In this document: piece after piece, positions 1-64,000 of the stretch
Position numbering within the stretch: the stretch's first letter is position 1
How the letters are laid out: every line of letters starts with the position of its first letter
DNA from: Pseudooceanicola marinus
GTDB lineage: Bacteria; Pseudomonadota; Alphaproteobacteria; Rhodobacterales; Rhodobacteraceae
Assembly: GCF_002786295.1 (NCBI RefSeq)
Contig: NZ_PGTC01000016.1
Location: forward strand, 2,501 to 66,500
Length of the DNA: 64,000 nucleotides
Direction: 5' to 3'
Program-made: the position numbers and the translations under genes
Notes under the pieces: model-generated
Databases searched by the model: none
The model's input: the letters and a program-made list of their open reading frames with translations, nothing else
Told to the model about the DNA's origin: nothing

Positions 1-114
1 GACGTAGGTCCAGGCGGGAAAATGTATGACTTCTGATCCAGAACAGAGACGCAGCGGACGAACCAGCCCGCACGATACAATGCGTCGCGACAGTTTCCTG
101 TCTTCTTCTGGATC
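1..114 (+). other. 16S-23S internal transcribed spacer, 3' end
   Basis: This stretch precedes the 23S gene and holds no tRNA; any tRNA-Ile/Ala genes would lie upstream, outside the window. Bases 27-38 are exactly complementary to 2969-2980, downstream of the 23S gene. The two form a 12-bp stalk of the kind cut by RNase III to release pre-23S rRNA. Confidence 0.85.
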
Positions 115-2947
<2,833 letters not shown>

Positions 2948-3024
2948 GTTCCAGTAGAAATCAGGAACGATCAGAAGTCACTGACGCGGACTGATTGATA
3001 TCTCTCAAGTTGGATTTTTCCTCG

Positions 3025-3141
3025 GTCTGGTGGTCATAGCACGAGCAAAACACCCGGTCCCATTCCGAACCCGGAAGTTAAGTGCCGTCGCGCTGATGGT
3101 ACTGCGGCTTAAGTCGTGGGAGAGTAAGTCGCCGCCAGACC
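3025..3141 (+). rRNA. rrf: 5S ribosomal RNA
   Basis: The gene lies about 77 bases downstream of 23S in the same transcript. The closing helix (GTCTGGTGG with CCGCCAGACC) and the conserved ACCCGGTCCCATTCCGAACC loop identify 5S rRNA. No tRNA-fMet follows it, although many Rhodobacteraceae rrn operons carry one there. Confidence 0.96.
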
Positions 3142-3166
3142 TAGTAAAAATCCAAACACGATGAAC

Positions 3167-3203
3167 AAAAACCCGCCGACCCAAAAAAGGGCGGCGGGTT
3201 TTG
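3167..3203 (+). terminator. rrn operon terminator
   Basis: Arms ACCCGCCG and CGGCGGGT close over a purine-rich loop. The flanking A and T runs extend the stem (AAAA at 3167-3170 with TTTT at 3199-3202). The hairpin sits 26 bases after 5S and ends the rRNA transcript. Confidence 0.85.
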
Positions 3204-3815
3204 TCGTTCGGGCCCCTCCCCACGACCCGACCCCAAAACCCAGCAAAGGCCGCTCGCAAGCGACCCGGAAAGGACCAGGCCGCCGGACGGCCATATTGCG
3301 ATCCATCTCCGAACTTTCCTGGCCCAGCTGGCAGAGAGCACGCGGTTGCATCGGATCCCACAAGTGGGCAAACGCCGTGCCGCCGTTCTGGGCCAGGCGC
3401 GGGGGACGACAATTCCCGTCTGGCGCGAATCACTTCAAGCCTAGGTTCAGGCGTGTTTCGGCATGTTAGCGCCCTGAATGCTTTGGGCTTTTCCCGTTGG
3501 TATACGTCGGTGCACGATTTTTCGGTGCCCGATTTGCGGCAATCTGTCGGCCTCGCGGCCTGCGAGAGGGCGCAGAGACGGGCGCTTTCCTGTCCTTGCG
3601 GAAGGCTAAGCGCCTGACCTGCCTGCACTTCGGTTGAGTCTGTCAATAGATTCACAAGTTAACCGGCTATACGGGAAAGAAATTTACAGATAAAACCTTC
3701 ATTTACAAAACACTAGAAAGAACTTTTCCCGTTCGTTATCCCTTTGTTGACGTCTGTATGTCTGCGCCAAGAGGAGGCCGCCGCATACGGACCACACGCA
3801 GAGGGAGGAGACCCG
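3204..3815. other. Intergenic region between rrn and acs
   Basis: About 610 bases with no gene I can support; open frames here have no recognisable protein features. The last 150 bases (3650-3760) are much more AT-rich than the surroundings and look like the acs promoter region. They contain two TTTACA words (near 3685 and 3702) and an inverted pair, CGGGAAAG (about 3674) and CTTTTCCCG (about 3723). No convincing -35/-10 pair was found. Confidence 0.5.
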
Positions 3816-5780
<1,965 letters not shown>

Positions 5781-5798
5781 GCGGCGGAGGCAGGACAG

Positions 5799-6494
5799 AT
5801 GATGGACGGACAGACACATCCCGCCCCCGACGCCCCCGCCGTGGTGATCCTGCTGGGGCCTCCGGGGGCTGGCAAGGGCACCCAGGCGCGGCTGCTGGAG
5901 AAACGCTTCGGCCTGGTGCAGCTGTCGACCGGCGACCTGCTGCGCGACGCGGTGGCCCGCGGCACCGAGGCCGGCCAGGCGGCCAAGGCGGTGATGGATG
6001 CGGGCGGCCTCGTCTCGGACGAGATCGTGCTGGCGATCCTGACCGACCGGCTGGGCCAGCCGGACGTGACGCGGGGGGTCATCCTGGATGGCTTCCCGCG
6101 CACCACCGGTCAGGCCCGGGCGCTGGATGACCTGCTGACGGCGCGCGCCGCCCGGGTTGATACCGCCATCTCGCTGGAGGTCGATGACGCGGCCATGGTC
6201 GACCGGATCTCGGGCCGTTTCACCTGCAAAGACTGCGGCGAGGGCTATCACGACCGGTTCAAGCCGACCAAGGCCGAGGGCGTCTGCGACGCCTGCGGCG
6301 GCACCGAGATGGTGCGCCGGGCCGATGACCGCCCCGAGACCGTCGCCGCCCGGCTAGAGGCCTACCACGCCCAGACCGCGCCCCTGGTCGCCTATTACGA
6401 GGCGCGCGGCGCGCTGGATCGGGTCGATGCCATGCAGGACATCGCCGAAGTGTCGCGCCAGATGGCCCGGATCGCGGAACGCGTGACGGCCTGA
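5799..6494 (+). CDS. adk: Adenylate kinase
   Basis: Interconverts ATP + AMP and 2 ADP. The P-loop GPPGAGKGTQ lies near residues 20-29, the DGFPRT AMP-site motif follows, and the long LID domain carries a four-cysteine zinc site (CKDC ... CDAC). With 231 residues it is a long-form enzyme with a short N-terminal extension (MMDGQTHPAPDAP). The gene starts 18 bases after acs. Co-transcription with acs makes sense because Acs produces AMP. It may be a second adk, since the housekeeping copy in this group usually sits in the ribosomal protein cluster; that cannot be checked here. Confidence 0.95.
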   Translation: MMDGQTHPAPDAPAVVILLGPPGAGKGTQARLLEKRFGLVQLSTGDLLRDAVARGTEAGQAAKAVMDAGGLVSDEIVLAILTDRLGQPDVTRGVILDGFPRTTGQARALDDLLTARAARVDTAISLEVDDAAMVDRISGRFTCKDCGEGYHDRFKPTKAEGVCDACGGTEMVRRADDRPETVAARLEAYHAQTAPLVAYYEARGALDRVDAMQDIAEVSRQMARIAERVTA

Positions 6495-6503
6495 GCTATT
6501 TCT

Positions 6504-6533
6504 GGCCCCGTTCCGCGCTTGCGCGGGCCGGGG
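6504..6533 (+). terminator. Hairpin between adk and the symporter small subunit
   Basis: GGCCCCG at 6504-6510 pairs with CGGGGTC at the other end, around an inner CGCGC/GCGCG stem. Only a short T-poor tail follows, so it may be a partial terminator, attenuator or mRNA-stabilising hairpin rather than a full stop. Confidence 0.45.
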
Positions 6534-6571
6534 TCATTTCAGAACGACTAACCCAATGGAGGAGGTGGGAA

Positions 6572-6850
6572 ATGTCACCCGAAACCGGACGCGACAGCGC
6601 GTCGGACGGCAAGGCCTACTGGGCCGCAAACGTGCGCATCATCAAGATCAGCCTGATCATCTGGGCCCTCGTGTCCTTCGGCTTCGGCATCCTGCTGCGG
6701 CCGCTGATCTCGGGCATACAGGTCGGGGGCTCCGACCTCGGCTTCTGGTTCGCCCAGCAGGGCTCCATCCTGGTCTTCCTGGCGATCATCTTCTTCTACG
6801 CGTGGAAGATGAACAAGCTGGACCGGGAATTCGGCGTCGAGGAGGAGTAA
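6572..6850 (+). CDS. DUF4212 small subunit of sodium:solute symporter
   Basis: A 92-residue inner-membrane protein with two predicted membrane helices (about residues 24-46 and 63-82) and a charged C-terminus, matching DUF4212 proteins. These are encoded directly upstream of VC_2705-type sodium:solute symporters and are thought to assist them, as YjcH accompanies ActP. GGAGG lies upstream of the ATG. The symporter gene starts 6 bases after this one stops. The exact role is unproven for the family. Confidence 0.9.
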   Translation: MSPETGRDSASDGKAYWAANVRIIKISLIIWALVSFGFGILLRPLISGIQVGGSDLGFWFAQQGSILVFLAIIFFYAWKMNKLDREFGVEEE

Positions 6851-6856
6851 GAGGCC

Positions 6857-8641
6857 ATGGACCAGTTTACCATCAACCTGCTGTTCGTGGGGGCGTCCTT
6901 CGCCATCTACATCGGCATCGCGATCTGGGCCCGTGCCGGGTCCACGTCGGAATTCTATGCCGCCGGGCGCGGGGTGCACCCTGTCACCAACGGCATGGCC
7001 ACCGCGGCCGACTGGATGTCGGCGGCCTCTTTCCTGTCCATGGCGGGCCTCATCGCCTTCGTGGGCTATGACAACTCGGCCTATCTGATGGGCTGGACCG
7101 GCGGCTACGTGCTGCTGGCGCTGCTGCTGGCGCCCTACCTGCGCAAGTTCGGCAAGTTCACAGTGTCCGAGTTCATCGGCGATCGCTTCTACAGCCCGAC
7201 CGCGCGCCTGGTGGCGGTGATTTGCCTCATCATCTGTTCCGTCACCTACGTGATCGGCCAGATGACCGGCGTCGGCGTGGCCTTCGGCCGCTTCCTGGAG
7301 GTGGACAACACCACCGGCCTGCTGATCGGGGCCGTGATCGTCTTCGCCTATGCGGTCTTCGGCGGCATGAAGGGGGTGACCTATACCCAGGTGGCCCAGT
7401 ACATCGTGCTGATCCTGGCCTATACGATCCCGGCGATCTTCATCTCGCTGCAACTGACCGGCAACCCGATCCCGGGCCTGGGCCTCTTCGGCACTGACCT
7501 GGCCTCCGGTGAGCCGCTGCTGCAGAAGCTCGATCAGATCGTGACCGAGCTGGGCTTCAACCAGTACACCGCTCATGACGGCGATACGCTGAACCTGGTG
7601 CTGTTCACCCTGTCGCTGATGATCGGCACCGCCGGTCTGCCGCATGTGATCATGCGCTTCTTCACCGTGCCCCGCGTGGCCGATGCCCGCTGGTCCGCCG
7701 GCTGGGCGCTGGTCTTCATCGCGCTGCTGTACCTGACGGCCCCGGCCGTGGGCGCCATGGCGCGGCTGAACATCACGCAGCAGTTCTGGCCCAATGGCAC
7801 CGACGCCCAGGCCGTGTCGCTGGAACAGATCGAAACCGACCCGGCCTACGACTGGATGGCCACCTGGCAACAGACCGGCATGCTGGGCTGGGAGGACCTG
7901 AACGGTGACGGGCTGATCCAGTACTACAACGACGCAAGCCCTGACATGCAGGAGCGCGCGGCGGCCGAAGGCTGGGAAGGCAACGAACTGAACAACTTCA
8001 ACCGCGACATCCTGGTGCTCGCCAACCCCGAGATCGCCAACCTGCCCAGCTGGGTGATCGGCCTGATCGCGGCGGGTGGCCTTGCGGCGGCGCTGTCAAC
8101 GGCGGCAGGTCTTCTGCTGGCCATCTCCTCGGCGGTGTCCCACGACCTGATGAAGGGGCAGTTGACCCCCAACATCTCTGAGAAGGGTGAACTGCTGTCG
8201 GCCCGGATCGCCATGGCCGTGGCCATCGCGGTGGCGACCTGGCTGGGTCTGAACCCGCCCGGTTTCGCGGCGCAGACCGTGGCGCTGGCCTTCGGCCTGG
8301 CGGCCAGCTCGATCTTCCCGGTGCTGATGATGGGCATCTTCACCAAGGTGAACAACAAGGGCGCCGTGGCCGGGATGCTGGCAGGTCTGCTTCTGACCCT
8401 GCTCTACATCTTCCTGCACAAGGGCTGGTTCTTCATCCCGGGCACCAACAGCTTCACCGATGCCGAACCGCTGCTGTTCGGGATCAAGTCGACCTCCTTC
8501 GGGGCAGTCGGCGCACTGGTGAACTTCGCGGTGGCCTTCGCGGTGTCGAAAACCACCACGCCGATCCCCGCGCGGATCGAGGATCTGGTGGAAAGCGTCC
8601 GCATCCCGCGCGGCGCAGGTGCGGCAGCCGCCGATCACTGA
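6857..8641 (+). CDS. Sodium:solute symporter, probable acetate/short-chain carboxylate uptake
   Basis: A 594-residue SSS-family protein with about 13 hydrophobic segments, an N-terminal ITIW-like first helix and the family segment around AAGRGVHPVTNGMATAADWMS. With the DUF4212 subunit upstream and acs-adk in the same block, import of acetate or a similar monocarboxylate is the likely role (inference; the family also includes pyruvate and propionate carriers). A hydrophilic loop at about residues 310-390 contains an EF-hand-like D-x-N-x-D-G-x-I sequence at 347-354, unusual for the basic SSS fold. The gene is followed by a GC hairpin and the DUF294 gene. Confidence 0.92.
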   Translation: MDQFTINLLFVGASFAIYIGIAIWARAGSTSEFYAAGRGVHPVTNGMATAADWMSAASFLSMAGLIAFVGYDNSAYLMGWTGGYVLLALLLAPYLRKFGKFTVSEFIGDRFYSPTARLVAVICLIICSVTYVIGQMTGVGVAFGRFLEVDNTTGLLIGAVIVFAYAVFGGMKGVTYTQVAQYIVLILAYTIPAIFISLQLTGNPIPGLGLFGTDLASGEPLLQKLDQIVTELGFNQYTAHDGDTLNLVLFTLSLMIGTAGLPHVIMRFFTVPRVADARWSAGWALVFIALLYLTAPAVGAMARLNITQQFWPNGTDAQAVSLEQIETDPAYDWMATWQQTGMLGWEDLNGDGLIQYYNDASPDMQERAAAEGWEGNELNNFNRDILVLANPEIANLPSWVIGLIAAGGLAAALSTAAGLLLAISSAVSHDLMKGQLTPNISEKGELLSARIAMAVAIAVATWLGLNPPGFAAQTVALAFGLAASSIFPVLMMGIFTKVNNKGAVAGMLAGLLLTLLYIFLHKGWFFIPGTNSFTDAEPLLFGIKSTSFGAVGALVNFAVAFAVSKTTTPIPARIEDLVESVRIPRGAGAAAADH

Positions 8642-8656
8642 TACTCTACCTCCCGC

Positions 8657-8681
8657 AGGGGGCCGCCACGCGCGGCCCTCT
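8657..8681 (+). terminator. GC hairpin downstream of symporter
   Basis: AGGGGGCCGC and GCGGCCCTCT form a 10-bp stem with one G-T pair and a short loop, 15 bases after the symporter stop. No T-run follows, so it is more likely an attenuator or 3'-end stabiliser. Confidence 0.4.
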
Positions 8682-8717
8682 GCCCTTCAGACCCAAGGCC
8701 AGATCGAGAGACGCCAG

Positions 8718-10532
8718 ATGGACAGCATCGCCAGTTTCCTCTCCGGCCTGCATCCCTATTCCACGCTGACCCCCGCCGCCCTGTCGGATGTCGCTGCCCG
8801 CTTTGAGGCGCGCGACCTGGCGCCCGGCGAGGTGATCTATACCCGTGGCATCCCCGCCCCTGGCCTCTTCATCATCCGCGGCGGCGAGGTGGCGATCCGC
8901 GACGCGGCAGGCGCCGAGCTGTCGCGGCTGAAGACCGGCAACTCCTTCGGTGAACGCGGGCTGATGCGCGACGGGATCGCGGCCACGACCGCCGTGGCGC
9001 GCACCGGCTGCAAGCTGCTGCTGCTGCCCGCCGACGACTTCCACGCTCTGCGCCAGGCCGAACCCGCCGTCGCCCGCTTCTTCGAACGGGGCGAGGCGCG
9101 ACGCGCGCCGGAACGCCCTGCGGCGCTGGCCGCCGCCCGCCTCGCGGACCTGATGACGCGCGGGCCGCTGACCTGCGCCCCCGACACCCCCGCGACCGAA
9201 GCCGCCCGGATGATGCAGGAGGCGGGCATTTCCTGCCTGCTGGTCACCAAAGGCGATCGGCTGACAGGCATCGTCACCATCCGCGACCTGTCGGGCCGGG
9301 TGCTGGGCCGGGGCCTGCCCCCAACCACCCCCGTGGCGCAGGTGATGACGCCCGATCCTCTGACCCTGCCGCCCTCGGCCCTGGGAACGGATGTTCTGCA
9401 CCTGATCATGGAACGCCGCATCGGCCATGTGCCGGTGGTCGAAGCGGGGCGCCTTCTGGGCATCGTCACCCGCACCGACCTGATGCGGCAACAGGCGGTG
9501 ACCTCGGGCTGGCTGATTTCGTCCATCGCCGAGGCCGAGGGGGTCGAGCAGATCGCCGCCGCCACCGCCCGCATCCCCGCGATGCTGCTGCAACTGACCG
9601 GCGCCGGGAACCGCCACGACGTGATCACCCGGTTGATCACCGATGTGGCCGACGCCGCCACCCGCCGCCTGCTGGTGCTGGCCGAAGAGGCCCTCGGCCC
9701 GCCGCCCGTGCCCTACCTCTGGCTGGCCTGCGGCAGCCAGGGGCGGATGGAGCAGGCGGGCGTCTCGGACCAGGACAATTGCCTGATCCTCGATGACGCC
9801 GCGCGCGAGGCTGACCTGCCCTATTTCGATGCCCTGGCCGCGCAGGTCACCGAGGGGCTGAACGCCGCCGGCTATGTCTTCTGCCCCGGCGAGATGATGG
9901 CCTCCAACCCGCGCTGGCGGCAGCCGCTGTCGGTCTGGCGCAGCTATTTCCAGTGCTGGATCGACCGACCCGTGCCCGAGGCGCAGATGCTGGCCTCGGT
10001 CATGTTCGACCTGCGCCCGATCCGGGGGGAGACGGCCCTCTACGAGGCGTTGCACCGCGACACGCTGGAGGCGGCATCGAAGAACTCGATCTTCGTGGCG
10101 CACATGATCGCCAACTCGCTGAAGCACCAGCCGCCTCTGGGCCTCTTCCGCTCCATCGCGCGGATCCGGTCGGGCGATCACAAGGACAGCGTCGACCTGA
10201 AAATGTCGGGCGTGGTGCCGGTGGTGGACCTGGCCCGGCTCTACGCGTTGATGGGGCGGCTGGAGCCGGTGAACACCCGGGCCCGGATCGAAAGCGCGGC
10301 GGGCGGGCCGGTCTCTGCCTCCGGCGCGCGGGATCTGCTGGACGCCTACGACCTGATCGCCGAGACCCGGCTGCGCCACCAGGCGCGGCAGATCCGCGAC
10401 GGCCAGGCGCCCGACAACTACCTGGTGCCGTCCGAGCTGTCGGATTTCGAACGCGCGCACCTGCGCGACGCCTTCGTGGTGGTGCGCACAATGCAATCGG
10501 CCATCGGCCAGGGCCGTGCTACGGTCAGCTAG
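8718..10532 (+). CDS. DUF294/CBS/cyclic-nucleotide-binding-like nucleotidyltransferase protein
   Basis: A 604-residue cytoplasmic protein: a cNMP-binding-like domain (about 15-120, with SFGERGLM), a pair of CBS domains (about 150-270), a DUF294 nucleotidyltransferase-like domain with CGSQGRMEQAGVSDQDN (GS...D-x-D), and the DUF294 C-terminal helical domain. This architecture regularly accompanies DUF4212-symporter-acs loci and is thought to sense nucleotides or energy charge. The ATG at 8718 is chosen because an upstream ATG at 8619 would overlap the symporter gene and has no family homology. Target and product are unknown; the nucleotidyltransferase label is structural. Confidence 0.9.
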   Translation: MDSIASFLSGLHPYSTLTPAALSDVAARFEARDLAPGEVIYTRGIPAPGLFIIRGGEVAIRDAAGAELSRLKTGNSFGERGLMRDGIAATTAVARTGCKLLLLPADDFHALRQAEPAVARFFERGEARRAPERPAALAAARLADLMTRGPLTCAPDTPATEAARMMQEAGISCLLVTKGDRLTGIVTIRDLSGRVLGRGLPPTTPVAQVMTPDPLTLPPSALGTDVLHLIMERRIGHVPVVEAGRLLGIVTRTDLMRQQAVTSGWLISSIAEAEGVEQIAAATARIPAMLLQLTGAGNRHDVITRLITDVADAATRRLLVLAEEALGPPPVPYLWLACGSQGRMEQAGVSDQDNCLILDDAAREADLPYFDALAAQVTEGLNAAGYVFCPGEMMASNPRWRQPLSVWRSYFQCWIDRPVPEAQMLASVMFDLRPIRGETALYEALHRDTLEAASKNSIFVAHMIANSLKHQPPLGLFRSIARIRSGDHKDSVDLKMSGVVPVVDLARLYALMGRLEPVNTRARIESAAGGPVSASGARDLLDAYDLIAETRLRHQARQIRDGQAPDNYLVPSELSDFERAHLRDAFVVVRTMQSAIGQGRATVS

Positions 10533-10550
10533 GGCCGAGGGGGACTAAAG

Positions 10551-11066
10551 ATGTTTTTCGAGATGATCGCCGTGATCGTGGCGGGCTTTGCCGGGGCCGG
10601 GATCGCGCTGATCCTGAACAAGGTGACCGGCGGGCGCTTGCCGCGCTGGCTGATGCCAGTGGTCGCGGGGGCGGCGATGATCGCCATGGCGATCTTCAAC
10701 GAATACGACTGGTATCCGCGTACCGCCAATGGCCTGCCTGACGGGGTGGAGGTGGCAGTAACCGCCGAGGAAAGCGCGCTCTGGCGACCCTGGACGCTGG
10801 TGGCGCCCTTCACCTCACGCTTCATCGCCGTCGACACGGGCTCCCTGCGGGAGGTCGAGGGCGAGGCGCCGCTGCGGGTGATCGACATCTACGCCTTCGC
10901 CCGGTGGCAGCCGACGCGCGCGCAGCGCGTGGCGGTGGATTGCGCCGGCGGCCGCCGGGCCGACCTGGGAAGCGAGATGCGGCTTGCCGATGAGGCGCTG
11001 GCCGGCGCCACCTTTCGCGAGGTGGGGGCGGCGGACCCGGTCGTCGCCGCCACCTGCGCGATATAG
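10551..11066 (+). CDS. Hypothetical membrane protein
   Basis: 171 residues with two predicted membrane helices near the N-terminus (about 5-24 and 31-49), followed by a hydrophilic domain of about 115 residues that is probably periplasmic. I do not recognise a family. The gene begins 18 bases after the DUF294 gene and ends 9 bases before the exonuclease gene, so it is almost certainly co-transcribed with the acetate block. Confidence 0.75.
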   Translation: MFFEMIAVIVAGFAGAGIALILNKVTGGRLPRWLMPVVAGAAMIAMAIFNEYDWYPRTANGLPDGVEVAVTAEESALWRPWTLVAPFTSRFIAVDTGSLREVEGEAPLRVIDIYAFARWQPTRAQRVAVDCAGGRRADLGSEMRLADEALAGATFREVGAADPVVAATCAI

Positions 11067-11075
11067 GGGCAGGGG

Positions 11076-12467
11076 ATGGATCGGCTCGGCCTGCGCCTGC
11101 GCATCGCGCTGTTCTTCCTCGGTCTCGGGCTGGGGGCGCTGGCGCTGCTCGCTCTCGGCCTCTGGGCGGGCTACCGCCACGGCGACGGCGGGCCGCAGGG
11201 CTATGTCACCGCCGGGCTGGCGGCGGGGTTTTCCATCGCCGGGCTGGTCGCCGGGGTCTGGTATCTCTTCGATGAAAACCTGGCCCGCCCGATCCAGGGA
11301 CTGGCCACGGACATGCGCCTGCGGGCGCATGCGGGCACCGGGGGCATCGACACGGCGCAGGCCCGCTACCTGGGCGACCTGGGCCCGGCGGCCAGTGCGC
11401 TCAGCCGGCAGTTGGGCGAGGGGGCAATATCGGCGGTGGAGGACCTGGCCGGCGAGGCCCAGCACCTGCGCGGCGAGCGCGAGCGGCTGACGGCGCTGCT
11501 GTCGGAGATCCCGCTGGCGGTGATCCTGCTGGATGATGCCGGTCGCCTGCTGCTCTACGACGGGCAGGCCGCCCGACTGCTGGAGGCGCGGCGCCCGCCC
11601 GGCCTTGGCCAGCCCCTGTCGCACTGGTTCGACATGGCGGAGGTGGAGCGGGTGCTGGCGGGCCTGGAGCCGGGCCAGAGCGCGCCGATCCGGCTGGCCA
11701 GCGCCGACGGCCACGCGGTGCAGGAAGGTGAGATCCGCCGCATGGCCCCCGGCGCGGGCTGCCTGCTGACGCTGGATGCGGGCAGCGCCCATGTGGCGGA
11801 ACGCCCTCTGGCCTATGATTTCTCTCTGCCCGCCCGCGTGGCCGGGCCCATGCGCGATGCCGACCTGGCCGACCTGACATTCGTGATCTTTGACACCGAG
11901 ACAACAGGCCTGCTGCCCGCCCGCGATGCGGTGGTGCAGATCGGCGCGGTGCGTGCCATCGGATCACGGTTGATCCCGGCGGAAACCTTCGACAGCTTTG
12001 TCGACCCGGGCTGCCCGATCCCCGAAGCCTCGACCCGGATCCACGGGATCACCGATGCCATGGTGGCCGGCGCGCCGCCCATGGCCGAGGCTGGGCGGCG
12101 GTTCCTGGATTTTGCCGAGGGCGCCGTGCTGGTCGCGCATAACGCGCCCTTCGACATGGCGTTCCTCGGCCAGCATGCCCGTGCCACCGGCGCCCGCCTG
12201 GATCATCCGGTGCTGGATACCGTCCTGCTGGGCGCGGAACTTCTGGGCAGCGACAAGCCCCTGACGCTGGAGGCCCTGGCCGAGCGGCTCGACGTGCCCT
12301 TCCCCGAGACCCTGCGTCACAGCGCCCTGGGCGATGCCCAGGCGACCGCGCAGGTCTTCCTGAAGATGTGCCGCCTGTTTGCCGCGCGCGGCCAGACCAC
12401 GCTGGGAGAGCTGATCGCGGTGCAAAAGGCGCATGGCCGGCTCCTGCCGGATCTCAACCCCGACTGA
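11076..12467 (+). CDS. Membrane-anchored PAS/DEDDh 3'-5' exonuclease (PolC/epsilon-like)
   Basis: A 463-residue protein with two N-terminal membrane helices (about 8-31 and 44-65), a HAMP-like linker, a PAS-like domain (about 132-235) and a C-terminal DnaQ-type exonuclease. The catalytic DEDDh residues are visible: D272 and E274 in FDTETTG, the middle Asp in AHNAPFDMAF, and H-x4-D in HSALGDAQAT. Such proteins recur next to acs/symporter/DUF294 genes and are often annotated as DNA polymerase III epsilon, but the membrane anchor argues against a replicative proofreading role. RNA or small-nucleotide turnover tied to acetate sensing is possible (inference). Confidence 0.88.
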   Translation: MDRLGLRLRIALFFLGLGLGALALLALGLWAGYRHGDGGPQGYVTAGLAAGFSIAGLVAGVWYLFDENLARPIQGLATDMRLRAHAGTGGIDTAQARYLGDLGPAASALSRQLGEGAISAVEDLAGEAQHLRGERERLTALLSEIPLAVILLDDAGRLLLYDGQAARLLEARRPPGLGQPLSHWFDMAEVERVLAGLEPGQSAPIRLASADGHAVQEGEIRRMAPGAGCLLTLDAGSAHVAERPLAYDFSLPARVAGPMRDADLADLTFVIFDTETTGLLPARDAVVQIGAVRAIGSRLIPAETFDSFVDPGCPIPEASTRIHGITDAMVAGAPPMAEAGRRFLDFAEGAVLVAHNAPFDMAFLGQHARATGARLDHPVLDTVLLGAELLGSDKPLTLEALAERLDVPFPETLRHSALGDAQATAQVFLKMCRLFAARGQTTLGELIAVQKAHGRLLPDLNPD

Positions 12468-12483
12468 CGCCAAGGGCCTCGCC

Positions 12484-13521
12484 TCAGCCGTGCTGATGCC
12501 GGTTGAACCGCAGGGAGGAGATGAAGGACAGTGCGATGATCGCCGCACCCAGCAGGCCCGTCAGCACCTCGGGGATATGCACGATGCTTTGCGCGAACAT
12601 GATGACCGCCAGCGCCAGGATCGAATAGAAGGCCCCGTGTTCGAGGAAGCGGAACTGGTTCAGGGTCTGTTTTTCCACCAGCATGATGGTCATCGACCGC
12701 ACGTACATGGCGCCGATGCCCAGCCCGATGGCGATCAGGAACAGGTTGTTGGTCAGGGCGAAGGCCCCGATCACCCCGTCGAAGCTGAAGGACGCATCCA
12801 GAACCTCGAGGTAGAGGAAGGCCCCCAGGCCCCCGGCGCGCGCGGCGCTCTGGATCTCGTCCTCGGCGTCCAGCACATGGGCCAGGGTTTCCACGCACAT
12901 GAAGACCACCAGCCCCAGCACGGCGGATTTCAGGAAGGTGGCCTGTTCGGCGGTGCCAAGCTGCATGGCAAAGCCCAGCACGACGACCAGGACGATGCCG
13001 TAGGTCACCCCCTTGATCGTGCCCATGGACCGCAGGCGTTTCTCGATCCGGTGGATCCAGTCGACCTCCTTCGCCTCGTCCATGAAGAAGGACAGGGCGA
13101 CCATGGCCAGGAAGGCGCCGCCGAAGGCCGCGATGGACAGGTGGCTGTCCTCCATGATGCGGGCGTATTCCTTCGGCTCGCTGGCGGCCAGGCGCAGCGC
13201 CTCGATGGGGCCGACCTTGGCCGCGATAGCGACGATGGCCAGGGGAAAGACGATACGCATCCCGAAGACCGCGATCAGGATCCCCCAGGTCAGGAAGCGT
13301 TGCCGCCAGACCGGGGTCATCGTCTTCAGCTTGTTGGCGTTGACGATGGCATTGTCGAAGGACAGCGAGATTTCCAGCACCGCCAGAACGGACCCGATCA
13401 GCAGGAAGGACAGCGCCGCGCCCAGGGTGCCGTCATAGCGCCAGCCCAGCCAGAAACTGCCGGCCAGGCCGAGGATGGTGACCAGGAAGGCCCATTTGAA
13501 ATAGTGGAATGCGGTTGCCAT
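12484..13521 (-). CDS. TerC-like DUF475 integral membrane protein
   Basis: 345 residues with about nine hydrophobic segments. The TerC-type acidic motif LEISLSFDNAIVNA near the N-terminus and a second copy, LEVLDASFSFDGVIGAFALTN, are the expected paired metal-site segments of the TerC/DUF475 superfamily. These proteins have been linked to tellurite response and metal homeostasis, possibly Mn or Ca export. It lies 57 bases downstream of the ABC ATPase gene on the same strand and could be read through from that operon. Its stop faces the exonuclease stop 16 bases away. Confidence 0.88.
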   Translation of the reverse strand: MATAFHYFKWAFLVTILGLAGSFWLGWRYDGTLGAALSFLLIGSVLAVLEISLSFDNAIVNANKLKTMTPVWRQRFLTWGILIAVFGMRIVFPLAIVAIAAKVGPIEALRLAASEPKEYARIMEDSHLSIAAFGGAFLAMVALSFFMDEAKEVDWIHRIEKRLRSMGTIKGVTYGIVLVVVLGFAMQLGTAEQATFLKSAVLGLVVFMCVETLAHVLDAEDEIQSAARAGGLGAFLYLEVLDASFSFDGVIGAFALTNNLFLIAIGLGIGAMYVRSMTIMLVEKQTLNQFRFLEHGAFYSILALAVIMFAQSIVHIPEVLTGLLGAAIIALSFISSLRFNRHQHG

Positions 13522-13578
13522 GGGAGATCCTCTCGTCGGGTGTCACGCGGCGCGACCAGTGGCGCGACCGTGGAGCGG

Positions 13579-15201
13579 TCAGTTGCCGGCCAGGGCCAGG
13601 CGGGCGGCGCGGCGGTCGGCCTGCACGTCCGGGTCACTGTCCAGGCCGGCGGCCAGCAGGCGTTGCGTGTAGGGGGCGCAGGGCTGCTCGAAGATCTGCC
13701 GCACGGAGCCCTGTTCGACGATTTCGCCGCGCTGCATGACCAGCACCCGGTCCGCGAAGTCGCGCACCACTGGCAGGTCATGGGCGATGAACAGAAACGC
13801 GATGCCCAACTCGTCCCGCAGCTTGCCCAGCAGGTCGATCACCTGCGCCTGGATCGACACGTCCAGCGCCGAAACAGCCTCGTCGCAGATGATCAGATCA
13901 GGCTCCAGCGCCAGGGCGCGGGCGATGGCGATCCGTTGACGCTGCCCGCCCGAGAACTGGTGTGGATAGCGTTTCGCGTGCTCCGGGCTCAGGCCCACCT
14001 GGTCCAGCAACTCCGCCACCCGTTCGGGCCAGCGCGCCTTGGGCAGGATGTCGGGATGGATCACCCAGGCCTCGGAAATGATCTGGAAGACCGACATATG
14101 CGGGTTCAGCGATTGCGTCGGATCCTGGAAGACCATCTGCAACTGCCGGCGCAGCTTGCCCATCTGGCGGGGCGACTTGGTCAGCAGGTCCTCGCCCTTC
14201 CAGCGGGCCGTGCCGCTGCTAGCCTCCTCCAGCCGCAGCACGAGCCGCGCGATCGTCGACTTGCCCGAGCCGCTTTCGCCCACCACCGCAAGGGTCTCGC
14301 CCGCGTGCATGTCGAAGCTGACGCCCTTCAGGGCCTCGAAGCCGCCGTAGTCTTTCTTCAGGTCCCGGACCTCCAGGATCGCCTCCGGGCCGTCCTCCGG
14401 TTCGCGCATGGCGCCCTTGCCCGGCGCGGCGGCCAAGAGCTTGCGCGTATAGGGATGGGTGGCGTTGTGATAAAGCTCGCGTGGGGTGCCGGTTTCCACC
14501 ACCAGACCGCCTTCCATCACCACGGCGCGGTCGGCGGCCTCGGCCACGACGCCCAGGTCGTGGGTGATCAGCAGAAGGCCCATGCCGGTCTCTTCCTGCA
14601 GCTCCTCCAGCAGCGACAGCACCTCGGCCTGAACGGTGACGTCCAGCGCGGTGGTCGGTTCATCCGCGATCAGGATGTCGGGTTTCAGGGCCAGGGCCAT
14701 GGCGATCATCAGGCGCTGGCGTTGCCCGCCGGAGAACTGGTGCGGGTACTTGCCCATCGAGGCGCGCGCGTCGGGGATGCCCACCCGTTCCATCAGCGCC
14801 AGCGCGCGGTCATAGGCCTCGGCCTTGCCGCGCCCATGGGCCATGGCGGTTTCAGCGATCTGCCAGCCCACCGGATAGACCGGGTTCAGGTGGCCCAGAG
14901 GATCCTGAAAGATCATCGAGATCCGCTTGCCGTTCAGCCGCCGCCGCTCCTCATCGCTGGCCTTCAGCAGGTCGCGCCCCTCGAACAGGATCTCGCCGCT
15001 GGTAATCTCACCGGGGGGCATGTCGATCAGGTTCATGATGGCGGAGGCCGAGACGGACTTGCCGCTGCCGCTTTCGCCCAGGATCGCCAGGGTCTCGCCC
15101 CGGTCGAGGTGCCAGGAAATGCCGTTGACCGCGCGCACGATGCCCTGTGCCGTGTGGAACTGGACCGAAAGGTCGCGGACCTCCAGAAGGTGATCAGTCA
15201 T
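13579..15201 (-). CDS. Dipeptide/oligopeptide-type ABC transporter, fused double ATPase
   Basis: 540 residues made of two complete ABC ATPases (DppD-like plus DppF-like) in one chain, as in GsiA. The first half has Walker A GESGSGKS at 42-49, signature FSGGQRQRL and Walker B LIADEP; the second half repeats these (GESGSGKST near 310, [15 protein letters not shown]). Each half ends with the oligopeptide-type C-terminal extension ([20 protein letters not shown]). Its start overlaps the permease stop by 8 bases, indicating translational coupling. It powers the importer encoded by the three upstream genes. Confidence 0.95.
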
Positions 15202-16168
15202 TCTTCTTCCCTCCGATCTCCAGTCGCCAGCGCTGCGTGGGGTTCAGGGCGACGCGCATCCAGCTGGACAGCAGGTTCAGCGACATGGTGGTCAGGATGA
15301 TCGCCAGGCCGGGCCAGAAGGCCAGCCACCAGGCGTTGGTCAGGTAGGCGCGGCCCTGGCTGACCATCAGGCCCCAGGTGATCTCGGGCGCCTGGATGCC
15401 GATGCCGAGGAAGGACAGCGCGCTTTCGGCCAGCATGACGAAGGCGAAATCCAGCGTGGCGATGGTCAGCAACGTGGGCAGGATCACCGGCAGGATGTGG
15501 CGGAAGATGATCCGCCGGCGCGAGGCGCCCATGACGGTGGCGGCCTGCACGAACATCCGCTTGCGCACCTCCAGCACCTCGGCGCGGGTGGTGCGCAGGT
15601 AGATCGGGATACGGGTGATCGCCAGCACCAGCACCAGGTTCCCGATGGAGGGTGCCAGCATGTAGAGCACGATGACCGCCAGCAGCAGCGAGGGGAAGGA
15701 CATGATGACATCGGCCAGACGCATGATCACCTCGCCGGTCCAGCGCCCGGCATAGCCCGCGATCAGCCCCAGGGTGGAGCCGATCAGCATGGACCCGGCC
15801 ACGGCGCCGGCCGCGATCAGCATGGTGTTGCGCGCCGCCATCACGATCCGCGCCAGCAGCGGCCGGCCCAGGGCGTCGCCGCCAAGGATGTAGGCAAAGC
15901 CGCGCTCCAGCTCGAACGGGGGGGCGTTGCGGGCGCGCAGGTTGGTGTCCGAGGCCATCTCGGCCAGGAACAACGGCCCCAGAATCGCGCAGAGGATGAC
16001 GATCACCAGGAAGAGGGCGGACAGAAGCGCCAGCTTGTCAGCCACCAGCATCCGCAGGATGCGGCGCAGGCCGGAGGGACCGCCGGTAACGGGGGCGGCC
16101 ACGGCGGCCTCGGGCGTCACGGCCTGCTGGTCGGTGGGGCCGGTGGAATGGGTCGTGGAATTGCTCAT
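15194..16168 (-). CDS. ABC transporter permease, DppC/OppC family
   Basis: 324 residues: an N-terminal cytoplasmic tail, a first membrane helix near 45-65, the N-terminal OppC segment and a C-terminal permease domain with five more helices. The EAA-type loop is present (EVLEVRKRMFVQAATVMGAS). It starts 9 bases downstream of the DppB-like gene and overlaps the ATPase start, so it is the second permease of the importer. Confidence 0.95.
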   Translation of the reverse strand: MSNSTTHSTGPTDQQAVTPEAAVAAPVTGGPSGLRRILRMLVADKLALLSALFLVIVILCAILGPLFLAEMASDTNLRARNAPPFELERGFAYILGGDALGRPLLARIVMAARNTMLIAAGAVAGSMLIGSTLGLIAGYAGRWTGEVIMRLADVIMSFPSLLLAVIVLYMLAPSIGNLVLVLAITRIPIYLRTTRAEVLEVRKRMFVQAATVMGASRRRIIFRHILPVILPTLLTIATLDFAFVMLAESALSFLGIGIQAPEITWGLMVSQGRAYLTNAWWLAFWPGLAIILTTMSLNLLSSWMRVALNPTQRWRLEIGGKKND

Positions 16169-16177
16169 GTCCGCGCC

Positions 16178-17092
16178 TCAGGTCCGGATCCGCGGATCGA
16201 GCAGCGCATAGGCGATGTCGATCAGGATGTTCATGATGAAGATGGCCACGGCGGTGACCATGATGGCCGCCAGAATGACGTTGAAATCGCGCTGCAGGAT
16301 CGAATCGATCATCAGCTTGCCGACGCCCGGAAAGCCGAAGATCGTCTCCACCACCACGGCGCCGTTCAGCAGCGCCGCCGCCTGGTCGCCGATCACGGTG
16401 ATGACGGGCAGCATGGCGTTGCGCAGGGTGTGGACGAAGATCACGGGGCGGTTCTTCACCCCCTTGGCGCGGGCGGTTTTCACGTAGGGAGAGCCGAGCG
16501 CGGTAATCATCGAGCCGCGCACCACCTGCAGGATCAGGCCGAAGGGGCGCACGAAGAGGACAGAGATCGGCAGGATCCAGTGCCAGATCGTGCCGGTGCC
16601 CGAGGTCGGCAACCAGCCGAAGCTGACCGAGAAGACCACGATGCCGATGATCGCGATCCAGAAATCCGGGGCCGAGGCGCCGATGAGCGACAGGACGGAG
16701 GCGAAACGGTCGAAGGGGCGACCGACGTGGAAGGCCGCGACGGAGCCGACGATGATCGCGGCCACCGTCACCAGGGTCATGGTGATCAGCGCCAGCCACA
16801 GGGTCCAGACGAAGGCCTCCAGCACCACGTCGATGGCGGGGCGCGCCTTGCGCAGGCTCTCGCCAAAGTCGAGCTGTACCAGGTCCCCCAGGTAGCGACC
16901 GAATTGCACGATGACGGGATCGTTCAGCCCGTGGATCTCGCGGAAGTTCTCGCGCATCGCCTCAGAGGCGTCGACCGGCAGGTATAGCGCCGCCGGGTCG
17001 CCGGTCAGGCGGGAGAGGAAGAACACCAGCACGATCAGTGCCAGCAGCGAGACAAGGCTCGAAATGGCCCGTTTTCCCAGCATCCCGTTCAT
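16178..17092 (-). CDS. ABC transporter permease, DppB/OppB family
   Basis: 304 residues with six predicted membrane helices and the OppB signature region near the N-terminus (SRLTGDPAALYLP...). The permease loop with TARAKGVKNR is the expected EAA motif contacting the ATPase. It lies about 100 bases downstream of the binding-protein gene. The ATG at 17092 is used; an in-frame ATG nine bases further in is also possible. Confidence 0.95.
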   Translation of the reverse strand: MNGMLGKRAISSLVSLLALIVLVFFLSRLTGDPAALYLPVDASEAMRENFREIHGLNDPVIVQFGRYLGDLVQLDFGESLRKARPAIDVVLEAFVWTLWLALITMTLVTVAAIIVGSVAAFHVGRPFDRFASVLSLIGASAPDFWIAIIGIVVFSVSFGWLPTSGTGTIWHWILPISVLFVRPFGLILQVVRGSMITALGSPYVKTARAKGVKNRPVIFVHTLRNAMLPVITVIGDQAAALLNGAVVVETIFGFPGVGKLMIDSILQRDFNVILAAIMVTAVAIFIMNILIDIAYALLDPRIRT

Positions 17093-17196
17093 GGGCTTCT
17101 CCGTCTCAGGGGTCTTTGATTTCAGGGTCTTGGGTCGTCAGGTTAGCTGCGGACGCGCGGGTCACGAGGACCCGCGCGCCGCTTGTCCTGTCCGGC

Positions 17197-18693
17197 TCAG
17201 TTCAGGCCGATTTCCGCCAGCTGCAGCTGGCTATTGGTGGCGATGGTGGGCGTGAAGTCCACGCTGTCACCGACGCGGGCATGGCCGACCATGTGGAACA
17301 GCAGCACATCCGCGATCACCTCGTCGTGCAGGTAGCCGAAGAGCTCGGACCACAGCGCCTCGCGCTCTTCGCCGGTGGCGGCGGTGGCCTTCTCGATCAG
17401 CTCGTCTGCATGGGCGTCGGAGATGCCCGACTGGCGACCGTCGGAGTGGTACTTGAAGTACATGGAGAAGACCGGGTCACCGCGCGAGTTGTCGTGCTGT
17501 GCGCCCACCAGGACCGGCTGGGTGTCGACGTAGGGTTTCGAGTAGTACTGTTCGTGCTCGGCCACTTCGACCATCTGCAGGCGGATGTTGAACCCGACGT
17601 CCGACAGCATGGACTGGATCGCCTCGAAGGTCTCGGTGGCGCCGGGGAAGTTGCCGGTGCGGCCCACCAGGAGGATTTCCGTGTCGACCGGCACGCCGTC
17701 GGCCTTGGCTTCCTCCAGCAGCGCGGCGGCGCGCTCGGGGTCGTAGGGGCGGGCCTTGGTGTCGGGGTTCCAGCCCAGGGTGGTCGGCACGTTCAGCGCC
17801 GTGGCCAGTTCGGTGCCCTCGGCCAGGATGGTGCCGACGAAGGCCTCGCGGTCGATGGCGATGTTCAGCGCCTCGCGCACCCGGACATCATCCAGCGGCG
17901 CCATGGATTGGTCGATCCGCAGGTAGGTGGTTTCCGAGTTGGGGTAGGACATGTCCATCTCGGTGGTAGCGTCGATGGCCGAGATCGAGGGCGCAATGTC
18001 GGCCTCGCCCGTGGCGATCATCGCCGCGCGCACAGACGGATCGGCGCGGAAGACGTAGTTGGCGGATGCCACCTCGGGGGCCTCGCCCCAGTAGTCGTCG
18101 CGGCGTTCCAGGGTGATGCTCTGCCCCGGCGCCCAGTCGGACAGGACATAGGGGCCGGTGCCCACGGGTTCGCGGGTGAACTCGATCGGGGTCTCGGACG
18201 GCACGATGGTCAGCAGCGTCATCAGCAGCGGCAGGATCGGCTGCGCGGGATCGGTGGTGAAGTCGATGGTGTGCTCGTCGACCACCTCCGGCGTGATCTC
18301 GATGCCTTCGTAGTAGCGCGAGATCTCGCAGGTGATCTGGTCGCTCTGGGCGCGTTCGAAGGAATGCTTCACGTCCTCGGCGTCGAAGGCGCTGCCGTCG
18401 GAGAAGGTCACGCCCTCGCGCAGGTGGAAGCGCCAGGTGTCGTCACCCACCATCTCCCAGCTTTCGGCCAGGCGGGGTTTCAGGCCCTCGTCACCGCGCA
18501 CGTCCAGCTCGGTCAGGGTTTCGCTGATGTTGCCCAGCACGATGCGCCCGATGTTGGAGCGGGTCGCCATGCAGGGTTCGACCAGGTCCGGTTCCTCGCC
18601 CAGAACGATGGTCACGCCCGCGTCCTGTGCAAAGGCAGGGCTGAGCGCGGTGGTCGCCAGCATGGCCCCTGCCATGAAAATGGTTCTCTTCAT
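17197..18693 (-). CDS. Periplasmic solute-binding protein, SBP family 5
   Basis: 498 residues with a clear signal peptide (MKRTIFMAGAMLATTALSPAFA, cleavage about residue 22) and the family 5 core (the IGRIVLGNISETL region, LAESWE, FHLREGVTFSDG). Family 5 proteins bind peptides, nickel, opines or sugars, so the ligand cannot be read from sequence. The ATG at 18693 has GGGAGGAAG upstream and opens the signal peptide; an upstream in-frame start at 18834 would add 47 unrelated residues. It is the first gene of the importer operon, divergent from the sialidase-like gene, and probably feeds the acid-sugar pathway encoded alongside. Confidence 0.94.
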   Translation of the reverse strand: MKRTIFMAGAMLATTALSPAFAQDAGVTIVLGEEPDLVEPCMATRSNIGRIVLGNISETLTELDVRGDEGLKPRLAESWEMVGDDTWRFHLREGVTFSDGSAFDAEDVKHSFERAQSDQITCEISRYYEGIEITPEVVDEHTIDFTTDPAQPILPLLMTLLTIVPSETPIEFTREPVGTGPYVLSDWAPGQSITLERRDDYWGEAPEVASANYVFRADPSVRAAMIATGEADIAPSISAIDATTEMDMSYPNSETTYLRIDQSMAPLDDVRVREALNIAIDREAFVGTILAEGTELATALNVPTTLGWNPDTKARPYDPERAAALLEEAKADGVPVDTEILLVGRTGNFPGATETFEAIQSMLSDVGFNIRLQMVEVAEHEQYYSKPYVDTQPVLVGAQHDNSRGDPVFSMYFKYHSDGRQSGISDAHADELIEKATAATGEEREALWSELFGYLHDEVIADVLLFHMVGHARVGDSVDFTPTIATNSQLQLAEIGLN

Positions 18694-19008
18694 TTCTTCC
18701 TCCCTGAGGCCGGTGGCCTCTCCTGCGGGGCGCGTCCCGGCCCCTTGATGCGTGCCGTCGGGCGAACCGCGGCAAGACCGCCTCCCGCGGCCTCTGCGAC
18801 TCTGGATATTGGTAAAGTTGGAAAGCCTTGTCAAACCTCAATGCGTGTCAGGCTCCAAAATCACTATAAGCTACTATTTATATGAGTTTAATTCGTTGCC
18901 TTGTTACCGGTGTTTGGGCCCGTTGTTGTCAAAATCATTTCACAACTTGACAACTTGTGTGCCGATCTGCTCACTTGTCACCTGACGAATTGAGGGAGGA
19001 GGTCTGGC
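18694..19008. promoter_or_regulatory. Divergent regulatory region with repeated TTGTCAA words
   Basis: This 315-base region separates the importer operon (minus) from the sialidase-like operon (plus). A strongly AT-rich core lies at 18850-18900. The word TTGTCAA occurs near 18826 and at 18926-18932, its complement TTGACAA at 18947-18953, and a truncated TTGTCA near 18975. The middle two face each other with centres 21 bp apart, two helical turns. They are candidate operators, perhaps for the GntR/FCD regulator at 21390-22133. TTGACA at 18947 could also serve as a -35 for the plus-strand operon, and TATAGT (minus strand, about 18864-18869) as a -10 for the importer. Confidence 0.5.
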
Positions 19009-20196
19009 ATGACGCCGGAGGAGATCGCCAGCAGGATGGACGGCGCGCTGGGCGCGCGGCCCGATGGGCAATGGGCTATCCTGCCCGCCGAGACAGTGCA
19101 GAATCACGCGGCCTTCCTGGCCCGACTGCCCGACGGATCCCTGGCCTGCGCCTGGTTCGGCGGCACGCTGGAAGGCAAGTCCGACATTTCCGCCTATGCC
19201 TGCCTGCTGGAGGAGGGGGCGGACCGCTGGGGGCCCGCTGCACGGCTGACCGAGGATCCGGACAGGTCGGAGCAGAACCCGGTGATCTTCGCCGCGCCCG
19301 ACGGGGGCCTTTGGCTGTTCAACACGGCGCAGCCGGCGGGCAATCAGGATGAATCGCGGGTCTACCTGCGCCCGCTGCGGCGCGAGGGCGATCGGCTGGC
19401 ATCCGGCGCGGCGCGCGATACCGGTCTGCCGCCCGGGACCTTCATCCGCGCGCGCCCCTTTGTGCGCGACGATGGCGCCTGGGTGCTGCCGCTCTTCCGC
19501 TGCAACCCGCGCCCGGGCATCCGCTGGACCGGGGCCTTCGATACCGCTGCCATCGGCATCAGCCGGGAGGGCGGCCAGACTTGGCAGGTTGAGGAGGTGC
19601 CCGACTCGCCCGGTGCCGTGCACATGACGCCCGTCTCCCTCGGCGGGGACGAAATGGCGGCCTTCTACCGTCGTCGCCAGTCCGATTTCGTGCACCGCTC
19701 CGAAAGCCATGACGGCGGGCGCAGCTGGTCCGCGCCGGCGCCGACAGACGTGCCCAACAATAACAGTTCCATCGGCGTGGCGGCCTTGCCGGATGGTGTC
19801 CTGGCCATGGTCTGCAACCCGACCTCCGCCGCGCAGTCCGGCGCACGCCGCGCCTCCCTATATGATGAGCTGGAGGAGCAGGATGATCGCCCCGAGGCGG
19901 TCGAGGGCTGTGAGCCGATCTGGGGCGTCGAGCGCGCGCCGCTGGCCCTGTGCCTGTCCGCTGACGGCGGGCGGACCTTCCCGGTTCGCTATGTCGTGGA
20001 GGACAGCGAGGGCACCTGCCTCAGCAACAACTCCCTGGACGGAAAGAACAAGGAGCTGTCCTACCCGGTGATCCTGCCCCGCGCCGATGGCGGGCTCGAC
20101 ATCGCCTATACCCTTTATCGCCGGGCGATCCGGCACGTGCGCCTGGCGCCCGAAACGGTTGCCGATCTTGTCCAACAGCTTGCCGGAAAGGAGTGA
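19009..20196 (+). CDS. Cytoplasmic sialidase-fold (BNR/Asp-box) protein
   Basis: 395 residues forming a predicted six-bladed propeller. Three Asp-box motifs are visible: SREGGQTW, SHDGGRSW and SADGGRTF. It resembles the predicted neuraminidase family (COG4692). There is no signal peptide, so it should act in the cytoplasm on an imported compound, not on extracellular sialosides. The ATG has GGGAGGAGG just upstream. The alcohol dehydrogenase gene starts 3 bases after its stop. Substrate unknown; true sialidase activity is doubtful given the context of acid-sugar enzymes. Confidence 0.85.
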   Translation: MTPEEIASRMDGALGARPDGQWAILPAETVQNHAAFLARLPDGSLACAWFGGTLEGKSDISAYACLLEEGADRWGPAARLTEDPDRSEQNPVIFAAPDGGLWLFNTAQPAGNQDESRVYLRPLRREGDRLASGAARDTGLPPGTFIRARPFVRDDGAWVLPLFRCNPRPGIRWTGAFDTAAIGISREGGQTWQVEEVPDSPGAVHMTPVSLGGDEMAAFYRRRQSDFVHRSESHDGGRSWSAPAPTDVPNNNSSIGVAALPDGVLAMVCNPTSAAQSGARRASLYDELEEQDDRPEAVEGCEPIWGVERAPLALCLSADGGRTFPVRYVVEDSEGTCLSNNSLDGKNKELSYPVILPRADGGLDIAYTLYRRAIRHVRLAPETVADLVQQLAGKE

Positions 20197-20199
20197 GCC

Positions 20200-21321
20200 A
20201 TGTCTTCCATGGATCGCCTGATCACCATTCATCAGCCCCGCCGGCTTGAAATCGGCGTGGGGGCTGCGGCCAAGGTGGGCGAGGCCGTCCGGGCCGTCCG
20301 CCCGCTGGTCATCGCCAGCGGCCCGACCGCGCAATATGTCGACCGGCTGGGCCTGTCGGGTGAGGTGCTGGTCATCGACGACGTACCGCCCGAGCCTGAT
20401 CTGCCCGCCCTCGAGGCGGTGCTGGAGCGCGCCCGCGCCTTCGGCCCCGACCTTATGGTGGGGCTGGGCGGCGGGTCTGTCCTCGACATCGCGAAGCTGG
20501 TCGCAGTGCTGTGGGATGGCGACCAGACCCTGCGCGACGTGGTGGGGCCGAACAAGGTGGCGGGCCGTCGCGTGCCGCTGATCCAGGTGGCCACCACCGC
20601 CGGCACCGGGTCCGAGGCGGGCATCCGTGCGCTGGTGACGGATCCCGAGACCAAGTCGAAGCTGGCCGTGGAAAGCCCGCACATGATCGCCGACCTCGCG
20701 GTGCTGGACCCCGAACTGACCTATTCCGTGCCGCCTGCGGTCACTGCCGCCACTGGCGTCGACGCCATGGCGCATTGCGTGGAGGCCTTCACCAACATCA
20801 AGTCCCACGACCTGATCGACGGCTACGCGCGCATGGGGATCAACCTGGTGGGCAAGTACCTGAAGCGCGCGGTCGAGGATGGTCGCGACAGCGAGGCGCG
20901 GGCGGGGATGATGCTGGCTTCCTACTACGGTGGTATCTGCCTCGGCCCGGTGAATACTGCCGCCGGACATGCGCTGTCCTACCCGCTGGGCACCCGGCTG
21001 TCGCTGCCGCACGGGTTGGCCAACGCGATCATCTTCCCGCATGTGCTGGCCTTCAACCAGCCGGTGGCGCCCGAGAAGACGCAGGAGGTGGCCAGGGCTC
21101 TCGGTCTGGGTCAGGCCGGATCGGTTGAGACGCTGAAGGAGGCCGCCGTCGGTTTCTGCCGTGATCTGGGCATCGAGATGCGCCTGTCGCAGCATGGCGC
21201 GGCCGAAGGCGACCTGGGGCTTTTCGCGGAAGAGGCCCATGCCATCCGCCGCCTGATGGACAACAACCCCCGCGACATGAGCGTGGCGGACGTTCACGGG
21301 ATCTACCGCGACGCTTTCTGA
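20200..21321 (+). CDS. Iron-containing alcohol dehydrogenase (group III)
   Basis: 373 residues with the Fe-ADH fold: the nucleotide-binding segment MVGLGGGSVLDIAK, the TTAGTGSEA motif, and the metal ligands in GVDAMAHCVEAF (Asp, His), AGHALSYPLG (His) and LPHGLANA (His). It should interconvert an alcohol (or hydroxy acid) and a carbonyl compound using NAD(P). It is co-transcribed with the sialidase-fold gene and likely supplies an oxidation or reduction step in the same pathway. Maleylacetate reductase and butanol dehydrogenase are relatives, so no specific substrate is claimed. Confidence 0.92.
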   Translation: MSSMDRLITIHQPRRLEIGVGAAAKVGEAVRAVRPLVIASGPTAQYVDRLGLSGEVLVIDDVPPEPDLPALEAVLERARAFGPDLMVGLGGGSVLDIAKLVAVLWDGDQTLRDVVGPNKVAGRRVPLIQVATTAGTGSEAGIRALVTDPETKSKLAVESPHMIADLAVLDPELTYSVPPAVTAATGVDAMAHCVEAFTNIKSHDLIDGYARMGINLVGKYLKRAVEDGRDSEARAGMMLASYYGGICLGPVNTAAGHALSYPLGTRLSLPHGLANAIIFPHVLAFNQPVAPEKTQEVARALGLGQAGSVETLKEAAVGFCRDLGIEMRLSQHGAAEGDLGLFAEEAHAIRRLMDNNPRDMSVADVHGIYRDAF

Positions 21322-21349
21322 CAGGGTGACGGAGCGCGCGTCGCGGCAG

Positions 21350-21373
21350 GCGGCGTCCCGAAAGGGGCGCCGC
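21350..21373. terminator. Hairpin between convergent ADH and GntR genes
   Basis: GCGGCGTCCC and GGGGCGCCGC form a 10-bp stem (one G-T pair) with a GAAA tetraloop, centred between two convergent stop codons. It probably serves both strands. Confidence 0.7.
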
Positions 21374-21389
21374 ATTTGCGTTCAGGTCG

Positions 21390-22133
21390 TCACATGGAGA
21401 GGTCGAGCATCCCGCCGCCGAACAGCCGTTCGCGCGAATGGGTGACATGGGCGCGCATGACGGCGCGGGCGGTCTCCGCCTCGCCGTCGCGGATCGCCTC
21501 GAAGATCGCGCGGTGTTCGCCCAGCACGTGTTCCAGCGCCGCCGCCCCGTCGGACATCAGGGCATCGCCGTGCATCTTCATGCCGACGTAGATGTGGTCG
21601 CGCAGGGCCTTCAGGGTTTCGGCGTAATACTGGTTGTTGGTGGCGCGGGCGATCGCCAGGTGAAAGGCGAAATCCGCGTCTTCGCGGTGCAGGCGCGATC
21701 CCGTGGCGTCCGACAGCAGATCCAGCGCCTCCAGCATCTCGTCCAGCACGGCCTGGTTGCGACGCTGCGCGGCTAGGCCCGCGGCGTCGACTTCCACCGT
21801 CAGGCGGAACTCGTAGCAGCGCTGGATGTCGGCGATGGTTTCCACGGGCGTGTAGCCAAGGGCGGCCTCGCGTTTCACCCGGACGAAGTTGCCGGCCCCC
21901 TGGCGCGACACGATCAGCCCCTCGCCGCGCAGCTGTTCCAGGGCCGCGCGCAGAACCGGGCGCGACACGCCGTATTGCACCGACAGGTCCTTTTCCGCCG
22001 GCAGCTTTTCGTTGGCGCCGTAGTCCCCGCGCGAGATCCGCTGTTTCAGCGAGGTGTAGACTTTCTCCGACAGGGAGGTGCGCCCGCCGCGGGCCGGGCC
22101 GCCATCCTGCGGGGAATTGTTGTGCTGGTCCAT
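21390..22133 (-). CDS. GntR family transcriptional regulator, FCD (FadR) subfamily
   Basis: 247 residues: an N-terminal winged helix (SLSEKVYTSLKQRISRGDYG, then the recognition region VQYGVSRPVLRAALEQLRGEGLI) and a C-terminal all-helical FCD ligand domain with metal-binding His residues (for example HLAIARATNNQYY and HVTHSRERLF). FCD regulators usually respond to an organic acid and repress catabolic operons. The gene is 21 bases downstream of the acid-sugar kinase gene on the same strand, so regulator and kinase are co-expressed. Likely targets are the three promoters of this island (inference). Confidence 0.93.
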   Translation of the reverse strand: MDQHNNSPQDGGPARGGRTSLSEKVYTSLKQRISRGDYGANEKLPAEKDLSVQYGVSRPVLRAALEQLRGEGLIVSRQGAGNFVRVKREAALGYTPVETIADIQRCYEFRLTVEVDAAGLAAQRRNQAVLDEMLEALDLLSDATGSRLHREDADFAFHLAIARATNNQYYAETLKALRDHIYVGMKMHGDALMSDGAAALEHVLGEHRAIFEAIRDGEAETARAVMRAHVTHSRERLFGGGMLDLSM

Positions 22134-22154
22134 CGTCCTGTTCCTTCCTGCCTG

Positions 22155-23192
22155 TCAGCGCGTTCCGGCGGTGGTCACGATCTCGGCCAGAAGGCCCGGC
22201 GCGCCGAAGCCGCCTGATTTCGTGACGATATCCACCGGCCCCCACGCGGTGTCGATGCGGCACAGGGGCAGGCCGGGCCGCAGCTCGGCGATGATTTGTA
22301 AACTGGTTACCGACAGCCGGTCCAGTGCTGCCTGCGCGCTTTCGCCGCCGCAGATCACCAGGGCGGCGGGTCGCGCGGCCCGGGCCGTGCGTGCGATTGT
22401 CTCGGCAAAGCGGCGGGCGGCCTCGGCCCCGGGCAGGGCGCCGCCGCCGTCGGTGATCGTCAGGGCCAGCGGTTGGCCGGGTGTTGGTACGGCGTCGGAG
22501 GTTGTGCCATCGGGGGCCTCAATGCGGGTCAGGTTCTCAGGCAGGGCAGCGATCTGCGTCAGGGTCACCGGGTCGCGGGACCCGTTTGCGATCATCACCG
22601 GCGCGGCCAGCCCTGTGTCGGGCGGCGCCGTCACGCCCAGCTGCCGCGCCAGGGCAAAGGACAGCCCGCGCGCCCCGATCCAGAGGGGGCTGTCCGGGGC
22701 GTCCGTGATGAGCCTGTCCAGCTCGGCATCGCTGCCGATCTCGGGCACTTCGACCGGATCGTCGAAGCGGCTGGCGACGGGAATCGGATCCGCCACGCCG
22801 GCGCCGACCAATGCGCCGCCTTCGACGCGGCGGTCCATCTCCGGAATGGCGGGGCAGGCGACCTGCCGGGCGCGCCCGGCCCAGCGGGCCAGCGCGGCGG
22901 TTTCGGCGGCCGGGTTGCCCTTCAGTCGGCTGTCCACCTTCTTCATCACCACGTCGAAGTCGTCGGGCGAGAGTGCCTCCAGAGCGTGGGTCACGCGCGC
23001 GGCGGCGGCCTTGGCGCTGATCTCCCGGCTGGAGGTATTGACGGCCAGCACGTCGGGCCGGGTCGCCCAGGTCTCCGCCACGTCCTCGGGGCTGCGGGCG
23101 ACCATGACCCGACGTCCGGGCGCGGCAAAGCCGACAGCGGAATCAAGCGCCCCTGTCAGGTCGTCCGCGATGATCAGTACCTTGGCGCGCAT
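22155..23192 (-). CDS. Four-carbon acid sugar kinase family protein (DUF1537)
   Basis: 345 residues from the ATG at 23192. The N-terminal substrate domain opens with VLIIADDLTGALDSAVGFA, the hallmark of DUF1537 kinases, and the C-terminal nucleotide-binding domain has VICGGESAQAAL. Characterised members phosphorylate C4 sugar acids (D-threonate, D-erythronate, L-threonate) at O4. A partner PdxA2 then oxidises and decarboxylates the product to DHAP, and a PdxA homologue is encoded divergently next door. Start choice: GGAGGG sits about 10 bases upstream of 23192; the earlier in-frame start (23231) lacks a comparable site. Enzyme length is slightly short for the family. Confidence 0.9.
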   Translation of the reverse strand: MRAKVLIIADDLTGALDSAVGFAAPGRRVMVARSPEDVAETWATRPDVLAVNTSSREISAKAAAARVTHALEALSPDDFDVVMKKVDSRLKGNPAAETAALARWAGRARQVACPAIPEMDRRVEGGALVGAGVADPIPVASRFDDPVEVPEIGSDAELDRLITDAPDSPLWIGARGLSFALARQLGVTAPPDTGLAAPVMIANGSRDPVTLTQIAALPENLTRIEAPDGTTSDAVPTPGQPLALTITDGGGALPGAEAARRFAETIARTARAARPAALVICGGESAQAALDRLSVTSLQIIAELRPGLPLCRIDTAWGPVDIVTKSGGFGAPGLLAEIVTTAGTR

Positions 23193-23360
23193 CAGGCCAC
23201 CCTCCCGCATGTTGTAAACTGATATAATCAATCTGGCCCTCTCATTTCCATCATTTTCATAATGGTTTGCCTGAAAAATTGCGGCTGAAGGCGGTAATCA
23301 TTGATACCTATTTACCCATAGGTTAAAGAGAGCCGAGATCGCTGCCGACGGAGGAGTAGG
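23193..23360. promoter_or_regulatory. Divergent promoter region, kinase/regulator versus pdxA2
   Basis: A 168-base AT-rich gap between divergent genes. It holds TTGTAAACTGATAT (from 23212) beside the kinase start, an imperfect inverted repeat CCAT...ATGG near 23250-23266, and TTGATA near 23302 that could be a -35 for the plus operon. No regulator site could be assigned with confidence. Confidence 0.4.
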
Positions 23361-24344
23361 ATGAGCGAAAAGATCGTGATCACCATGGGGGACCCCTCGG
23401 GCGTCGGCGCAGAGGTCACCCTGCGGGCGCTGGCTGATCGGGATGCCGCCCTGCGCGCCGAAACCCATGTCATCGGCGACCGAGACACGATGGAGCGGGC
23501 GGCGAAGGTGCTGGGTATCGACCTGCCGATCCTGGCGCCCGATGCCTCCGGAGACGGCATTCGCGTGGATCATGTTCCCGTGGAAGGGCTGCCGGGGGAA
23601 TTCGGCGTGCTGTCGCCTGCCTGCGGCGAGGCCTCCTTCCGCTATATCGAACGGGCCGTGCAGCGCGCTCTGGGCGGCGAGGCGGCCTGTATCGTCACCG
23701 CACCGATCAACAAGGAGGCGCTGAATGCCGCCGGGCACCATTACGACGGGCACACGGGGATGCTGGCGCATCTGACCGGCTCGGCCTCGTCCTGGATGCT
23801 GCTGTCGTCGGAGCGCCTGAGCGTCGTGCATGTCTCGACCCATGTGGCGCTGCGCGATGCGATCACCCGCGCCACCACCGCGCGGGTGCTGGAGACCATC
23901 CGTACCGGGCATAGGCACCTGATCCGCATGGGCAATCCCGCGCCGCGCATCGCCGTGGCGGGCATCAATCCCCATTGCGGCGAAAACGGTCTTTTCGGCA
24001 CCGAGGATGACGATCAGGTCGCCCCCGCCGTCGCCGCGGCCCAGGCCGAAGGCATCGACGTGCAGGGCCCGATTTCCGCCGATACCGTCTATCACCGTGC
24101 CTACCAGGGTGCCTTCGACCTGGTGATCGCCCAGTACCACGACCAGGGCCATATCCCGATCAAGCTGGTGGCCTTCGACACCGCCGTGAACGTCTCTCTC
24201 GGCCTGCCCATCGACCGTTGCTCGGTCGACCATGGCACGGCCTTCGACATCGCCGGCACCGGCCGCGCGAACCATGCCAACATGCTCTGTGCGCTGGACT
24301 ATGCCGCCCGCATGGCCGCTGCGAAAAAGGAGGCCGCCGCATGA
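23361..24344 (+). CDS. pdxA2: 4-hydroxythreonine-4-phosphate dehydrogenase homologue (PdxA2 type)
   Basis: 327 residues with the PdxA fold: N-terminal [13 protein letters not shown], the TAPINKEAL segment, and metal-binding His residues in the [17 protein letters not shown] and [11 protein letters not shown] regions. Context separates it from vitamin B6 biosynthesis: it lies opposite a DUF1537 kinase gene, the pairing known for catabolic PdxA2 enzymes that oxidise and decarboxylate a C4 acid-sugar 4-phosphate to DHAP and CO2. GGAGGAG precedes the ATG. Its stop overlaps the next gene's start (ATGA), indicating coupling with the DapA-family gene. Confidence 0.9.
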
Positions 24345-25222
24345 GTGACAAGGAAGCCTTCGTCGCGCTCGTCACCTGTTTCCATGACGACGAGACGATC
24401 AACTATGGCGCCACTCGCGCCCAGGTGCGGCGCCAGGTGGCCGCCGGCAACAACATCATGTGCGCGGGCACCAACGGTGATTTCTCCGCCCTGACCTTCG
24501 ACGAAAAGGTGCGCCTGTGCGGTGAGGTGGTGGATGAGGTCGGCGGCAAAGCAAAGGTCATCGTCAACGCTGGCATGCCCGCCACCTATGAGACCATCCT
24601 TCTGGCGAAGGAATTCGACCGGATCGGCGTCGACGGCATCGCCGTCATCACGCCCTTCTTCATCGCCTGCACCCAGGACGGGCTGATCCGGCACTTCACC
24701 ACCGTCGCAGATGCGGTGCAAACGCCCGTCTACCTCTATGACATCCCGGCGCGCACCCAGAACCATATCGAGCCCGCCACGGCGCGAACCCTTGCCGCCC
24801 ATGGCAATATCGCGGGTATCAAGGATTCCGGCGGGGCTCAGGACACGCTGGAGGCCTATCTGGCCGTGGGCCGCGCCGTGCCCGGGTTCGACGTCTATTC
24901 CGGCCCCGACCACCTGGTGCACTGGGCGCTGACCAACGGCGCGAAGGGCTGCATTTCCGGCCTCGGGAACGTCATGCCCGAGGTGCTGGCGCGGATCGTC
25001 TCCTGCGTCAACGCGGGCGACGAGGCGGGCGCGGCCGAGGCGCAGAAGACCTTCGGCGATTTCCGCGTGGCGCTGTACAAGCTGGGCTATCCGCCCGCGC
25101 TGGTGAAGCGCGCGCTGTACCTGCGCGATCCATCGGTCGGCGCCTCGCGTCAGCCCGCGCTGCTGCCCGACCCGGAAACGGATCGCGCCATCGAAGAGGT
25201 GCTGGTGGCCTTCGACCTGTAA
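24341..25222 (+). CDS. DapA/N-acetylneuraminate lyase family aldolase
   Basis: 293 residues, a TIM-barrel class I lyase. The Schiff-base Lys is K161 in AGIKDSGG and the catalytic Tyr is Y133 in YLYDIP. The carboxylate-binding GTTGE loop of true DapA reads G-T-N-G-D here (43-47), as in non-DapA family members that cleave 2-keto-3-deoxy acids. Start: ATG at 24341, overlapping the pdxA2 stop; an earlier open frame covers pdxA2 in another frame and is not used. Probably cleaves, dehydrates or condenses a keto acid upstream of the kinase/PdxA2 steps; the substrate is unknown. Confidence 0.9.
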
Positions 25223-25241
25223 GCACCATCCCCGCCACAGC

Positions 25242-25276
25242 AAAACGCCCCGGTGCCTGCGCGCCGGGGCGTTTTT
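25242..25276 (+). terminator. Strong terminator after the DapA-family gene
   Basis: AAAACGCCCCGG and CCGGGGCGTTTT form a perfect 12-bp stem ending in a T run. It ends the pdxA2-lyase operon and, read the other way, also closes the convergent aldehyde dehydrogenase gene. Confidence 0.93.
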
Positions 25277-25294
25277 GGTCTCTCGCGGTGGCGA

Positions 25295-26791
25295 TCAGCC
25301 CTCCAGCGTGTCGGCGCAGACGTATTTCAGCTCGGTAAAGGCCTCCATCCCGTGGCGGGAGCCTTCGCGGCCCAGCCCCGATTGCTTCACCCCGCCGAAG
25401 GGGATCGGCGCGCCGGTAATCGAGGTGCGGTTCACGGCCACCATCCCGGCCTGAAGGCCGCGCGTCAGGCGGGAAATGCGCCCCGGATCGCGGGTGTGCA
25501 GGTAGGCCACCAGCCCGTAGTCGCTGTCATTGGCGCGCGCCAGCGCCTCGACCTCGGTATCGAAGGGCAGGATGGCGGCGACGGGGCCGAAGGTTTCCTC
25601 GCTCAGGATCTGTGCGCCCTCGGGCACGTCGACCAGCACCGTGGGTTGGTAGAACAGCGGCCCCTGCGGATCGCGCGCGCCGCCGGTCAGCAGGCGGGCG
25701 CCGCGCGCCAGGGCGTCGGCCACCTGTTCTTCCTGCTTGGCCACGGCGCCTTCGTTGATCAGCGGGCCGATGTCCGGGTCCTCGTGGCCGGGGCCGGTGG
25801 TCAGCCGCGCGGTGGCTTCGGCGAATCGGGCGCAGAAGGCGTCGTAGATCGGACGTTCCACGTAGATGCGGTTGGCGGCCAGGCAGTCCTGCCCGGAGGT
25901 GGCGAATTTCGCGTCCACCATTTTCGGGATCACCTGGTCAAGATCGGTGTCGGCAAAGACCAGCGCGGGCGCATGGCCGCCCAGTTCCATCACCAGACGT
26001 TTCACCGTGTCGGCAGAGCGGCGGTAAAGGAGCTTGCCCACCCGGGTCGAGCCGGTGAAGGAGATGGCGCGCACGCGGGCGTCCTCCAGCCAGGGCTCGG
26101 TCACCTCTTCGGGCTGGCCGGTGACGACGTTGAAGACCCCGGCGGGCAGGCCCGCGCGTTCCGCCAGCTCGGCCAGGGCCAGGGCGGAGTAGGGGGTTTC
26201 GTGGCTGGGGTGCGCGACAACGGTGCAGCCGGCGGCCAGGGCAGCGGCGGCCTTGCGGGTCAGCATGGCGGAGGGGAAGTTCCACGGCGTGATAAGGGCG
26301 GCGACGCCCAGCGGTTCGCGAGTGACCTTCATCTCGGTGCCCGGCAGATGCGGCGTGACGCCTTCCACGTCGGGGCGGCGGGCGGCCTCGGCGTAGTATT
26401 CGACGAAACCGGCCCCATAGCGGATCTCGCCGCGCGCCTCGGACAGGGGTTTGCCCTGTTCCATGACCATGATCAGGGCCAGGTCCTCGGCGTTCTCGGT
26501 GATCAGGTCGTACCAGCGGCGCAGGATCGTGGCGCGTTCCTGCGGCAACAGGGCGGCCCAGGCGGGGAAGGCGCGGTCGGCGGCATCCACCGCTGCGGCG
26601 CTTTCGGCAGCCGAGAGGGCGGCCACTTCGCCCAGACGGGCGCCGGTGGCCGGATCGCTGACCGCGAAGCTGGCGCCGCGGTCCCCGGACAGCCAGCGCC
26701 CATCGATGTAGGAAAAACCGCGCATCAGCCGCGGGTCGGCCAGGCGCGATTGCAGCGGGGCGAAATAGGGGGCGTGGCGGGTGTCGGGCAT
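25295..26791 (-). CDS. NAD(P)-dependent aldehyde dehydrogenase, succinate-semialdehyde dehydrogenase type
   Basis: 498 residues of the ALDH superfamily. The catalytic residues are E269 in MELGGHAPALVF and C303 in GQDCLAANR; the cofactor loop ISFTGSTRVG and the substrate anchor segment ITPWNFPSAM are intact. The overall pattern (MVMEQGKPLSEARGE, C-terminal FGGVKQSGLGREGS) matches the GabD-like group that oxidises succinate or glutarate semialdehyde. An Lrp-type regulator is encoded just upstream on the same strand, with three palindromic sites in between, so it is probably controlled by that regulator. Exact aldehyde not determined. Confidence 0.93.
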   Translation of the reverse strand: MPDTRHAPYFAPLQSRLADPRLMRGFSYIDGRWLSGDRGASFAVSDPATGARLGEVAALSAAESAAAVDAADRAFPAWAALLPQERATILRRWYDLITENAEDLALIMVMEQGKPLSEARGEIRYGAGFVEYYAEAARRPDVEGVTPHLPGTEMKVTREPLGVAALITPWNFPSAMLTRKAAAALAAGCTVVAHPSHETPYSALALAELAERAGLPAGVFNVVTGQPEEVTEPWLEDARVRAISFTGSTRVGKLLYRRSADTVKRLVMELGGHAPALVFADTDLDQVIPKMVDAKFATSGQDCLAANRIYVERPIYDAFCARFAEATARLTTGPGHEDPDIGPLINEGAVAKQEEQVADALARGARLLTGGARDPQGPLFYQPTVLVDVPEGAQILSEETFGPVAAILPFDTEVEALARANDSDYGLVAYLHTRDPGRISRLTRGLQAGMVAVNRTSITGAPIPFGGVKQSGLGREGSRHGMEAFTELKYVCADTLEG

Positions 26792-26837
26792 GGGAACCTC
26801 CGGGGATGTCTGTCCCCATCAGGCTACGCCCTTCGCG

Positions 26838-26915
26838 CCAGAGGAACTCTCTGAACGCCTGCGCCGGCGGAGACGAACTCTCCCTTTGCGCGCGCTGCGC
26901 CAGAGGTTTCCTCTA
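26838..26915. promoter_or_regulatory. Three phased AGAG/CTCT palindromes, probable Lrp operator array
   Basis: Palindromes: AGAG-GAA-CTCT at 26840-26850, GGAGA-N5-TCTCC at 26869-26883, and AGAGG-TTT-CCTCT at 26902-26914. Centres are 31 and 32 bp apart, about three helical turns. The last overlaps the stop codon of the lrp-like gene; the first is about 50 bases from the aldehyde dehydrogenase start. Phased sites of this sort suit an Lrp octamer. Confidence 0.6.
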
Positions 26916-27386
26916 GGCCGGGTCGGGATCGGGCAGGCGCGCGACGTGGCTTTTCACCTGCTTGGTCACCACGTAGGTATAGTAGCGCGCCAGGCCGATG
27001 CCTGCCTCCAGCAGCCCGTCCATGAACCGCTGGTAGGCGTCGATGTCCCTTACCGCCACCAGCATCAGGTAATCGAAGCCGCCGCCAAGGGCCCAGCAGG
27101 CGGCGATTTCCTCGCGCCCCTCGGCCAGCTTCTCAAAAGCGGCGAAATCGGCGGCCTTGTGGCGTTCCAGCTCGACGGTGACGAAGACCTCGACCCCGGG
27201 CACCAGCATCTTCATGTCGATGTCGGCATGGTAGCCGCGAATGACGCCCGCCTCTTCCAGCCGCCGCAGCCGTTCCCAGGTGGGGGTGGGGGACAGGTTC
27301 ACCCGCTGCGCCAGGTCGGATTTGGAGATCCGCCCCTCGCGCGCCAAGACGCGCAGAATGGCGATGTCCCTCTGATCGAGTTTCAC
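26913..27386 (-). CDS. Lrp/AsnC family transcriptional regulator
   Basis: 157 residues: an N-terminal helix-turn-helix (DQRDIAILRVLAREGRISKS, recognition helix in LSPTPTWERLRRLEEAGVI) and a C-terminal RAM domain that binds small molecules such as amino acids. It starts at a GTG (27386) preceded by AAGGAG. It lies 121 bases upstream of the semialdehyde dehydrogenase gene and is divergent from the Rid-family gene. Both neighbours are plausible targets; the phased palindromes at 26838-26915 support the first. Confidence 0.93.
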   Translation of the reverse strand: MKLDQRDIAILRVLAREGRISKSDLAQRVNLSPTPTWERLRRLEEAGVIRGYHADIDMKMLVPGVEVFVTVELERHKAADFAAFEKLAEGREEIAACWALGGGFDYLMLVAVRDIDAYQRFMDGLLEAGIGLARYYTYVVTKQVKSHVARLPDPDPA

Positions 27387-27601
27387 GCAAGGACTCCTTG
27401 GGCGGTGGCGGTGGTTGCCTGCACCCTAGGGCTTTCGCGCGGCCGGGTCCACGGGCGCCGCCCGGGGGGCTCACTCTGCCGATTCCATCGACTGTTCCGC
27501 CGCGCCCATGGCCTTGTGCAGGTGCTTCTTCGCGCCCTTCCGGCCTGTCGCCACGCGTGCTAGCCCTGTCGCATCCCAGAGCAGAGCAGCCCGGAGCCGC
27601 C
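27387..27601. other. Intergenic region between lrp-like and Rid-family genes
   Basis: 215 bases of divergent upstream DNA. A 13-base palindrome, CAAGGA-C-TCCTTG, at 27387-27400 contains the ribosome binding site of the lrp-like gene and could be an autoregulatory site. No clear promoter elements were seen. Confidence 0.35.
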
Positions 27602-27985
27602 ATGAAACCCCTCTCCCCCGACAGCATTTCCGCCCCCTTCGGCAACTATTCCCACGGTATCGCCGCGGGTCCGGTGCTGGTGACCTCCGGCCAGCTGGCT
27701 CTTGGCGCTGACGGCGCGATCCCCGAGGACATCACCGAGCAGTCCCGGATGTGTTTCGACGCGGTTCTGGCGATCCTGGCCGAGGATGGGCTGGACGCCT
27801 CCGACGTGCTGCGTTTCTCGGCCTTCGTGACCAGACGCGAGGACATGAAGCCCTACATGGCCGTGCGCGACGAGGTCTGCGCCGGCCTGGCCGTCAAACC
27901 CGCCTCCACCCTGATGATCGTCTCGGGCTTCACCCGGCCGGAGTTCCTGGTGGAGGTCGAGGCCCTCGCCCTGCGCCGGGGCTGA
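27602..27985 (+). CDS. Rid family protein (YjgF/YER057c/UK114), Arg-lacking subgroup
   Basis: 127 residues with the chorismate-mutase-like Rid fold: GPVLVTSGQLALGADG near the N-terminus, the FDAVLAILAEDGLDASDVL helix region and the closing FLVEVEALAL. RidA enamine/imine deaminases need an Arg after P-A near the C-terminus; here the segment reads PASTLMIV, so this Arg is missing. That places it among Rid subgroups without proven imine deaminase activity. Start 27602 follows GGAGCC and gives the standard length. It is divergent from the Lrp-type gene. Confidence 0.88.
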   Translation: MKPLSPDSISAPFGNYSHGIAAGPVLVTSGQLALGADGAIPEDITEQSRMCFDAVLAILAEDGLDASDVLRFSAFVTRREDMKPYMAVRDEVCAGLAVKPASTLMIVSGFTRPEFLVEVEALALRRG

Positions 27986-27996
27986 GCCCACGTGCA

Positions 27997-28026
27997 AACG
28001 GCCGCGCCCCGGGGGGCACGGCCGTT
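27997..28026. terminator. Bidirectional terminator between convergent genes
   Basis: AACGGCCG at 27997-28004 pairs with CGGCCGTT at 28019-28026 around a C/G-rich inner stem. It lies between the Rid-family stop (27985) and the stop of the minus-strand NTF2-like gene (28047). Confidence 0.75.
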
Positions 28027-28046
28027 GCCGTTTCATGTCGCTCTGC

Positions 28047-28691
28047 TCACTCGGCCGGGCAGGTGTTGATCGGCGCGGCCTTCACGATGGGGAAACAGCT
28101 TTCCCATTCCTCGGTGCGAGCGGGCCAGGGGGTCAGCACCTCGGGGCTTTCGGCCAGTTGAAGCACGCCCAGGGCCTGCAGGTCCTTCACCCGGCCATCC
28201 AGGTATTCCTTGATGACGCTGATCTTGCCATCCGCCACATGGGCCACCCAGACGTCGTTCACCACCTGGCGCGAGCCGCGCTGGAAGGTGCGGAACTGCA
28301 GCTCGGCGGCGATGCGGCCGGTTTCGGTGTCGACGAAGAAGGCATCGGCGGGCAGGTAGATGCTGGTGTCCTTGGCCATGTCGCAGAAGGCCGCCAGGTC
28401 TTCCAGCATCGTGTCGCGCCCGGTGTAGGAGGTCGTGGGGTAGGAGAAGGCCACGTCCTCGGTCACCGTGGCTTCCATCAGCTCGGCGTTGCAGGCCGCC
28501 CAGGAGGAGGCAAGGTCGAGGATCAGCCCCTCCATCTCGGCGCGATCGGGGTCTTCGGACAGGGTGCCGGCATAGGTCACGCCGGGGCGCACCTCGGTGA
28601 CCTCGGCCAGGGCGGGCAGGGCGGCGAAGGCGGCGAAGGTGGTGAAGGCGGCAAGGGCGGCGCCGGTCGCGAGGGACGTCAGCTTGGTCAT
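28047..28691 (-). CDS. Secreted SnoaL/NTF2-like protein
   Basis: 214 residues. Residues 1-29 form a signal peptide ending in LPALA. The mature part resembles the NTF2-like/SnoaL fold: an alpha helix rich in acidic residues (DRAEMEGLILDLASSWAACN), a YTGRDTMLEDL segment and beta strands with VVNDVWVAHVADGKI. Several Cys residues are present in the mature part, consistent with disulfides in the periplasm. No catalytic role can be assigned. The gene stands alone between two terminator-like regions. Confidence 0.75.
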   Translation of the reverse strand: MTKLTSLATGAALAAFTTFAAFAALPALAEVTEVRPGVTYAGTLSEDPDRAEMEGLILDLASSWAACNAELMEATVTEDVAFSYPTTSYTGRDTMLEDLAAFCDMAKDTSIYLPADAFFVDTETGRIAAELQFRTFQRGSRQVVNDVWVAHVADGKISVIKEYLDGRVKDLQALGVLQLAESPEVLTPWPARTEEWESCFPIVKAAPINTCPAE

Positions 28692-28822
28692 GGTCTTTCC
28701 TCTCTGTTTTCACTTCCGTCGATTATCGAGCGACGGTTCGTAATACGACTATCGGAGGGCAGCTTTCCCGCCCGCGCAACGGGGAAGAGGGGATTTCGCG
28801 GCGCAGGCCCCTGCGCGCCGAC

Positions 28823-29647
28823 CTAGCTGCCAGCTTCGCAGGCAGTCGCCGCGATATTGGCCAGAAGGCAGCCGGTGGTGACCGGGCCCACCCCATCGGG
28901 CACATGTGTGACCGTCACATCGCGATCCGCCAGCGCGGCCAGGTCCACATCGCCGATCACCCCGTGGGCGCCGCGATTGATCGACACGTCCAGCACCACC
29001 GTCCCATCGGCCAGGTGATCCGGCCCGATCAGCCCGGCGCGCCCGGCGGCGGTGATGACGATCTCCGCGCCCCGGGTGTGGGCTGCCAGATCGCGGGTGT
29101 CCGCGTGGGTCAGGGTCACCGTGGCGCCCGCGTCCAGCAGAAGCTGTGCCAGGGGCCGGCCGACGATACGCGAGGCGCCCACCAGGACGACCTCCCGGCC
29201 GGTCAGTGGCCCGGCGATGTCTTCGGCGATCAGACGGCAAGCCCGCGCGGTGGCCGGTGCCCGGGCCGGGGCGCCAAGGGCCAGAAGGCCGGCGTTTTCC
29301 GGGTGCAGCCCGTCGATGTCCTTGGCAGCCCCCAGGGTGAGGGCCGCCTGCAGCGGATCCACGCCGGCGGGCAGGGGATAGAGGGTCGCCACGGCGTCCA
29401 GGGTGGCATCCGCGGCGAGGGTGGCCAGCCGGGGCAATACTTCGGCGGCCTGCGGATAGCTCTCCGTCTCTAGGTCGATCCCCGCCGCGACCGCGCTGTC
29501 GGCCAGGCGTGCGCCATAGGCCGCCATGCCCGCGTTGCTGCCGTCCAGCAGCACCCGGCAGCGCGGCGCCCGGCCCAGCTCCGCCACCCGGGCCTGCGTC
29601 TCCGCGTTCAGCCTTGCCGCCAGCGCCGTGCCGTTGAAGATCCGCAT
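28823..29647 (-). CDS. FolD-like methylenetetrahydrofolate dehydrogenase lacking cyclohydrolase residues
   Basis: 274 residues with the FolD fold and an intact dinucleotide motif (VVLVGASRIVGRPLA), KDIDGLHPEN, and the C-terminal VPDGVGPVT. In ordinary FolD the active site uses Tyr, Lys four residues later, and Gln of the QLPLP motif. Here Y44 is kept, but the Lys position is L48 and the QLPLP motif reads L-Y-P-L-P, with Leu (L89) at the Gln position. Loss of both predicts a dehydrogenase without cyclohydrolase activity, or a new substrate. The start at 29647 has GAGG eight bases upstream and lies 10 bases after the IclR stop, so the two are one operon. Confidence 0.85.
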   Translation of the reverse strand: MRIFNGTALAARLNAETQARVAELGRAPRCRVLLDGSNAGMAAYGARLADSAVAAGIDLETESYPQAAEVLPRLATLAADATLDAVATLYPLPAGVDPLQAALTLGAAKDIDGLHPENAGLLALGAPARAPATARACRLIAEDIAGPLTGREVVLVGASRIVGRPLAQLLLDAGATVTLTHADTRDLAAHTRGAEIVITAAGRAGLIGPDHLADGTVVLDVSINRGAHGVIGDVDLAALADRDVTVTHVPDGVGPVTTGCLLANIAATACEAGS

Positions 29648-29657
29648 CCCGCCCACC

Positions 29658-30422
29658 TCAGAAGGTCGAGCTGACATGGGCGGCGCAGCTTTTCAGCCGC
29701 GTGATGCTGTCGGCGCGCTGCTGCGCATCCAGCTGGCCCTGTTCGAAGATGATCGACACGGCGCCGATCACCGAATTCAGGCCGGGATCGAAGACCGGCA
29801 CGGCCAGCGAGCCCACGTCCGCCACATATTCGCTGTCGGTCTGGGCAAAACCCTGGGCGCGCACCTCGTGCAGGGCGTCGAGGAAGCGGGCGCGGTCGGT
29901 CTGGGTGCGGTCGGTGAAGGCGGCGAAATCCATGCCGTCCAGGATCTCGTCGCGCCGTGCCTCGTCGAGGAAGGCCAGGATCGCCCGCCCGGCGGCCGTG
30001 GGCGCCAGCGGTACCCGCGTCCCGATCGCCACGCGGTTCAGGGTGAACTGCGACGGCAGGAAGGTATGGGCCACGTAGACCGCATCGGTGTCGTCCAGCA
30101 TGGCGAAGCTGACCGACTGGCCGATCTCCTCCGCCGCCAGGCGCAGGATCGGCTGGATGATCTGGGCGATGCCGCGCCCCTCGATGAACCCCTGGCTGAG
30201 GCGCAGGACATGGGGCGTCACCTCGTACCGGCCGCGGTCGCTGGTCAGGTAGCCCAGCTGTTCCAGCGTGCGCACCAGCCGCCGGGTGACCGCGCGGTTC
30301 AGCCCGACCTTCTCCGCGATCTCCGAGATGGTGATCGAGCGATCCCGCGCGTCGAAGGCCAGCAGCACGTTCAGCCCCTTGGCGAAGGTCAGGGAGATTT
30401 CCTTGTCGTTTTCGTTCAGCAT
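29658..30422 (-). CDS. IclR family transcriptional regulator
   Basis: 254 residues: an N-terminal winged helix (FAKGLNVLLAFDARDRSITI, then GLNRAVTRRLVRTLEQLGYL) and a C-terminal effector-binding domain (GLNSVIGAVSII near the end). The ATG at 30422 gives the family's normal length; an upstream open frame to 30611 adds no homology. It is divergent from the creatininase operon and upstream of a folD-like gene. Two related TGTTCG-type motifs lie in the divergent region, placed so that the regulator could control both operons. Confidence 0.93.
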   Translation of the reverse strand: MLNENDKEISLTFAKGLNVLLAFDARDRSITISEIAEKVGLNRAVTRRLVRTLEQLGYLTSDRGRYEVTPHVLRLSQGFIEGRGIAQIIQPILRLAAEEIGQSVSFAMLDDTDAVYVAHTFLPSQFTLNRVAIGTRVPLAPTAAGRAILAFLDEARRDEILDGMDFAAFTDRTQTDRARFLDALHEVRAQGFAQTDSEYVADVGSLAVPVFDPGLNSVIGAVSIIFEQGQLDAQQRADSITRLKSCAAHVSSTF

Positions 30423-30803
30423 CGGGGTCCTTCGCAGGGCAGGCGTGGTCGGATCGGGCCGTATGCGGCCCTTGCGTCCGAGAGGGGCGGCAGGGCGCCA
30501 CCGTCCGCGATAGCGGTTTTTCCTGTTCGATAATAGAGCGAACTTCCCGGCGGCGCCCAAAAACAGGGCGTGTGCAAGTGCTGGTTCAGGGCAAAGGCAA
30601 CTGTCATACACATCAATTGAGGCGCCGATTTTACCGTGGAAGGCCTTGTTTATAGGCGTATAGCGCGACGCAGGCCAAGGCGCGCGCGCCCAGGTGCTGA
30701 TATTTTGCGCCTTGACCCACTGAGGGTATGCCGTAACGTATTCCGATCAAATGCTCGAATAACGAACAATTCAGGCCGGACGACAGAAAAGACAGCGCTG
30801 CCC
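30423..30803. promoter_or_regulatory. Divergent control region with two IclR-type candidate operators
   Basis: 381 bases without a gene. Motif 1, TGTTCGATAATAGAGC on the plus strand at 30524-30539, continues into CGAAC, giving GTTCG-N9-CGAAC. Motif 2, TGTTCGTTATTCGAGC on the minus strand, occupies 30753-30768. They match at 13 of 16 positions. Motif 1 overlaps TATTAT on the minus strand, a possible -10 for the iclR-folD operon. Motif 2 lies just after a possible plus-strand promoter, TTGACC (30712) with TAACGT 16 bases on (30734), and 36 bases before the creatininase start. Both positions suit repression. Confidence 0.55.
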
Positions 30804-31619
30804 ATGCCCTTCACCGACTGGACCTCTCTCAAGACCACGGATTTCGCCGGGATCGACACCGCCCGCGCGGTGGCGTTGCTGCCGGTGGGGGCGTCGGAAC
30901 AGCACGGGCCGCACCTGCCGCTGTCGACCGACAGCGTGCTGGGCGAGGGGGTGGCCCGCGCCGCCGGGCCTCGCGTCGAGACCGCGGATGTCTACCTGCT
31001 GCCCACGATCACCTATGCCAAGTCGGACGAACATCTGTCCTATCCGGGCACGCTGACCCTCTCCGCCGAAACCCTGATGGCGACGCTGGTGGAGATCGGT
31101 CGTTCCGTCGCGCGCGCCGGGGTGAAGCGGCTGGTGCTGCTCAACGCCCATGGCGGCAACGTGCCGGTGCTGCAGATCGTGGCGCGGCGGTTGCGGATCG
31201 AGGAAGGCATGATCTGCGTCACCGCCGGCTGGGTCACGATGGGCTATCCGCAGGGCCTCGTCACGCCGCAGGAGGCCGTGCAGGGCATCCACGGCGGCTT
31301 TGTCGAAACGGCGGCTATGCTGCACCTGGCGCCGGATCTGGTGGATATGTCGAAGGCCGATAACTTCGTGCCCGCCTCCGCCCGGGTGGCGGAAGAGAAC
31401 GAGGTGTTGCGCACGTTGGGCCCGGTCGGCATGGGCTGGGTGTCGCAGGACCTGCATCCGTCCGGGGTGGCCGGCAATGCCGCCGCCGCCACGCCGGAAG
31501 CGGGCCGGGCGCTGATCGACCATGCCGCCACGCGCTATGCAAAACTTCTCGACGAGGTCGCGGCACATCCCTTGCCCGATCCGGTGATCCCCGCCGGATC
31601 CGCGGGGCCCGCCGCATGA
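30804..31619 (+). CDS. Creatininase family amidohydrolase
   Basis: 271 residues. Metal-binding residues of the creatininase fold are visible: E32 and H34 in SEQHGPHLP, D43 in LSTD, H116 in NAHGGN, and Glu in GGFVETAAM. The family opens cyclic amides (creatinine to creatine) and includes formamide hydrolases such as ArfB and the MftE peptidase, so the exact substrate is open. The ATG at 30804 is the first that aligns with the family start. It overlaps the next gene (ATGA). First gene of an operon extending to 38788. Confidence 0.9.
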   Translation: MPFTDWTSLKTTDFAGIDTARAVALLPVGASEQHGPHLPLSTDSVLGEGVARAAGPRVETADVYLLPTITYAKSDEHLSYPGTLTLSAETLMATLVEIGRSVARAGVKRLVLLNAHGGNVPVLQIVARRLRIEEGMICVTAGWVTMGYPQGLVTPQEAVQGIHGGFVETAAMLHLAPDLVDMSKADNFVPASARVAEENEVLRTLGPVGMGWVSQDLHPSGVAGNAAAATPEAGRALIDHAATRYAKLLDEVAAHPLPDPVIPAGSAGPAA

Positions 31620-32914
31620 GCCTGCCCGCGATTCCCACCCGTGGCGCCTACCTGATGCGCAACGCCCTGGTGCCGGTCGGCCTGTGCCGGGGGCTGGAGG
31701 TTTCCGCCGCGACACAGGGTCTGGCCCGCGCCGATATCCTGGTGCGCGACGGGCGCTTCCATTGCCCGGATCCCCAGGCCGATCGGGCCCCGGCCCTGAC
31801 GGTGGTCGATCTGGACGGGCGCCTGCTGTTGCCGCGTTTCGTCGACATGCACACCCATATCGACAAGGCCTATACGGTGAGCCGCACCGGCTTTTCCTCC
31901 GATGGGCTGAGCTCCGCCGTGGCGCTTTGGGCCGCGGGGCAGGAGGGGCGTACGCTCGACGATGACATCGCCCGGATGGAGCGGTCATTGGCCACCGCAG
32001 AGGCCCAGGGCACCCGCGCCCTGCGCACCCATCTGGACACCCGCGGCGCCCCCGCCGACACCCCCTCCTGGCAGGCCTACGCCGAGGTCGCGGGGCGCTG
32101 GCGGCATCGCCTGCACCTGCAGGCCGTCGCGCTGACGGCGCTGTTCCGGGTGGAGGAACCCGATTTCGCCGCTCGCTGTGCGGCCCTGGCCGAGATGGGC
32201 GCCACCCTGGGCGCCTTCGTCGAGGCAGACGCCACGCCGGCGCTGATCGACCGGCTGTTCGGCCTGGCGACGGATCACGGGTTGGACCTCGACCTGCACG
32301 TCGACGAGACCCTGGACCCGGAGGCGAGGGGGCTGGAGCTGCTGGCCGAAACGGCGATCCGGCGCGGCTTCTCGGGGCGGATGGTGGCCGGCCATTGCTG
32401 CGCCCTGGCCCAGATGCCGCAGGCGCGGCGCGATGCGGTGATCGCCAGGGTAGCCGAGGCCGGGATCGAGGTGGTCTCGCTGCCCGCCACCAACGGTTTC
32501 CTTCAGGATCGCGCCCCGGGCCGCACCGGCCTGCTGCGCGGCCTGGCGCCGGTGCAGGAACTGGCCGCCGCCGGCGTGCCGGTCGCCTTCGCCTCCGACA
32601 ACGTGCGCGATGCCTTCTACCCCTTTGGCGCCTACGACATGATCGAGGCGCTGCGCCTGGGGATATTCATGGGGCAGCTGGAGGCGGAGCCGGCCCACTG
32701 GCTGGCCGCCGTCACCGCGACGCCCGCCCGCGCCATGGGCCTGCCCGACACCGGGCGCCTGGTGGCCGGTGGCCCGGCCGAGGCGGTGCTGTTCGACGCC
32801 CGCGACTGGGCCGATCTCCTCAGCGGTACGGCATTGCCGCGCCTCGTGCTGCACGACGGTGCGCCGCTGGCCGCCGGCGCAAGCCGCACCGAACCCCAAT
32901 GGGAAACTGCATGA
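31616..32914 (+). CDS. Cytosine/creatinine deaminase-type amidohydrolase
   Basis: 432 residues of the CodA-like metal-dependent amidohydrolases. Active-site residues line up with cytosine deaminase: H79 and H81 in DMHTHIDK, H228 and E231 in HVDET, H260 in AGHC, and D328 in ASDNVRDAFYPFG. Some CodA relatives deaminate creatinine to N-methylhydantoin, which is notable beside a creatininase gene. The start overlaps the upstream stop and its own stop overlaps the FAD oxidase start, so translation is coupled across three genes. Confidence 0.9.
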   Translation: MSLPAIPTRGAYLMRNALVPVGLCRGLEVSAATQGLARADILVRDGRFHCPDPQADRAPALTVVDLDGRLLLPRFVDMHTHIDKAYTVSRTGFSSDGLSSAVALWAAGQEGRTLDDDIARMERSLATAEAQGTRALRTHLDTRGAPADTPSWQAYAEVAGRWRHRLHLQAVALTALFRVEEPDFAARCAALAEMGATLGAFVEADATPALIDRLFGLATDHGLDLDLHVDETLDPEARGLELLAETAIRRGFSGRMVAGHCCALAQMPQARRDAVIARVAEAGIEVVSLPATNGFLQDRAPGRTGLLRGLAPVQELAAAGVPVAFASDNVRDAFYPFGAYDMIEALRLGIFMGQLEAEPAHWLAAVTATPARAMGLPDTGRLVAGGPAEAVLFDARDWADLLSGTALPRLVLHDGAPLAAGASRTEPQWETA

Positions 32915-34326
32915 TGACCACCGACACCCCCGAGCTTGCCGCCAACCTCTCTGCCCTTCGCGATGCCCTGGCCGATTTCGACATCGACGAGAACCCCCGC
33001 TCGGTGCAGCAGAAAAGCCGCGACTTCTACTGGTACAGCCCGATTCTGAAGGACATGCTGAAGGATGTCTGCGCCGACCTGGTCATCGCGCCCCGCAGCG
33101 AGGCCGAGGTGATCGAGATCCTGCGCCTCTGCCACGCCCACGACGTGCCCGTCACCGTGCGCGGCGCCGGCACCGGCAATTACGGCCAGGCCATGCCACT
33201 GGCCGGCGGGGTCCTGCTGCACATGCGCCACATGACCGAGATCCTGACGCTGGAACCGGGCCGCCTGGTCGCCCAGCCCGGCGCCATCATGAAGACGATG
33301 GAGGCCGCCGCGCGGGACAAGGGGCTGGAGCTGCGGCTGTTCCCCTCCACCACCGCCACCGCCACCATCGCGGGCTTCATCGCCGGCGGCTCGTCGGGCA
33401 TCGGTGCGATCCGCTGGGGCGGGCTGCGTACGCCGGGCAACATCCTGCGCCTGCGCCTGGTCACCATGGAGGCCGAGCCGCGCATCGTCGAGTTGACCGG
33501 CGAGGACATCTTCAAGGCGGCGCATGCCTATGGCGTCAATGGCGTCATCACCGAGGTCGAGGTGCCCGTGGACCCGGCTGAGGATTGGGTCGAGGCGCTG
33601 ATCGGCACCCGCGATTTCGCCGCCGCCACGCGCCTCAGCTTCGCCATCGGCAGGGCCGAGGGCATCGTGAAACGCATGGTCTCCACCTTCGAGCCGGAGA
33701 TCCCCGAGCGCTTTTTCAACCGCTACACCGAGTTCACGGTGAAGGGCGAGGCGGCCGTCGCGGTCATCGTCACCCGCGACAGCCTGGAGGCGCTGGAGGC
33801 TCTGGTCGCCGCCGATCCGGAGACAACGATGCGCTTCCGCTCGGACCGGGACCTGGGCGAGCGTCGCCTGGTCTCGCTCTATGAATACGCCTGGAACCAC
33901 ACCACCCTGCGCGCCCGCAAGGTGGACCCGTCGATCACCTACCTGCAGATGATGCTGCCGCAGGATGACATCTACGGCGTGATGGAGCGCCTGAAGACCG
34001 ATTTCGGCGACGAGATCGTGCTGCACCACGAATTCACGCAGTTCTCCGGCAAGGTGGCCGCCGTCACCCTGCCGCTGCTGCGCTATTCCAGCGACGCGCG
34101 CATCGAAGAGGTGATCGCGCTGCTGGAAGCCGACTACGGGATCACCGTCTTCAACCCGCATCGTGTCACCCTCGAAGAGGGCGGCATGAAGAAGACCGAT
34201 CCCGCCCAGCTTGAGTTCAAGCGCCAGACCGACCCGAAGGGGCTGCTCAACCCGGGCAAGATGATTGCCTGGACCGATCCGGACTGGGTGCCGGAGCCGG
34301 GGCGCGCCTTCCTGTTCAACCACTAG
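32911..34326 (+). CDS. FAD-binding oxidoreductase, PCMH/GlcD type
   Basis: 471 residues. The FAD-binding PCMH domain spans about 50-230, with DLVIAPRSEAEVIEIL, the FAD loop VTVRGAGTGNYGQAM, and FIAGGSSGIGAIRWGGL. The C-terminal half resembles the substrate-binding cap of glycolate/lactate oxidases and ends in a GLLNPGKMI segment typical of the family. It would oxidise a hydroxy acid or amine-type intermediate. The start ATG overlaps the amidohydrolase stop (ATGATGA). A quinone reductase gene follows, but 67 bases with a GC hairpin intervene. Confidence 0.9.
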   Translation: MMTTDTPELAANLSALRDALADFDIDENPRSVQQKSRDFYWYSPILKDMLKDVCADLVIAPRSEAEVIEILRLCHAHDVPVTVRGAGTGNYGQAMPLAGGVLLHMRHMTEILTLEPGRLVAQPGAIMKTMEAAARDKGLELRLFPSTTATATIAGFIAGGSSGIGAIRWGGLRTPGNILRLRLVTMEAEPRIVELTGEDIFKAAHAYGVNGVITEVEVPVDPAEDWVEALIGTRDFAAATRLSFAIGRAEGIVKRMVSTFEPEIPERFFNRYTEFTVKGEAAVAVIVTRDSLEALEALVAADPETTMRFRSDRDLGERRLVSLYEYAWNHTTLRARKVDPSITYLQMMLPQDDIYGVMERLKTDFGDEIVLHHEFTQFSGKVAAVTLPLLRYSSDARIEEVIALLEADYGITVFNPHRVTLEEGGMKKTDPAQLEFKRQTDPKGLLNPGKMIAWTDPDWVPEPGRAFLFNH

Positions 34327-34393
34327 CTCCGGGGCGCGCCACCCGCGGCGCGACGCCCCGCCCGGATGAAAGAGACACGAAAGACGCCGCATC

Positions 34394-34975
34394 ATGAAAG
34401 TGCACGTGATCTACGCCCACCCCCAGGAGACCTCGCTGGCCTCGACCCTGCATCAGACCGTGGTGCAGGGGCTGACCGAGGCCGGGCATGAGGTGGATGA
34501 CCTCGACCTCTATGCCGACAACTTCGACCCGGTCCTGTCGCGCGAGGACCGGGAGGACTATCACGACATCACCATCAACCGCCGCAAGGTGGCGGATTAC
34601 GTCGACCGACTGATGTCCTGCGACGGGCTGGTGCTGTGCCACCCGGTGTGGAACTTCGGCTGGCCGGCGATCCTGAAGGGCTACTTCGACCGGGTCTTCC
34701 TGCCCGATGTGTCTTTCAAGCTGACCGATGGCCAGCTGGGCCCGGGCCTGGGCAACATCAAGAAGCTGGCGACGGTCACCACCTACGGATCCAAGCGCTA
34801 TCGTGCCATGTTCCTGGGCGATCCGCCGCGCAAGAACGCCACCCGCTTCCTGCGGGTGGTCTGCAACCCGCGCGTCAAGGTGCAGTACCACGCGCTCTAT
34901 GACATGAACAACGTGACGCAGGCGCAGACCAGCGCCTTCATCGGCAAGGTGCATGACGCCATGCGCAAATTCTAA
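34394..34975 (+). CDS. NAD(P)H dehydrogenase (quinone), flavodoxin-like fold
   Basis: 193 residues matching the MdaB/KefF/NQO1 group of FMN/FAD quinone reductases: the N-terminal VHVIYAHPQETSLASTLHQ phosphate-binding loop, LVLCHPVWNFGWPAILKGYFDRVF in the middle, and the flavin-contact region TTYGSKRY. It may reduce a quinone or an intermediate by two electrons. It sits between the FAD oxidase and ABC importer genes in the same direction. Confidence 0.88.
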   Translation: MKVHVIYAHPQETSLASTLHQTVVQGLTEAGHEVDDLDLYADNFDPVLSREDREDYHDITINRRKVADYVDRLMSCDGLVLCHPVWNFGWPAILKGYFDRVFLPDVSFKLTDGQLGPGLGNIKKLATVTTYGSKRYRAMFLGDPPRKNATRFLRVVCNPRVKVQYHALYDMNNVTQAQTSAFIGKVHDAMRKF

Positions 34976-34996
34976 GACCCCCGCAAGGAGCCAGAC

Positions 34997-35803
34997 TTGA
35001 GCGCAGATTCCACATCCACCACGGCACCGGAAGGGCAGGCGGCCGCAGACGGGGCGTCCCTTCCCGGGGGCAACGCCATCGTCTTCGACCATGTCTCGAT
35101 GACCTTTCCCGACGGCACCGAGGGGCTCAGTGACGTAAACCTTGCCATCGCCCCGGGCGAGTTCGTCTCGATCGTCGGCCCCTCGGGCTGCGGCAAGTCC
35201 ACCCTGCTGAAGGTCGCCTCGGGCCTGGTCACCCATACGGGTGGCAAGGTCTGGGTCGACCGCGACCAGCTGGGCTACACCTTCCAGGACGCCACCCTGC
35301 TGCCCTGGCGCAAGGTGCAGGACAACGTCGAGCTGCTGATGGAGCTGCGCGATTTCCCCGCCGAGGAACGCCGCCGCATCGCCGCCGAGAAGATCGAGCT
35401 GGTCGGCCTGACGGGGTTCGAGAACCACTATCCGCAGCGCCTGTCGGGCGGCATGAAGATGCGGGTCTCGCTGGCCCGTTCGCTGGCGCTGAACCCGGCC
35501 GTCTTCATGTTCGACGAACCCTTCGGCGCGCTGGACGAGATCACCCGCGAACGCCTGAACGACGAGGTGATCGACCTCTTCGTGCGCGAAGGCTTCACCG
35601 GGATCTTCGTCACCCACTCGATCCCCGAGGCGGTCTACATGTCCTCGAAGGTCGTGGTGATGTCGCGCCGCCCGGGCCGTATCCAGGACATCTTCGAGGT
35701 GCCCTTCGCCTATCCCCGTGCGCCCGAGATGCGCTACCAGGCGGATTTCTCGGAACTCTGCGGAGAGATCTCCCTCTCCCTGCGCAAGGCCATCGAGGGA
35801 TGA
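34997..35803 (+). CDS. ABC transporter ATPase, NitT/TauT family
   Basis: 268 residues with Walker A GPSGCGKST, signature LSGGMKMRVSLARSL, Walker B FMFDEPFGALDE and the H-loop VTHSIPEA. This pattern is typical of nitrate/taurine/aromatic-type importers (SsuB, TauB, ThiZ relatives). Translation apparently starts at TTG (34997), with AAGGAG upstream. Its stop overlaps the permease start (ATGA). It energises uptake of the substrate degraded by the operon. Confidence 0.93.
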   Translation: MSADSTSTTAPEGQAAADGASLPGGNAIVFDHVSMTFPDGTEGLSDVNLAIAPGEFVSIVGPSGCGKSTLLKVASGLVTHTGGKVWVDRDQLGYTFQDATLLPWRKVQDNVELLMELRDFPAEERRRIAAEKIELVGLTGFENHYPQRLSGGMKMRVSLARSLALNPAVFMFDEPFGALDEITRERLNDEVIDLFVREGFTGIFVTHSIPEAVYMSSKVVVMSRRPGRIQDIFEVPFAYPRAPEMRYQADFSELCGEISLSLRKAIEG

Positions 35804-36693
35804 ACGACATGAGCGACACGCAGATCCCCGCGGACACCGGCAAGCATCGCCGGGCCAATATCGAAAGCCACGAGGCCACCCCCGTCGCGCCGCCGCCCAG
35901 CGTGACGCGCCGACTGGTGACGAACCTGGTGCCGCCGATCCTCGCCGGCATCCTGGTGATCCTGGCCTATGCCTGGGTGCGCTCGGGCCTGCCGCCGCAC
36001 CGGCAGTTCCTCATGCCCTCGGGCACCGGGATCTGGGAGCTGGCCTTCGGCATCCCCGATTTCGTGCTGGAGCTGCTGCGCCGCTCCGTCACCACCATGG
36101 CGATTGCCGTCACGGGGCTGGGCCTCTCGATCTCCTTCGGCTGTGTCATGGGCATCGTGATGTTCCGTTTCCTTTTCCTGGAAAAGGCCATCTTCCCCTA
36201 CCTCGTGGTGCTGCAATCGGTGCCGGTCCTGGCCATCGTGCCGCTGATCCAGTCCGCGCTCGGCTTCGGCTTCATGCCCAAGGTGCTGATCGTGGCGCTG
36301 TTCACCTTCTTCGCCGTGCCCACGACGCTGCTGCTGGGCCTGAAATCGGTCGACCGCAACATCCTCAACCTGTTCAAGCTGCAGAATGCCAGCTGGTGGG
36401 TCACCCTGCGCAAGGCCTGCCTGCCCTTCGCGGGCCCCACGCTTTTCGCCGGTTTCTCGATTTCCGGCTCGCTCGCCGTCATCGCCGCCATCACCTCCGA
36501 GCTGTTCTTCCTCTCGGGCGAGGGCGGTCTCGGCCAGCTCCTGATGAATGCAAAAATCGACTTCAAGTACGAGCAGATGTACGCGGCGCTCATCATGGCC
36601 TCGGTCCTGTCGATCGCCGTCTACCTCTTCTTCAAATGGCTGGGTAACCGGCTCTTCTCCCATTGGCACGAAGCCTCGGGCAAACAACAATAA
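35800..36693 (+). CDS. ABC transporter permease, NitT/TauT family
   Basis: 297 residues: a cytoplasmic N-terminus, about six membrane helices from residue 48 on, and the EAA loop in LFKLQNASWWVTLRKACLPFAGP. It forms the channel with the ATPase encoded upstream (4-base overlap). Confidence 0.93.
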   Translation: MNDMSDTQIPADTGKHRRANIESHEATPVAPPPSVTRRLVTNLVPPILAGILVILAYAWVRSGLPPHRQFLMPSGTGIWELAFGIPDFVLELLRRSVTTMAIAVTGLGLSISFGCVMGIVMFRFLFLEKAIFPYLVVLQSVPVLAIVPLIQSALGFGFMPKVLIVALFTFFAVPTTLLLGLKSVDRNILNLFKLQNASWWVTLRKACLPFAGPTLFAGFSISGSLAVIAAITSELFFLSGEGGLGQLLMNAKIDFKYEQMYAALIMASVLSIAVYLFFKWLGNRLFSHWHEASGKQQ

Positions 36694-36752
36694 AGCAACC
36701 GGGCCGCGGCCCAACGCGGTCCTTCCCTCTCCCCCAACCAACAGGGTGACAC

Positions 36753-37907
36753 ATGAAACATACGGTCAAATCCGTTTCTCTCGCGGCGCTGCTGGCGGCC
36801 TCGGCTTCCGGCGCGGCCATGGCCGGCGACTTCGCGGCGGCGAACTACACCACCGATCTGTCGGGCGTCTGCCCCGACCCGCTGATCGTGCAGCTGGACT
36901 GGCTGCCGCAGGCGGAACAGGGCGGCATATGGCAGATGATCGGCGAGGGCGGCGAGATGACGCCGGGCTCCTACCAGGGTCCGCTCGGCTCCACCGGCAT
37001 CGACCTGCAGATCCTGTCGGGCGGCGGCGGCATCGGCCTGGGCGACGGCGAAACCGCCTATTCCGCGCTCTTCATGGGCAACTCCAAGGCCGGCGTCATG
37101 CCGCACCTGGGCTACCAGGAGCTCGACAGTTCCTTCATCTTCTCCAAGCGGTTCCCGACCGTCGGTGTCTTCGCGCCCCTCGACGTGGCGCCGACCGTGC
37201 TGTTCTGGGACGCGGCCACCTATCCCGGCGGCTTCTCCTCCATCGAGGATCTGGCGGCGCTGGCCGACACCGACGACGCCAAGATCTACGTCTCGACCGT
37301 GGGCCGGACCTTCGGCAAGTACCTGGTCGACTCGGGCGTGCCCAAGGAGGTCTTCGTCGAGGGCTACAAGGGCGACGGCGAGAACTTCGTCACCAACAAC
37401 GGCCAGTGGCTGAACCAGGGCTTCGTCACCTCCGAGGTCTACAAGTTCGAGAATGGTCTGAACTGGGAAAAACCCATCGACTTCCTGAAGATCGACGACC
37501 TGGGCTATCGCAACTACACCGGCATCGTCTCGGTCGCGACATCGCGCCTGGAAGAGCTGTCGCCCTGCCTGACCGGCGTTGTGCCGATCATGCAGCAGGC
37601 CGCCGTCGACTATGCCACCGACCCGGCGGAGACCAACGCCACCATCGTCGCCTTCAACGATGCGGAGATGGCGACCTCCTGGTGGAAGACCGCGCCGGAC
37701 CTGATGGAATACGCCGCGGAAACCATGGTCGCCGAAGGCGTCATCGGCAACGGTTCTGACGACACCGTCGGCAACTTCGACATGGAGCGCGTGGCCGAGA
37801 TGCTGGAGATCGTCACCCCCAGCCTCGACGAACGCTCCGAGGCCGATGTGACCCCCGAGATGGTCGTCACCAACCAGTTCATCGACCCCTCGATCGGGCT
37901 GGAGTGA
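36753..37907 (+). CDS. ABC transporter substrate-binding protein, NMT1/THI5-like
   Basis: 384 residues with a signal peptide (MKHTVKSVSLAALLAASASGAAMA, cleavage about residue 24). The mature domain starts the family's first strand with LIVQLDWLPQAEQGGIW and continues with a GDGETAYSALFMGNSKAGVMPHLG segment. Relatives bind pyrimidine precursors, riboflavin, aromatic sulfonates or similar ring compounds. The insert around MTPGSYQGPLGSTGIDLQ lengthens it relative to simple NMT1 proteins. The stop overlaps the folD start. Confidence 0.9.
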   Translation: MKHTVKSVSLAALLAASASGAAMAGDFAAANYTTDLSGVCPDPLIVQLDWLPQAEQGGIWQMIGEGGEMTPGSYQGPLGSTGIDLQILSGGGGIGLGDGETAYSALFMGNSKAGVMPHLGYQELDSSFIFSKRFPTVGVFAPLDVAPTVLFWDAATYPGGFSSIEDLAALADTDDAKIYVSTVGRTFGKYLVDSGVPKEVFVEGYKGDGENFVTNNGQWLNQGFVTSEVYKFENGLNWEKPIDFLKIDDLGYRNYTGIVSVATSRLEELSPCLTGVVPIMQQAAVDYATDPAETNATIVAFNDAEMATSWWKTAPDLMEYAAETMVAEGVIGNGSDDTVGNFDMERVAEMLEIVTPSLDERSEADVTPEMVVTNQFIDPSIGLE

Positions 37908-38788
37908 TGAGTGTCCTGCGCAGCGCCACCCTGCTCGACGGCGATGCCCTGGCAGAGGGGCTGCGCAGGCAGATGACAGCCCGGGCGGCGCAGCTGCGCC
38001 GCCACGGGATCACGCCCTGCATGGCGACGGTGTTGGTGGGCGAGAATGTCGCCAGCGCCTCCTACATCGGGCGCAAGCATGCCGATTGCGCCGAGATCGG
38101 CATCGAGGCCCGCGACATCCGCCTGCCCGCCGACACCGCCATGCCCGCGCTGCTGGATCAGGTGGCGGCGCTGAACGCGGAGGCGGCGGTGCACGGGCTG
38201 ATGGTGCAGCTGCCGCTGCCCGGCGCGCTGGACGACGACACGGCGCTGGCGGCGGTATCGCCCGCCAAGGACATCGACGGGCTGCACCCGGAAAACCTCG
38301 GGCGGCTACTGGCCGGTGCGCCGGACCTGCTGACAACGGGCCTCCTGCCCTGCACCCCCCATGCCATCCTGCAACTGCTGCGCCACCACGCAGTGCCGCT
38401 TTCGGGCGCCCGCGTGGCGGTGATCGGGCGGGGGCCTCTGGTGGGCCGCCCGCTGGCCATGCTGCTGTCGCTGAAAGGCATCGACGCCGAGGTCACGCTG
38501 CTGCATAGCGCCTCGCGCGATCTGGCCGAGGTGACCCGCCGCGCTGACGTGGTCATTGCCGCGGCTGGCCAGCCGGGCCTGGTCACGGCCCAGATGATCC
38601 GCCCCGGCGCGGCCGTGGTGGGCGTGGGCATCACCTATGGCGCCGACGGTCGCATGGTGTCCGACATCGCCGCCGACGTGGCCCGGGTCGCGGGCTGGGT
38701 CACACCGCCGCACGGATCTGTCGGCGCCCTGACCCGCGCGGCCCTTCTGCAGAACCTGCTCATGATCGCAGAGCGCGACCTCGCCTGA
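37907..38788 (+). CDS. folD: Bifunctional methylenetetrahydrofolate dehydrogenase/cyclohydrolase
   Basis: 293 residues. It converts 5,10-methylene-THF to 10-formyl-THF using NADP. Catalytic residues are all present: Y53 and K57 in ASYIGRKHAD, Q101 in the QLPLP motif and the Asp of KDIDGLHPEN. The dinucleotide loop is VIGRGPLVGRP, with Gly in place of the usual Ser, and the C-terminal TPVPGGVGPMT is diverged to TPPHGSVGALT, so it is probably not the housekeeping copy. The ATG at 37907 overlaps the binding-protein stop (TGATG); a GTG at 37904 is an alternative. It closes the creatininase operon. Confidence 0.9.
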   Translation: MSVLRSATLLDGDALAEGLRRQMTARAAQLRRHGITPCMATVLVGENVASASYIGRKHADCAEIGIEARDIRLPADTAMPALLDQVAALNAEAAVHGLMVQLPLPGALDDDTALAAVSPAKDIDGLHPENLGRLLAGAPDLLTTGLLPCTPHAILQLLRHHAVPLSGARVAVIGRGPLVGRPLAMLLSLKGIDAEVTLLHSASRDLAEVTRRADVVIAAAGQPGLVTAQMIRPGAAVVGVGITYGADGRMVSDIAADVARVAGWVTPPHGSVGALTRAALLQNLLMIAERDLA

Positions 38789-38791
38789 GGC

Positions 38792-38920
38792 CTGACGCCC
38801 GACATCGAAGGCCTGTCGGTGCTGCAGCCAGATCTGGTGATCGCCCCCGACCGCTCCGCGTCGGCCTATGACGGCGCCGCCCAGGTCGCGCCGATCATTG
38901 ACCTGACCATGATCCCACGC
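38792..38920 (+). pseudogene. Remnant of an iron-siderophore periplasmic binding protein
   Basis: An in-frame fragment reads LTPDIEGLSVLQPDLVIAPD, followed by R-S-A-S-A-Y-D-G and QVAPIIDLTMIP. The pattern (P-D-I-E-x-L-x-x-L-x-P-D-L-V-I, then APIIDL) matches the centre of FecB/FepB-like siderophore-binding proteins. No start, signal peptide or C-terminal half exists here. It begins three bases after the folD stop. Confidence 0.55.
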
Positions 38921-38924
38921 TGCT

Positions 38925-39194
38925 GTTTTGCCCCCGGTCATCAAGAGGCTGAATGCGGTCGACTTGAACTGGTTTCGCGGACGGCGGAAAGAGATGCGCT
39001 CGCACCCGCTCCGATCGCGCTGCCAGAGGACCTTCCTGCGCTCTACCGGGGATCTGGTCGGGACGCTCACAGATGACGCCGTCGCGGGCCCCGCAGCTGA
39101 TGAGCTGCATATGCTGATCGATACGGTCGTTGTCACCTGGGATGCTGAGGAGCGTATTCACTGGCTGGAGGTGCAGGGCAAGCTGCTGGAGTGA
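38925..39194 (+). pseudogene. Frameshifted C-terminal remnant of a large serine recombinase
   Basis: Two frames together read as a recombinase tail. The first, to about 39050, contains a coiled-coil-like RLELVSRTAERDALAP and ALPEDLPALYR. The second, from about 39050 to the stop at 39194, contains DLVGTLTDDAVAG and DELHMLIDTVVVTW, ending LEVQGKLLE. The family ends with P-N-L-x-x-x-Y-R, then a helix, LI-x-x-V-x-V-T, then a final L-x-G-x-L strand. A single frameshift near 39050 separates the parts. The catalytic N-terminus is absent. It lies 60 bases from tRNA-fMet. Confidence 0.55.
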
Positions 39195-39212
39195 CTCAGT
39201 GTCACGGACATC

Positions 39213-39243
39213 AAAAAAGCCACTACCCTCTCAGGTGCGGCTT
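39213..39243 (-). terminator. tRNA-fMet terminator
   Basis: On the minus strand AAGCC pairs with GGCTT around an imperfect inner stem, followed by TTTTTT. It lies 13 bases after the tRNA 3' end. Confidence 0.6.
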
Positions 39244-39255
39244 GTTCGATAGAAT

Positions 39256-39332
<77 letters not shown>

Positions 39333-39699
39333 CCAATCTCCGTTGGGGCGTCGCCCCGTCGGTGAAGCACGATCTATCGTCTCGGCCGGGGAGGTGCAAG
39401 GGGCTGTGAGAGGATTTTTGACAAAAACGTAAAACGGTGGGGGCAGACCGCTGTCGCGCAGGGGATTTTCAGGAATATACACATGAAAACAAGGTGGTGC
39501 CGGGCGCTGACTCGCGGGGCCGCACGCCTTTTGTCGCGATTCGGGATCTCCCCTGCTGCCTGCGGTTGCCCGCGCCCTGCCGTCGTCATCGGAACAGCGC
39601 GACTCGCCCCAGTCTTACCTTGATGCGTTGACCCGCAGGAAAGGGCTGGATCGCGCCCCGGCCTCTCTCCTATGCTGCCGGACGGAGAGGAGACCGGGG
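39333..39699. promoter_or_regulatory. Upstream region of tRNA-fMet and of the NtrC-like regulator
   Basis: 367 bases without a supported gene. A plausible tRNA promoter lies on the minus strand: TTGCAC (39394-39399) and TAGATC (39371-39376) separated by 17 bases. On the plus strand a TTGACA at 39418 has no matching -10. A 46-codon open frame from about 39483 has no ribosome binding site or homology. GGAGAGGAG precedes the regulator start at 39700. Confidence 0.4.
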
Positions 39700-41073
39700 A
39701 TGCAGATCGTGGAGGAGCGACGGGAGGCGGGCGAGGGCACGCTGACGGATCATCTGCGCGCCGCGCGGGTGCTGGTCGTCGACGACGAACCGGGTATGCG
39801 CAATTTCCTGGTCAAGGTGCTGACCCCCTATTGCCGGGAGGTGGCCGAGGCCGCCGATGCGGCCCAGGCCGGCGCCTGCCTGGCGGAGCGGCATTTCGAC
39901 ATCATGATTCTCGACAACATGATGCCCGGCCAGACCGGCATCGACTGGCTGGCCGAACAGCGCGAACGCGGCGGGTTCACCGACACGATCATGGTCACCG
40001 CCTATGCCGATCTGGAAACGGCGATCGAGGCGATGCGCGCGGGCGCCTCGGATTTCGTGCTGAAACCCTTCCGGTCCAACCAGCTGCTGAATGCCGTGCG
40101 GCGCTGCATGCAGATGGCGGCCCTGCGGCGGGAAAACACCCTGCTGCGCCGCGAGCTGGAGAACACCGACCTGGGGCGTCGGCGGCGGCATGAGCTGGTT
40201 GGCACCTCCCGCGCGCTGGAGGAGGTGCGTGCCTCCCTCGACCGGCTGAAGGATATCGACACGCCGGTGCTGATCACCGGCGCCTCGGGCACCGGCAAGG
40301 AGGTGGCGGCGCGGCACCTGCATCACATCTCCGCCCGCGCCAGCCGGCCCTTCGTGCCGATCTCCTGCGGGGCGATTCCGGCCGAGATGATCGAGATGGA
40401 ACTCTTCGGCCATGCCCCCGGCGCCTTTCCCGGCGCCGGAGAGGGGCGCGAGGGGCTTCTGGCCTCCGCGCAGGGGGGCACGGTGTTCCTGGATGAGGTC
40501 GCCGGGCTGGGGCCCGCGGCGCAGACCGCGCTGCTGCGGGTGCTGGAGGACGGGATGATCCGCCCCGTGGGCACGGAACGCGACACGCAACTGGACCTGC
40601 GGTTCGTGCTGGCCACCTCGAAGGACCTGGCCCGCGAGGTGGCCGAGGGACGTTTCCGCGAGGATCTGCTGTTCCGAATCAACGTGCTGGAGCTGCGCAT
40701 GCCGCCCCTGTCGCGGCGCGAAACCGACGTGATCGAGCTGGCGGAGCTGTTCCTGGAGGAACTGGGCGCACGCCTGCGCCTGGCGCCGCTGACCATCGAC
40801 AGCGCCACCCGTGCCGCCATGCTTCGACACGACTGGCCCGGCAACATCCGCGAGCTGCGCAACTTCATCGAACGCTCGCTGATCTTCGGGCGCTTCCCGC
40901 TGGAAACCCTGGCGCCCGCGCGCGGCGAGGAGATCGCGCCGCTGGACGAGGTGGAGCGGCGACAGATCCTGACCGCGCTGGAGGCCGTGGGCGGCAACCG
41001 GACCGAGGCGGCCCGGCGCCTGGGCGTCTCGCGCAAGACCATCGACCGCAAATGCGCGGCCTGGGGCCTCTGA
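39700..41073 (+). CDS. NtrC-family response regulator with altered GAFTGA loop
   Basis: 457 residues: a receiver domain (acid pair D28/D29, phosphoacceptor D72 in ILDNMMPG, K122), an AAA+ domain (Walker A GASGTGKE at 194-201, Walker B VFLDEV near 265, Arg finger region FREDLLFRINVL) and a Fis-type HTH (GNRTEAARRLGVSRKTIDRK). The sigma-54 contact loop, normally GAFTGA, reads GAFPGA (241-246). Loss of this Thr usually abolishes sigma-54 activation, so the protein may act on sigma-70 promoters as HupR and NtrC of Rhodobacter capsulatus do. It is followed 3 bases later by its probable kinase. Confidence 0.93.
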   Translation: MQIVEERREAGEGTLTDHLRAARVLVVDDEPGMRNFLVKVLTPYCREVAEAADAAQAGACLAERHFDIMILDNMMPGQTGIDWLAEQRERGGFTDTIMVTAYADLETAIEAMRAGASDFVLKPFRSNQLLNAVRRCMQMAALRRENTLLRRELENTDLGRRRRHELVGTSRALEEVRASLDRLKDIDTPVLITGASGTGKEVAARHLHHISARASRPFVPISCGAIPAEMIEMELFGHAPGAFPGAGEGREGLLASAQGGTVFLDEVAGLGPAAQTALLRVLEDGMIRPVGTERDTQLDLRFVLATSKDLAREVAEGRFREDLLFRINVLELRMPPLSRRETDVIELAELFLEELGARLRLAPLTIDSATRAAMLRHDWPGNIRELRNFIERSLIFGRFPLETLAPARGEEIAPLDEVERRQILTALEAVGGNRTEAARRLGVSRKTIDRKCAAWGL

Positions 41074-41076
41074 ACC

Positions 41077-43035
41077 GTGGTCGTGGGGATCCGCCGTTCG
41101 GTGCGGATGCGCCTGCTGGTGATCGCGTTGCTGCCCATGCTGGTGCTGCTGCCGATGATGCTGGGCTCCACCATGCTGCGCTGGTCGGGCAAGATCGACG
41201 ATATCCTGATCACCAAGGTCAACGGTGACCTGACCATCGCCGATCAGTACCTGGGGCGCCTGCTGGAAAACTCCGGCGAGCGGCTGGAGGCGCTGGCGGG
41301 CTCCGTGGCCTTCGACGCGGTGCTGGACGCGCCGGAGGCCCGCGCCGCCCTGCTGGCGGAGGCGCGGGCGGCGCAGGATCTGGATTTCCTCTACCTCAGC
41401 ACGGGTGACACCGACGGCGACTGGCCCGTGGTCCGGCAGGCCCTGCAGGGGCGGGCGCAAAGCGCCGTCGACATCATGACCGCCGAGGCGCTGGAAGCGC
41501 GCGCGCCCGGCCTGGCCGAGCGTGCCGCGATCCGACTGGTGCCGACCCGCGCCGCCCGGCCGACGCAGCAGGAGGTCGAGACGCGCGGCATGGTCATCCA
41601 TTCCGCCGCCCCGGTTGCCCTGCCCGACGGGCGCGCCGCCGCCCTGGTGGGTGGGCGGCTGCTGAACCGCAACCTCGGATTCATCGACACGATCAACGCG
41701 CTGGTCTACCGCGAGCAGAGCCTGCCGGAGGGCAGCCAGGGCACCGCCACGCTGTTCCTCGACGACGTGCGCATTTCGACCAATGTGCGGCTGTTCGAGA
41801 ACGTGCGCGCCCTGGGCACCCGGGTTTCGGCAGCGGTGCGGGACCGGGTGCTGGCCGAAGGGCAGACCTGGCTCGACCGGGCTTTCGTCGTCAACGACTG
41901 GTACATTTCGGCCTATGAACCCATCGTCGACAGCCGCGGCGAGCGGGTGGGGATGCTCTACGTGGGTTTCCTGGAGACCCCGTTTCGCCAGGCGAAACTG
42001 ACCTCGGCGCTGACCGTCGTCGCGCTGTTCCTGCTGATCGCCGCGCTGTCGGTGCCGATCTTCCTCAGCTGGGCCGGGCGCATCTTCCGGCCGCTGGAGC
42101 GGATGACGCGCACCATTGCCCGGGTGGAGGCGGGGGACCTGTCGGCGCGCAACGGTCCGGCGGGCGACAGTGGCGAGATTGCCCAGGTGGCGGGCCATCT
42201 GGATGATCTGCTGGACCAGGTGCAGGAACGCGACCGCCAGCTGCGTGACTGGGGTGAGAGCCTGGAGCAGAAGGTCGAGGCCCGCACCGCCGACCTGCGC
42301 CGCGCCAAGGCGGAGCTGGAAAAGACCACCGAACGCCTGATCATGTCGGAAAAGCTGGCCGCCGTGGGGGAGATCACCGCCTCCGTTGCCCATGAGATCA
42401 ACAATCCCATCGCCGTCATCCAGGGCAACCTGGAAGTCGCCCGCACCCTGCTGGAAGACGAGGCCGCGCGGGTGGAGACCGAGTTTCGCCTGATCGACGA
42501 TCAGGTCTACCGCATCGGCGCCATCGTCTCGAAACTGCTGCAGTTCGCCCGGCCGGAGGAATATTCCGGCGCCGCCAACGTGATTTCCCCGGCGGAGGTG
42601 GTGCGCGATTGCCTGGTGCTGACCCGGCGCCAGTGCGAGGCGGCGCGGGTGACGGTAGAGACGGAGCTAGTGACCGAGGCGCGGGTTCTGATGGCGCGGA
42701 CGGAGCTGCAGCAGGTGGTGGTGAACCTGGTGCTGAATGCCGTCCACGCCATGCCGCAGGGCGGTGTGCTGCGCCTGTCCGTGCGAGAGGACAGGGAGGA
42801 GGGGCAGGCGGGCCTCGTCCTGCTGGTGGAGGACACTGGCACCGGCATCCCTCCGGAGATCCTGACGCGGATCTTCGATCCGTTCTTCACCACCAAGAGG
42901 GCCGAGGGCACGGGGCTTGGCCTGTCGATCTGCCAGACCCTGGTGAGTCGCGCGGGTGGTCGGATCACCGCGCGATCGACCCCGGGGCAGGGCAGTGCCT
43001 TCCGGATTTTCCTGCCGCGCGCCGAAAGCACCTGA
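41077..43035 (+). CDS. Membrane sensor histidine kinase with periplasmic Cache-like domain
   Basis: 652 residues: membrane helix 1 (about 12-33), a 270-residue periplasmic Cache-like sensor, membrane helix 2 (about 308-331), HAMP (about 332-385), a coiled coil, HisKA with H439 in SVAHEINNPIAV, and HATPase boxes NLVLNAVHAM, VEDTGTGIP and GTGLGLSI. The layout resembles DctB-type kinases for carboxylates. Start is GTG at 41077; an ATG at 41107 is an alternative. It forms a pair with the preceding regulator. An OFA-family transporter gene follows, so the ligand may be an organic acid such as oxalate or formate (inference). Confidence 0.93.
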   Translation: MVVGIRRSVRMRLLVIALLPMLVLLPMMLGSTMLRWSGKIDDILITKVNGDLTIADQYLGRLLENSGERLEALAGSVAFDAVLDAPEARAALLAEARAAQDLDFLYLSTGDTDGDWPVVRQALQGRAQSAVDIMTAEALEARAPGLAERAAIRLVPTRAARPTQQEVETRGMVIHSAAPVALPDGRAAALVGGRLLNRNLGFIDTINALVYREQSLPEGSQGTATLFLDDVRISTNVRLFENVRALGTRVSAAVRDRVLAEGQTWLDRAFVVNDWYISAYEPIVDSRGERVGMLYVGFLETPFRQAKLTSALTVVALFLLIAALSVPIFLSWAGRIFRPLERMTRTIARVEAGDLSARNGPAGDSGEIAQVAGHLDDLLDQVQERDRQLRDWGESLEQKVEARTADLRRAKAELEKTTERLIMSEKLAAVGEITASVAHEINNPIAVIQGNLEVARTLLEDEAARVETEFRLIDDQVYRIGAIVSKLLQFARPEEYSGAANVISPAEVVRDCLVLTRRQCEAARVTVETELVTEARVLMARTELQQVVVNLVLNAVHAMPQGGVLRLSVREDREEGQAGLVLLVEDTGTGIPPEILTRIFDPFFTTKRAEGTGLGLSICQTLVSRAGGRITARSTPGQGSAFRIFLPRAEST

Positions 43036-43056
43036 TCGGGACAGAATGTCCCGATC
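43034..43056. promoter_or_regulatory. Operator palindrome 1 (perfect)
   Basis: GATCGGGACA and TGTCCCGATC form perfect 10-base arms around GAA, overlapping the kinase stop codon. First of three sites in a 42-bp register upstream of the OFA gene. No T-run follows, so it is not a terminator. Confidence 0.7.
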
Positions 43057-43077
43057 ATCGCGGGCGTGGTGAGCGTG

Positions 43078-43097
43078 ATCGGACAGAATGTCCCGTT
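43078..43097. promoter_or_regulatory. Operator palindrome 2
   Basis: CGGGACA/TGTCCCG core with one mismatch (CGGACA-GAA-TGTCCCG at 43080-43095). Its centre at 43087 is exactly 42 bp from that of palindrome 1 (43045). Confidence 0.7.
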
Positions 43098-43121
43098 CTG
43101 CTTTCGATACCCGCTCGCCCA

Positions 43122-43137
43122 GCGTCAATGTGTCCGA
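43122..43137. promoter_or_regulatory. Operator palindrome 3 (degenerate)
   Basis: GCGTCA-ATG-TGTCCG retains the right half-site TGTCC and four of six left positions. Its TGTCC begins exactly 42 bp after that of site 2 and 84 bp after that of site 1, which argues against chance. Confidence 0.5.
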
Positions 43138-43177
43138 TTTTATGCAGTCAAGTCATTGATCTATTTGGTTATTCCGT

Positions 43178-43207
43178 TTGACTGTTCAAGTGAATTTCCG
43201 CCAAAAT
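43178..43207 (+). promoter_or_regulatory. Candidate sigma-70 promoter for the OFA gene
   Basis: TTGACT at 43178-43183 and CAAAAT at 43202-43207, 18 bases apart, in a local AT-rich stretch about 40 bases after site 3. No GG-N10-GC sigma-54 element was found between the kinase and OFA genes. Weak match; offered as the best candidate only. Confidence 0.3.
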
Positions 43208-43334
43208 CATCCCGAGGCCGCCGCTCAGGTGGCCCGCGCCGACTGTCCCGCCGGAGGAGGGGGGCCACGGGCGTGACGCATCAGGCCCGCCCCCTGGGGG
43301 CCGGACCGGACACGAAAGAACGGGAGGAGAAATC

Positions 43335-45059
43335 ATGTCCAACGCGCGCGCGGGCAGCGCCTTGGGGTTCCTGTACAAGGACCACATCGTTGCCGAACCG
43401 GGATATAACCGCTGGCGGGTGCCCCCCGCCTCCATCGCCATCCATCTGTGCATCGGATCTGTCTATGCCTGGTCGGTGTTCAACCCGGCGCTGACCCGTC
43501 AGCTGGGCGTCGTGGCCCCGGCGGCGGATGACTGGAGCCTGGGGTCCGTCGTCTGGATCTTCTCCGTCGCCATCGTTTTCCTCGGCCTCGCGGCGGCTTT
43601 CGCCGGCAAGTGGCTGGAAGACGTGGGCCCGCGCATGGTCGGTGTCGTGGCGGCCTTCCTCTGGGGCGGCGGCTTCCTGATCGGGTCGGTCGGCATTGCC
43701 TCGCATCAGCTGTGGCTGATCTACCTCGGCTACGGGGTGCTGGGGGGCTGTGGCCTCGGCCTGGGCTATGTCTCGCCCGTGTCGACGCTGATCCGCTGGT
43801 TCCCGGACCGGCGCGGCATGGCGACGGGCATGGCCATCATGGGCTTCGGCGGCGGCGCGATGATCGCGGCCCCGGTGAAGGGCTGGCTGCTGGCGAAATT
43901 CGCCACCCTGCCCGAGTACGTAGGCGCGCAGGATGCCATCGCGACGGTCACCGAAAACGGCCGCCTGTTTGCGGAGACCGCCTCGGGCAAGATCGAAGTC
44001 GTCCTGGCCAACGCGGCCCAGGTGGCCGAGATGGGCGGCGCGGCGGGCTACTACGCCGTGGGCACCGGCGACACCGGCGCCTCGCAGACCTTCCTGACGC
44101 TGGGCGTGGTCTATTTCGTCGTCATGATGATCGCGGCCTTCCAGTACCGCGTGCCGGCGGCCAACTGGAAACCCGAGGGCTTTACCCCGAAACCCGTCGC
44201 CTCGGGCATGGTCAGCCAGAACCACGTGCATATCGACCAGGCGCTGAAGACGCCGCAGTTCTGGCAGCTGTGGCTGATGCTGTGTTTGAACGTGACCGCC
44301 GGGATCGGCGTGATCGGCGTGGCCAAGACCATGATGTCGGAGATTTTCGGCACCGTGATGCCGCTGGTGGTGACCGCCGGCTTCGCCTCGACCTACGTGC
44401 TGATGATCTCGGTCTTCAACATGGTGGGCCGGTTCTTCTGGGCCTCGACCTCGGACTACATCGGGCGCAAGGCGACCTATATGTGCTTCTTCGTGCTGGG
44501 CACGGTGCTGTACCTGTCGATCCCCTACTTCGCCTCTGCCGTGGCGACCAACCCGGCGCTGATCTACCTGATCGGCTTCTACGCGGCGACGATGATCATC
44601 TTCTCGATGTACGGCGGCGGGTTCGCCACGATCCCGGCCTACCTGGCGGATATGTTCGGCACCATGCATGTGGGCGGCATCCACGGCCGTCTGCTGACCG
44701 CCTGGTCCACCGCTGGTGTGCTGGGGCCGCTGGCCATCACCTCGCTGCGGCAGATGTCGGTGACCAGCGCCATCCAGGAGCTGGCGGGCAAGGTCGATCC
44801 GGATGCCTTCGCCCAGGCCTTCGGCGCGCCTCTGGCGCAGCTGGATCAGCTGGTGGCGGCCAAGACCGTGACCATCGCACGGCTGATGGAGATCGCACCG
44901 GCGGGCACCGTCGATCCCACTCCCAGCCTCTACAACACGACCATGTACTGCATGGCCGCGCTGCTGGTGGTTGCCTTCTTCGCCAACCTCTTCATGCGTC
45001 CGGTGAAGGAACATCATCACCATGACGAGCCGGGGCTGGAGCCGGTGCCGGGCGAATGA
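43335..45059 (+). CDS. OFA family MFS transporter (oxalate/formate antiporter-like)
   Basis: 574 residues with about 12-13 membrane helices. The N-terminus NRWRVPPASIAIHLCIGSVYAWSVFNPAL is the OFA hallmark, and the GYVSPVSTLIRWFPDRRGMATG motif follows. The protein is longer than the usual 400-430 residues because of a hydrophilic loop (about 190-290) and a His/Glu-rich tail (EHHHHDE). GGGAGGAG precedes the ATG. It probably carries a small carboxylate and is likely controlled by the two-component system encoded just upstream through the palindromic array. Confidence 0.92.
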   Translation: MSNARAGSALGFLYKDHIVAEPGYNRWRVPPASIAIHLCIGSVYAWSVFNPALTRQLGVVAPAADDWSLGSVVWIFSVAIVFLGLAAAFAGKWLEDVGPRMVGVVAAFLWGGGFLIGSVGIASHQLWLIYLGYGVLGGCGLGLGYVSPVSTLIRWFPDRRGMATGMAIMGFGGGAMIAAPVKGWLLAKFATLPEYVGAQDAIATVTENGRLFAETASGKIEVVLANAAQVAEMGGAAGYYAVGTGDTGASQTFLTLGVVYFVVMMIAAFQYRVPAANWKPEGFTPKPVASGMVSQNHVHIDQALKTPQFWQLWLMLCLNVTAGIGVIGVAKTMMSEIFGTVMPLVVTAGFASTYVLMISVFNMVGRFFWASTSDYIGRKATYMCFFVLGTVLYLSIPYFASAVATNPALIYLIGFYAATMIIFSMYGGGFATIPAYLADMFGTMHVGGIHGRLLTAWSTAGVLGPLAITSLRQMSVTSAIQELAGKVDPDAFAQAFGAPLAQLDQLVAAKTVTIARLMEIAPAGTVDPTPSLYNTTMYCMAALLVVAFFANLFMRPVKEHHHHDEPGLEPVPGE

Positions 45060-45070
45060 TCTCCTGTGCG

Positions 45071-45132
45071 GGTCACGCGGCAGCGTGACCGGCGGTGAAA
45101 GGAAGGGGGGCGTCCTGCGGGGCGCCCCTTTG
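45071..45132 (+). terminator. Tandem hairpins after the OFA gene
   Basis: The first hairpin has perfect arms GGTCACGC (45071-45078) and GCGTGACC (45083-45090). The second pairs AAGGGG with CCCCTT (about 45103-45131) and ends in a short T run. Together they probably terminate the OFA transcript. Confidence 0.6.
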
Positions 45133-45330
45133 CCGTTGAGGCCGGGCCGACGATGGGCCCACGCGCCTGCGGCCTGAGGCGTGATCGGGCGAAACCTGCC
45201 TATTCACGAAAATATTTCGTCTGCGGGGCAGCATCGGCGCGACGGAAAGGTCATTCTGCCGCGTAACACTCGTCACACGTATCCTCCTCCGGTGGTTCCG
45301 CCGGGACGCAATTCGAAGTTCGGAGACCTC

Positions 45331-46569
45331 ATGCCCCGCCCCGCTTCCGGCACGTCCGCCGCCCCGATCCATTGCCCCCAGGGCGTCCGGCCGGTCCGGC
45401 GCCTGGGGGCCACGCTCCTCTCTCTTGGTCTGCTGCTGCACGCCGTGCCCGCCTGGGCGCAGTTCGGCGGCGGCGGTCCGACCGAGGTGGGGGTGGTCGC
45501 GCTGGAGATGGGCGCCGCCCCCTACCAGGTGGTCCTGCCGGGGCGCGCCGTGGCCCATGACCAGACCGAGATCCGCCCCCGCGTCGAGGGCCTGGTGGAG
45601 GAGATCCCCTATCGTGCCGGCACCCGGGTCGAGGCCGGCGCGCTGCTGTTCCGGCTGGAAACCGACACCTATGACGTCGCCCTGGCCGCGGCGGAGGCGC
45701 AGCTGGCCAGCGCCCAGGCGACCGAGACCGCGGCCCAGGCCCAGGTCGACCGCTACGAGCGGCTGGAGGGCGTGGGATCAACCCAGTCCGACCTGGATCA
45801 GGCGCGGGCGGAACTGGCCTCGGCCCGGGCCTCGGTGAAGGCGGCGGAATCGAGTCTGAAATCCGCCCGGCTGAACCTGGAACGCACCGAGATCCGCAGC
45901 CCGATTGCCGGCATCGTCGACCTGGCGCAGGTGTCCGAAGGGGCACTGGTCACGGCCAACCAGTCCCAGGCGCTGACCACGGTCACCACCATCGACCCGA
46001 TCTACGTCGATGTGCAGGAAAGCTCTGCCCGGATGCTGCGGGTGCGCAAGCGGCTGGAGGAGGGCTCCCTGACGCGGACGGATGACCTGGACATCGGGCT
46101 GGTCCTGGAAACCGGCGACACCTACGAGGGCCAGGGCCGCATGGTCAGCCCCCGCAGCGAGGTCTCGACCACCACCGGCACCGTCGATTTCCGCATCGAG
46201 TTCGACAACCCCGAACGGGTGATCCTGCCCGGTCAGTTCCTGCGCGTGACGATCACCCTTGGGGAAACCCAGGCCATCCTGGTGCCACAGCGCGCCACAT
46301 CGCGCGGCTCGGACGGGTCGCTGACCGCCTTCGTGGCCGAGGGCGACACGGCGCGACGGGTCACCCTGACCGCGCAGGGCACCTGGCAGAACGCCTGGAT
46401 CGTCACCGAGGGCGTGGCGCAGGGGGACCAGCTGATCGTCGACGGATTGCAGAACCTGCGCGACGGGGCCGCGATCAGCACGGTGCCGGTCACCATCAAT
46501 GCCGCCGGCCTGGTCGAGGACCAGGCGGCGGCCGACGGGGACGCGGACGTCGCGGCGGCGGGCGAGTAA
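45331..46569 (+). CDS. RND efflux membrane fusion (adaptor) protein
   Basis: 412 residues of the AcrA/MexA family: a signal peptide with cleavage near residue 43 (VPAWA), a barrel-sandwich hybrid (lipoyl) domain split by a coiled-coil hairpin (about 115-170, rich in Ala/Gln/Glu), then beta-barrel and membrane-proximal domains. The typical RSPIAGIVDLAQVSEGALV segment is present. No lipobox Cys follows the signal, so it is not a lipoprotein. It links the inner-membrane pump encoded 6 bases downstream to an outer-membrane channel not found in this window. Confidence 0.94.
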   Translation: MPRPASGTSAAPIHCPQGVRPVRRLGATLLSLGLLLHAVPAWAQFGGGGPTEVGVVALEMGAAPYQVVLPGRAVAHDQTEIRPRVEGLVEEIPYRAGTRVEAGALLFRLETDTYDVALAAAEAQLASAQATETAAQAQVDRYERLEGVGSTQSDLDQARAELASARASVKAAESSLKSARLNLERTEIRSPIAGIVDLAQVSEGALVTANQSQALTTVTTIDPIYVDVQESSARMLRVRKRLEEGSLTRTDDLDIGLVLETGDTYEGQGRMVSPRSEVSTTTGTVDFRIEFDNPERVILPGQFLRVTITLGETQAILVPQRATSRGSDGSLTAFVAEGDTARRVTLTAQGTWQNAWIVTEGVAQGDQLIVDGLQNLRDGAAISTVPVTINAAGLVEDQAAADGDADVAAAGE

Positions 46570-46575
46570 CCTTCC

Positions 46576-49500
46576 ATGGTCAATTTCTTCATTCACCGCC
46601 CCGTCTTCGCCTGGGTGCTGGCCATCGTCACCATGCTGGCCGGCGCCTTCGCCTTCACCCGTCTTCCCGTCTCTCAATACCCCGAGATCGCGCCGACCAC
46701 CGTGCGTATCTCAGCCAGTTACAACGGCGCCACCGCCGATGCGGTGCAAAACTCCGTCACCACGGTGATCGAGGATGCGATGACCGCGCTCGACGGTCTG
46801 CTCTACATGGAATCCTCCTCGCGCGAGGGGTCGTCCTCCGTCACCCTGACCTTCGACGAAAGCGTCGAGCCGGTGGATGCCCAGAACGAGGTGCAATCGC
46901 GGGTCAGCCAAATCGAAAGCCGACTGCCCGACCGGGTGCAGGACAGCGGCGTGCGCGTCTCGCGATCCTCGTCCTCGATCCTGATGGTGGGCGCGCTGGT
47001 CTCGCTCGACGGGCGCTATTCCACCGTGCAGCTGGGCGACATCCTGGACAACCAGGTGACCGGCCCGGTGCAGCGGACCGAAGGGGTGGGGGGCATCAAC
47101 GCCTTCGGGTCGGGCTATGCCATGCGCATCTGGCTGGACCCGCTGTCGCTGGCCCAGTATCAGCTGACACCGGCCAATGTGACCTCCGCCGTGCAGGCGC
47201 AGAACACCACCGTTTCCGTGGGCTCGCTGGGCGAGTTGCCCACCACCGAGGGCCAGCAGTTCACCGCGACGATCACCGCCCAAAGCCAGCTGACCACGGT
47301 GGAGGAGTTCGAGCAGATCCTGCTGAAGACCGAGGAGGACGGGTCGGCCGTCTTCCTCGGCGACGTGGCACGCGTCGAGATCGGGCAGGAAAGCTATGGC
47401 TCCAACTCGATCTTCAACGGCATCAACGCCTCGGGCTTCGGGGTGAACCTGGCCACGGGGGCCAATGCCATCGACACCGCCGAGGCGGTGCGCGCCACGC
47501 TGGACCGGCTGGAAACGGCCCTGCCCGAGGGGGTGGAGATCCGCTATGCCTACGACACCTCACCCTTTGTCGAGCAGTCGATCGAGAAGGTCTATCACAC
47601 GCTGATCGAGGCGGTGCTGCTGGTGCTGGGCGTCATCCTGATCTTCCTGCAGAAATGGCGCGCCACGCTGATCCCGATCATCGCCGTGCCGGTGGTCCTG
47701 CTGGGCACCTTCATCGTGCTGGCGGCCTTCGGATACACGATCAACACGCTGACGATGTTTGCCATGGTGCTGGCCATCGGCCTGCTGGTCGATGACGCCA
47801 TCGTGGTGGTGGAAAACGTCGAGCGGGTGATGGAGGAAGAGGGGCTGTCGCCCCTGGACGCCACAGTGAAAAGCATGGGCCAGATCACCGGGGCGCTGAT
47901 CGGCATCGCTCTGGTGTTGTCGGCGGTCTTCCTGCCCATGGCCTTCATGGGCGGCTCGACCGGGGTGATCTATCAGCAGTTCTCGATCACCATCATCACC
48001 GCGATGGTGCTGTCGGCGCTGGTGGCGCTGATCCTGTCGCCCGCGCTTTGCGCCACGATGCTGAAGCCATCCCACGGCGAGGGCCCGGGCGTGGCGCGCT
48101 GGTTCAACCGCAACTTCGACCGCATGGTCGGCGGCTATTCCGCCACCGTGTCGCGCGTGCTGAAGGCGCCGCTGCTGGTGCTGGTGGCGATGGTTGCCAT
48201 CCTCGGCGCGGCCTGGTCGCTGTACCAGAAGATCCCCGGATCCTTCCTGCCGGCGGAGGACCAGGGCGTGATGATGATCATCGTGAACCTGACCGAGGGC
48301 TCGACCACCGCGCAGACCCGCGCCGTGGTGGAAGAGGTCGAGGACTGGCTGCTGAACGAGCAGTCGGAGACGGTCGAGTCGACCTTCACCTCGCTGGGCT
48401 TCGCCTTTGGCGGCTCGGGGCAGAACCGCGCCATGCTCTTCGTGAAGCTGCGCGATTTCGCCGAGCGGGAGGAAACGGGCCTCGGCGCCACCGAACTGGT
48501 GGCGGCGGGCAATGCCCGGTTTGCCGGAAACCGCGCCGGGCGGATCTTCTTCATCCAGCCGCCGGCGATCCCGGGGCTGGGCAATACCTCGGGCTTCTCC
48601 ATGTACCTGATCGACCAGGGCGGCAACGGCACGGAGGCGTTGCGCGCCGCGGCAACCACCCTGGAGGACATGGTGAACGAGGACGCCCGGGCGCAGAACC
48701 TGCGGATCCAGGGCAACGATGACGAGGCGGTGCTGCGCATCAACATCGACCAGCAGAAGGCCGAAAGCCTGGGCGTGTCGATCACCTCGGTCAACGCAAT
48801 GCTGTCGACGATCTTCTCCGGCTCGTCGGTCAACGACTTCAACATGAACGGCAACCTGCGGCCCGTCATCGTCCAGGCGGACGCCCAGTACCGGATGCAG
48901 CCCGAGGACATCGAGAAGTGGTATGCGGTCAATGCCAGCGGAGAGGCGGTGCCCTTCTCCGCCTTCATGGAGACCGAGTGGGTCGCGGCCTCGCCTTCGC
49001 TGGCGCGCTACGGCGGCACGCGGGCCATGTCGATCTCCGGCGCGCCGGGGGAGGGCGTCAGCTCCGGCGCGGCGATGGACGCGATGGAGGAGATGGTGGC
49101 GGAGATCCCGGGCGGCTACGGCGTGGCCTGGACCGGCCTCAGCTTCCAGGAACAGCAGTCGGGCAACCAGGCGCCCTTCCTCTACGCCCTGTCGGTGCTG
49201 GTGGTCTTCCTGTCGTTGGCCGCGCTTTACGAAAGCTGGTCGATCCCGTTTTCGGTGATGTTGGCGGTGCCCGTGGGCGTGCTGGGCGCGCTGCTGGCGG
49301 CCTGGGCCACGGGCGGGTCGAATGACGTCTACTTCAAGGTGGGCATCCTGACGACCATCGGGCTTGCGGCGAAGAACGCCATCCTGATCGTCGAGTTCGG
49401 CAAGGACCTGGAGGACCAGGGCCGGAGCCTGATCGAGGCCACGGTGGAGGCCGCCAAGCTGCGCCTGCGCCCGATCCTGATGACGTCCTTTGCCTTCATG

Positions 49501-49677
49501 CTGGGGGTGGTGCCGCTGGCGGTGGCCTCGGGCGCGGGGGCGGCGGCGCAGAACGCCATCGGCGTGGGTGTGCTGGGGGGCATGGCTGCGGCCACCTTCC
49601 TGGGCGTCTTCGTCGTGCCCAGCTTCTACGTCATCGTCCGCAAGGTCACCGACAGGCGGATGCGCCGGGCGTCCTGA
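46576..49677 (+). CDS. RND multidrug efflux permease (AcrB/MexB family, HAE1)
   Basis: 1033 residues, the standard size. It opens with MVNFFIHRPVFAWVLAIV and has 12 membrane helices in two repeats, each with a large periplasmic domain. The proton-relay Asp pair is in GLLVDDAIVVVENVERVM, and HAE1 motifs such as GLAAKNAILIVEF in the second half are intact. It extrudes drugs, detergents or other amphiphiles using proton flux. Co-transcribed with the adaptor; no regulator gene is adjacent. Confidence 0.95.
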   Translation: MVNFFIHRPVFAWVLAIVTMLAGAFAFTRLPVSQYPEIAPTTVRISASYNGATADAVQNSVTTVIEDAMTALDGLLYMESSSREGSSSVTLTFDESVEPVDAQNEVQSRVSQIESRLPDRVQDSGVRVSRSSSSILMVGALVSLDGRYSTVQLGDILDNQVTGPVQRTEGVGGINAFGSGYAMRIWLDPLSLAQYQLTPANVTSAVQAQNTTVSVGSLGELPTTEGQQFTATITAQSQLTTVEEFEQILLKTEEDGSAVFLGDVARVEIGQESYGSNSIFNGINASGFGVNLATGANAIDTAEAVRATLDRLETALPEGVEIRYAYDTSPFVEQSIEKVYHTLIEAVLLVLGVILIFLQKWRATLIPIIAVPVVLLGTFIVLAAFGYTINTLTMFAMVLAIGLLVDDAIVVVENVERVMEEEGLSPLDATVKSMGQITGALIGIALVLSAVFLPMAFMGGSTGVIYQQFSITIITAMVLSALVALILSPALCATMLKPSHGEGPGVARWFNRNFDRMVGGYSATVSRVLKAPLLVLVAMVAILGAAWSLYQKIPGSFLPAEDQGVMMIIVNLTEGSTTAQTRAVVEEVEDWLLNEQSETVESTFTSLGFAFGGSGQNRAMLFVKLRDFAEREETGLGATELVAAGNARFAGNRAGRIFFIQPPAIPGLGNTSGFSMYLIDQGGNGTEALRAAATTLEDMVNEDARAQNLRIQGNDDEAVLRINIDQQKAESLGVSITSVNAMLSTIFSGSSVNDFNMNGNLRPVIVQADAQYRMQPEDIEKWYAVNASGEAVPFSAFMETEWVAASPSLARYGGTRAMSISGAPGEGVSSGAAMDAMEEMVAEIPGGYGVAWTGLSFQEQQSGNQAPFLYALSVLVVFLSLAALYESWSIPFSVMLAVPVGVLGALLAAWATGGSNDVYFKVGILTTIGLAAKNAILIVEFGKDLEDQGRSLIEATVEAAKLRLRPILMTSFAFMLGVVPLAVASGAGAAAQNAIGVGVLGGMAAATFLGVFVVPSFYVIVRKVTDRRMRRAS

Positions 49678-49695
49678 GCGGGACGCAGGCAAGAG

Positions 49696-49729
49696 AAAGG
49701 CCGGGCTGGTTCGCACCATCCCGGCCTTT
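49696..49729. terminator. Terminator between convergent RND and zinc-ribbon genes
   Basis: AAAGGCCGGG and CCCGGCCTTT form a perfect 10-bp stem, extended by TGGT-TCGC-ACCA inside. A/T ends on both sides allow termination of both strands. Confidence 0.88.
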
Positions 49730-49767
49730 GCTGTCTCTGCGTGGCGCCAGGCGCCCCGGCCGGTGCC

Positions 49768-50103
49768 TCAGTCGAAGTCGAAGATCTCGCTCAGCAACGA
49801 TTTCCGCTTCTTCTTCTTGTAGTACTTCTTGTCATAGCGCGGCTCGCCGTAGTGGGCGGCACGCGGGTCATAGCGGCGATCGCGTTCCTCGGCCGGGTAG
49901 GGCTCGCGGTACTCCCGCGCAGGGGTGGCGCGGCGTTGCGGCTGAGGCTGCGGCGCGGGGGCCAGTTCCTCGGCGCTGCGCTCGATGATCTTGTCCAGCT
50001 CGCCCCGATCCAGCCAGACGCCCCGGCAGGTCGGGCAATAGTCGATCTCGACCCCCTGCCGGTCGGTCATCAGCAATTCGGTTCCATCCACCGGGCAACG
50101 CAT
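49768..50103 (-). CDS. Zinc-ribbon protein, zf-TFIIB type
   Basis: 111 residues. The N-terminus MRCPVDGTELL...YCPTCRGVWLDRGELDKII holds the C-x2-C style pair of half-sites of the zf-TFIIB family, usual for small stand-alone zinc ribbons. The C-terminus is strongly basic (YYKKKKRK), followed by an acidic tail (EIFDFD), which suggests nucleic-acid or partner binding. Function unknown for the family. Confidence 0.85.
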   Translation of the reverse strand: MRCPVDGTELLMTDRQGVEIDYCPTCRGVWLDRGELDKIIERSAEELAPAPQPQPQRRATPAREYREPYPAEERDRRYDPRAAHYGEPRYDKKYYKKKKRKSLLSEIFDFD

Positions 50104-50447
50104 GCGCCATCTCCTCCTGTTTCAAGCTTCCCTTCCAGATGGGCGCCGGCGGGCAGGGGCGCAACCTCTGACCCTGTCACGTTAACCAAGTATCTGGAAA
50201 AGTTGAGACTTATCCTTTCGTATAGATGACCAGCGGGCGGTAAACAGGGTATGACTTTTCTTGCCGGACAGCGGGGCAACGTCCCACCCGGCGACGCAGG
50301 CAGCGGGCGCCGCCCCTGCCGACAGATGGGCCGCAGGCCCGGTGCATGAAGATCCTGATCGACGGTGTGGGCCGCAGATGCCCTCCGTCGGCGGCCATCT
50401 CTCTTCACATCGTCGATCCTGATCGAAGGGATGAAAAGGAGAACGGG
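50104..50447. other. Intergenic region upstream of the CtrA-like regulator
   Basis: 344 bases between divergent genes. An AT-rich core lies near 50180-50225, where promoters for both genes probably sit. A GTTAAC word occurs but without the second TTAA needed for a full CtrA site. No other structure was seen. Confidence 0.4.
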
Positions 50448-51149
50448 ATGCGCCTTCTGGTTGCCGATACCACCTGGAATATTGCGGGCCTGGCCCATGC
50501 CCTGCGCAAGGAAGGGTTCTACATCACCGAGGCCGGATCGGGCGCGGAGCTGCTGGAGTTCGCCTCCTCCGCGGAACAGAACGCCATCCTGATCGACCCC
50601 GATTTGCCCGACATGAACGCGGGTGATCTGATCGCCAGGCTGCGCGCGGATCACCCCCGCATGGTGATCGTGGTGGTCAGCCGCCGGGTGGAAGACGCGA
50701 TGCGCACGCGGTTCATGGCCCGGGGTGCGGATGAGCTGTTCGAATGGCCCGCCAAGCCGGTGGAGATCGCGGCCCGCCTGCGCGCCTATGTGCGCCGGAC
50801 CTGTGGCTTCGCCTCGCCGCAGCTGACCTCCGGGGCGCTGACGCTGAACGTCGAGGAACGCGCCGTGCACTGGGGGCAGATGCCCCTGCACCTGACCCGG
50901 CTGGAGTACGAGCTGATCGAGATGCTGATGCTGCGCGCCGGTGGCATGGTGACCCGCGAACAGATCATGCTGCAGCTTTACGCCTGGCAGGATGAACCCG
51001 ATCCCAAGATCATCGACGTCTACATCTGTCGCATCCGGTCCAAGCTGGCGGCCATCGGCGCCCCCGAGGATGTTCTGGTCACCGCCTTCGGCCAGGGGGT
51101 GCGCATCCCGATGCTGACCCTGCCCGAGCGCCAGGAGGCGGCCGCTTGA
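50448..51149 (+). CDS. CtrA-like response regulator (OmpR/winged-helix)
   Basis: 233 residues. The receiver domain keeps the phosphoacceptor D50 (IDPDLPDM) and a conserved Lys (AKP), but the acidic pair at the start is reduced to A6-D7. The C-terminal DNA-binding domain is strongly CtrA-like: LHLTRLEYELIEMLMLR, then DEPDPKIIDVYICRIRSKL, matching the DEPELKIIDVFICKLRKKL of CtrA. It may be a paralogue such as FtcR/Rem, which control flagellar genes. The ATG at 50448 follows AAAGGAG and gives the CtrA-type N-terminus. Confidence 0.85.
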   Translation: MRLLVADTTWNIAGLAHALRKEGFYITEAGSGAELLEFASSAEQNAILIDPDLPDMNAGDLIARLRADHPRMVIVVVSRRVEDAMRTRFMARGADELFEWPAKPVEIAARLRAYVRRTCGFASPQLTSGALTLNVEERAVHWGQMPLHLTRLEYELIEMLMLRAGGMVTREQIMLQLYAWQDEPDPKIIDVYICRIRSKLAAIGAPEDVLVTAFGQGVRIPMLTLPERQEAAA

Positions 51150-51222
51150 TCTGGGTCGCGGTGCCCCGCCCTGGTGGAGCGTGCCGCCTGGGCGCGGTCC
51201 CGGTCTTTACCGAAATGGTAAG

Positions 51223-51250
51223 AAAGGCGACGCCCTTTCGCGTCGCCTTT
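51223..51250 (+). terminator. Terminator after the CtrA-like regulator gene
   Basis: AAAGGCGACGC and GCGTCGCCTTT form a perfect 11-bp stem with a CCTTTC loop; further pyrimidines follow. Confidence 0.88.
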
Positions 51251-51358
51251 CCTTCCTTATCAATTCATTAACCTTGCCGTCCCAGGCTGTCCCGGACCGT
51301 TTCGGACCGGGGGAGGCCGCGGCACAGCGCGCTGACCGCCCCGGGCAGGGAGGCGCCG

Positions 51359-52015
51359 GTGACTCTCCGTTTCATCCTCGCAGGGATCCTCTGGCTGGCC
51401 GGGCTGCACGGGGCAGAGGCCGGGGCCTGGCCGCGCGGCAAGGGCAATCATTTCGCCTTCGCCGCCCTGCGCGGCATCGGCAGCGAGGACGGCAGCCTGA
51501 CGCCGAGCTTTTCCTATTACCATGAATATGGGCTGACCGACCGGCTGACCCTATCCGCCGATCTGGGCGGGGCCATATCGGGCTTTGAGAAGACCATCAT
51601 CGCCCTGTCGATGCCGGTCCCGCTTCCCGAATTTCTGGGGCTGAAGGCGTCGATGGACCTGGGCTATGGCGAGATTGATGGCCAGCAGGTGATGCGCCCC
51701 GGCCTGTCCATCGGGCGTGGATTCGCGCAGCCCGAGGGCTGGGCCTCGGTCGACATGGTGGCCGAGATATTCCCGGACCTGCTGCTGGTCGACTGGAAGG
51801 TCGACATGACCTTGGGGATGACGGCACGGAGTGGGCACAAATACTACCTGCAGGTGCAATCGGGGCAGCAGATGGGGGATCCCTTCTTCTCGCGCGTCGA
51901 GGCCTCGGTTGCCTGGCGGCTGCGCGACGGGCTCTACCTGGATGTGGGGGCCGCGGCGGGGCTGGTTTCGACCGATCCCTATCGGGTCAAGCTGGGGGTC
52001 TGGCGGGAATTCTGA
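51359..52015 (+). CDS. Exported hypothetical protein, probable outer-membrane beta-barrel
   Basis: 218 residues from a GTG start preceded by GGGAGG. Residues 1-22 form a signal peptide (MTLRFILAGILWLAGLHGAEAG). The mature part alternates polar and hydrophobic residues in strands (SYYHEYGLTDRLTLSADLGG, KYYLQVQSG, ASVAWRLRDGLYLDVGAAAG) and ends in an aromatic residue (WREF), a common outer-membrane barrel signature. No named family is recognised. Confidence 0.75.
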   Translation: MTLRFILAGILWLAGLHGAEAGAWPRGKGNHFAFAALRGIGSEDGSLTPSFSYYHEYGLTDRLTLSADLGGAISGFEKTIIALSMPVPLPEFLGLKASMDLGYGEIDGQQVMRPGLSIGRGFAQPEGWASVDMVAEIFPDLLLVDWKVDMTLGMTARSGHKYYLQVQSGQQMGDPFFSRVEASVAWRLRDGLYLDVGAAAGLVSTDPYRVKLGVWREF

Positions 52016-52071
52016 GCCCTGGCATGCGCACCCGTCTGGCGCCCTGGCCTGAGCTGCGCTAGACCGGGCCC

Positions 52072-52566
52072 ATGTCCGAGCAGACCCCCAAGACCGATCC
52101 GATCCGCCCCACCGACGACGAGGCTCGCGCCCTGGCTCGCGGCCTGATCGACGAGGCCCTCTTTGCCGCCCTGGCCACGGTGACCGAGGGCGCGCCGATG
52201 GTCACCCGCATCGCCCTGGCCTGCGACCCGGCGGGCATGCCCCTGACCCTGGTCAGCCAGCTGGCCGCTCATACCGCGCCGCTTCTGGCCGGGCGCCCCG
52301 CCTCGCTGATGGTGGGGGAACCGGGCGGCAAGGGCGACCCGCTGACCCATCCGCGCCTGACGATCCAGTGCCGGCCAGAGGTCATTGACCGCGACAGCGA
52401 CGCCTTCGAGGCGCTCTCGGCCCATTACGTGGCCGAACGTCCAAAATCGAAACTCTACATCGGATTCGCCGATTTCCTGCTAGTGCGGTTTTACCCCGAA
52501 GAGGCGTTGCTGAACGGCGGTTTCGGCAAGGCCTTCCGCCTGACCCCGGCTGATCTGGGCCTCTGA
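52072..52566 (+). CDS. HugZ-like pyridoxamine 5'-phosphate oxidase-fold protein
   Basis: 164 residues with the split-barrel flavin/heme-binding fold: EARALARGLIDEALFAALATV, VTRIALACDP, LTLVSQLAAHT and the closing DFLLVRFYPEEALLNGGFGKAF, a segment typical of HugZ-type proteins. The larger C-terminal DUF2470 domain found in some members is absent. Relatives degrade heme or bind FMN; the specific activity is not decided by sequence. Confidence 0.88.
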   Translation: MSEQTPKTDPIRPTDDEARALARGLIDEALFAALATVTEGAPMVTRIALACDPAGMPLTLVSQLAAHTAPLLAGRPASLMVGEPGGKGDPLTHPRLTIQCRPEVIDRDSDAFEALSAHYVAERPKSKLYIGFADFLLVRFYPEEALLNGGFGKAFRLTPADLGL

Positions 52567-52606
52567 TTTCAGGGCAGTCTGGTTCTCAGGGAAGTCCGAC
52601 ACGAGA

Positions 52607-52627
52607 AGGCCCCGCATGGCGGGGCCT
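52607..52627. terminator. Terminator between convergent HugZ-like and beta-helix genes
   Basis: AGGCCCCGC and GCGGGGCCT, a perfect 9-bp stem with an ATG triloop. Confidence 0.8.
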
Positions 52628-52654
52628 GCTGTCGTTTCAGATCTGACTGGCAGA

Positions 52655-54946
52655 TCAGGCCGGATCGTCCATCCGCACCCGCAGGCTGACCGTGCCTTTG
52701 ACTGGCTCCTGCCAGTGCAGCGTCACCTGATCCTTGTCCGCGCCCTTCTCGACCTCGACATAGGGCATCCCGAAATGGGCCGCGTCGGATCCGTTGGTGA
52801 TGCGGCCCCGTGCCACCACCGCGTCGACATTCTGCGCCCATCCCCCGAAGGGCAACTGCGGGGCGCAATCCACCGTCCAGGTGCTGGCGGCGCTGGCTTC
52901 CGTGTGGGTCACCGGCAGCGGGTTCACCGTACTGACGGAGACGGCGTTGTACATATTGCCCTCGAAAGTGACGTTCTTGTTGCGCCCGTAGTCGAGATCC
53001 GCGTGCGTGGTATCCACCCGCTCCACCCGGTCGATAGCGCCCTGGATGGTGCGGAAGATGTTGCCGTTGACGTTCATACCGTTCAGGTAATGGCCCGGCC
53101 CGTAGGGTTTCACCACGATGAAGCTGAACCAGGGCGCGACCGAACTGCACAGGCAGATGTTGTAGGTGATGTTGAGGCCGGAGAAGCTGTATTCGCTGGA
53201 AAACTCCGGCGCCTGGTCGTGCTCGTTGCCCCATTCAATGAAGAAGTTGTCGATATAGTTACCGTTGATCGTCGCCCGCGCGTTGGTCCGGCTGAGGACG
53301 ATGCCAGGTAACCGGATGCCCGCGTTGGCCGTGTCGCCGCCGAAAAAGTGGTTGCCGGTGACGATGGTGCCGGTGCCGGCCAGGATGGCGAAATGGCGCA
53401 TCTGCTGGACGCGGTTGTTGCGCAGCTTCACATCGTTGGCGTTGACGTTCAGTGCGATCGACACCCGGTCCTGGCTCAGCGTGCCACTTTCGTCGGTGAT
53501 GAACTGGCAGCGGTCGATCAACATCCCCTGACAGCCGGTGCCATGGCTGGTGATGCCGCGATCCTTGGGGCGGGTGATGAAACAGTCGCGCAGGTGGAAG
53601 ATCAGCCCGGTCTGGGCCAGCAGGATGGCGCTGCAGTCGCCGGAACACTGGAACTCGATATCCGACATGGAGAACTTGTCGAGATAGTCGAAGCCGCTGA
53701 AATCCAGCAGGTACTTGAACCGCTTGAAGGTGAAGTTCTGCGTCCCGGCGGCGGCGTAGAGGGGCAGCGACAGCTCGATCTTCTGCTGCGCCACGTCGAC
53801 CGAGGTCACATAGACCTCGCGTCCTACGCCGTTGCCCTCGATCAGCGACCCGGGCCGGATGTTGGCCACGTTGGTCACCCCCGACAGCTCGGTCGGTTTC
53901 GCCGGGTCGTAGGTGCCCTGACTGGCGGTGATGTCGGTGTCCCAGGCGCTGCCGCCATTGCAATCGAACTGGCCGTTGCAAATATGGCGGCGCTGCGCAT
54001 AGCTGGTCTTGTTGGCCACCGCCGCCTGCATGTCGATGGGCTCGGTCACCTTGATACGCCGCCCGCCCAGGTCCAGGCTTTCGTGGTCGGCGTTGTTCAG
54101 GAGCGACTGGAAGGCCTTCTTGAAGGCCAGCTCCTCGTCGCCGAAGGCGTCGATATAGGCGGGCAGATGGAAGTTCTGCGTCAGCGACAGCATGGCGCTG
54201 GCGGGCATCGTCACATGGCCGTCGAACTGCACGCGATTGTCGAAGGTCATGCTGTCGGACAGGTAATAGTTGCCCTCGGGCACCTTCACCAGCCGCCCGT
54301 CGGCGGCCGCGTCGGCCGCCTCGAACGCGGGCAGATCGTCGGTGACCCCGTCGCCCGTGGCGCCGAAATCGCGCACGTCGACCCAGGCCAGCATGTCGCG
54401 CAGGAAGACATCCGTCACATCCTCAATGCGGATGTCGTCGATCCGCACGATGCCGCCGTTTGCGCCGGTCAGGTCCAGGCCGAAATGGCCGTAGACCGGC
54501 TGTGTGCCCCAGGGCATGTCCACCCCGTCCCGGCCGCCGGTGCCGACGATGGCGCTGACCTCGACCACCTCGCCATAGCTCGACAGGACGATCTCGGGGC
54601 CGGTTTCCACCAGGCCGGTCACATGGGAGTCGCCCACGTCCCCGGCCCAGCCGGCGATGCGCACGATGGGAAAGTTGCCGCTGATGGCCTTCACCCGCGC
54701 CGTGATGCGCAGGTAGCAGCCCGGCAGGATCGGGGTTTCCCCCATGTAGCGCAGCTTCTGCGTCGACGATCCCTTCAGCAGTTCCAGACAACCGGCGAAA
54801 TCCTGATCGGCGGCGATGATCGCGGCGTTGGGGTCGCCGACATAGGTGTCGGAGCCCGGTGTGCCATCCCCCTTCGACCATTGCGCCAGACCGTTCTCGA
54901 ATGCCGGCGGCATGAAATTGATGCCGTCCGTGATCGCCTTGTTCAT
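52655..54946 (-). CDS. Right-handed parallel beta-helix protein (pectate_lyase_3 / tailspike-like)
   Basis: 763 residues. Residues 1-180 look like a jelly-roll carbohydrate-binding module. From about 189 the sequence VDVRDFGATGDGVTDDLPAF is the start motif of Pectate_lyase_3/GH28-related beta helices, followed by repeats rich in N-x-V/I (NNRVQQM, GNHFFGG, GNYIDNF, GNIFRT, GNMYNA). The C-terminal 100 residues differ and may be a trimerisation or binding cap. There is no signal peptide, so export would need a non-Sec route. The ATG at 54946 has AAAGGGA upstream. Likely acts on polysaccharide, as depolymerase or binding protein (inference). Confidence 0.8.
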   Translation of the reverse strand: MNKAITDGINFMPPAFENGLAQWSKGDGTPGSDTYVGDPNAAIIAADQDFAGCLELLKGSSTQKLRYMGETPILPGCYLRITARVKAISGNFPIVRIAGWAGDVGDSHVTGLVETGPEIVLSSYGEVVEVSAIVGTGGRDGVDMPWGTQPVYGHFGLDLTGANGGIVRIDDIRIEDVTDVFLRDMLAWVDVRDFGATGDGVTDDLPAFEAADAAADGRLVKVPEGNYYLSDSMTFDNRVQFDGHVTMPASAMLSLTQNFHLPAYIDAFGDEELAFKKAFQSLLNNADHESLDLGGRRIKVTEPIDMQAAVANKTSYAQRRHICNGQFDCNGGSAWDTDITASQGTYDPAKPTELSGVTNVANIRPGSLIEGNGVGREVYVTSVDVAQQKIELSLPLYAAAGTQNFTFKRFKYLLDFSGFDYLDKFSMSDIEFQCSGDCSAILLAQTGLIFHLRDCFITRPKDRGITSHGTGCQGMLIDRCQFITDESGTLSQDRVSIALNVNANDVKLRNNRVQQMRHFAILAGTGTIVTGNHFFGGDTANAGIRLPGIVLSRTNARATINGNYIDNFFIEWGNEHDQAPEFSSEYSFSGLNITYNICLCSSVAPWFSFIVVKPYGPGHYLNGMNVNGNIFRTIQGAIDRVERVDTTHADLDYGRNKNVTFEGNMYNAVSVSTVNPLPVTHTEASAASTWTVDCAPQLPFGGWAQNVDAVVARGRITNGSDAAHFGMPYVEVEKGADKDQVTLHWQEPVKGTVSLRVRMDDPA

Positions 54947-55122
54947 GCCCAATCCCTTTCCTCTCGCGGCCCGGGCGGCGGCCCGCGGCGTCGGAGGGAA
55001 GAGGTATCAATGGCTGGTTAACGGCTCCCGAGAGGACCGTTCGGCCCTTGATCGGGGAGAGAAGAAGGGGACGGGGGAGGCGGAAACGTGGCGTCGGCGG
55101 TGCGCGCGAGGCTCAGGCCGGA

Positions 55123-55533
55123 TCAGACGGAGGGTTTGGCAACGTCCATCAGGCGCACGGCGTCGATCTTCCAACCGGTGTCGGTGCGCAGCATGAAATA
55201 CTCCAGCGTGAAAAGGCGGCCGCCCTGGTCCTCGACCTGCACGGGTTGCACCTGGCGCTGCTCGGTTTCGGGACGGTCGGCGAGGAAGAAATACTCCCGC
55301 GGGCCGATCACCATCGGGTAGCCGCCGCGCAGCATGGTCTCGAAATTCTCTACGGACCCGAAATAATTGCGGATCCCCGGGGAGGCGTGATCGAAGGCGC
55401 TGGCGAAATCGCCTCTGCGCAGGTCTTCCATCTGGTCCCCGATGATGTCGCGAATATCCTGGCTGGCCTGCGCGGGCAGGGCCAAGGTGATCGTCAGGGA
55501 TAGTGCCGTGAGAATTGCTGCAAGGGTCCGCAT
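55123..55533 (-). CDS. Exported DUF4864 protein
   Basis: 136 residues: a signal peptide (about 1-23, LALPAQA) and an NTF2-like DUF4864 domain (QDIRDIIGDQMEDLRRGDFASAF, IRNYFGSVENFETML, WKIDAVRLMD). Such proteins are common in Rhodobacteraceae with unknown function. Single-gene unit. Confidence 0.85.
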   Translation of the reverse strand: MRTLAAILTALSLTITLALPAQASQDIRDIIGDQMEDLRRGDFASAFDHASPGIRNYFGSVENFETMLRGGYPMVIGPREYFFLADRPETEQRQVQPVQVEDQGGRLFTLEYFMLRTDTGWKIDAVRLMDVAKPSV

Positions 55534-55577
55534 CGCGCCGCCTCCTCTCGTCCGATCACAAGAAGGATAGGTCGTGC

Positions 55578-56309
55578 TTACGAAGCGTCAAGAAGCTTGC
55601 GGAAAACGCGGCGGATCCGCGCCGAGGCCCGGGATTCGTAGGGCGCACCATGGGCCAGCACCGCACGCTCCGGCGCCCAGGCCAGGATCGCCTCGACCGA
55701 CCGGCGCAGCTCCGCCTTGTCGAAGGTGGCGTACATGTCAGGTGGCATCCGCCCGTCGGGTACAGTCATGCCCGCAAGGCGCACAAGCCGTCCGAAGAGC
55801 CAGGGCAGGTGCTTTGGGTCGAAGTTCTCGATGAAGTCGGTCAGCACGACGGTTCGAGAGGGGGTATGGAAGAAGACCGCCTCCTGAAGGACCTTGCTGC
55901 CCCGCACCAGGTAGCTCTCGATCACGCCCTCCCAGCTGGCGCTGGCAGACAGCTCTTCCGCCGGGCCCAGTTCGACCTTATGGGCTGTGGCGCGGGCCCG
56001 GACGCCTGGCGCGACCCAGGCCTGGGCCTCGGGGAAACGGGCCTGCCATTCGCCCAGGTAGGCGTAGTGGATGGCATTGGGCGCAACCAGGTGGGCAACC
56101 GGGCCCAGTTCCTCGACCCGCGCCAGAAGCCTTTCATTCGGCTTGATCGGCGAATGCACCCAGAGGCCGCCAGAGGGCAGGCGCACAAGGGTCATGCGGG
56201 TGGAAAAGGGCAGGCCGTAGAAGCGGATATGTGGTCCGTCGACGATCCATATCTCCGGGCCGAAAGGCTTCGGCACGTCCAGCGGTTCGTATCCCGTGTT
56301 TCTGCTCAT
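55578..56309 (-). CDS. DUF4336 domain protein
   Basis: 243 residues. It has a metallo-beta-lactamase-like layout without the usual HxHxDH: IWIVDGPHIRFYGLPFSTRMTLV at the start, SPIKPNERLLARVEELG, LVAPNAIHYAYLGEWQARFP and later LVLTDFIENF-type and VLAHGAPYE segments. This pattern is that of DUF4336 proteins. The ATG at 56309 follows GGAAGG; an open frame extending to 56540 adds no homology. No enzyme activity is claimed. Confidence 0.8.
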   Translation of the reverse strand: MSRNTGYEPLDVPKPFGPEIWIVDGPHIRFYGLPFSTRMTLVRLPSGGLWVHSPIKPNERLLARVEELGPVAHLVAPNAIHYAYLGEWQARFPEAQAWVAPGVRARATAHKVELGPAEELSASASWEGVIESYLVRGSKVLQEAVFFHTPSRTVVLTDFIENFDPKHLPWLFGRLVRLAGMTVPDGRMPPDMYATFDKAELRRSVEAILAWAPERAVLAHGAPYESRASARIRRVFRKLLDAS

Positions 56310-56510
56310 GACTGTGCCTTCCCTGCGGGTTCTCGGGTGCAACATGCCCCTTGCGGCAGGGGGGCGCAAGCGCCGCCCGGAAGAGGGTTTTGAGGGGGCG
56401 GCGCGGCGCAAGGGCCGCGCCGGGATCGTCCTGCCGGCGATGGGAGATACTAGGAGCAGAGAGAAGGGTGGATGGCGCTCGTTGCCCGGTCCGGACAAAG
56501 GGGCGCAAGA

Positions 56511-56536
56511 AAAAAGGAGGGCCGGAGCCCTCCTTT
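56511..56536 (-). terminator. lysK terminator
   Basis: On the minus strand GGAGGGC and GCCCTCC form the stem with a TCCG loop, followed by a run of T (the A run at 56510-56515 on the plus strand). It lies about 30 bases after the lysK stop. Confidence 0.88.
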
Positions 56537-56564
56537 CCAAATTACTAGCCCGTGAGGCCCGGCC

Positions 56565-58145
56565 TCAGCCCTCGACGAAGTCGCCGGCCAAGGCGCGGTC
56601 GATCAGGTCAGCCGTTTCGGTCACGCCGTAAAGCGCGATGAAGCCGCCGAAACGCGGCCCCTGGCTGGCGCCCAGCAGGACTTCATAGAGGCAGGAGAAC
56701 CAGGCCTTCATCGGATCGAACCGCTCGCGCCCCACGGTATAGACCACCGATTGCAGCGCCTCGTCGGTCATCTCGCCGTCATAGGTGCGCAGCGCGTCGC
56801 GCAGGGTCTCCAGCGCCTCGCGCTCCTGCTCGGTGGGCAGTCGGAAGACCTTCGTTGGCTTCACGAAGTCGTTGTAATAGGCCACGGCGAAGCCGGCTGC
56901 CTGGTCCATCTGCGGATTGCCCTCGGGGGAGGCCTCGGGCGCATAGCGGCGGATGAAGCCCCAGAGCGTTTCCTTGTCCTCTGCCCCAGACACGGAGGCC
57001 AGGTTCAGCAGCATCGAGAAGGGCACCACCAGATCCGAGGCGGGCACATTGCCGTTGTGGATATGGAAGACCGGGTTCGCCGCCTTGCCCTTGGCATCCT
57101 GATCCGGATAGGCGCGCAGCTGCTGGTGGTACTCGTCCATCGCCCGCGGGATCACGTCGAAATACAGGCGCTTCGCCGTCTTCGGCTTCTGGTACATGAA
57201 GTAGGACAGGCTCTCGGTCGAGGCATAGGTCAGCCATTCGTCGATCGAGATCCCGTTGCCCGAGGATTTCGAGATCTTCTGACCCTGGTCATCCAGGAAC
57301 AGCTCGTAGGTGAAATGCTCGGGCTTCTTGCCGCCCAGGATCTCGCAGATCCGGTCGTAGATCGGCGTGTTGGTGCTGTGGTCCTTGCCGTACATTTCGA
57401 AGTCGACGCCAAGCGCGGCCCAGCGGGCGCCGAAATCGGGCTTCCACTGCAGTTTCACATTGCCGCCCGTGACGGGCAGGGTCCACTCGCGGCCCTCTTC
57501 GTCGTCGAAGGTGATCGTGTAATCCTGCGCGTTCACCTCCTTCATCGGCACGTAAAGGACGCGACCGGTTTCGGGGTGGATCGGCAGGAAGATCGAATAG
57601 GTCGCCGCGCGTTCCTCGCGCAGGGACTTCAGCATGACCTTCATCACGTCGTCGTATTTCTCGACGGCGCGTCTCAGGACCTCGTCGAACTGACCCGACT
57701 TGTAGAAATCGGTGGCCGAGTAGAATTCATACTCGAACCCGAAGGTGTCGAGGAACCGGCGCAGCATGGCGTTGTTGTGGTGGCCGAAGCTTTCGTGCGT
57801 CTCGAAGGGGTCGAAGACGCTGGTCAGGGGCTTCTGGATGTCCTCCTTCAGGCGCTCCTGGTTCGGCACGTTGCCGGGGATCTTTCGCATCCCGTCCATG
57901 TCATCACTGAAGCAGATGAGACGGGTGGGAATATCGCTGATCACCTCGAAGGCGCGGCGGATCATCGTGGTACGCAGGACCTCGCCGAAGGTGCCGATAT
58001 GGGGCAGGCCGGAGGGGCCATAGCCCGTCTCGAACAGGACATAGCCCTTTTCCGGCGCCTTCTTTTCGTACCGTTTGGCAAGGCGGCGGGCCTCTTCGAA
58101 AGGCCAGGCTTTCGATTCCAATGCGGCTTGGCGCAACTCGGACAT
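56565..58145 (-). CDS. lysK: Lysyl-tRNA synthetase, class I
   Basis: 526 residues, charging tRNA-Lys. The class I signatures are the HIGH variant HIGT at 49-52 ([16 protein letters not shown]) and KMSKS as KISKS near residue 290. Most bacteria use class II LysRS; the class I form is typical of alphaproteobacteria, spirochaetes and archaea, which fits the assignment of this window. Single gene with its own terminator, divergent from the TerB-like gene. Confidence 0.96.
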
Positions 58146-58268
58146 TGTTCTCTCCTTCGGGATTCGCCCCCGGACGGGACCCGGGCTTCCTATTGTGCGG
58201 ATGCGGCAGGGTCAATAATGTGGCCCTGCTGCCCCGCAAAACAACGACTTCGCGAAGGACCGCCGCCG

Positions 58269-58694
58269 ATGGCCACCGACATCCCCCATTCCCTTACGGC
58301 GCAGGATTGCCTGGTCCTGCTGATGATTTCCGTTTCGGCCTCGGACGAGACGATGCGCACCTCCGAGCTGATCAAGATCGAGAACCAGGTGAACACCCTG
58401 CCGATCTTCGCCAGCTACGATGACACGCGGATCAAGCTGATGTCATCGATCGTCTTCGATCTCTTCACCGAGGAAGATGGGCTGGACGCGCTCTTCGGCC
58501 TGGTGCGGAACAACCTGCCGGAGCGGCTCTATGAAACGGCCTATGCGCTGTGCTGCGACGTAGCGGCCGCCGACGGCACCCTGCGCGAGAGCGAACTGCG
58601 CCTCCTGGAGGAAATGCGCTACGAGCTCGATCTCGACCGCCTCCATGCCGCCGCCATCGAACGCGGCGCCAGGGCCCGGCATCTGACAGAGTGA
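58269..58694 (+). CDS. TerB-like tellurite resistance family protein
   Basis: 141 residues, all-helical, with the TerB pattern: SLTAQDCLVLLMISVSASDETM, the repeated SELIKIENQ motif and, in the second half, CCDVAAADGTLRESELRLLEEM. Acidic residues in the two repeats resemble the metal site of TerB. It starts 123 bases from the divergent lysK gene; a longer open frame that runs antisense to lysK is discarded. Confidence 0.85.
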   Translation: MATDIPHSLTAQDCLVLLMISVSASDETMRTSELIKIENQVNTLPIFASYDDTRIKLMSSIVFDLFTEEDGLDALFGLVRNNLPERLYETAYALCCDVAAADGTLRESELRLLEEMRYELDLDRLHAAAIERGARARHLTE

Positions 58695-58953
58695 CGCGGC
58701 GCCGGCGCGGATCGGGCGGACGGGCGTGTCATCGGGGCAGTTTGGGCCAACGCATGGCCGGGGCTGCTCCGCTCCGCCGTGGCCAAGGGCCAGCTGGTCT
58801 TGTCCGTCTTTTCGGGTGCCCTGTAGGGGCTTCATTTCAGCGCTGAAACAGCGATCGGCGGAGGTGCGCCAGCCTCGGGCGGAGGGACGCCCATGGGCTG
58901 CGGGTCCGGAATACCCGCATTGATCGGGGCGGGGGCTGCCCCATATCTTACGT

Positions 58954-59133
58954 ATGACCTTGTTTCAGAAGTTTACCGGAATGCGCCGCTTCGTTCTCAT
59001 CCTGGGCCTTGCCCTTCTCTGCCTCGTGCCCGTCCTGGGTGCCGCGCTGCAGCCCTCGGGTCTTTCGGCCCACACCCTGCCGGCCTCTGCAGAGACGACC
59101 ACCCGCCTGCCGGGTCCGAGCGAGAGCCGCTAA
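58954..59133 (+). CDS. Small hydrophobic-N-terminus peptide, hypothetical
   Basis: 59 residues. After MTLFQKFTGMRRF comes one strongly hydrophobic stretch (VLILGLALLCLVPVLGAAL), then a polar, Pro/Thr/Ser-rich tail. This is the shape of a secreted or membrane-tethered small protein. No good ribosome binding site precedes the ATG, and an inner ATG at 58981 is possible. No family recognised. Confidence 0.4.
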   Translation: MTLFQKFTGMRRFVLILGLALLCLVPVLGAALQPSGLSAHTLPASAETTTRLPGPSESR

Positions 59134-59171
59134 GGCGTCGCTTCGACAGGGCCGGGGCCGTCCAATGCGAC

Positions 59172-60656
59172 CTAGCCCTGTGCTTTGAGCGCCCCCCACC
59201 GTTTCAGGCAGTCCTGCTGAAGGCCGCGCGCCCGCGCCGTCCAGGCCCGGCCACCCCGGGGACGTTCCCGTTCGGCACGGCTGAGCGAGGCGCGCCTGGG
59301 CAGGTCGCCCGACACCACCGCAAACGCCAGGTCGTCGCCGTCGGGACGCACGACATAGCCCGCCAGCCCGCTGACGAAATTCAGGGTGCCAGTCTTTGCC
59401 GCCACCTCGAAGCCGGGGGCGGACATAGGGCGGCCCTCGTCATCCTTCACGTCGATGTCCTTCAGCAAGGGCTTCAACGTGGCATGCACCTGGCGGTCTG
59501 CCAGCAGGCGCACCAGGTCGGCGGCGGGAAAGCGCGATGCATCGCCCAATCCCGAATGGTCCACCATCGCCACGTCGCGCAGGCCATGTGTGGCGCGGGC
59601 CCAGTCGCTCATGGCCTGGGCCGAGTCGCGGATCGAGGCCGGTTTGCCGCCGCGCGCGGCACTGGCCGACAGGCCCAGCAGTTCCGCCGTCAGGTTGTTC
59701 GAATAATAGAGCATCAGCTTGGCGATCTCGACCAGCGGCCGGCTTTCGTGGCGCGCCAGTTCCGAGGTGGCGGGCAGGCTGCGGGCCTCCTCCGGCGTGT
59801 CCAGGACGATGCCGTTGGCCCGGGCCATGGTGGCGAAGACTTCGGCGGCATAGGCCGCAGGCCGCCGCACGGGCAGCCAGCGCGCGCCGCCGTTGCCAAG
59901 CGCGCCCTGGGCCACCGTCCAGTCGTCGCGCCCCTGGCGGTCGGCGTAGGTGTAGATCGGCGCGCTACGGTCGACCACCTGCATGCGCGCGATCGTCACG
60001 TCGGGCCTGTAGTCGCGGGTTCGGGCATCCATGGTCACGGCCCATTTGTCGGCCTGCCGCTTCCACTCGAAATGCACACGGTTGTAGTTCAGGCTCAGGG
60101 CCGAGACGCCGGGGTTGTAGCCCACGTGGTCGGGCTGATCGGCATCGATCAGGCGGGCTTCGGGCAGGGCGCCCCCGTAGTAGAGGAAACGCCCGCGCAC
60201 TTCGCGCAGCCCGGCAGCCTTCAGCTTGCCCGCCAGGTCGGCCAGGTCGGCCGTGTCGAGGCCCGGATCGCCACCTCCGACCAGGATCAGATCCCCGTCC
60301 AGCCGGCCATTGGCCAGGGTGCCGGTGCCCAGGACACGGGTGGCGAAGCGGTGCTGCGGCCCGAGGACCGCCAGCGCGTAGAGCGCGGTCAGTGTCTTGC
60401 CCACGCTTGCGGGGGGCAGCGGGGCATCAGCGGCGACGCTTTCTAGCGGCTCGGTTGATCCCAGGCGCGCAACGGCCAGGCTGGAGATGCCGCTGACCCC
60501 GGCCGCATCGACCAGATCCTGAACGGTCGGCGGCTCCGCCACGCCGTCAGGGCGCAGGCGCGGGCGCAGCGATGTGGCGGGGGCCGAGGCCTGCAGCGGC
60601 AGGGCGAAACTGGACAGCATCGCGCCCAGCAAGGCGCGGCGGGACAAGGACGTCAT
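59172..60656 (-). CDS. dacB: D-alanyl-D-alanine carboxypeptidase/endopeptidase (PBP4, S13)
   Basis: 494 residues, exported (Tat-like or Sec signal: MTSLSRRALLGAMLSSFALPLQASA). Catalytic motifs of the S13 family: S-x-x-K as SVGK (PPASVGKTLTAL), S-x-N as YYSNN, and KTG as KTGTLNFVSG. It trims or cleaves peptidoglycan cross-links in the periplasm. The RR near the start (LSRRALLG) leaves open Tat export. It is followed by nadD on the same strand upstream. Confidence 0.93.
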   Translation of the reverse strand: MTSLSRRALLGAMLSSFALPLQASAPATSLRPRLRPDGVAEPPTVQDLVDAAGVSGISSLAVARLGSTEPLESVAADAPLPPASVGKTLTALYALAVLGPQHRFATRVLGTGTLANGRLDGDLILVGGGDPGLDTADLADLAGKLKAAGLREVRGRFLYYGGALPEARLIDADQPDHVGYNPGVSALSLNYNRVHFEWKRQADKWAVTMDARTRDYRPDVTIARMQVVDRSAPIYTYADRQGRDDWTVAQGALGNGGARWLPVRRPAAYAAEVFATMARANGIVLDTPEEARSLPATSELARHESRPLVEIAKLMLYYSNNLTAELLGLSASAARGGKPASIRDSAQAMSDWARATHGLRDVAMVDHSGLGDASRFPAADLVRLLADRQVHATLKPLLKDIDVKDDEGRPMSAPGFEVAAKTGTLNFVSGLAGYVVRPDGDDLAFAVVSGDLPRRASLSRAERERPRGGRAWTARARGLQQDCLKRWGALKAQG

Positions 60657-60773
60657 TGCAAATCGGGCTGTGTTGTCAAATCCATGGCTCCTGTCTAGCC
60701 GCGCCCCGGCGCGCGGGGCAAGGGAAAGGGCGACACAGGGCCGTGGGTTTGTCGTCAGCCAGCCGGTTCGGCG

Positions 60774-61388
60774 TCAGCTGCTCCGGGGCGTCCAGTCGCC
60801 TCGCGCACGGATCTCGGTCGAGGAGATATCGACCATCGGCATGTCGACGAAGCACCAGGCCGGCGGGGCGCACGCCGTCAGGCGGTGGCTCTCCGCGTCG
60901 CGCAAGCGGGCGGTGCGAGCGATCCGCGCGGCGCGGGAATTGCGCGCCGCCATCCGCTCGCCGGGGCGCGATAGCACGCCCATGGTCACGTGGCCCAGGA
61001 TCCAGCGCCATTCCTGCCAGCGATCAAACTGTGCCAGGTTGTCCGCGCCCATCAACCAGGTGAAGGCGACGCCAGGGTAGCGGGCCTGCAACCCGCGCAG
61101 GGTCCGCGCGGTGTAACGCGTGCCCATCCGGGCCTCGATGTCCGTCACCTCGACCCGGGGGTGATCCATCATGGCGCGGGCCGCAGCCAGGCGCTGCTCC
61201 ATCGGCGCCGGTCCATCGGATTTCAGCGGGTTGCCGGGGCTGACCAGCCACCACACCCGATCCAGGCCGAAGCGTTTCAGCGCCTCGCGCGTAATATGCG
61301 CATGGCCCTCGTGCGGTGGGTCGAAGGATCCGCCCAGCAGGCCGATCCGCTGGCCGGGGCGCGCAAGGGGGCGTCGGGAGCTGGGCAT
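60774..61388 (-). CDS. nadD: Nicotinate-nucleotide adenylyltransferase
   Basis: 204 residues. NaMN + ATP to deamido-NAD. Nucleotidyltransferase motifs: [19 protein letters not shown] (with the HxGH-like HEGH), and [10 protein letters not shown] near the C-terminus. The ATG at 61388 gives the normal length; a TTG at 61490 would add 34 residues with no homology. Commonly found near rsfS/obg, which are not present here. Confidence 0.93.
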
Positions 61389-61529
61389 CGGCGCTTCGTC
61401 GTCCTTCGTGTCGATGCGGCGCCGGGCCGGCGGGGCCGGGGCGCCCGGGGGCGATTGCGCGATTTGCGCCGGAAGCGGGGGCAAAGTCAAATGCCCGCCG
61501 ATGGGCGCCGAGTGGGATCGGGCGCGCGG

Positions 61530-62939
61530 CTAGACTGCGGCCGCGCCGTCCTCCGCTCGGCGGGCCTTGGCCTCGCGGGCACGGCGGCGGCGGCCACGTT
61601 TGCGCCGCGGGCGTCCCTCCAGGAAGGCCCCCAGAAGGGAGAGCCCGGGCAGGTGATCGGCCAGCACCTTGATCACCACGAGGATCGGCACCGCCAGCAA
61701 GGCCCCCGCCGCCCCCCACAGCCAGGCCCAGAACACCACCGCGATGAACACCGCCGCCGCGTTCAGCCGCAGGTGCCGGCCGACCAGCCAGGGCGTCACC
61801 ATCTGTCCCTCGATCGAGGTCAGGCCGAGGTAGACCAGCGGCACCAGAAACGCGGCGCCGAGGCTGTCATAGGTGACCACGGCCACCGCGCCCGACACCG
61901 CGACACCCACCATGGCGCCCAGATAGGGCAGGTAGTTCAGCAGGAAGGCCGCCACGCCCCAGAGCAGCGCATAGGGCATGCCCATCAGGTGCAGGGCCAC
62001 GCCAATGCAAAGCCCCAGCCCCGCATTGATCACCGTGATCGCCCCCAGGTAGCGGGAAATCTGCTGTTCCACGTCTCGGCTGATCCGGGCGGCCCGTCGT
62101 TTGCGTCGGAAATCCGGGAAGGCATCCACCAGCCTGGCCCGGAAGGCATCCCCCATGGAGAGCAGGAACATCGCGAAGAGCAAGGACACCACCAGCACCG
62201 TGCCCGACGTGGCAAGAGAGCCGAGCGCGGCCTGCAGGAACCCCGTGGCCGGGGTGACCACCACGCGGTCCTCCTCGTCGTCGCCGGCCTCGCCGCCGGT
62301 GGCCATCTGCTGCATCTGCTCGGAGGCGTCTTGAAGTCGCTCCACGTTCTGCATGACGTCCCAGAGCTTGAGGCGCAGCTCCTGCTGGATCTGCGGGGCC
62401 TCGGCGATCAGGCTCTGGGCCGGCAGTCGCAACATGTAGAGGCCGGCGGTCGAGGCCAGTCCGATGGTGAGGACAATTGTCACCGCCGACAGCCCCTCGG
62501 CCACGCCCTTGCGCGCAAGCCAGCGCACCAGAGGCGAGAGGGTCAGGGCAATGAGGAAGCCCAGCACCACGGGCAGGGCGACGGTCTTGGCGACATAGAC
62601 CGACCACAGCAGGAACAGGATGAAGAGCCCGGTGAGCAGATATTGGATGTGGCTCAGGTGCTTGCGGATGCCCCGCATCTGGTCTGCCCGGCGCAGGGGG
62701 GACGTGGGGGCGTCAGGGTCCTCGGGCATCGCGGAGGCCGGCGCGCGCCCCTCGGCTTCGCTCGTCCGGTCTTCCCAAGGGTCGGAAGACCCTGCCGTCA
62801 GGTCCCCGACCGGGGCTGCGCGTCGGGTCTCGCCAGAGGCACCTTGCGCCGCCTCTGCGGGCGGCGTGCCGGGAGTCGTTTCGGGCTGTTCCTCCTGCGG
62901 GCGATCCTTCGATCCGCCCTGCCGCCGCTCTGTTGTCAT
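61530..62939 (-). CDS. AI-2E family transporter
   Basis: 469 residues: a Pro/Glu-rich cytoplasmic N-terminus of about 105 residues, then seven to eight membrane helices and a basic C-terminus (RPRRKRGRRRRAREAKARR). The central PerM/AI-2E pattern is clear (SISRDVEQQISRYLGAITVINAGLG-type helix, then LWGVAAFLLNYLPYLGAMVG). Relatives export autoinducer-2 or act as Na/H antiporters, so substrate is open. ATG at 62939 follows GGGAG; an upstream in-frame extension is discarded. Confidence 0.9.
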   Translation of the reverse strand: MTTERRQGGSKDRPQEEQPETTPGTPPAEAAQGASGETRRAAPVGDLTAGSSDPWEDRTSEAEGRAPASAMPEDPDAPTSPLRRADQMRGIRKHLSHIQYLLTGLFILFLLWSVYVAKTVALPVVLGFLIALTLSPLVRWLARKGVAEGLSAVTIVLTIGLASTAGLYMLRLPAQSLIAEAPQIQQELRLKLWDVMQNVERLQDASEQMQQMATGGEAGDDEEDRVVVTPATGFLQAALGSLATSGTVLVVSLLFAMFLLSMGDAFRARLVDAFPDFRRKRRAARISRDVEQQISRYLGAITVINAGLGLCIGVALHLMGMPYALLWGVAAFLLNYLPYLGAMVGVAVSGAVAVVTYDSLGAAFLVPLVYLGLTSIEGQMVTPWLVGRHLRLNAAAVFIAVVFWAWLWGAAGALLAVPILVVIKVLADHLPGLSLLGAFLEGRPRRKRGRRRRAREAKARRAEDGAAAV

Positions 62940-63153
62940 GTCGCTCCCGCCCGACTGGTCCGGTGGCTCAACGCGGCGCCGCGCCTTGCGGTTCCCGTCT
63001 TGCGCGAGTTGTCGGCGCGGCGGATCGGAGAGATCGGTCGGGGCGTGGGCTCCGGCCTTCCGCTGTGCCGCGAAGAGGAAAGGGCTGCCCGCCGGCGCGG
63101 GCAAGTTGATCGGGTCTCACGGATCTTGCCGCGCGGAGGATGGGGCACAAACC

Positions 63154-64000
63154 CTAGCCGTGTCGGCGGGCAAGGGGTGGCGGTGCGTGATCGGCGGGCG
63201 ACAGCTGGAACTGGTCCACCAACCCGTTCAGCGCCTGGGACTGGTCCCGCAGGCGCATCGCCTCGGCGTTGGTCTCTTCCGCCATCGAAGCATTCTGCTG
63301 GGTCAAATCGCTGCTGTGCGACACCTCCTGGCTGACCGATCCGATGCTCTTGGCCTGCGCCTCGGCCGATTTGGTGATCTCGGCCAGAAGGGTGTCGATC
63401 TCCGTCACTTTCTGCCGGGCCGTGGCCAGCGCCGTGCTGGTTTCATCCACCAGTTTCTCGCCCCGCTGTACCTGGGTCACCGACTGGTCGATCAGGTCGC
63501 GGATGGTCTTTGCCGCTTCGGCGGAGCGCTGCGCCAGGCTGCGCACCTCGGTCGCCACCACGGCAAAGCCGCGCCCGGCCTCGCCGGCGCGTGCAGCCTC
63601 GACACCCGCATTCAACGCCAGAAGGTTGGTCTGCATGGCGATCGTGTCGATCACCGAAACGATCTGGCTGATCTCGCGCGACGACCCCGAGATTTCCTGC
63701 ATCGCGGCCTGAGTCTGCTGCATGACCTCGGTCGATCGGGTGACCATGCCGCGGGCCTCGGAGGCCGCGCCTGCCGCCTGTCCCGCACCAGTACTTGTCG
63801 CCTGGACCGTCTCGCTGATTCCGCGCAGTGCGCCGGTAGAGCGGTCCAGCGCCGCGGCCTGTTCTTCGGTGCGCCGCGACAGCGCCTCGATGGCCGAGGC
63901 GATGTGTTCGCTGCCGCCGCGCACGTCGCCGGAGGCGCCGCGGATCTCCTGCAGGGCCGCGTGCAGCGTTTCGGTCGCCTCGTTGAAATCCTGTCGGGCG
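63154..64000 (-). CDS. Methyl-accepting chemotaxis protein, signalling domain (5' end outside window)
   Basis: The C-terminal 282 or so residues of an MCP. The CheA/CheW-binding hairpin tip is present: [50 protein letters not shown], with the surrounding coiled coils. The frame stays open to the window edge, so sensor and membrane parts lie beyond 64000. The end (LARRHG) lacks the NWETF CheR/CheB docking pentapeptide. Confidence 0.93.

Follow-up and report, generated by a model that had tools for sequence, protein, structure and literature searches.

The analysed window, a 64,000-nucleotide stretch of a Pseudooceanicola marinus contig (NZ_PGTC01000016.1), contains a gene cluster at positions 27602-38788, arranged on both sides of the intergenic gap 30432-30803. 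On the minus strand, an IclR family regulator (29658-30431; assigned by Pfam) is followed by a divergent FolD paralogue, FolD_div (28823-29677; both Pfam FolD domains), the two frames overlapping by 20 bases (29658-29677). On the plus strand, the gap is followed by a creatininase-family metal hydrolase (30804-31619; PF02633, 240 bits), a CodA-like amidohydrolase (31616-32914; Pfam Amidohydro_3/1), an FAD enzyme (32911-34326; Pfam FAD_binding_4), a Flavodoxin_2 NAD(P)H oxidoreductase (34394-34975; PF02525, 110 bits), the ATPase (34997-35803; PF00005, ABC_tran) and permease (35800-36693; PF00528, BPD_transp_1) of a NitT/TauT-type importer, a substrate-binding protein (36753-37907), and another FolD paralogue, FolD2 (37904-38788; both Pfam FolD domains). 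Beyond FolD_div lie a SnoaL-like gene on the minus strand (28047-28691; PF12680, 28.3 bits against a cut-off of 27) and a RidA family (Ribonuc_L-PSP) gene on the plus strand (27602-27985; PF01042, 71 bits), whose product is likely an imine/enamine hydrolase. All open reading frames and 4-base overlaps (31616-31619, 32911-32914, 35800-35803, and 37904-37907) of the preliminary description are present, and its named genes hold, but it had overlooked the Flavodoxin_2, RidA, and SnoaL-like genes. SnoaL-like relatives adjoin the same cluster elsewhere (82% in L015, 67% in G208, and 68% in G692); the N-terminus of the window protein resembles, by eye, a signal peptide. The sole Rfam match in 26000-40000 is a tRNA at 39259-39332.

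The core of this cluster is widespread. Among 80 loci (L015-L094) retrieved with the FAD enzyme alone as a query, the deaminase is present in all 80, the creatininase family in 77, the Flavodoxin_2 reductase in 76, and RidA in 66; further RidA relatives occur in L005, G208, G234, and G692. Because 61 of the 80 loci hold all five components although only the FAD enzyme was used to find them, the core genes are a conserved unit, co-occurring beyond chance. The common form of the cluster is frequent in soil and marine alphaproteobacteria, including rhizobia. The gene set also recurs on a Comamonadaceae plasmid and on a Klebsiella plasmid; in the latter, a PDR/VanB oxidoreductase is present and no Flavodoxin_2 match was found, as might be expected if the electron partner is exchangeable. 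Our search of the open-licence PMC literature found no paper on a creatininase/deaminase/FAD gene cluster. A study of a creatininase-family formamidase in Sinorhizobium and Brucella (PMC9478397) concerns, in the part available to us, something else.

The cluster in the window is a member of a rare branch of this family, here called clade A (10 clusters found), that has an IclR regulator, operator-like sites, and a binding protein of its own. The closest NCBIfam model for the regulator is that of PcaR/PcaU/PobR, whose cut-off it misses (TIGR02431, 198.3 bits vs 284.75). One operator-like site, GTTCGATAATAGAGC, lies at 30525-30539 on the plus strand; another, on the minus strand at 30753-30767, ends 36 bp ahead of the ATG of the creatininase-family gene. 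With a motif selected after inspection of these sequences, such sites are found upstream of the creatininase-family gene in 8/9 clade A loci vs 5/73 other loci; plain inverted repeats were uninformative for the operator search. This distribution supports the earlier proposal that the IclR regulator governs a single catabolic unit, importer included. Both branches of the FAD enzyme are present in Martelella limonii, so that their substrates may differ.

The best NCBIfam models for the importer ATPase are the taurine and nitrate ATPases, with scores under their cut-offs. At E 0.001, the binding protein is assigned to no Pfam or NCBIfam family, PF09084 (NMT1) included, and it has no phmmer match among solved structures at E up to 1; its structure model is poor (mean pLDDT 44.3). 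At the level of sequence profiles, a comparison with eight further binding proteins from clusters of this kind (probability 99.4, E 4e-21) shows it to be distantly related to the NMT1-type proteins that accompany the common form. A class-level search for further clade A binding proteins returned only that of the window (1/385, E 1e-30).

The strongest indication of function comes from the FAD enzyme. In a search of solved structures it matches 6v42_A at E 7e-146 over residues 12-470, and Foldseek gives TM scores of 0.90/0.91 with 49% identity over the full length; by full-length homology it is a member of the 6v42 family. The PDB entry is titled 'Crystal structure of the flavin oxygenase with cofactor bound involved in folate catabolism'. 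We know this function from the deposit title only, no paper on 6v42/6v43 function having been found in open-licence PMC (one may well exist elsewhere), and folate oxygenation by the window enzyme is a prediction from homology. Through this title, neighbourhoods homologous to the candidate undescribed pathway of the preliminary description are already largely assigned, which by that description's own standard tells against it. In the FAD-enzyme tree, 6v42 is placed with the common-cluster enzymes of Mesorhizobium, and the window enzyme falls in another, the IclR branch; the program flagged long branches in the family, clade A L010 included. The Flavodoxin_2 protein is the likely electron partner of the FAD enzyme.

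The deaminase narrowly misses the PRK07583 cut-off (392.6 bits vs 403); the common-form deaminase of L028 scores 702.6. Its HxH, HVDE-type, GH, and SDN motifs are intact in clade A and in the other rows, and among solved structures it matches chains of E. coli cytosine deaminase at E 5e-30. Pterin deaminases, which we take to be CodA-like amidohydrolases, offer the probable assignment for 31616-32914. Four CodA-like genes match in the R. rhizogenes genome, any of which may be Arad3529; the stretches around three of them have no creatininase or FAD match.

The hydrolase 30804-31619 is not a creatininase proper. It shares PF02633 with solved creatininases (e.g., 1j2t and 3a6e), and the metal-site Glu/His/Asp/His residues align; these residues (Glu32, His34, Asp43, and His116) are kept in 9/9 clade A rows and 73/73 other rows. 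However, the Tyr121-Glu122 pair that follows the metal-site His120 in the solved enzymes is replaced by Gly117-Gly118, within an HGGN motif found in 9/9 clade A rows. This replacement, together with a TIGR04448 score of 98.3 bits vs the curated cut-off of 235, tells against creatininase itself. The MftE cut-off is also missed (TIGR03964, 140.6 bits vs 172).

Since the FAD enzyme is 49% identical to 6v42, which itself lies inside the common cluster, breakdown of a pteridine fits better than that of an N-methylated amide. The probable function of the cluster 27602-38788 is uptake and degradation of a pteridine, for which a folate or a folate-derived pterin is the best candidate. From the observed gene content, conserved linkage, FAD-enzyme family, branch grouping, and FolD residue changes, we infer a substrate, an order of steps, and a role for the FolD proteins. 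The ABC importer would bring the compound in, and the CodA-like enzyme would take off the 2-amino group, converting a pterin to a lumazine type. Ring oxidation by the FAD enzyme, with the Flavodoxin_2 protein as the likely source of electrons, would come next; the creatininase-family hydrolase would open a ring amide, and RidA could hydrolyse the resulting imine or enamine with release of ammonia. The IclR regulator would sense the compound or an intermediate and control both directions from the 30432-30803 gap.

Clade A is unusual in a further respect, a pair of FolD proteins. One further FolD above the curated cut-off, with complete canonical motifs, is encoded on contig C24 of the same genome; thus, both cluster paralogues are extra copies. 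Both extra FolDs are found in 6/10 clade A clusters vs 0/76 other loci. Three of the ten clade A clusters (L005, L017, and L018) have no FolD in the stretch examined, that of L018 ending at the contig end, and the 4.7-kb contig of G233 is too short to judge. In the six clade A copies of FolD2, the catalytic Tyr-x-x-x-Lys and Gln (E. coli Y50, K54, and Q98) are always kept, and the C-terminal PGGVGPMT motif is never kept (0/6; HGSVGALT and similar). FolD_div lacks the catalytic Lys and Gln in all six copies and has lost the Arg/Ser of two cofactor-side motifs, and its C-terminal motif reads PxGVGPVT in 6/6. All 14 housekeeping FolDs have the catalytic Tyr/Lys/Gln, and all 14 have PGGVGPMT. FolD2 retains the residues needed for the cyclohydrolase, and FolD_div is predicted to lack this activity, acting either as a dehydrogenase or as a partner subunit.

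The pair more probably reflects folate as a substrate than entry of a methyl group into folate, and may indicate that the substrates of the rare branch are folates with a one-carbon unit still attached. A glutamine-synthetase-like/Rieske module, matching plasmid pLME1 in make-up, is found close to the cluster in three relatives and at another site in the genome of the window; in Palleronia, such a module stands beside protocatechuate genes. This would fit the p-aminobenzoate half of folate. Folate breakdown is also touched on, in the part available to us, by work on the E. coli p-aminobenzoyl-glutamate hydrolase (PMC5082436). We tentatively suggest, as a possibility well short of an even chance, that the IclR branch serves specifically to degrade intact folates loaded with a one-carbon unit: the split FolD pair, a cyclohydrolase-type FolD2 and a FolD_div lacking Lys and Gln, would act as a heterodimer or each with a single function, stripping the one-carbon unit before destruction of the pterin ring, and with the module both halves of vitamin B9 would be dismantled. 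The pair would offer a natural experiment in taking apart the dual activity of a textbook bifunctional enzyme.

Other explanations were weighed against this evidence. It is rather unlikely, and compatible with a pteridine substrate, that the FolD pair handles formaldehyde or methylene-THF from demethylation of an N-methylated pterin or from Rieske/DAO chemistry rather than one-carbon folates as a substrate: Rieske and DAO genes adjoin the clade A clusters L005, L017, and G208 and occur on contig C10 of the window's genome, but no FolD accompanies the Rieske gene in the examined stretches of L005 and L017, and G234 and Martelella, which carry the FolD pair, give no Rieske match at E 1e-20. We consider it unlikely that the same chemistry serves another pyrimidine-containing compound, such as lumichrome or a flavin, the thiamine pyrimidine, or an oxidised nucleobase. 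The common-form binding protein does match Pfam NMT1/THI5, a family that takes its name from proteins of thiamine-pyrimidine synthesis, and RidA with ring-opening genes suits uracil-like rings, by analogy with the Rut pathway; yet the only FAD-family enzyme with a solved structure bears a folate-catabolism title, and we know of no FolD role in breakdown of these compounds. The creatinine-like N-methylated amide or ureide of the preliminary description, with catabolism of creatinine or N-methylhydantoin and the methyl carbon entering folate, is very improbable, since the creatininase and CodA families occurring together, the FolD genes, and the hydantoinase A/B, ureidoglycolate-lyase-like, and DAO-type oxidase genes added in some clade A loci are outweighed by the missed creatininase model, the Gly-Gly replacement, the placing of the FAD enzyme in the folate-catabolism family, and the lack of FolD in the 76 other loci that share the core.

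Bacterial dismantling of folate and pterins past the first deamination is poorly described, and the available part of one report states that the mechanism is not fully elucidated (PMC9513972); among the papers listed in our literature searches on folate or pterin catabolism, this one alone bears directly on pterin deamination in bacteria. In common rhizobia and marine alphaproteobacteria, the steps that come later in pteridine breakdown now have specific candidate genes, those of the conserved cluster. According to the same part of that report, Arad3529 and the PDA of Variovorax sp. F1 are deaminases of cyclic amidines that act on folate, and in V. paradoxus genes named as endoribonuclease, a RidA-type name, lie downstream of predicted PDA genes. 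The window deaminase is likened to these enzymes by description and shares the RidA-type neighbour, but no creatininase, FAD enzyme, or FolD partner is mentioned there. Recent FolD duplications are reported in some prokaryotic lineages, and the available part of that study contains nothing on a reciprocally degenerate pair (PMC11064299); both window paralogues have the two domains of the bifunctional dehydrogenase-cyclohydrolase and differ from it by reciprocal loss of conserved motifs. As for 6v42/6v43, the nearest relatives of 6v42 occupy the same gene neighbourhood as the window enzyme, but 6v42 groups with the common form, in which the loci seen have no FolD and the binding proteins are of the NMT1 type. 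Pathways of this kind are known in outline, and the window variant appears to be new.

An ORF check with Pfam searches recovered the genes of the preliminary description with their coordinates and overlaps: the IclR regulator (29658-30431, minus strand), the creatininase-family hydrolase (30804-31619), the CodA-like deaminase (31616-32914), the FAD enzyme (32911-34326), the NitT/TauT-type importer with its binding protein (36753-37907), and the two FolDs. The unit exceeds that description by a Flavodoxin_2 oxidoreductase gene (34394-34975) between the FAD enzyme and ATPase genes and, beyond the divergent folD, by RidA (27602-27985) and SnoaL-like (28047-28691) genes. The SnoaL-like gene was counted as a cluster member because its relatives adjoin the same cluster in L015, G208, and G692. 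The genome contains one deaminase (E 1e-15) and one FAD enzyme (E 1e-60) of the cluster kind, and one ordinary FolD, on contig C24; thus, both cluster FolDs, the divergent FolD_div (28823-29677, minus strand) and FolD2 (37904-38788, plus strand), are extra copies. Elsewhere in the window, an iron-type alcohol dehydrogenase, an SBD_N/NBD_C kinase-like gene, a DHDPS-family gene, and, situated between these, a PdxA-like gene called from translation only (20200-25222) look like a separate catabolic operon. At 39256-43035, ORF translations only give an apparent NtrC-type response regulator and sensor kinase after a tRNA-Met.

A scan of genome contigs seeded with four aligned FAD enzymes yielded at least 571 confirmed relatives. 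Among the best 80 of these (L015-L094, mapped by tblastn; FAD enzyme present by construction, some loci ended by a contig edge), the deaminase occurs in all 80 loci, Flavodoxin_2 in 76, and RidA in 66. The creatininase family occurs in 77, so that its neighbourhood with the FAD enzyme is indeed conserved, and all five genes co-occur in 61. A Comamonadaceae plasmid (L096) carries the same gene set. The annotation of a Klebsiella plasmid (L097) shows a PDR/VanB oxidoreductase, and 19 kb of this plasmid gave no Flavodoxin_2 match. Clusters L050 and L078 each encode a pair of distinct FAD enzymes from this family, and one of the pair adjoins the creatininase-family gene. On Rhizobium johnstonii pRL11 (L095), a CodA-like deaminase is grouped with a 2-oxoglutarate/iron oxygenase and an ABC importer, and 19 kb of sequence gave no FAD enzyme match.

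The pathway is quite probably one of pteridine or folate breakdown, which is the best reading of the cluster. Among solved structures, the FAD enzyme matches PDB 6v42 (E 7e-146), and its predicted model (mean pLDDT 80.6) matches the same entry at TM 0.90. The entry is titled 'Crystal structure of the flavin oxygenase with cofactor bound involved in folate catabolism'; a search of open-licence PMC papers found no publication on it. In a 91-row tree, 6v42 falls into a 13-row group (support 100/98) of enzymes from Mesorhizobium and one Rhizobiaceae, and thus belongs to the common form of the cluster. The preliminary description proposed import and breakdown of an N-methylated cyclic amide or ureide, with the methyl carbon entering folate; the catabolic operon stands, but the substrate does not, given the missed creatininase model and the likeness of the FAD enzyme to 6v42. 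A creatininase proper is ruled against by the hydrolase score of 98.3 bits on that model (cut-off 235) and by Gly-Gly replacing the Tyr121-Glu122 that follow His120 in solved creatininases. The MftE model is also missed (140.6 bits, cut-off 172), and HGGN is present in all nine clade A rows. Both enzymes look catalytically competent: across clade A and the remaining rows, with rare exceptions, the hydrolase retains its other metal-site residues and the deaminase its HxH, HVDE-type, GH, and SDN motifs.

Clade A is the rare IclR-regulated branch that includes the window, whose FAD enzyme falls into an 8-row group with support 100/100 in a tree for which the program flagged long branches, including that of L010 in this group. 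Counting all loci, we found ten clade A clusters: the window, Nitratireductor OM-1 (L005), G208, G234, G233 (a 4.7 kb contig, outside the tree), Martelella limonii (L015), Nitratireductor alexandrii (L016), Aquamicrobium aerolatum (L017), Chelativorans ZYF759 (L018, running into a contig edge), and G692 (L166, outside the tree). Nine of the ten show the IclR gene, the exception being the short G233 contig; the special binding protein is likewise missing from just one, L018, where the contig ends. This protein matched no Pfam family, and profile comparison indicates a distant relationship to the NMT1-type proteins found at other loci (probability 99.4). Four of the 248 family-sample genomes encode it, its own included (E 1e-20), and of the 385 class-sample genomes only its own does (E 1e-30); members of the FAD family as a whole are present in 87 of the 248 (E 1e-60), at identities as low as 32%. 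Since Martelella carries both L015 and a common-form cluster (L109, where 16 kb gave no match for creatininase or RidA), clade A probably serves a different substrate or another form of the same one. From about 5.2 kb onward, L110 of M. limonii has two CodA-like deaminases side by side, and close to them lie an ABC ATPase and another creatininase-family gene (48%); this may be a third version of the cluster that has diverged from the others.

A candidate operator motif, GTTCGWTAWT (at most one mismatch), picked after inspection of the very gaps in which it was counted, lies upstream of the creatininase-family gene in eight of nine clade A loci (G208 is the exception; G233 was left out). Its density there is 5.2 sites/kb, compared with 0.15 for the rest of these loci. 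Among 73 upstream regions (320 bp) from other loci, 5 contain it. A longer form, GTTCGWTAWTNGNNC, has three matches in the window, a number reached by 2 of 100 shuffles; two are perfect, both within the iclR-creatininase gap. The motif resembles PcaR-type operators.

Both FolDs occur in six of the ten clade A clusters (window, G208, G234, L015, L016, and G692), all six with Flavodoxin_2, and in none of the 76 non-clade-A loci among the best 80 of at least 571. A DAO-type oxidase replaces Flavodoxin_2 at its position in L005, L017, and L018, and accompanies it in L016 and G208. The Tyr-x-x-x-Lys, Gln, GRS, HSRT, and PGGVGPMT elements are intact in all 14 housekeeping FolDs compared (the C24 copy and 13 others of the family sample); the GRS Arg and HSRT Ser bind the NADP phosphate. 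All six FolD2 proteins retain Tyr/Lys, Gln, Arg, and His-Ser, with HGSVGALT or similar replacing PGGVGPMT. All six FolD_div proteins retain PxGVGPVT and have lost the Lys (to Leu, Gln, or Ile), the Gln, the GRS Arg, and the HSRT Ser. As excerpted, PMC5688156 gives about 19% dehydrogenase and undetectable cyclohydrolase activity for E. coli FolD K54N, and about 8% and 1% for Q98H. With both Lys and Gln gone, FolD_div is predicted by analogy with these mutants to lack cyclohydrolase activity. A FolD_div search hit 17 of 394 family-sample genomes (E 1e-45), four hits being cluster copies and 13 housekeeping FolDs. A bolder reading, that the split pair strips C1-folates, seems rather unlikely.

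Some clade A loci carry further modules: hydantoinase A/B (five loci), a ureidoglycolate-lyase-like gene (four), and, in L005, G208, and L017, a Rieske oxygenase accompanied by a glutamine-synthetase-like gene; all are missing from the 76 non-clade-A loci among the best 80 of at least 571. In the window's genome all four are encoded on contig C10 (about 533-551 kb; L141, L142), in the company of a DAO oxidase, an IclR gene, and transporters of the TctABC and TRAP types. This second catabolic locus has its Rieske domain in an ORF separate from the oxygenase; in Pseudooceanicola algae the domain is likewise annotated as a separate gene. The glutamine-synthetase-like protein shares 46% identity with its counterpart on Delftia pLME1, a chloroaniline plasmid, where it is accompanied by both Rieske subunits (alpha and beta), a reductase, and an amidotransferase; in Palleronia the module adjoins pca genes. 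Action on p-aminobenzoate, the other half of folate, would suit this module; G234 and Martelella have no Rieske match at E 1e-20. About 38 kb past the cluster on the same contig (C16, 78.5-79.8 kb), a protocatechuate 3,4-dioxygenase beta gene scores above the curated cut-off, with a weaker second match adjoining.

The Arad3529 paper reportedly calls the pterin degradation pathway undescribed. Compared with known systems, this kind of pathway is known only in outline, and the variant in the window appears to be new.
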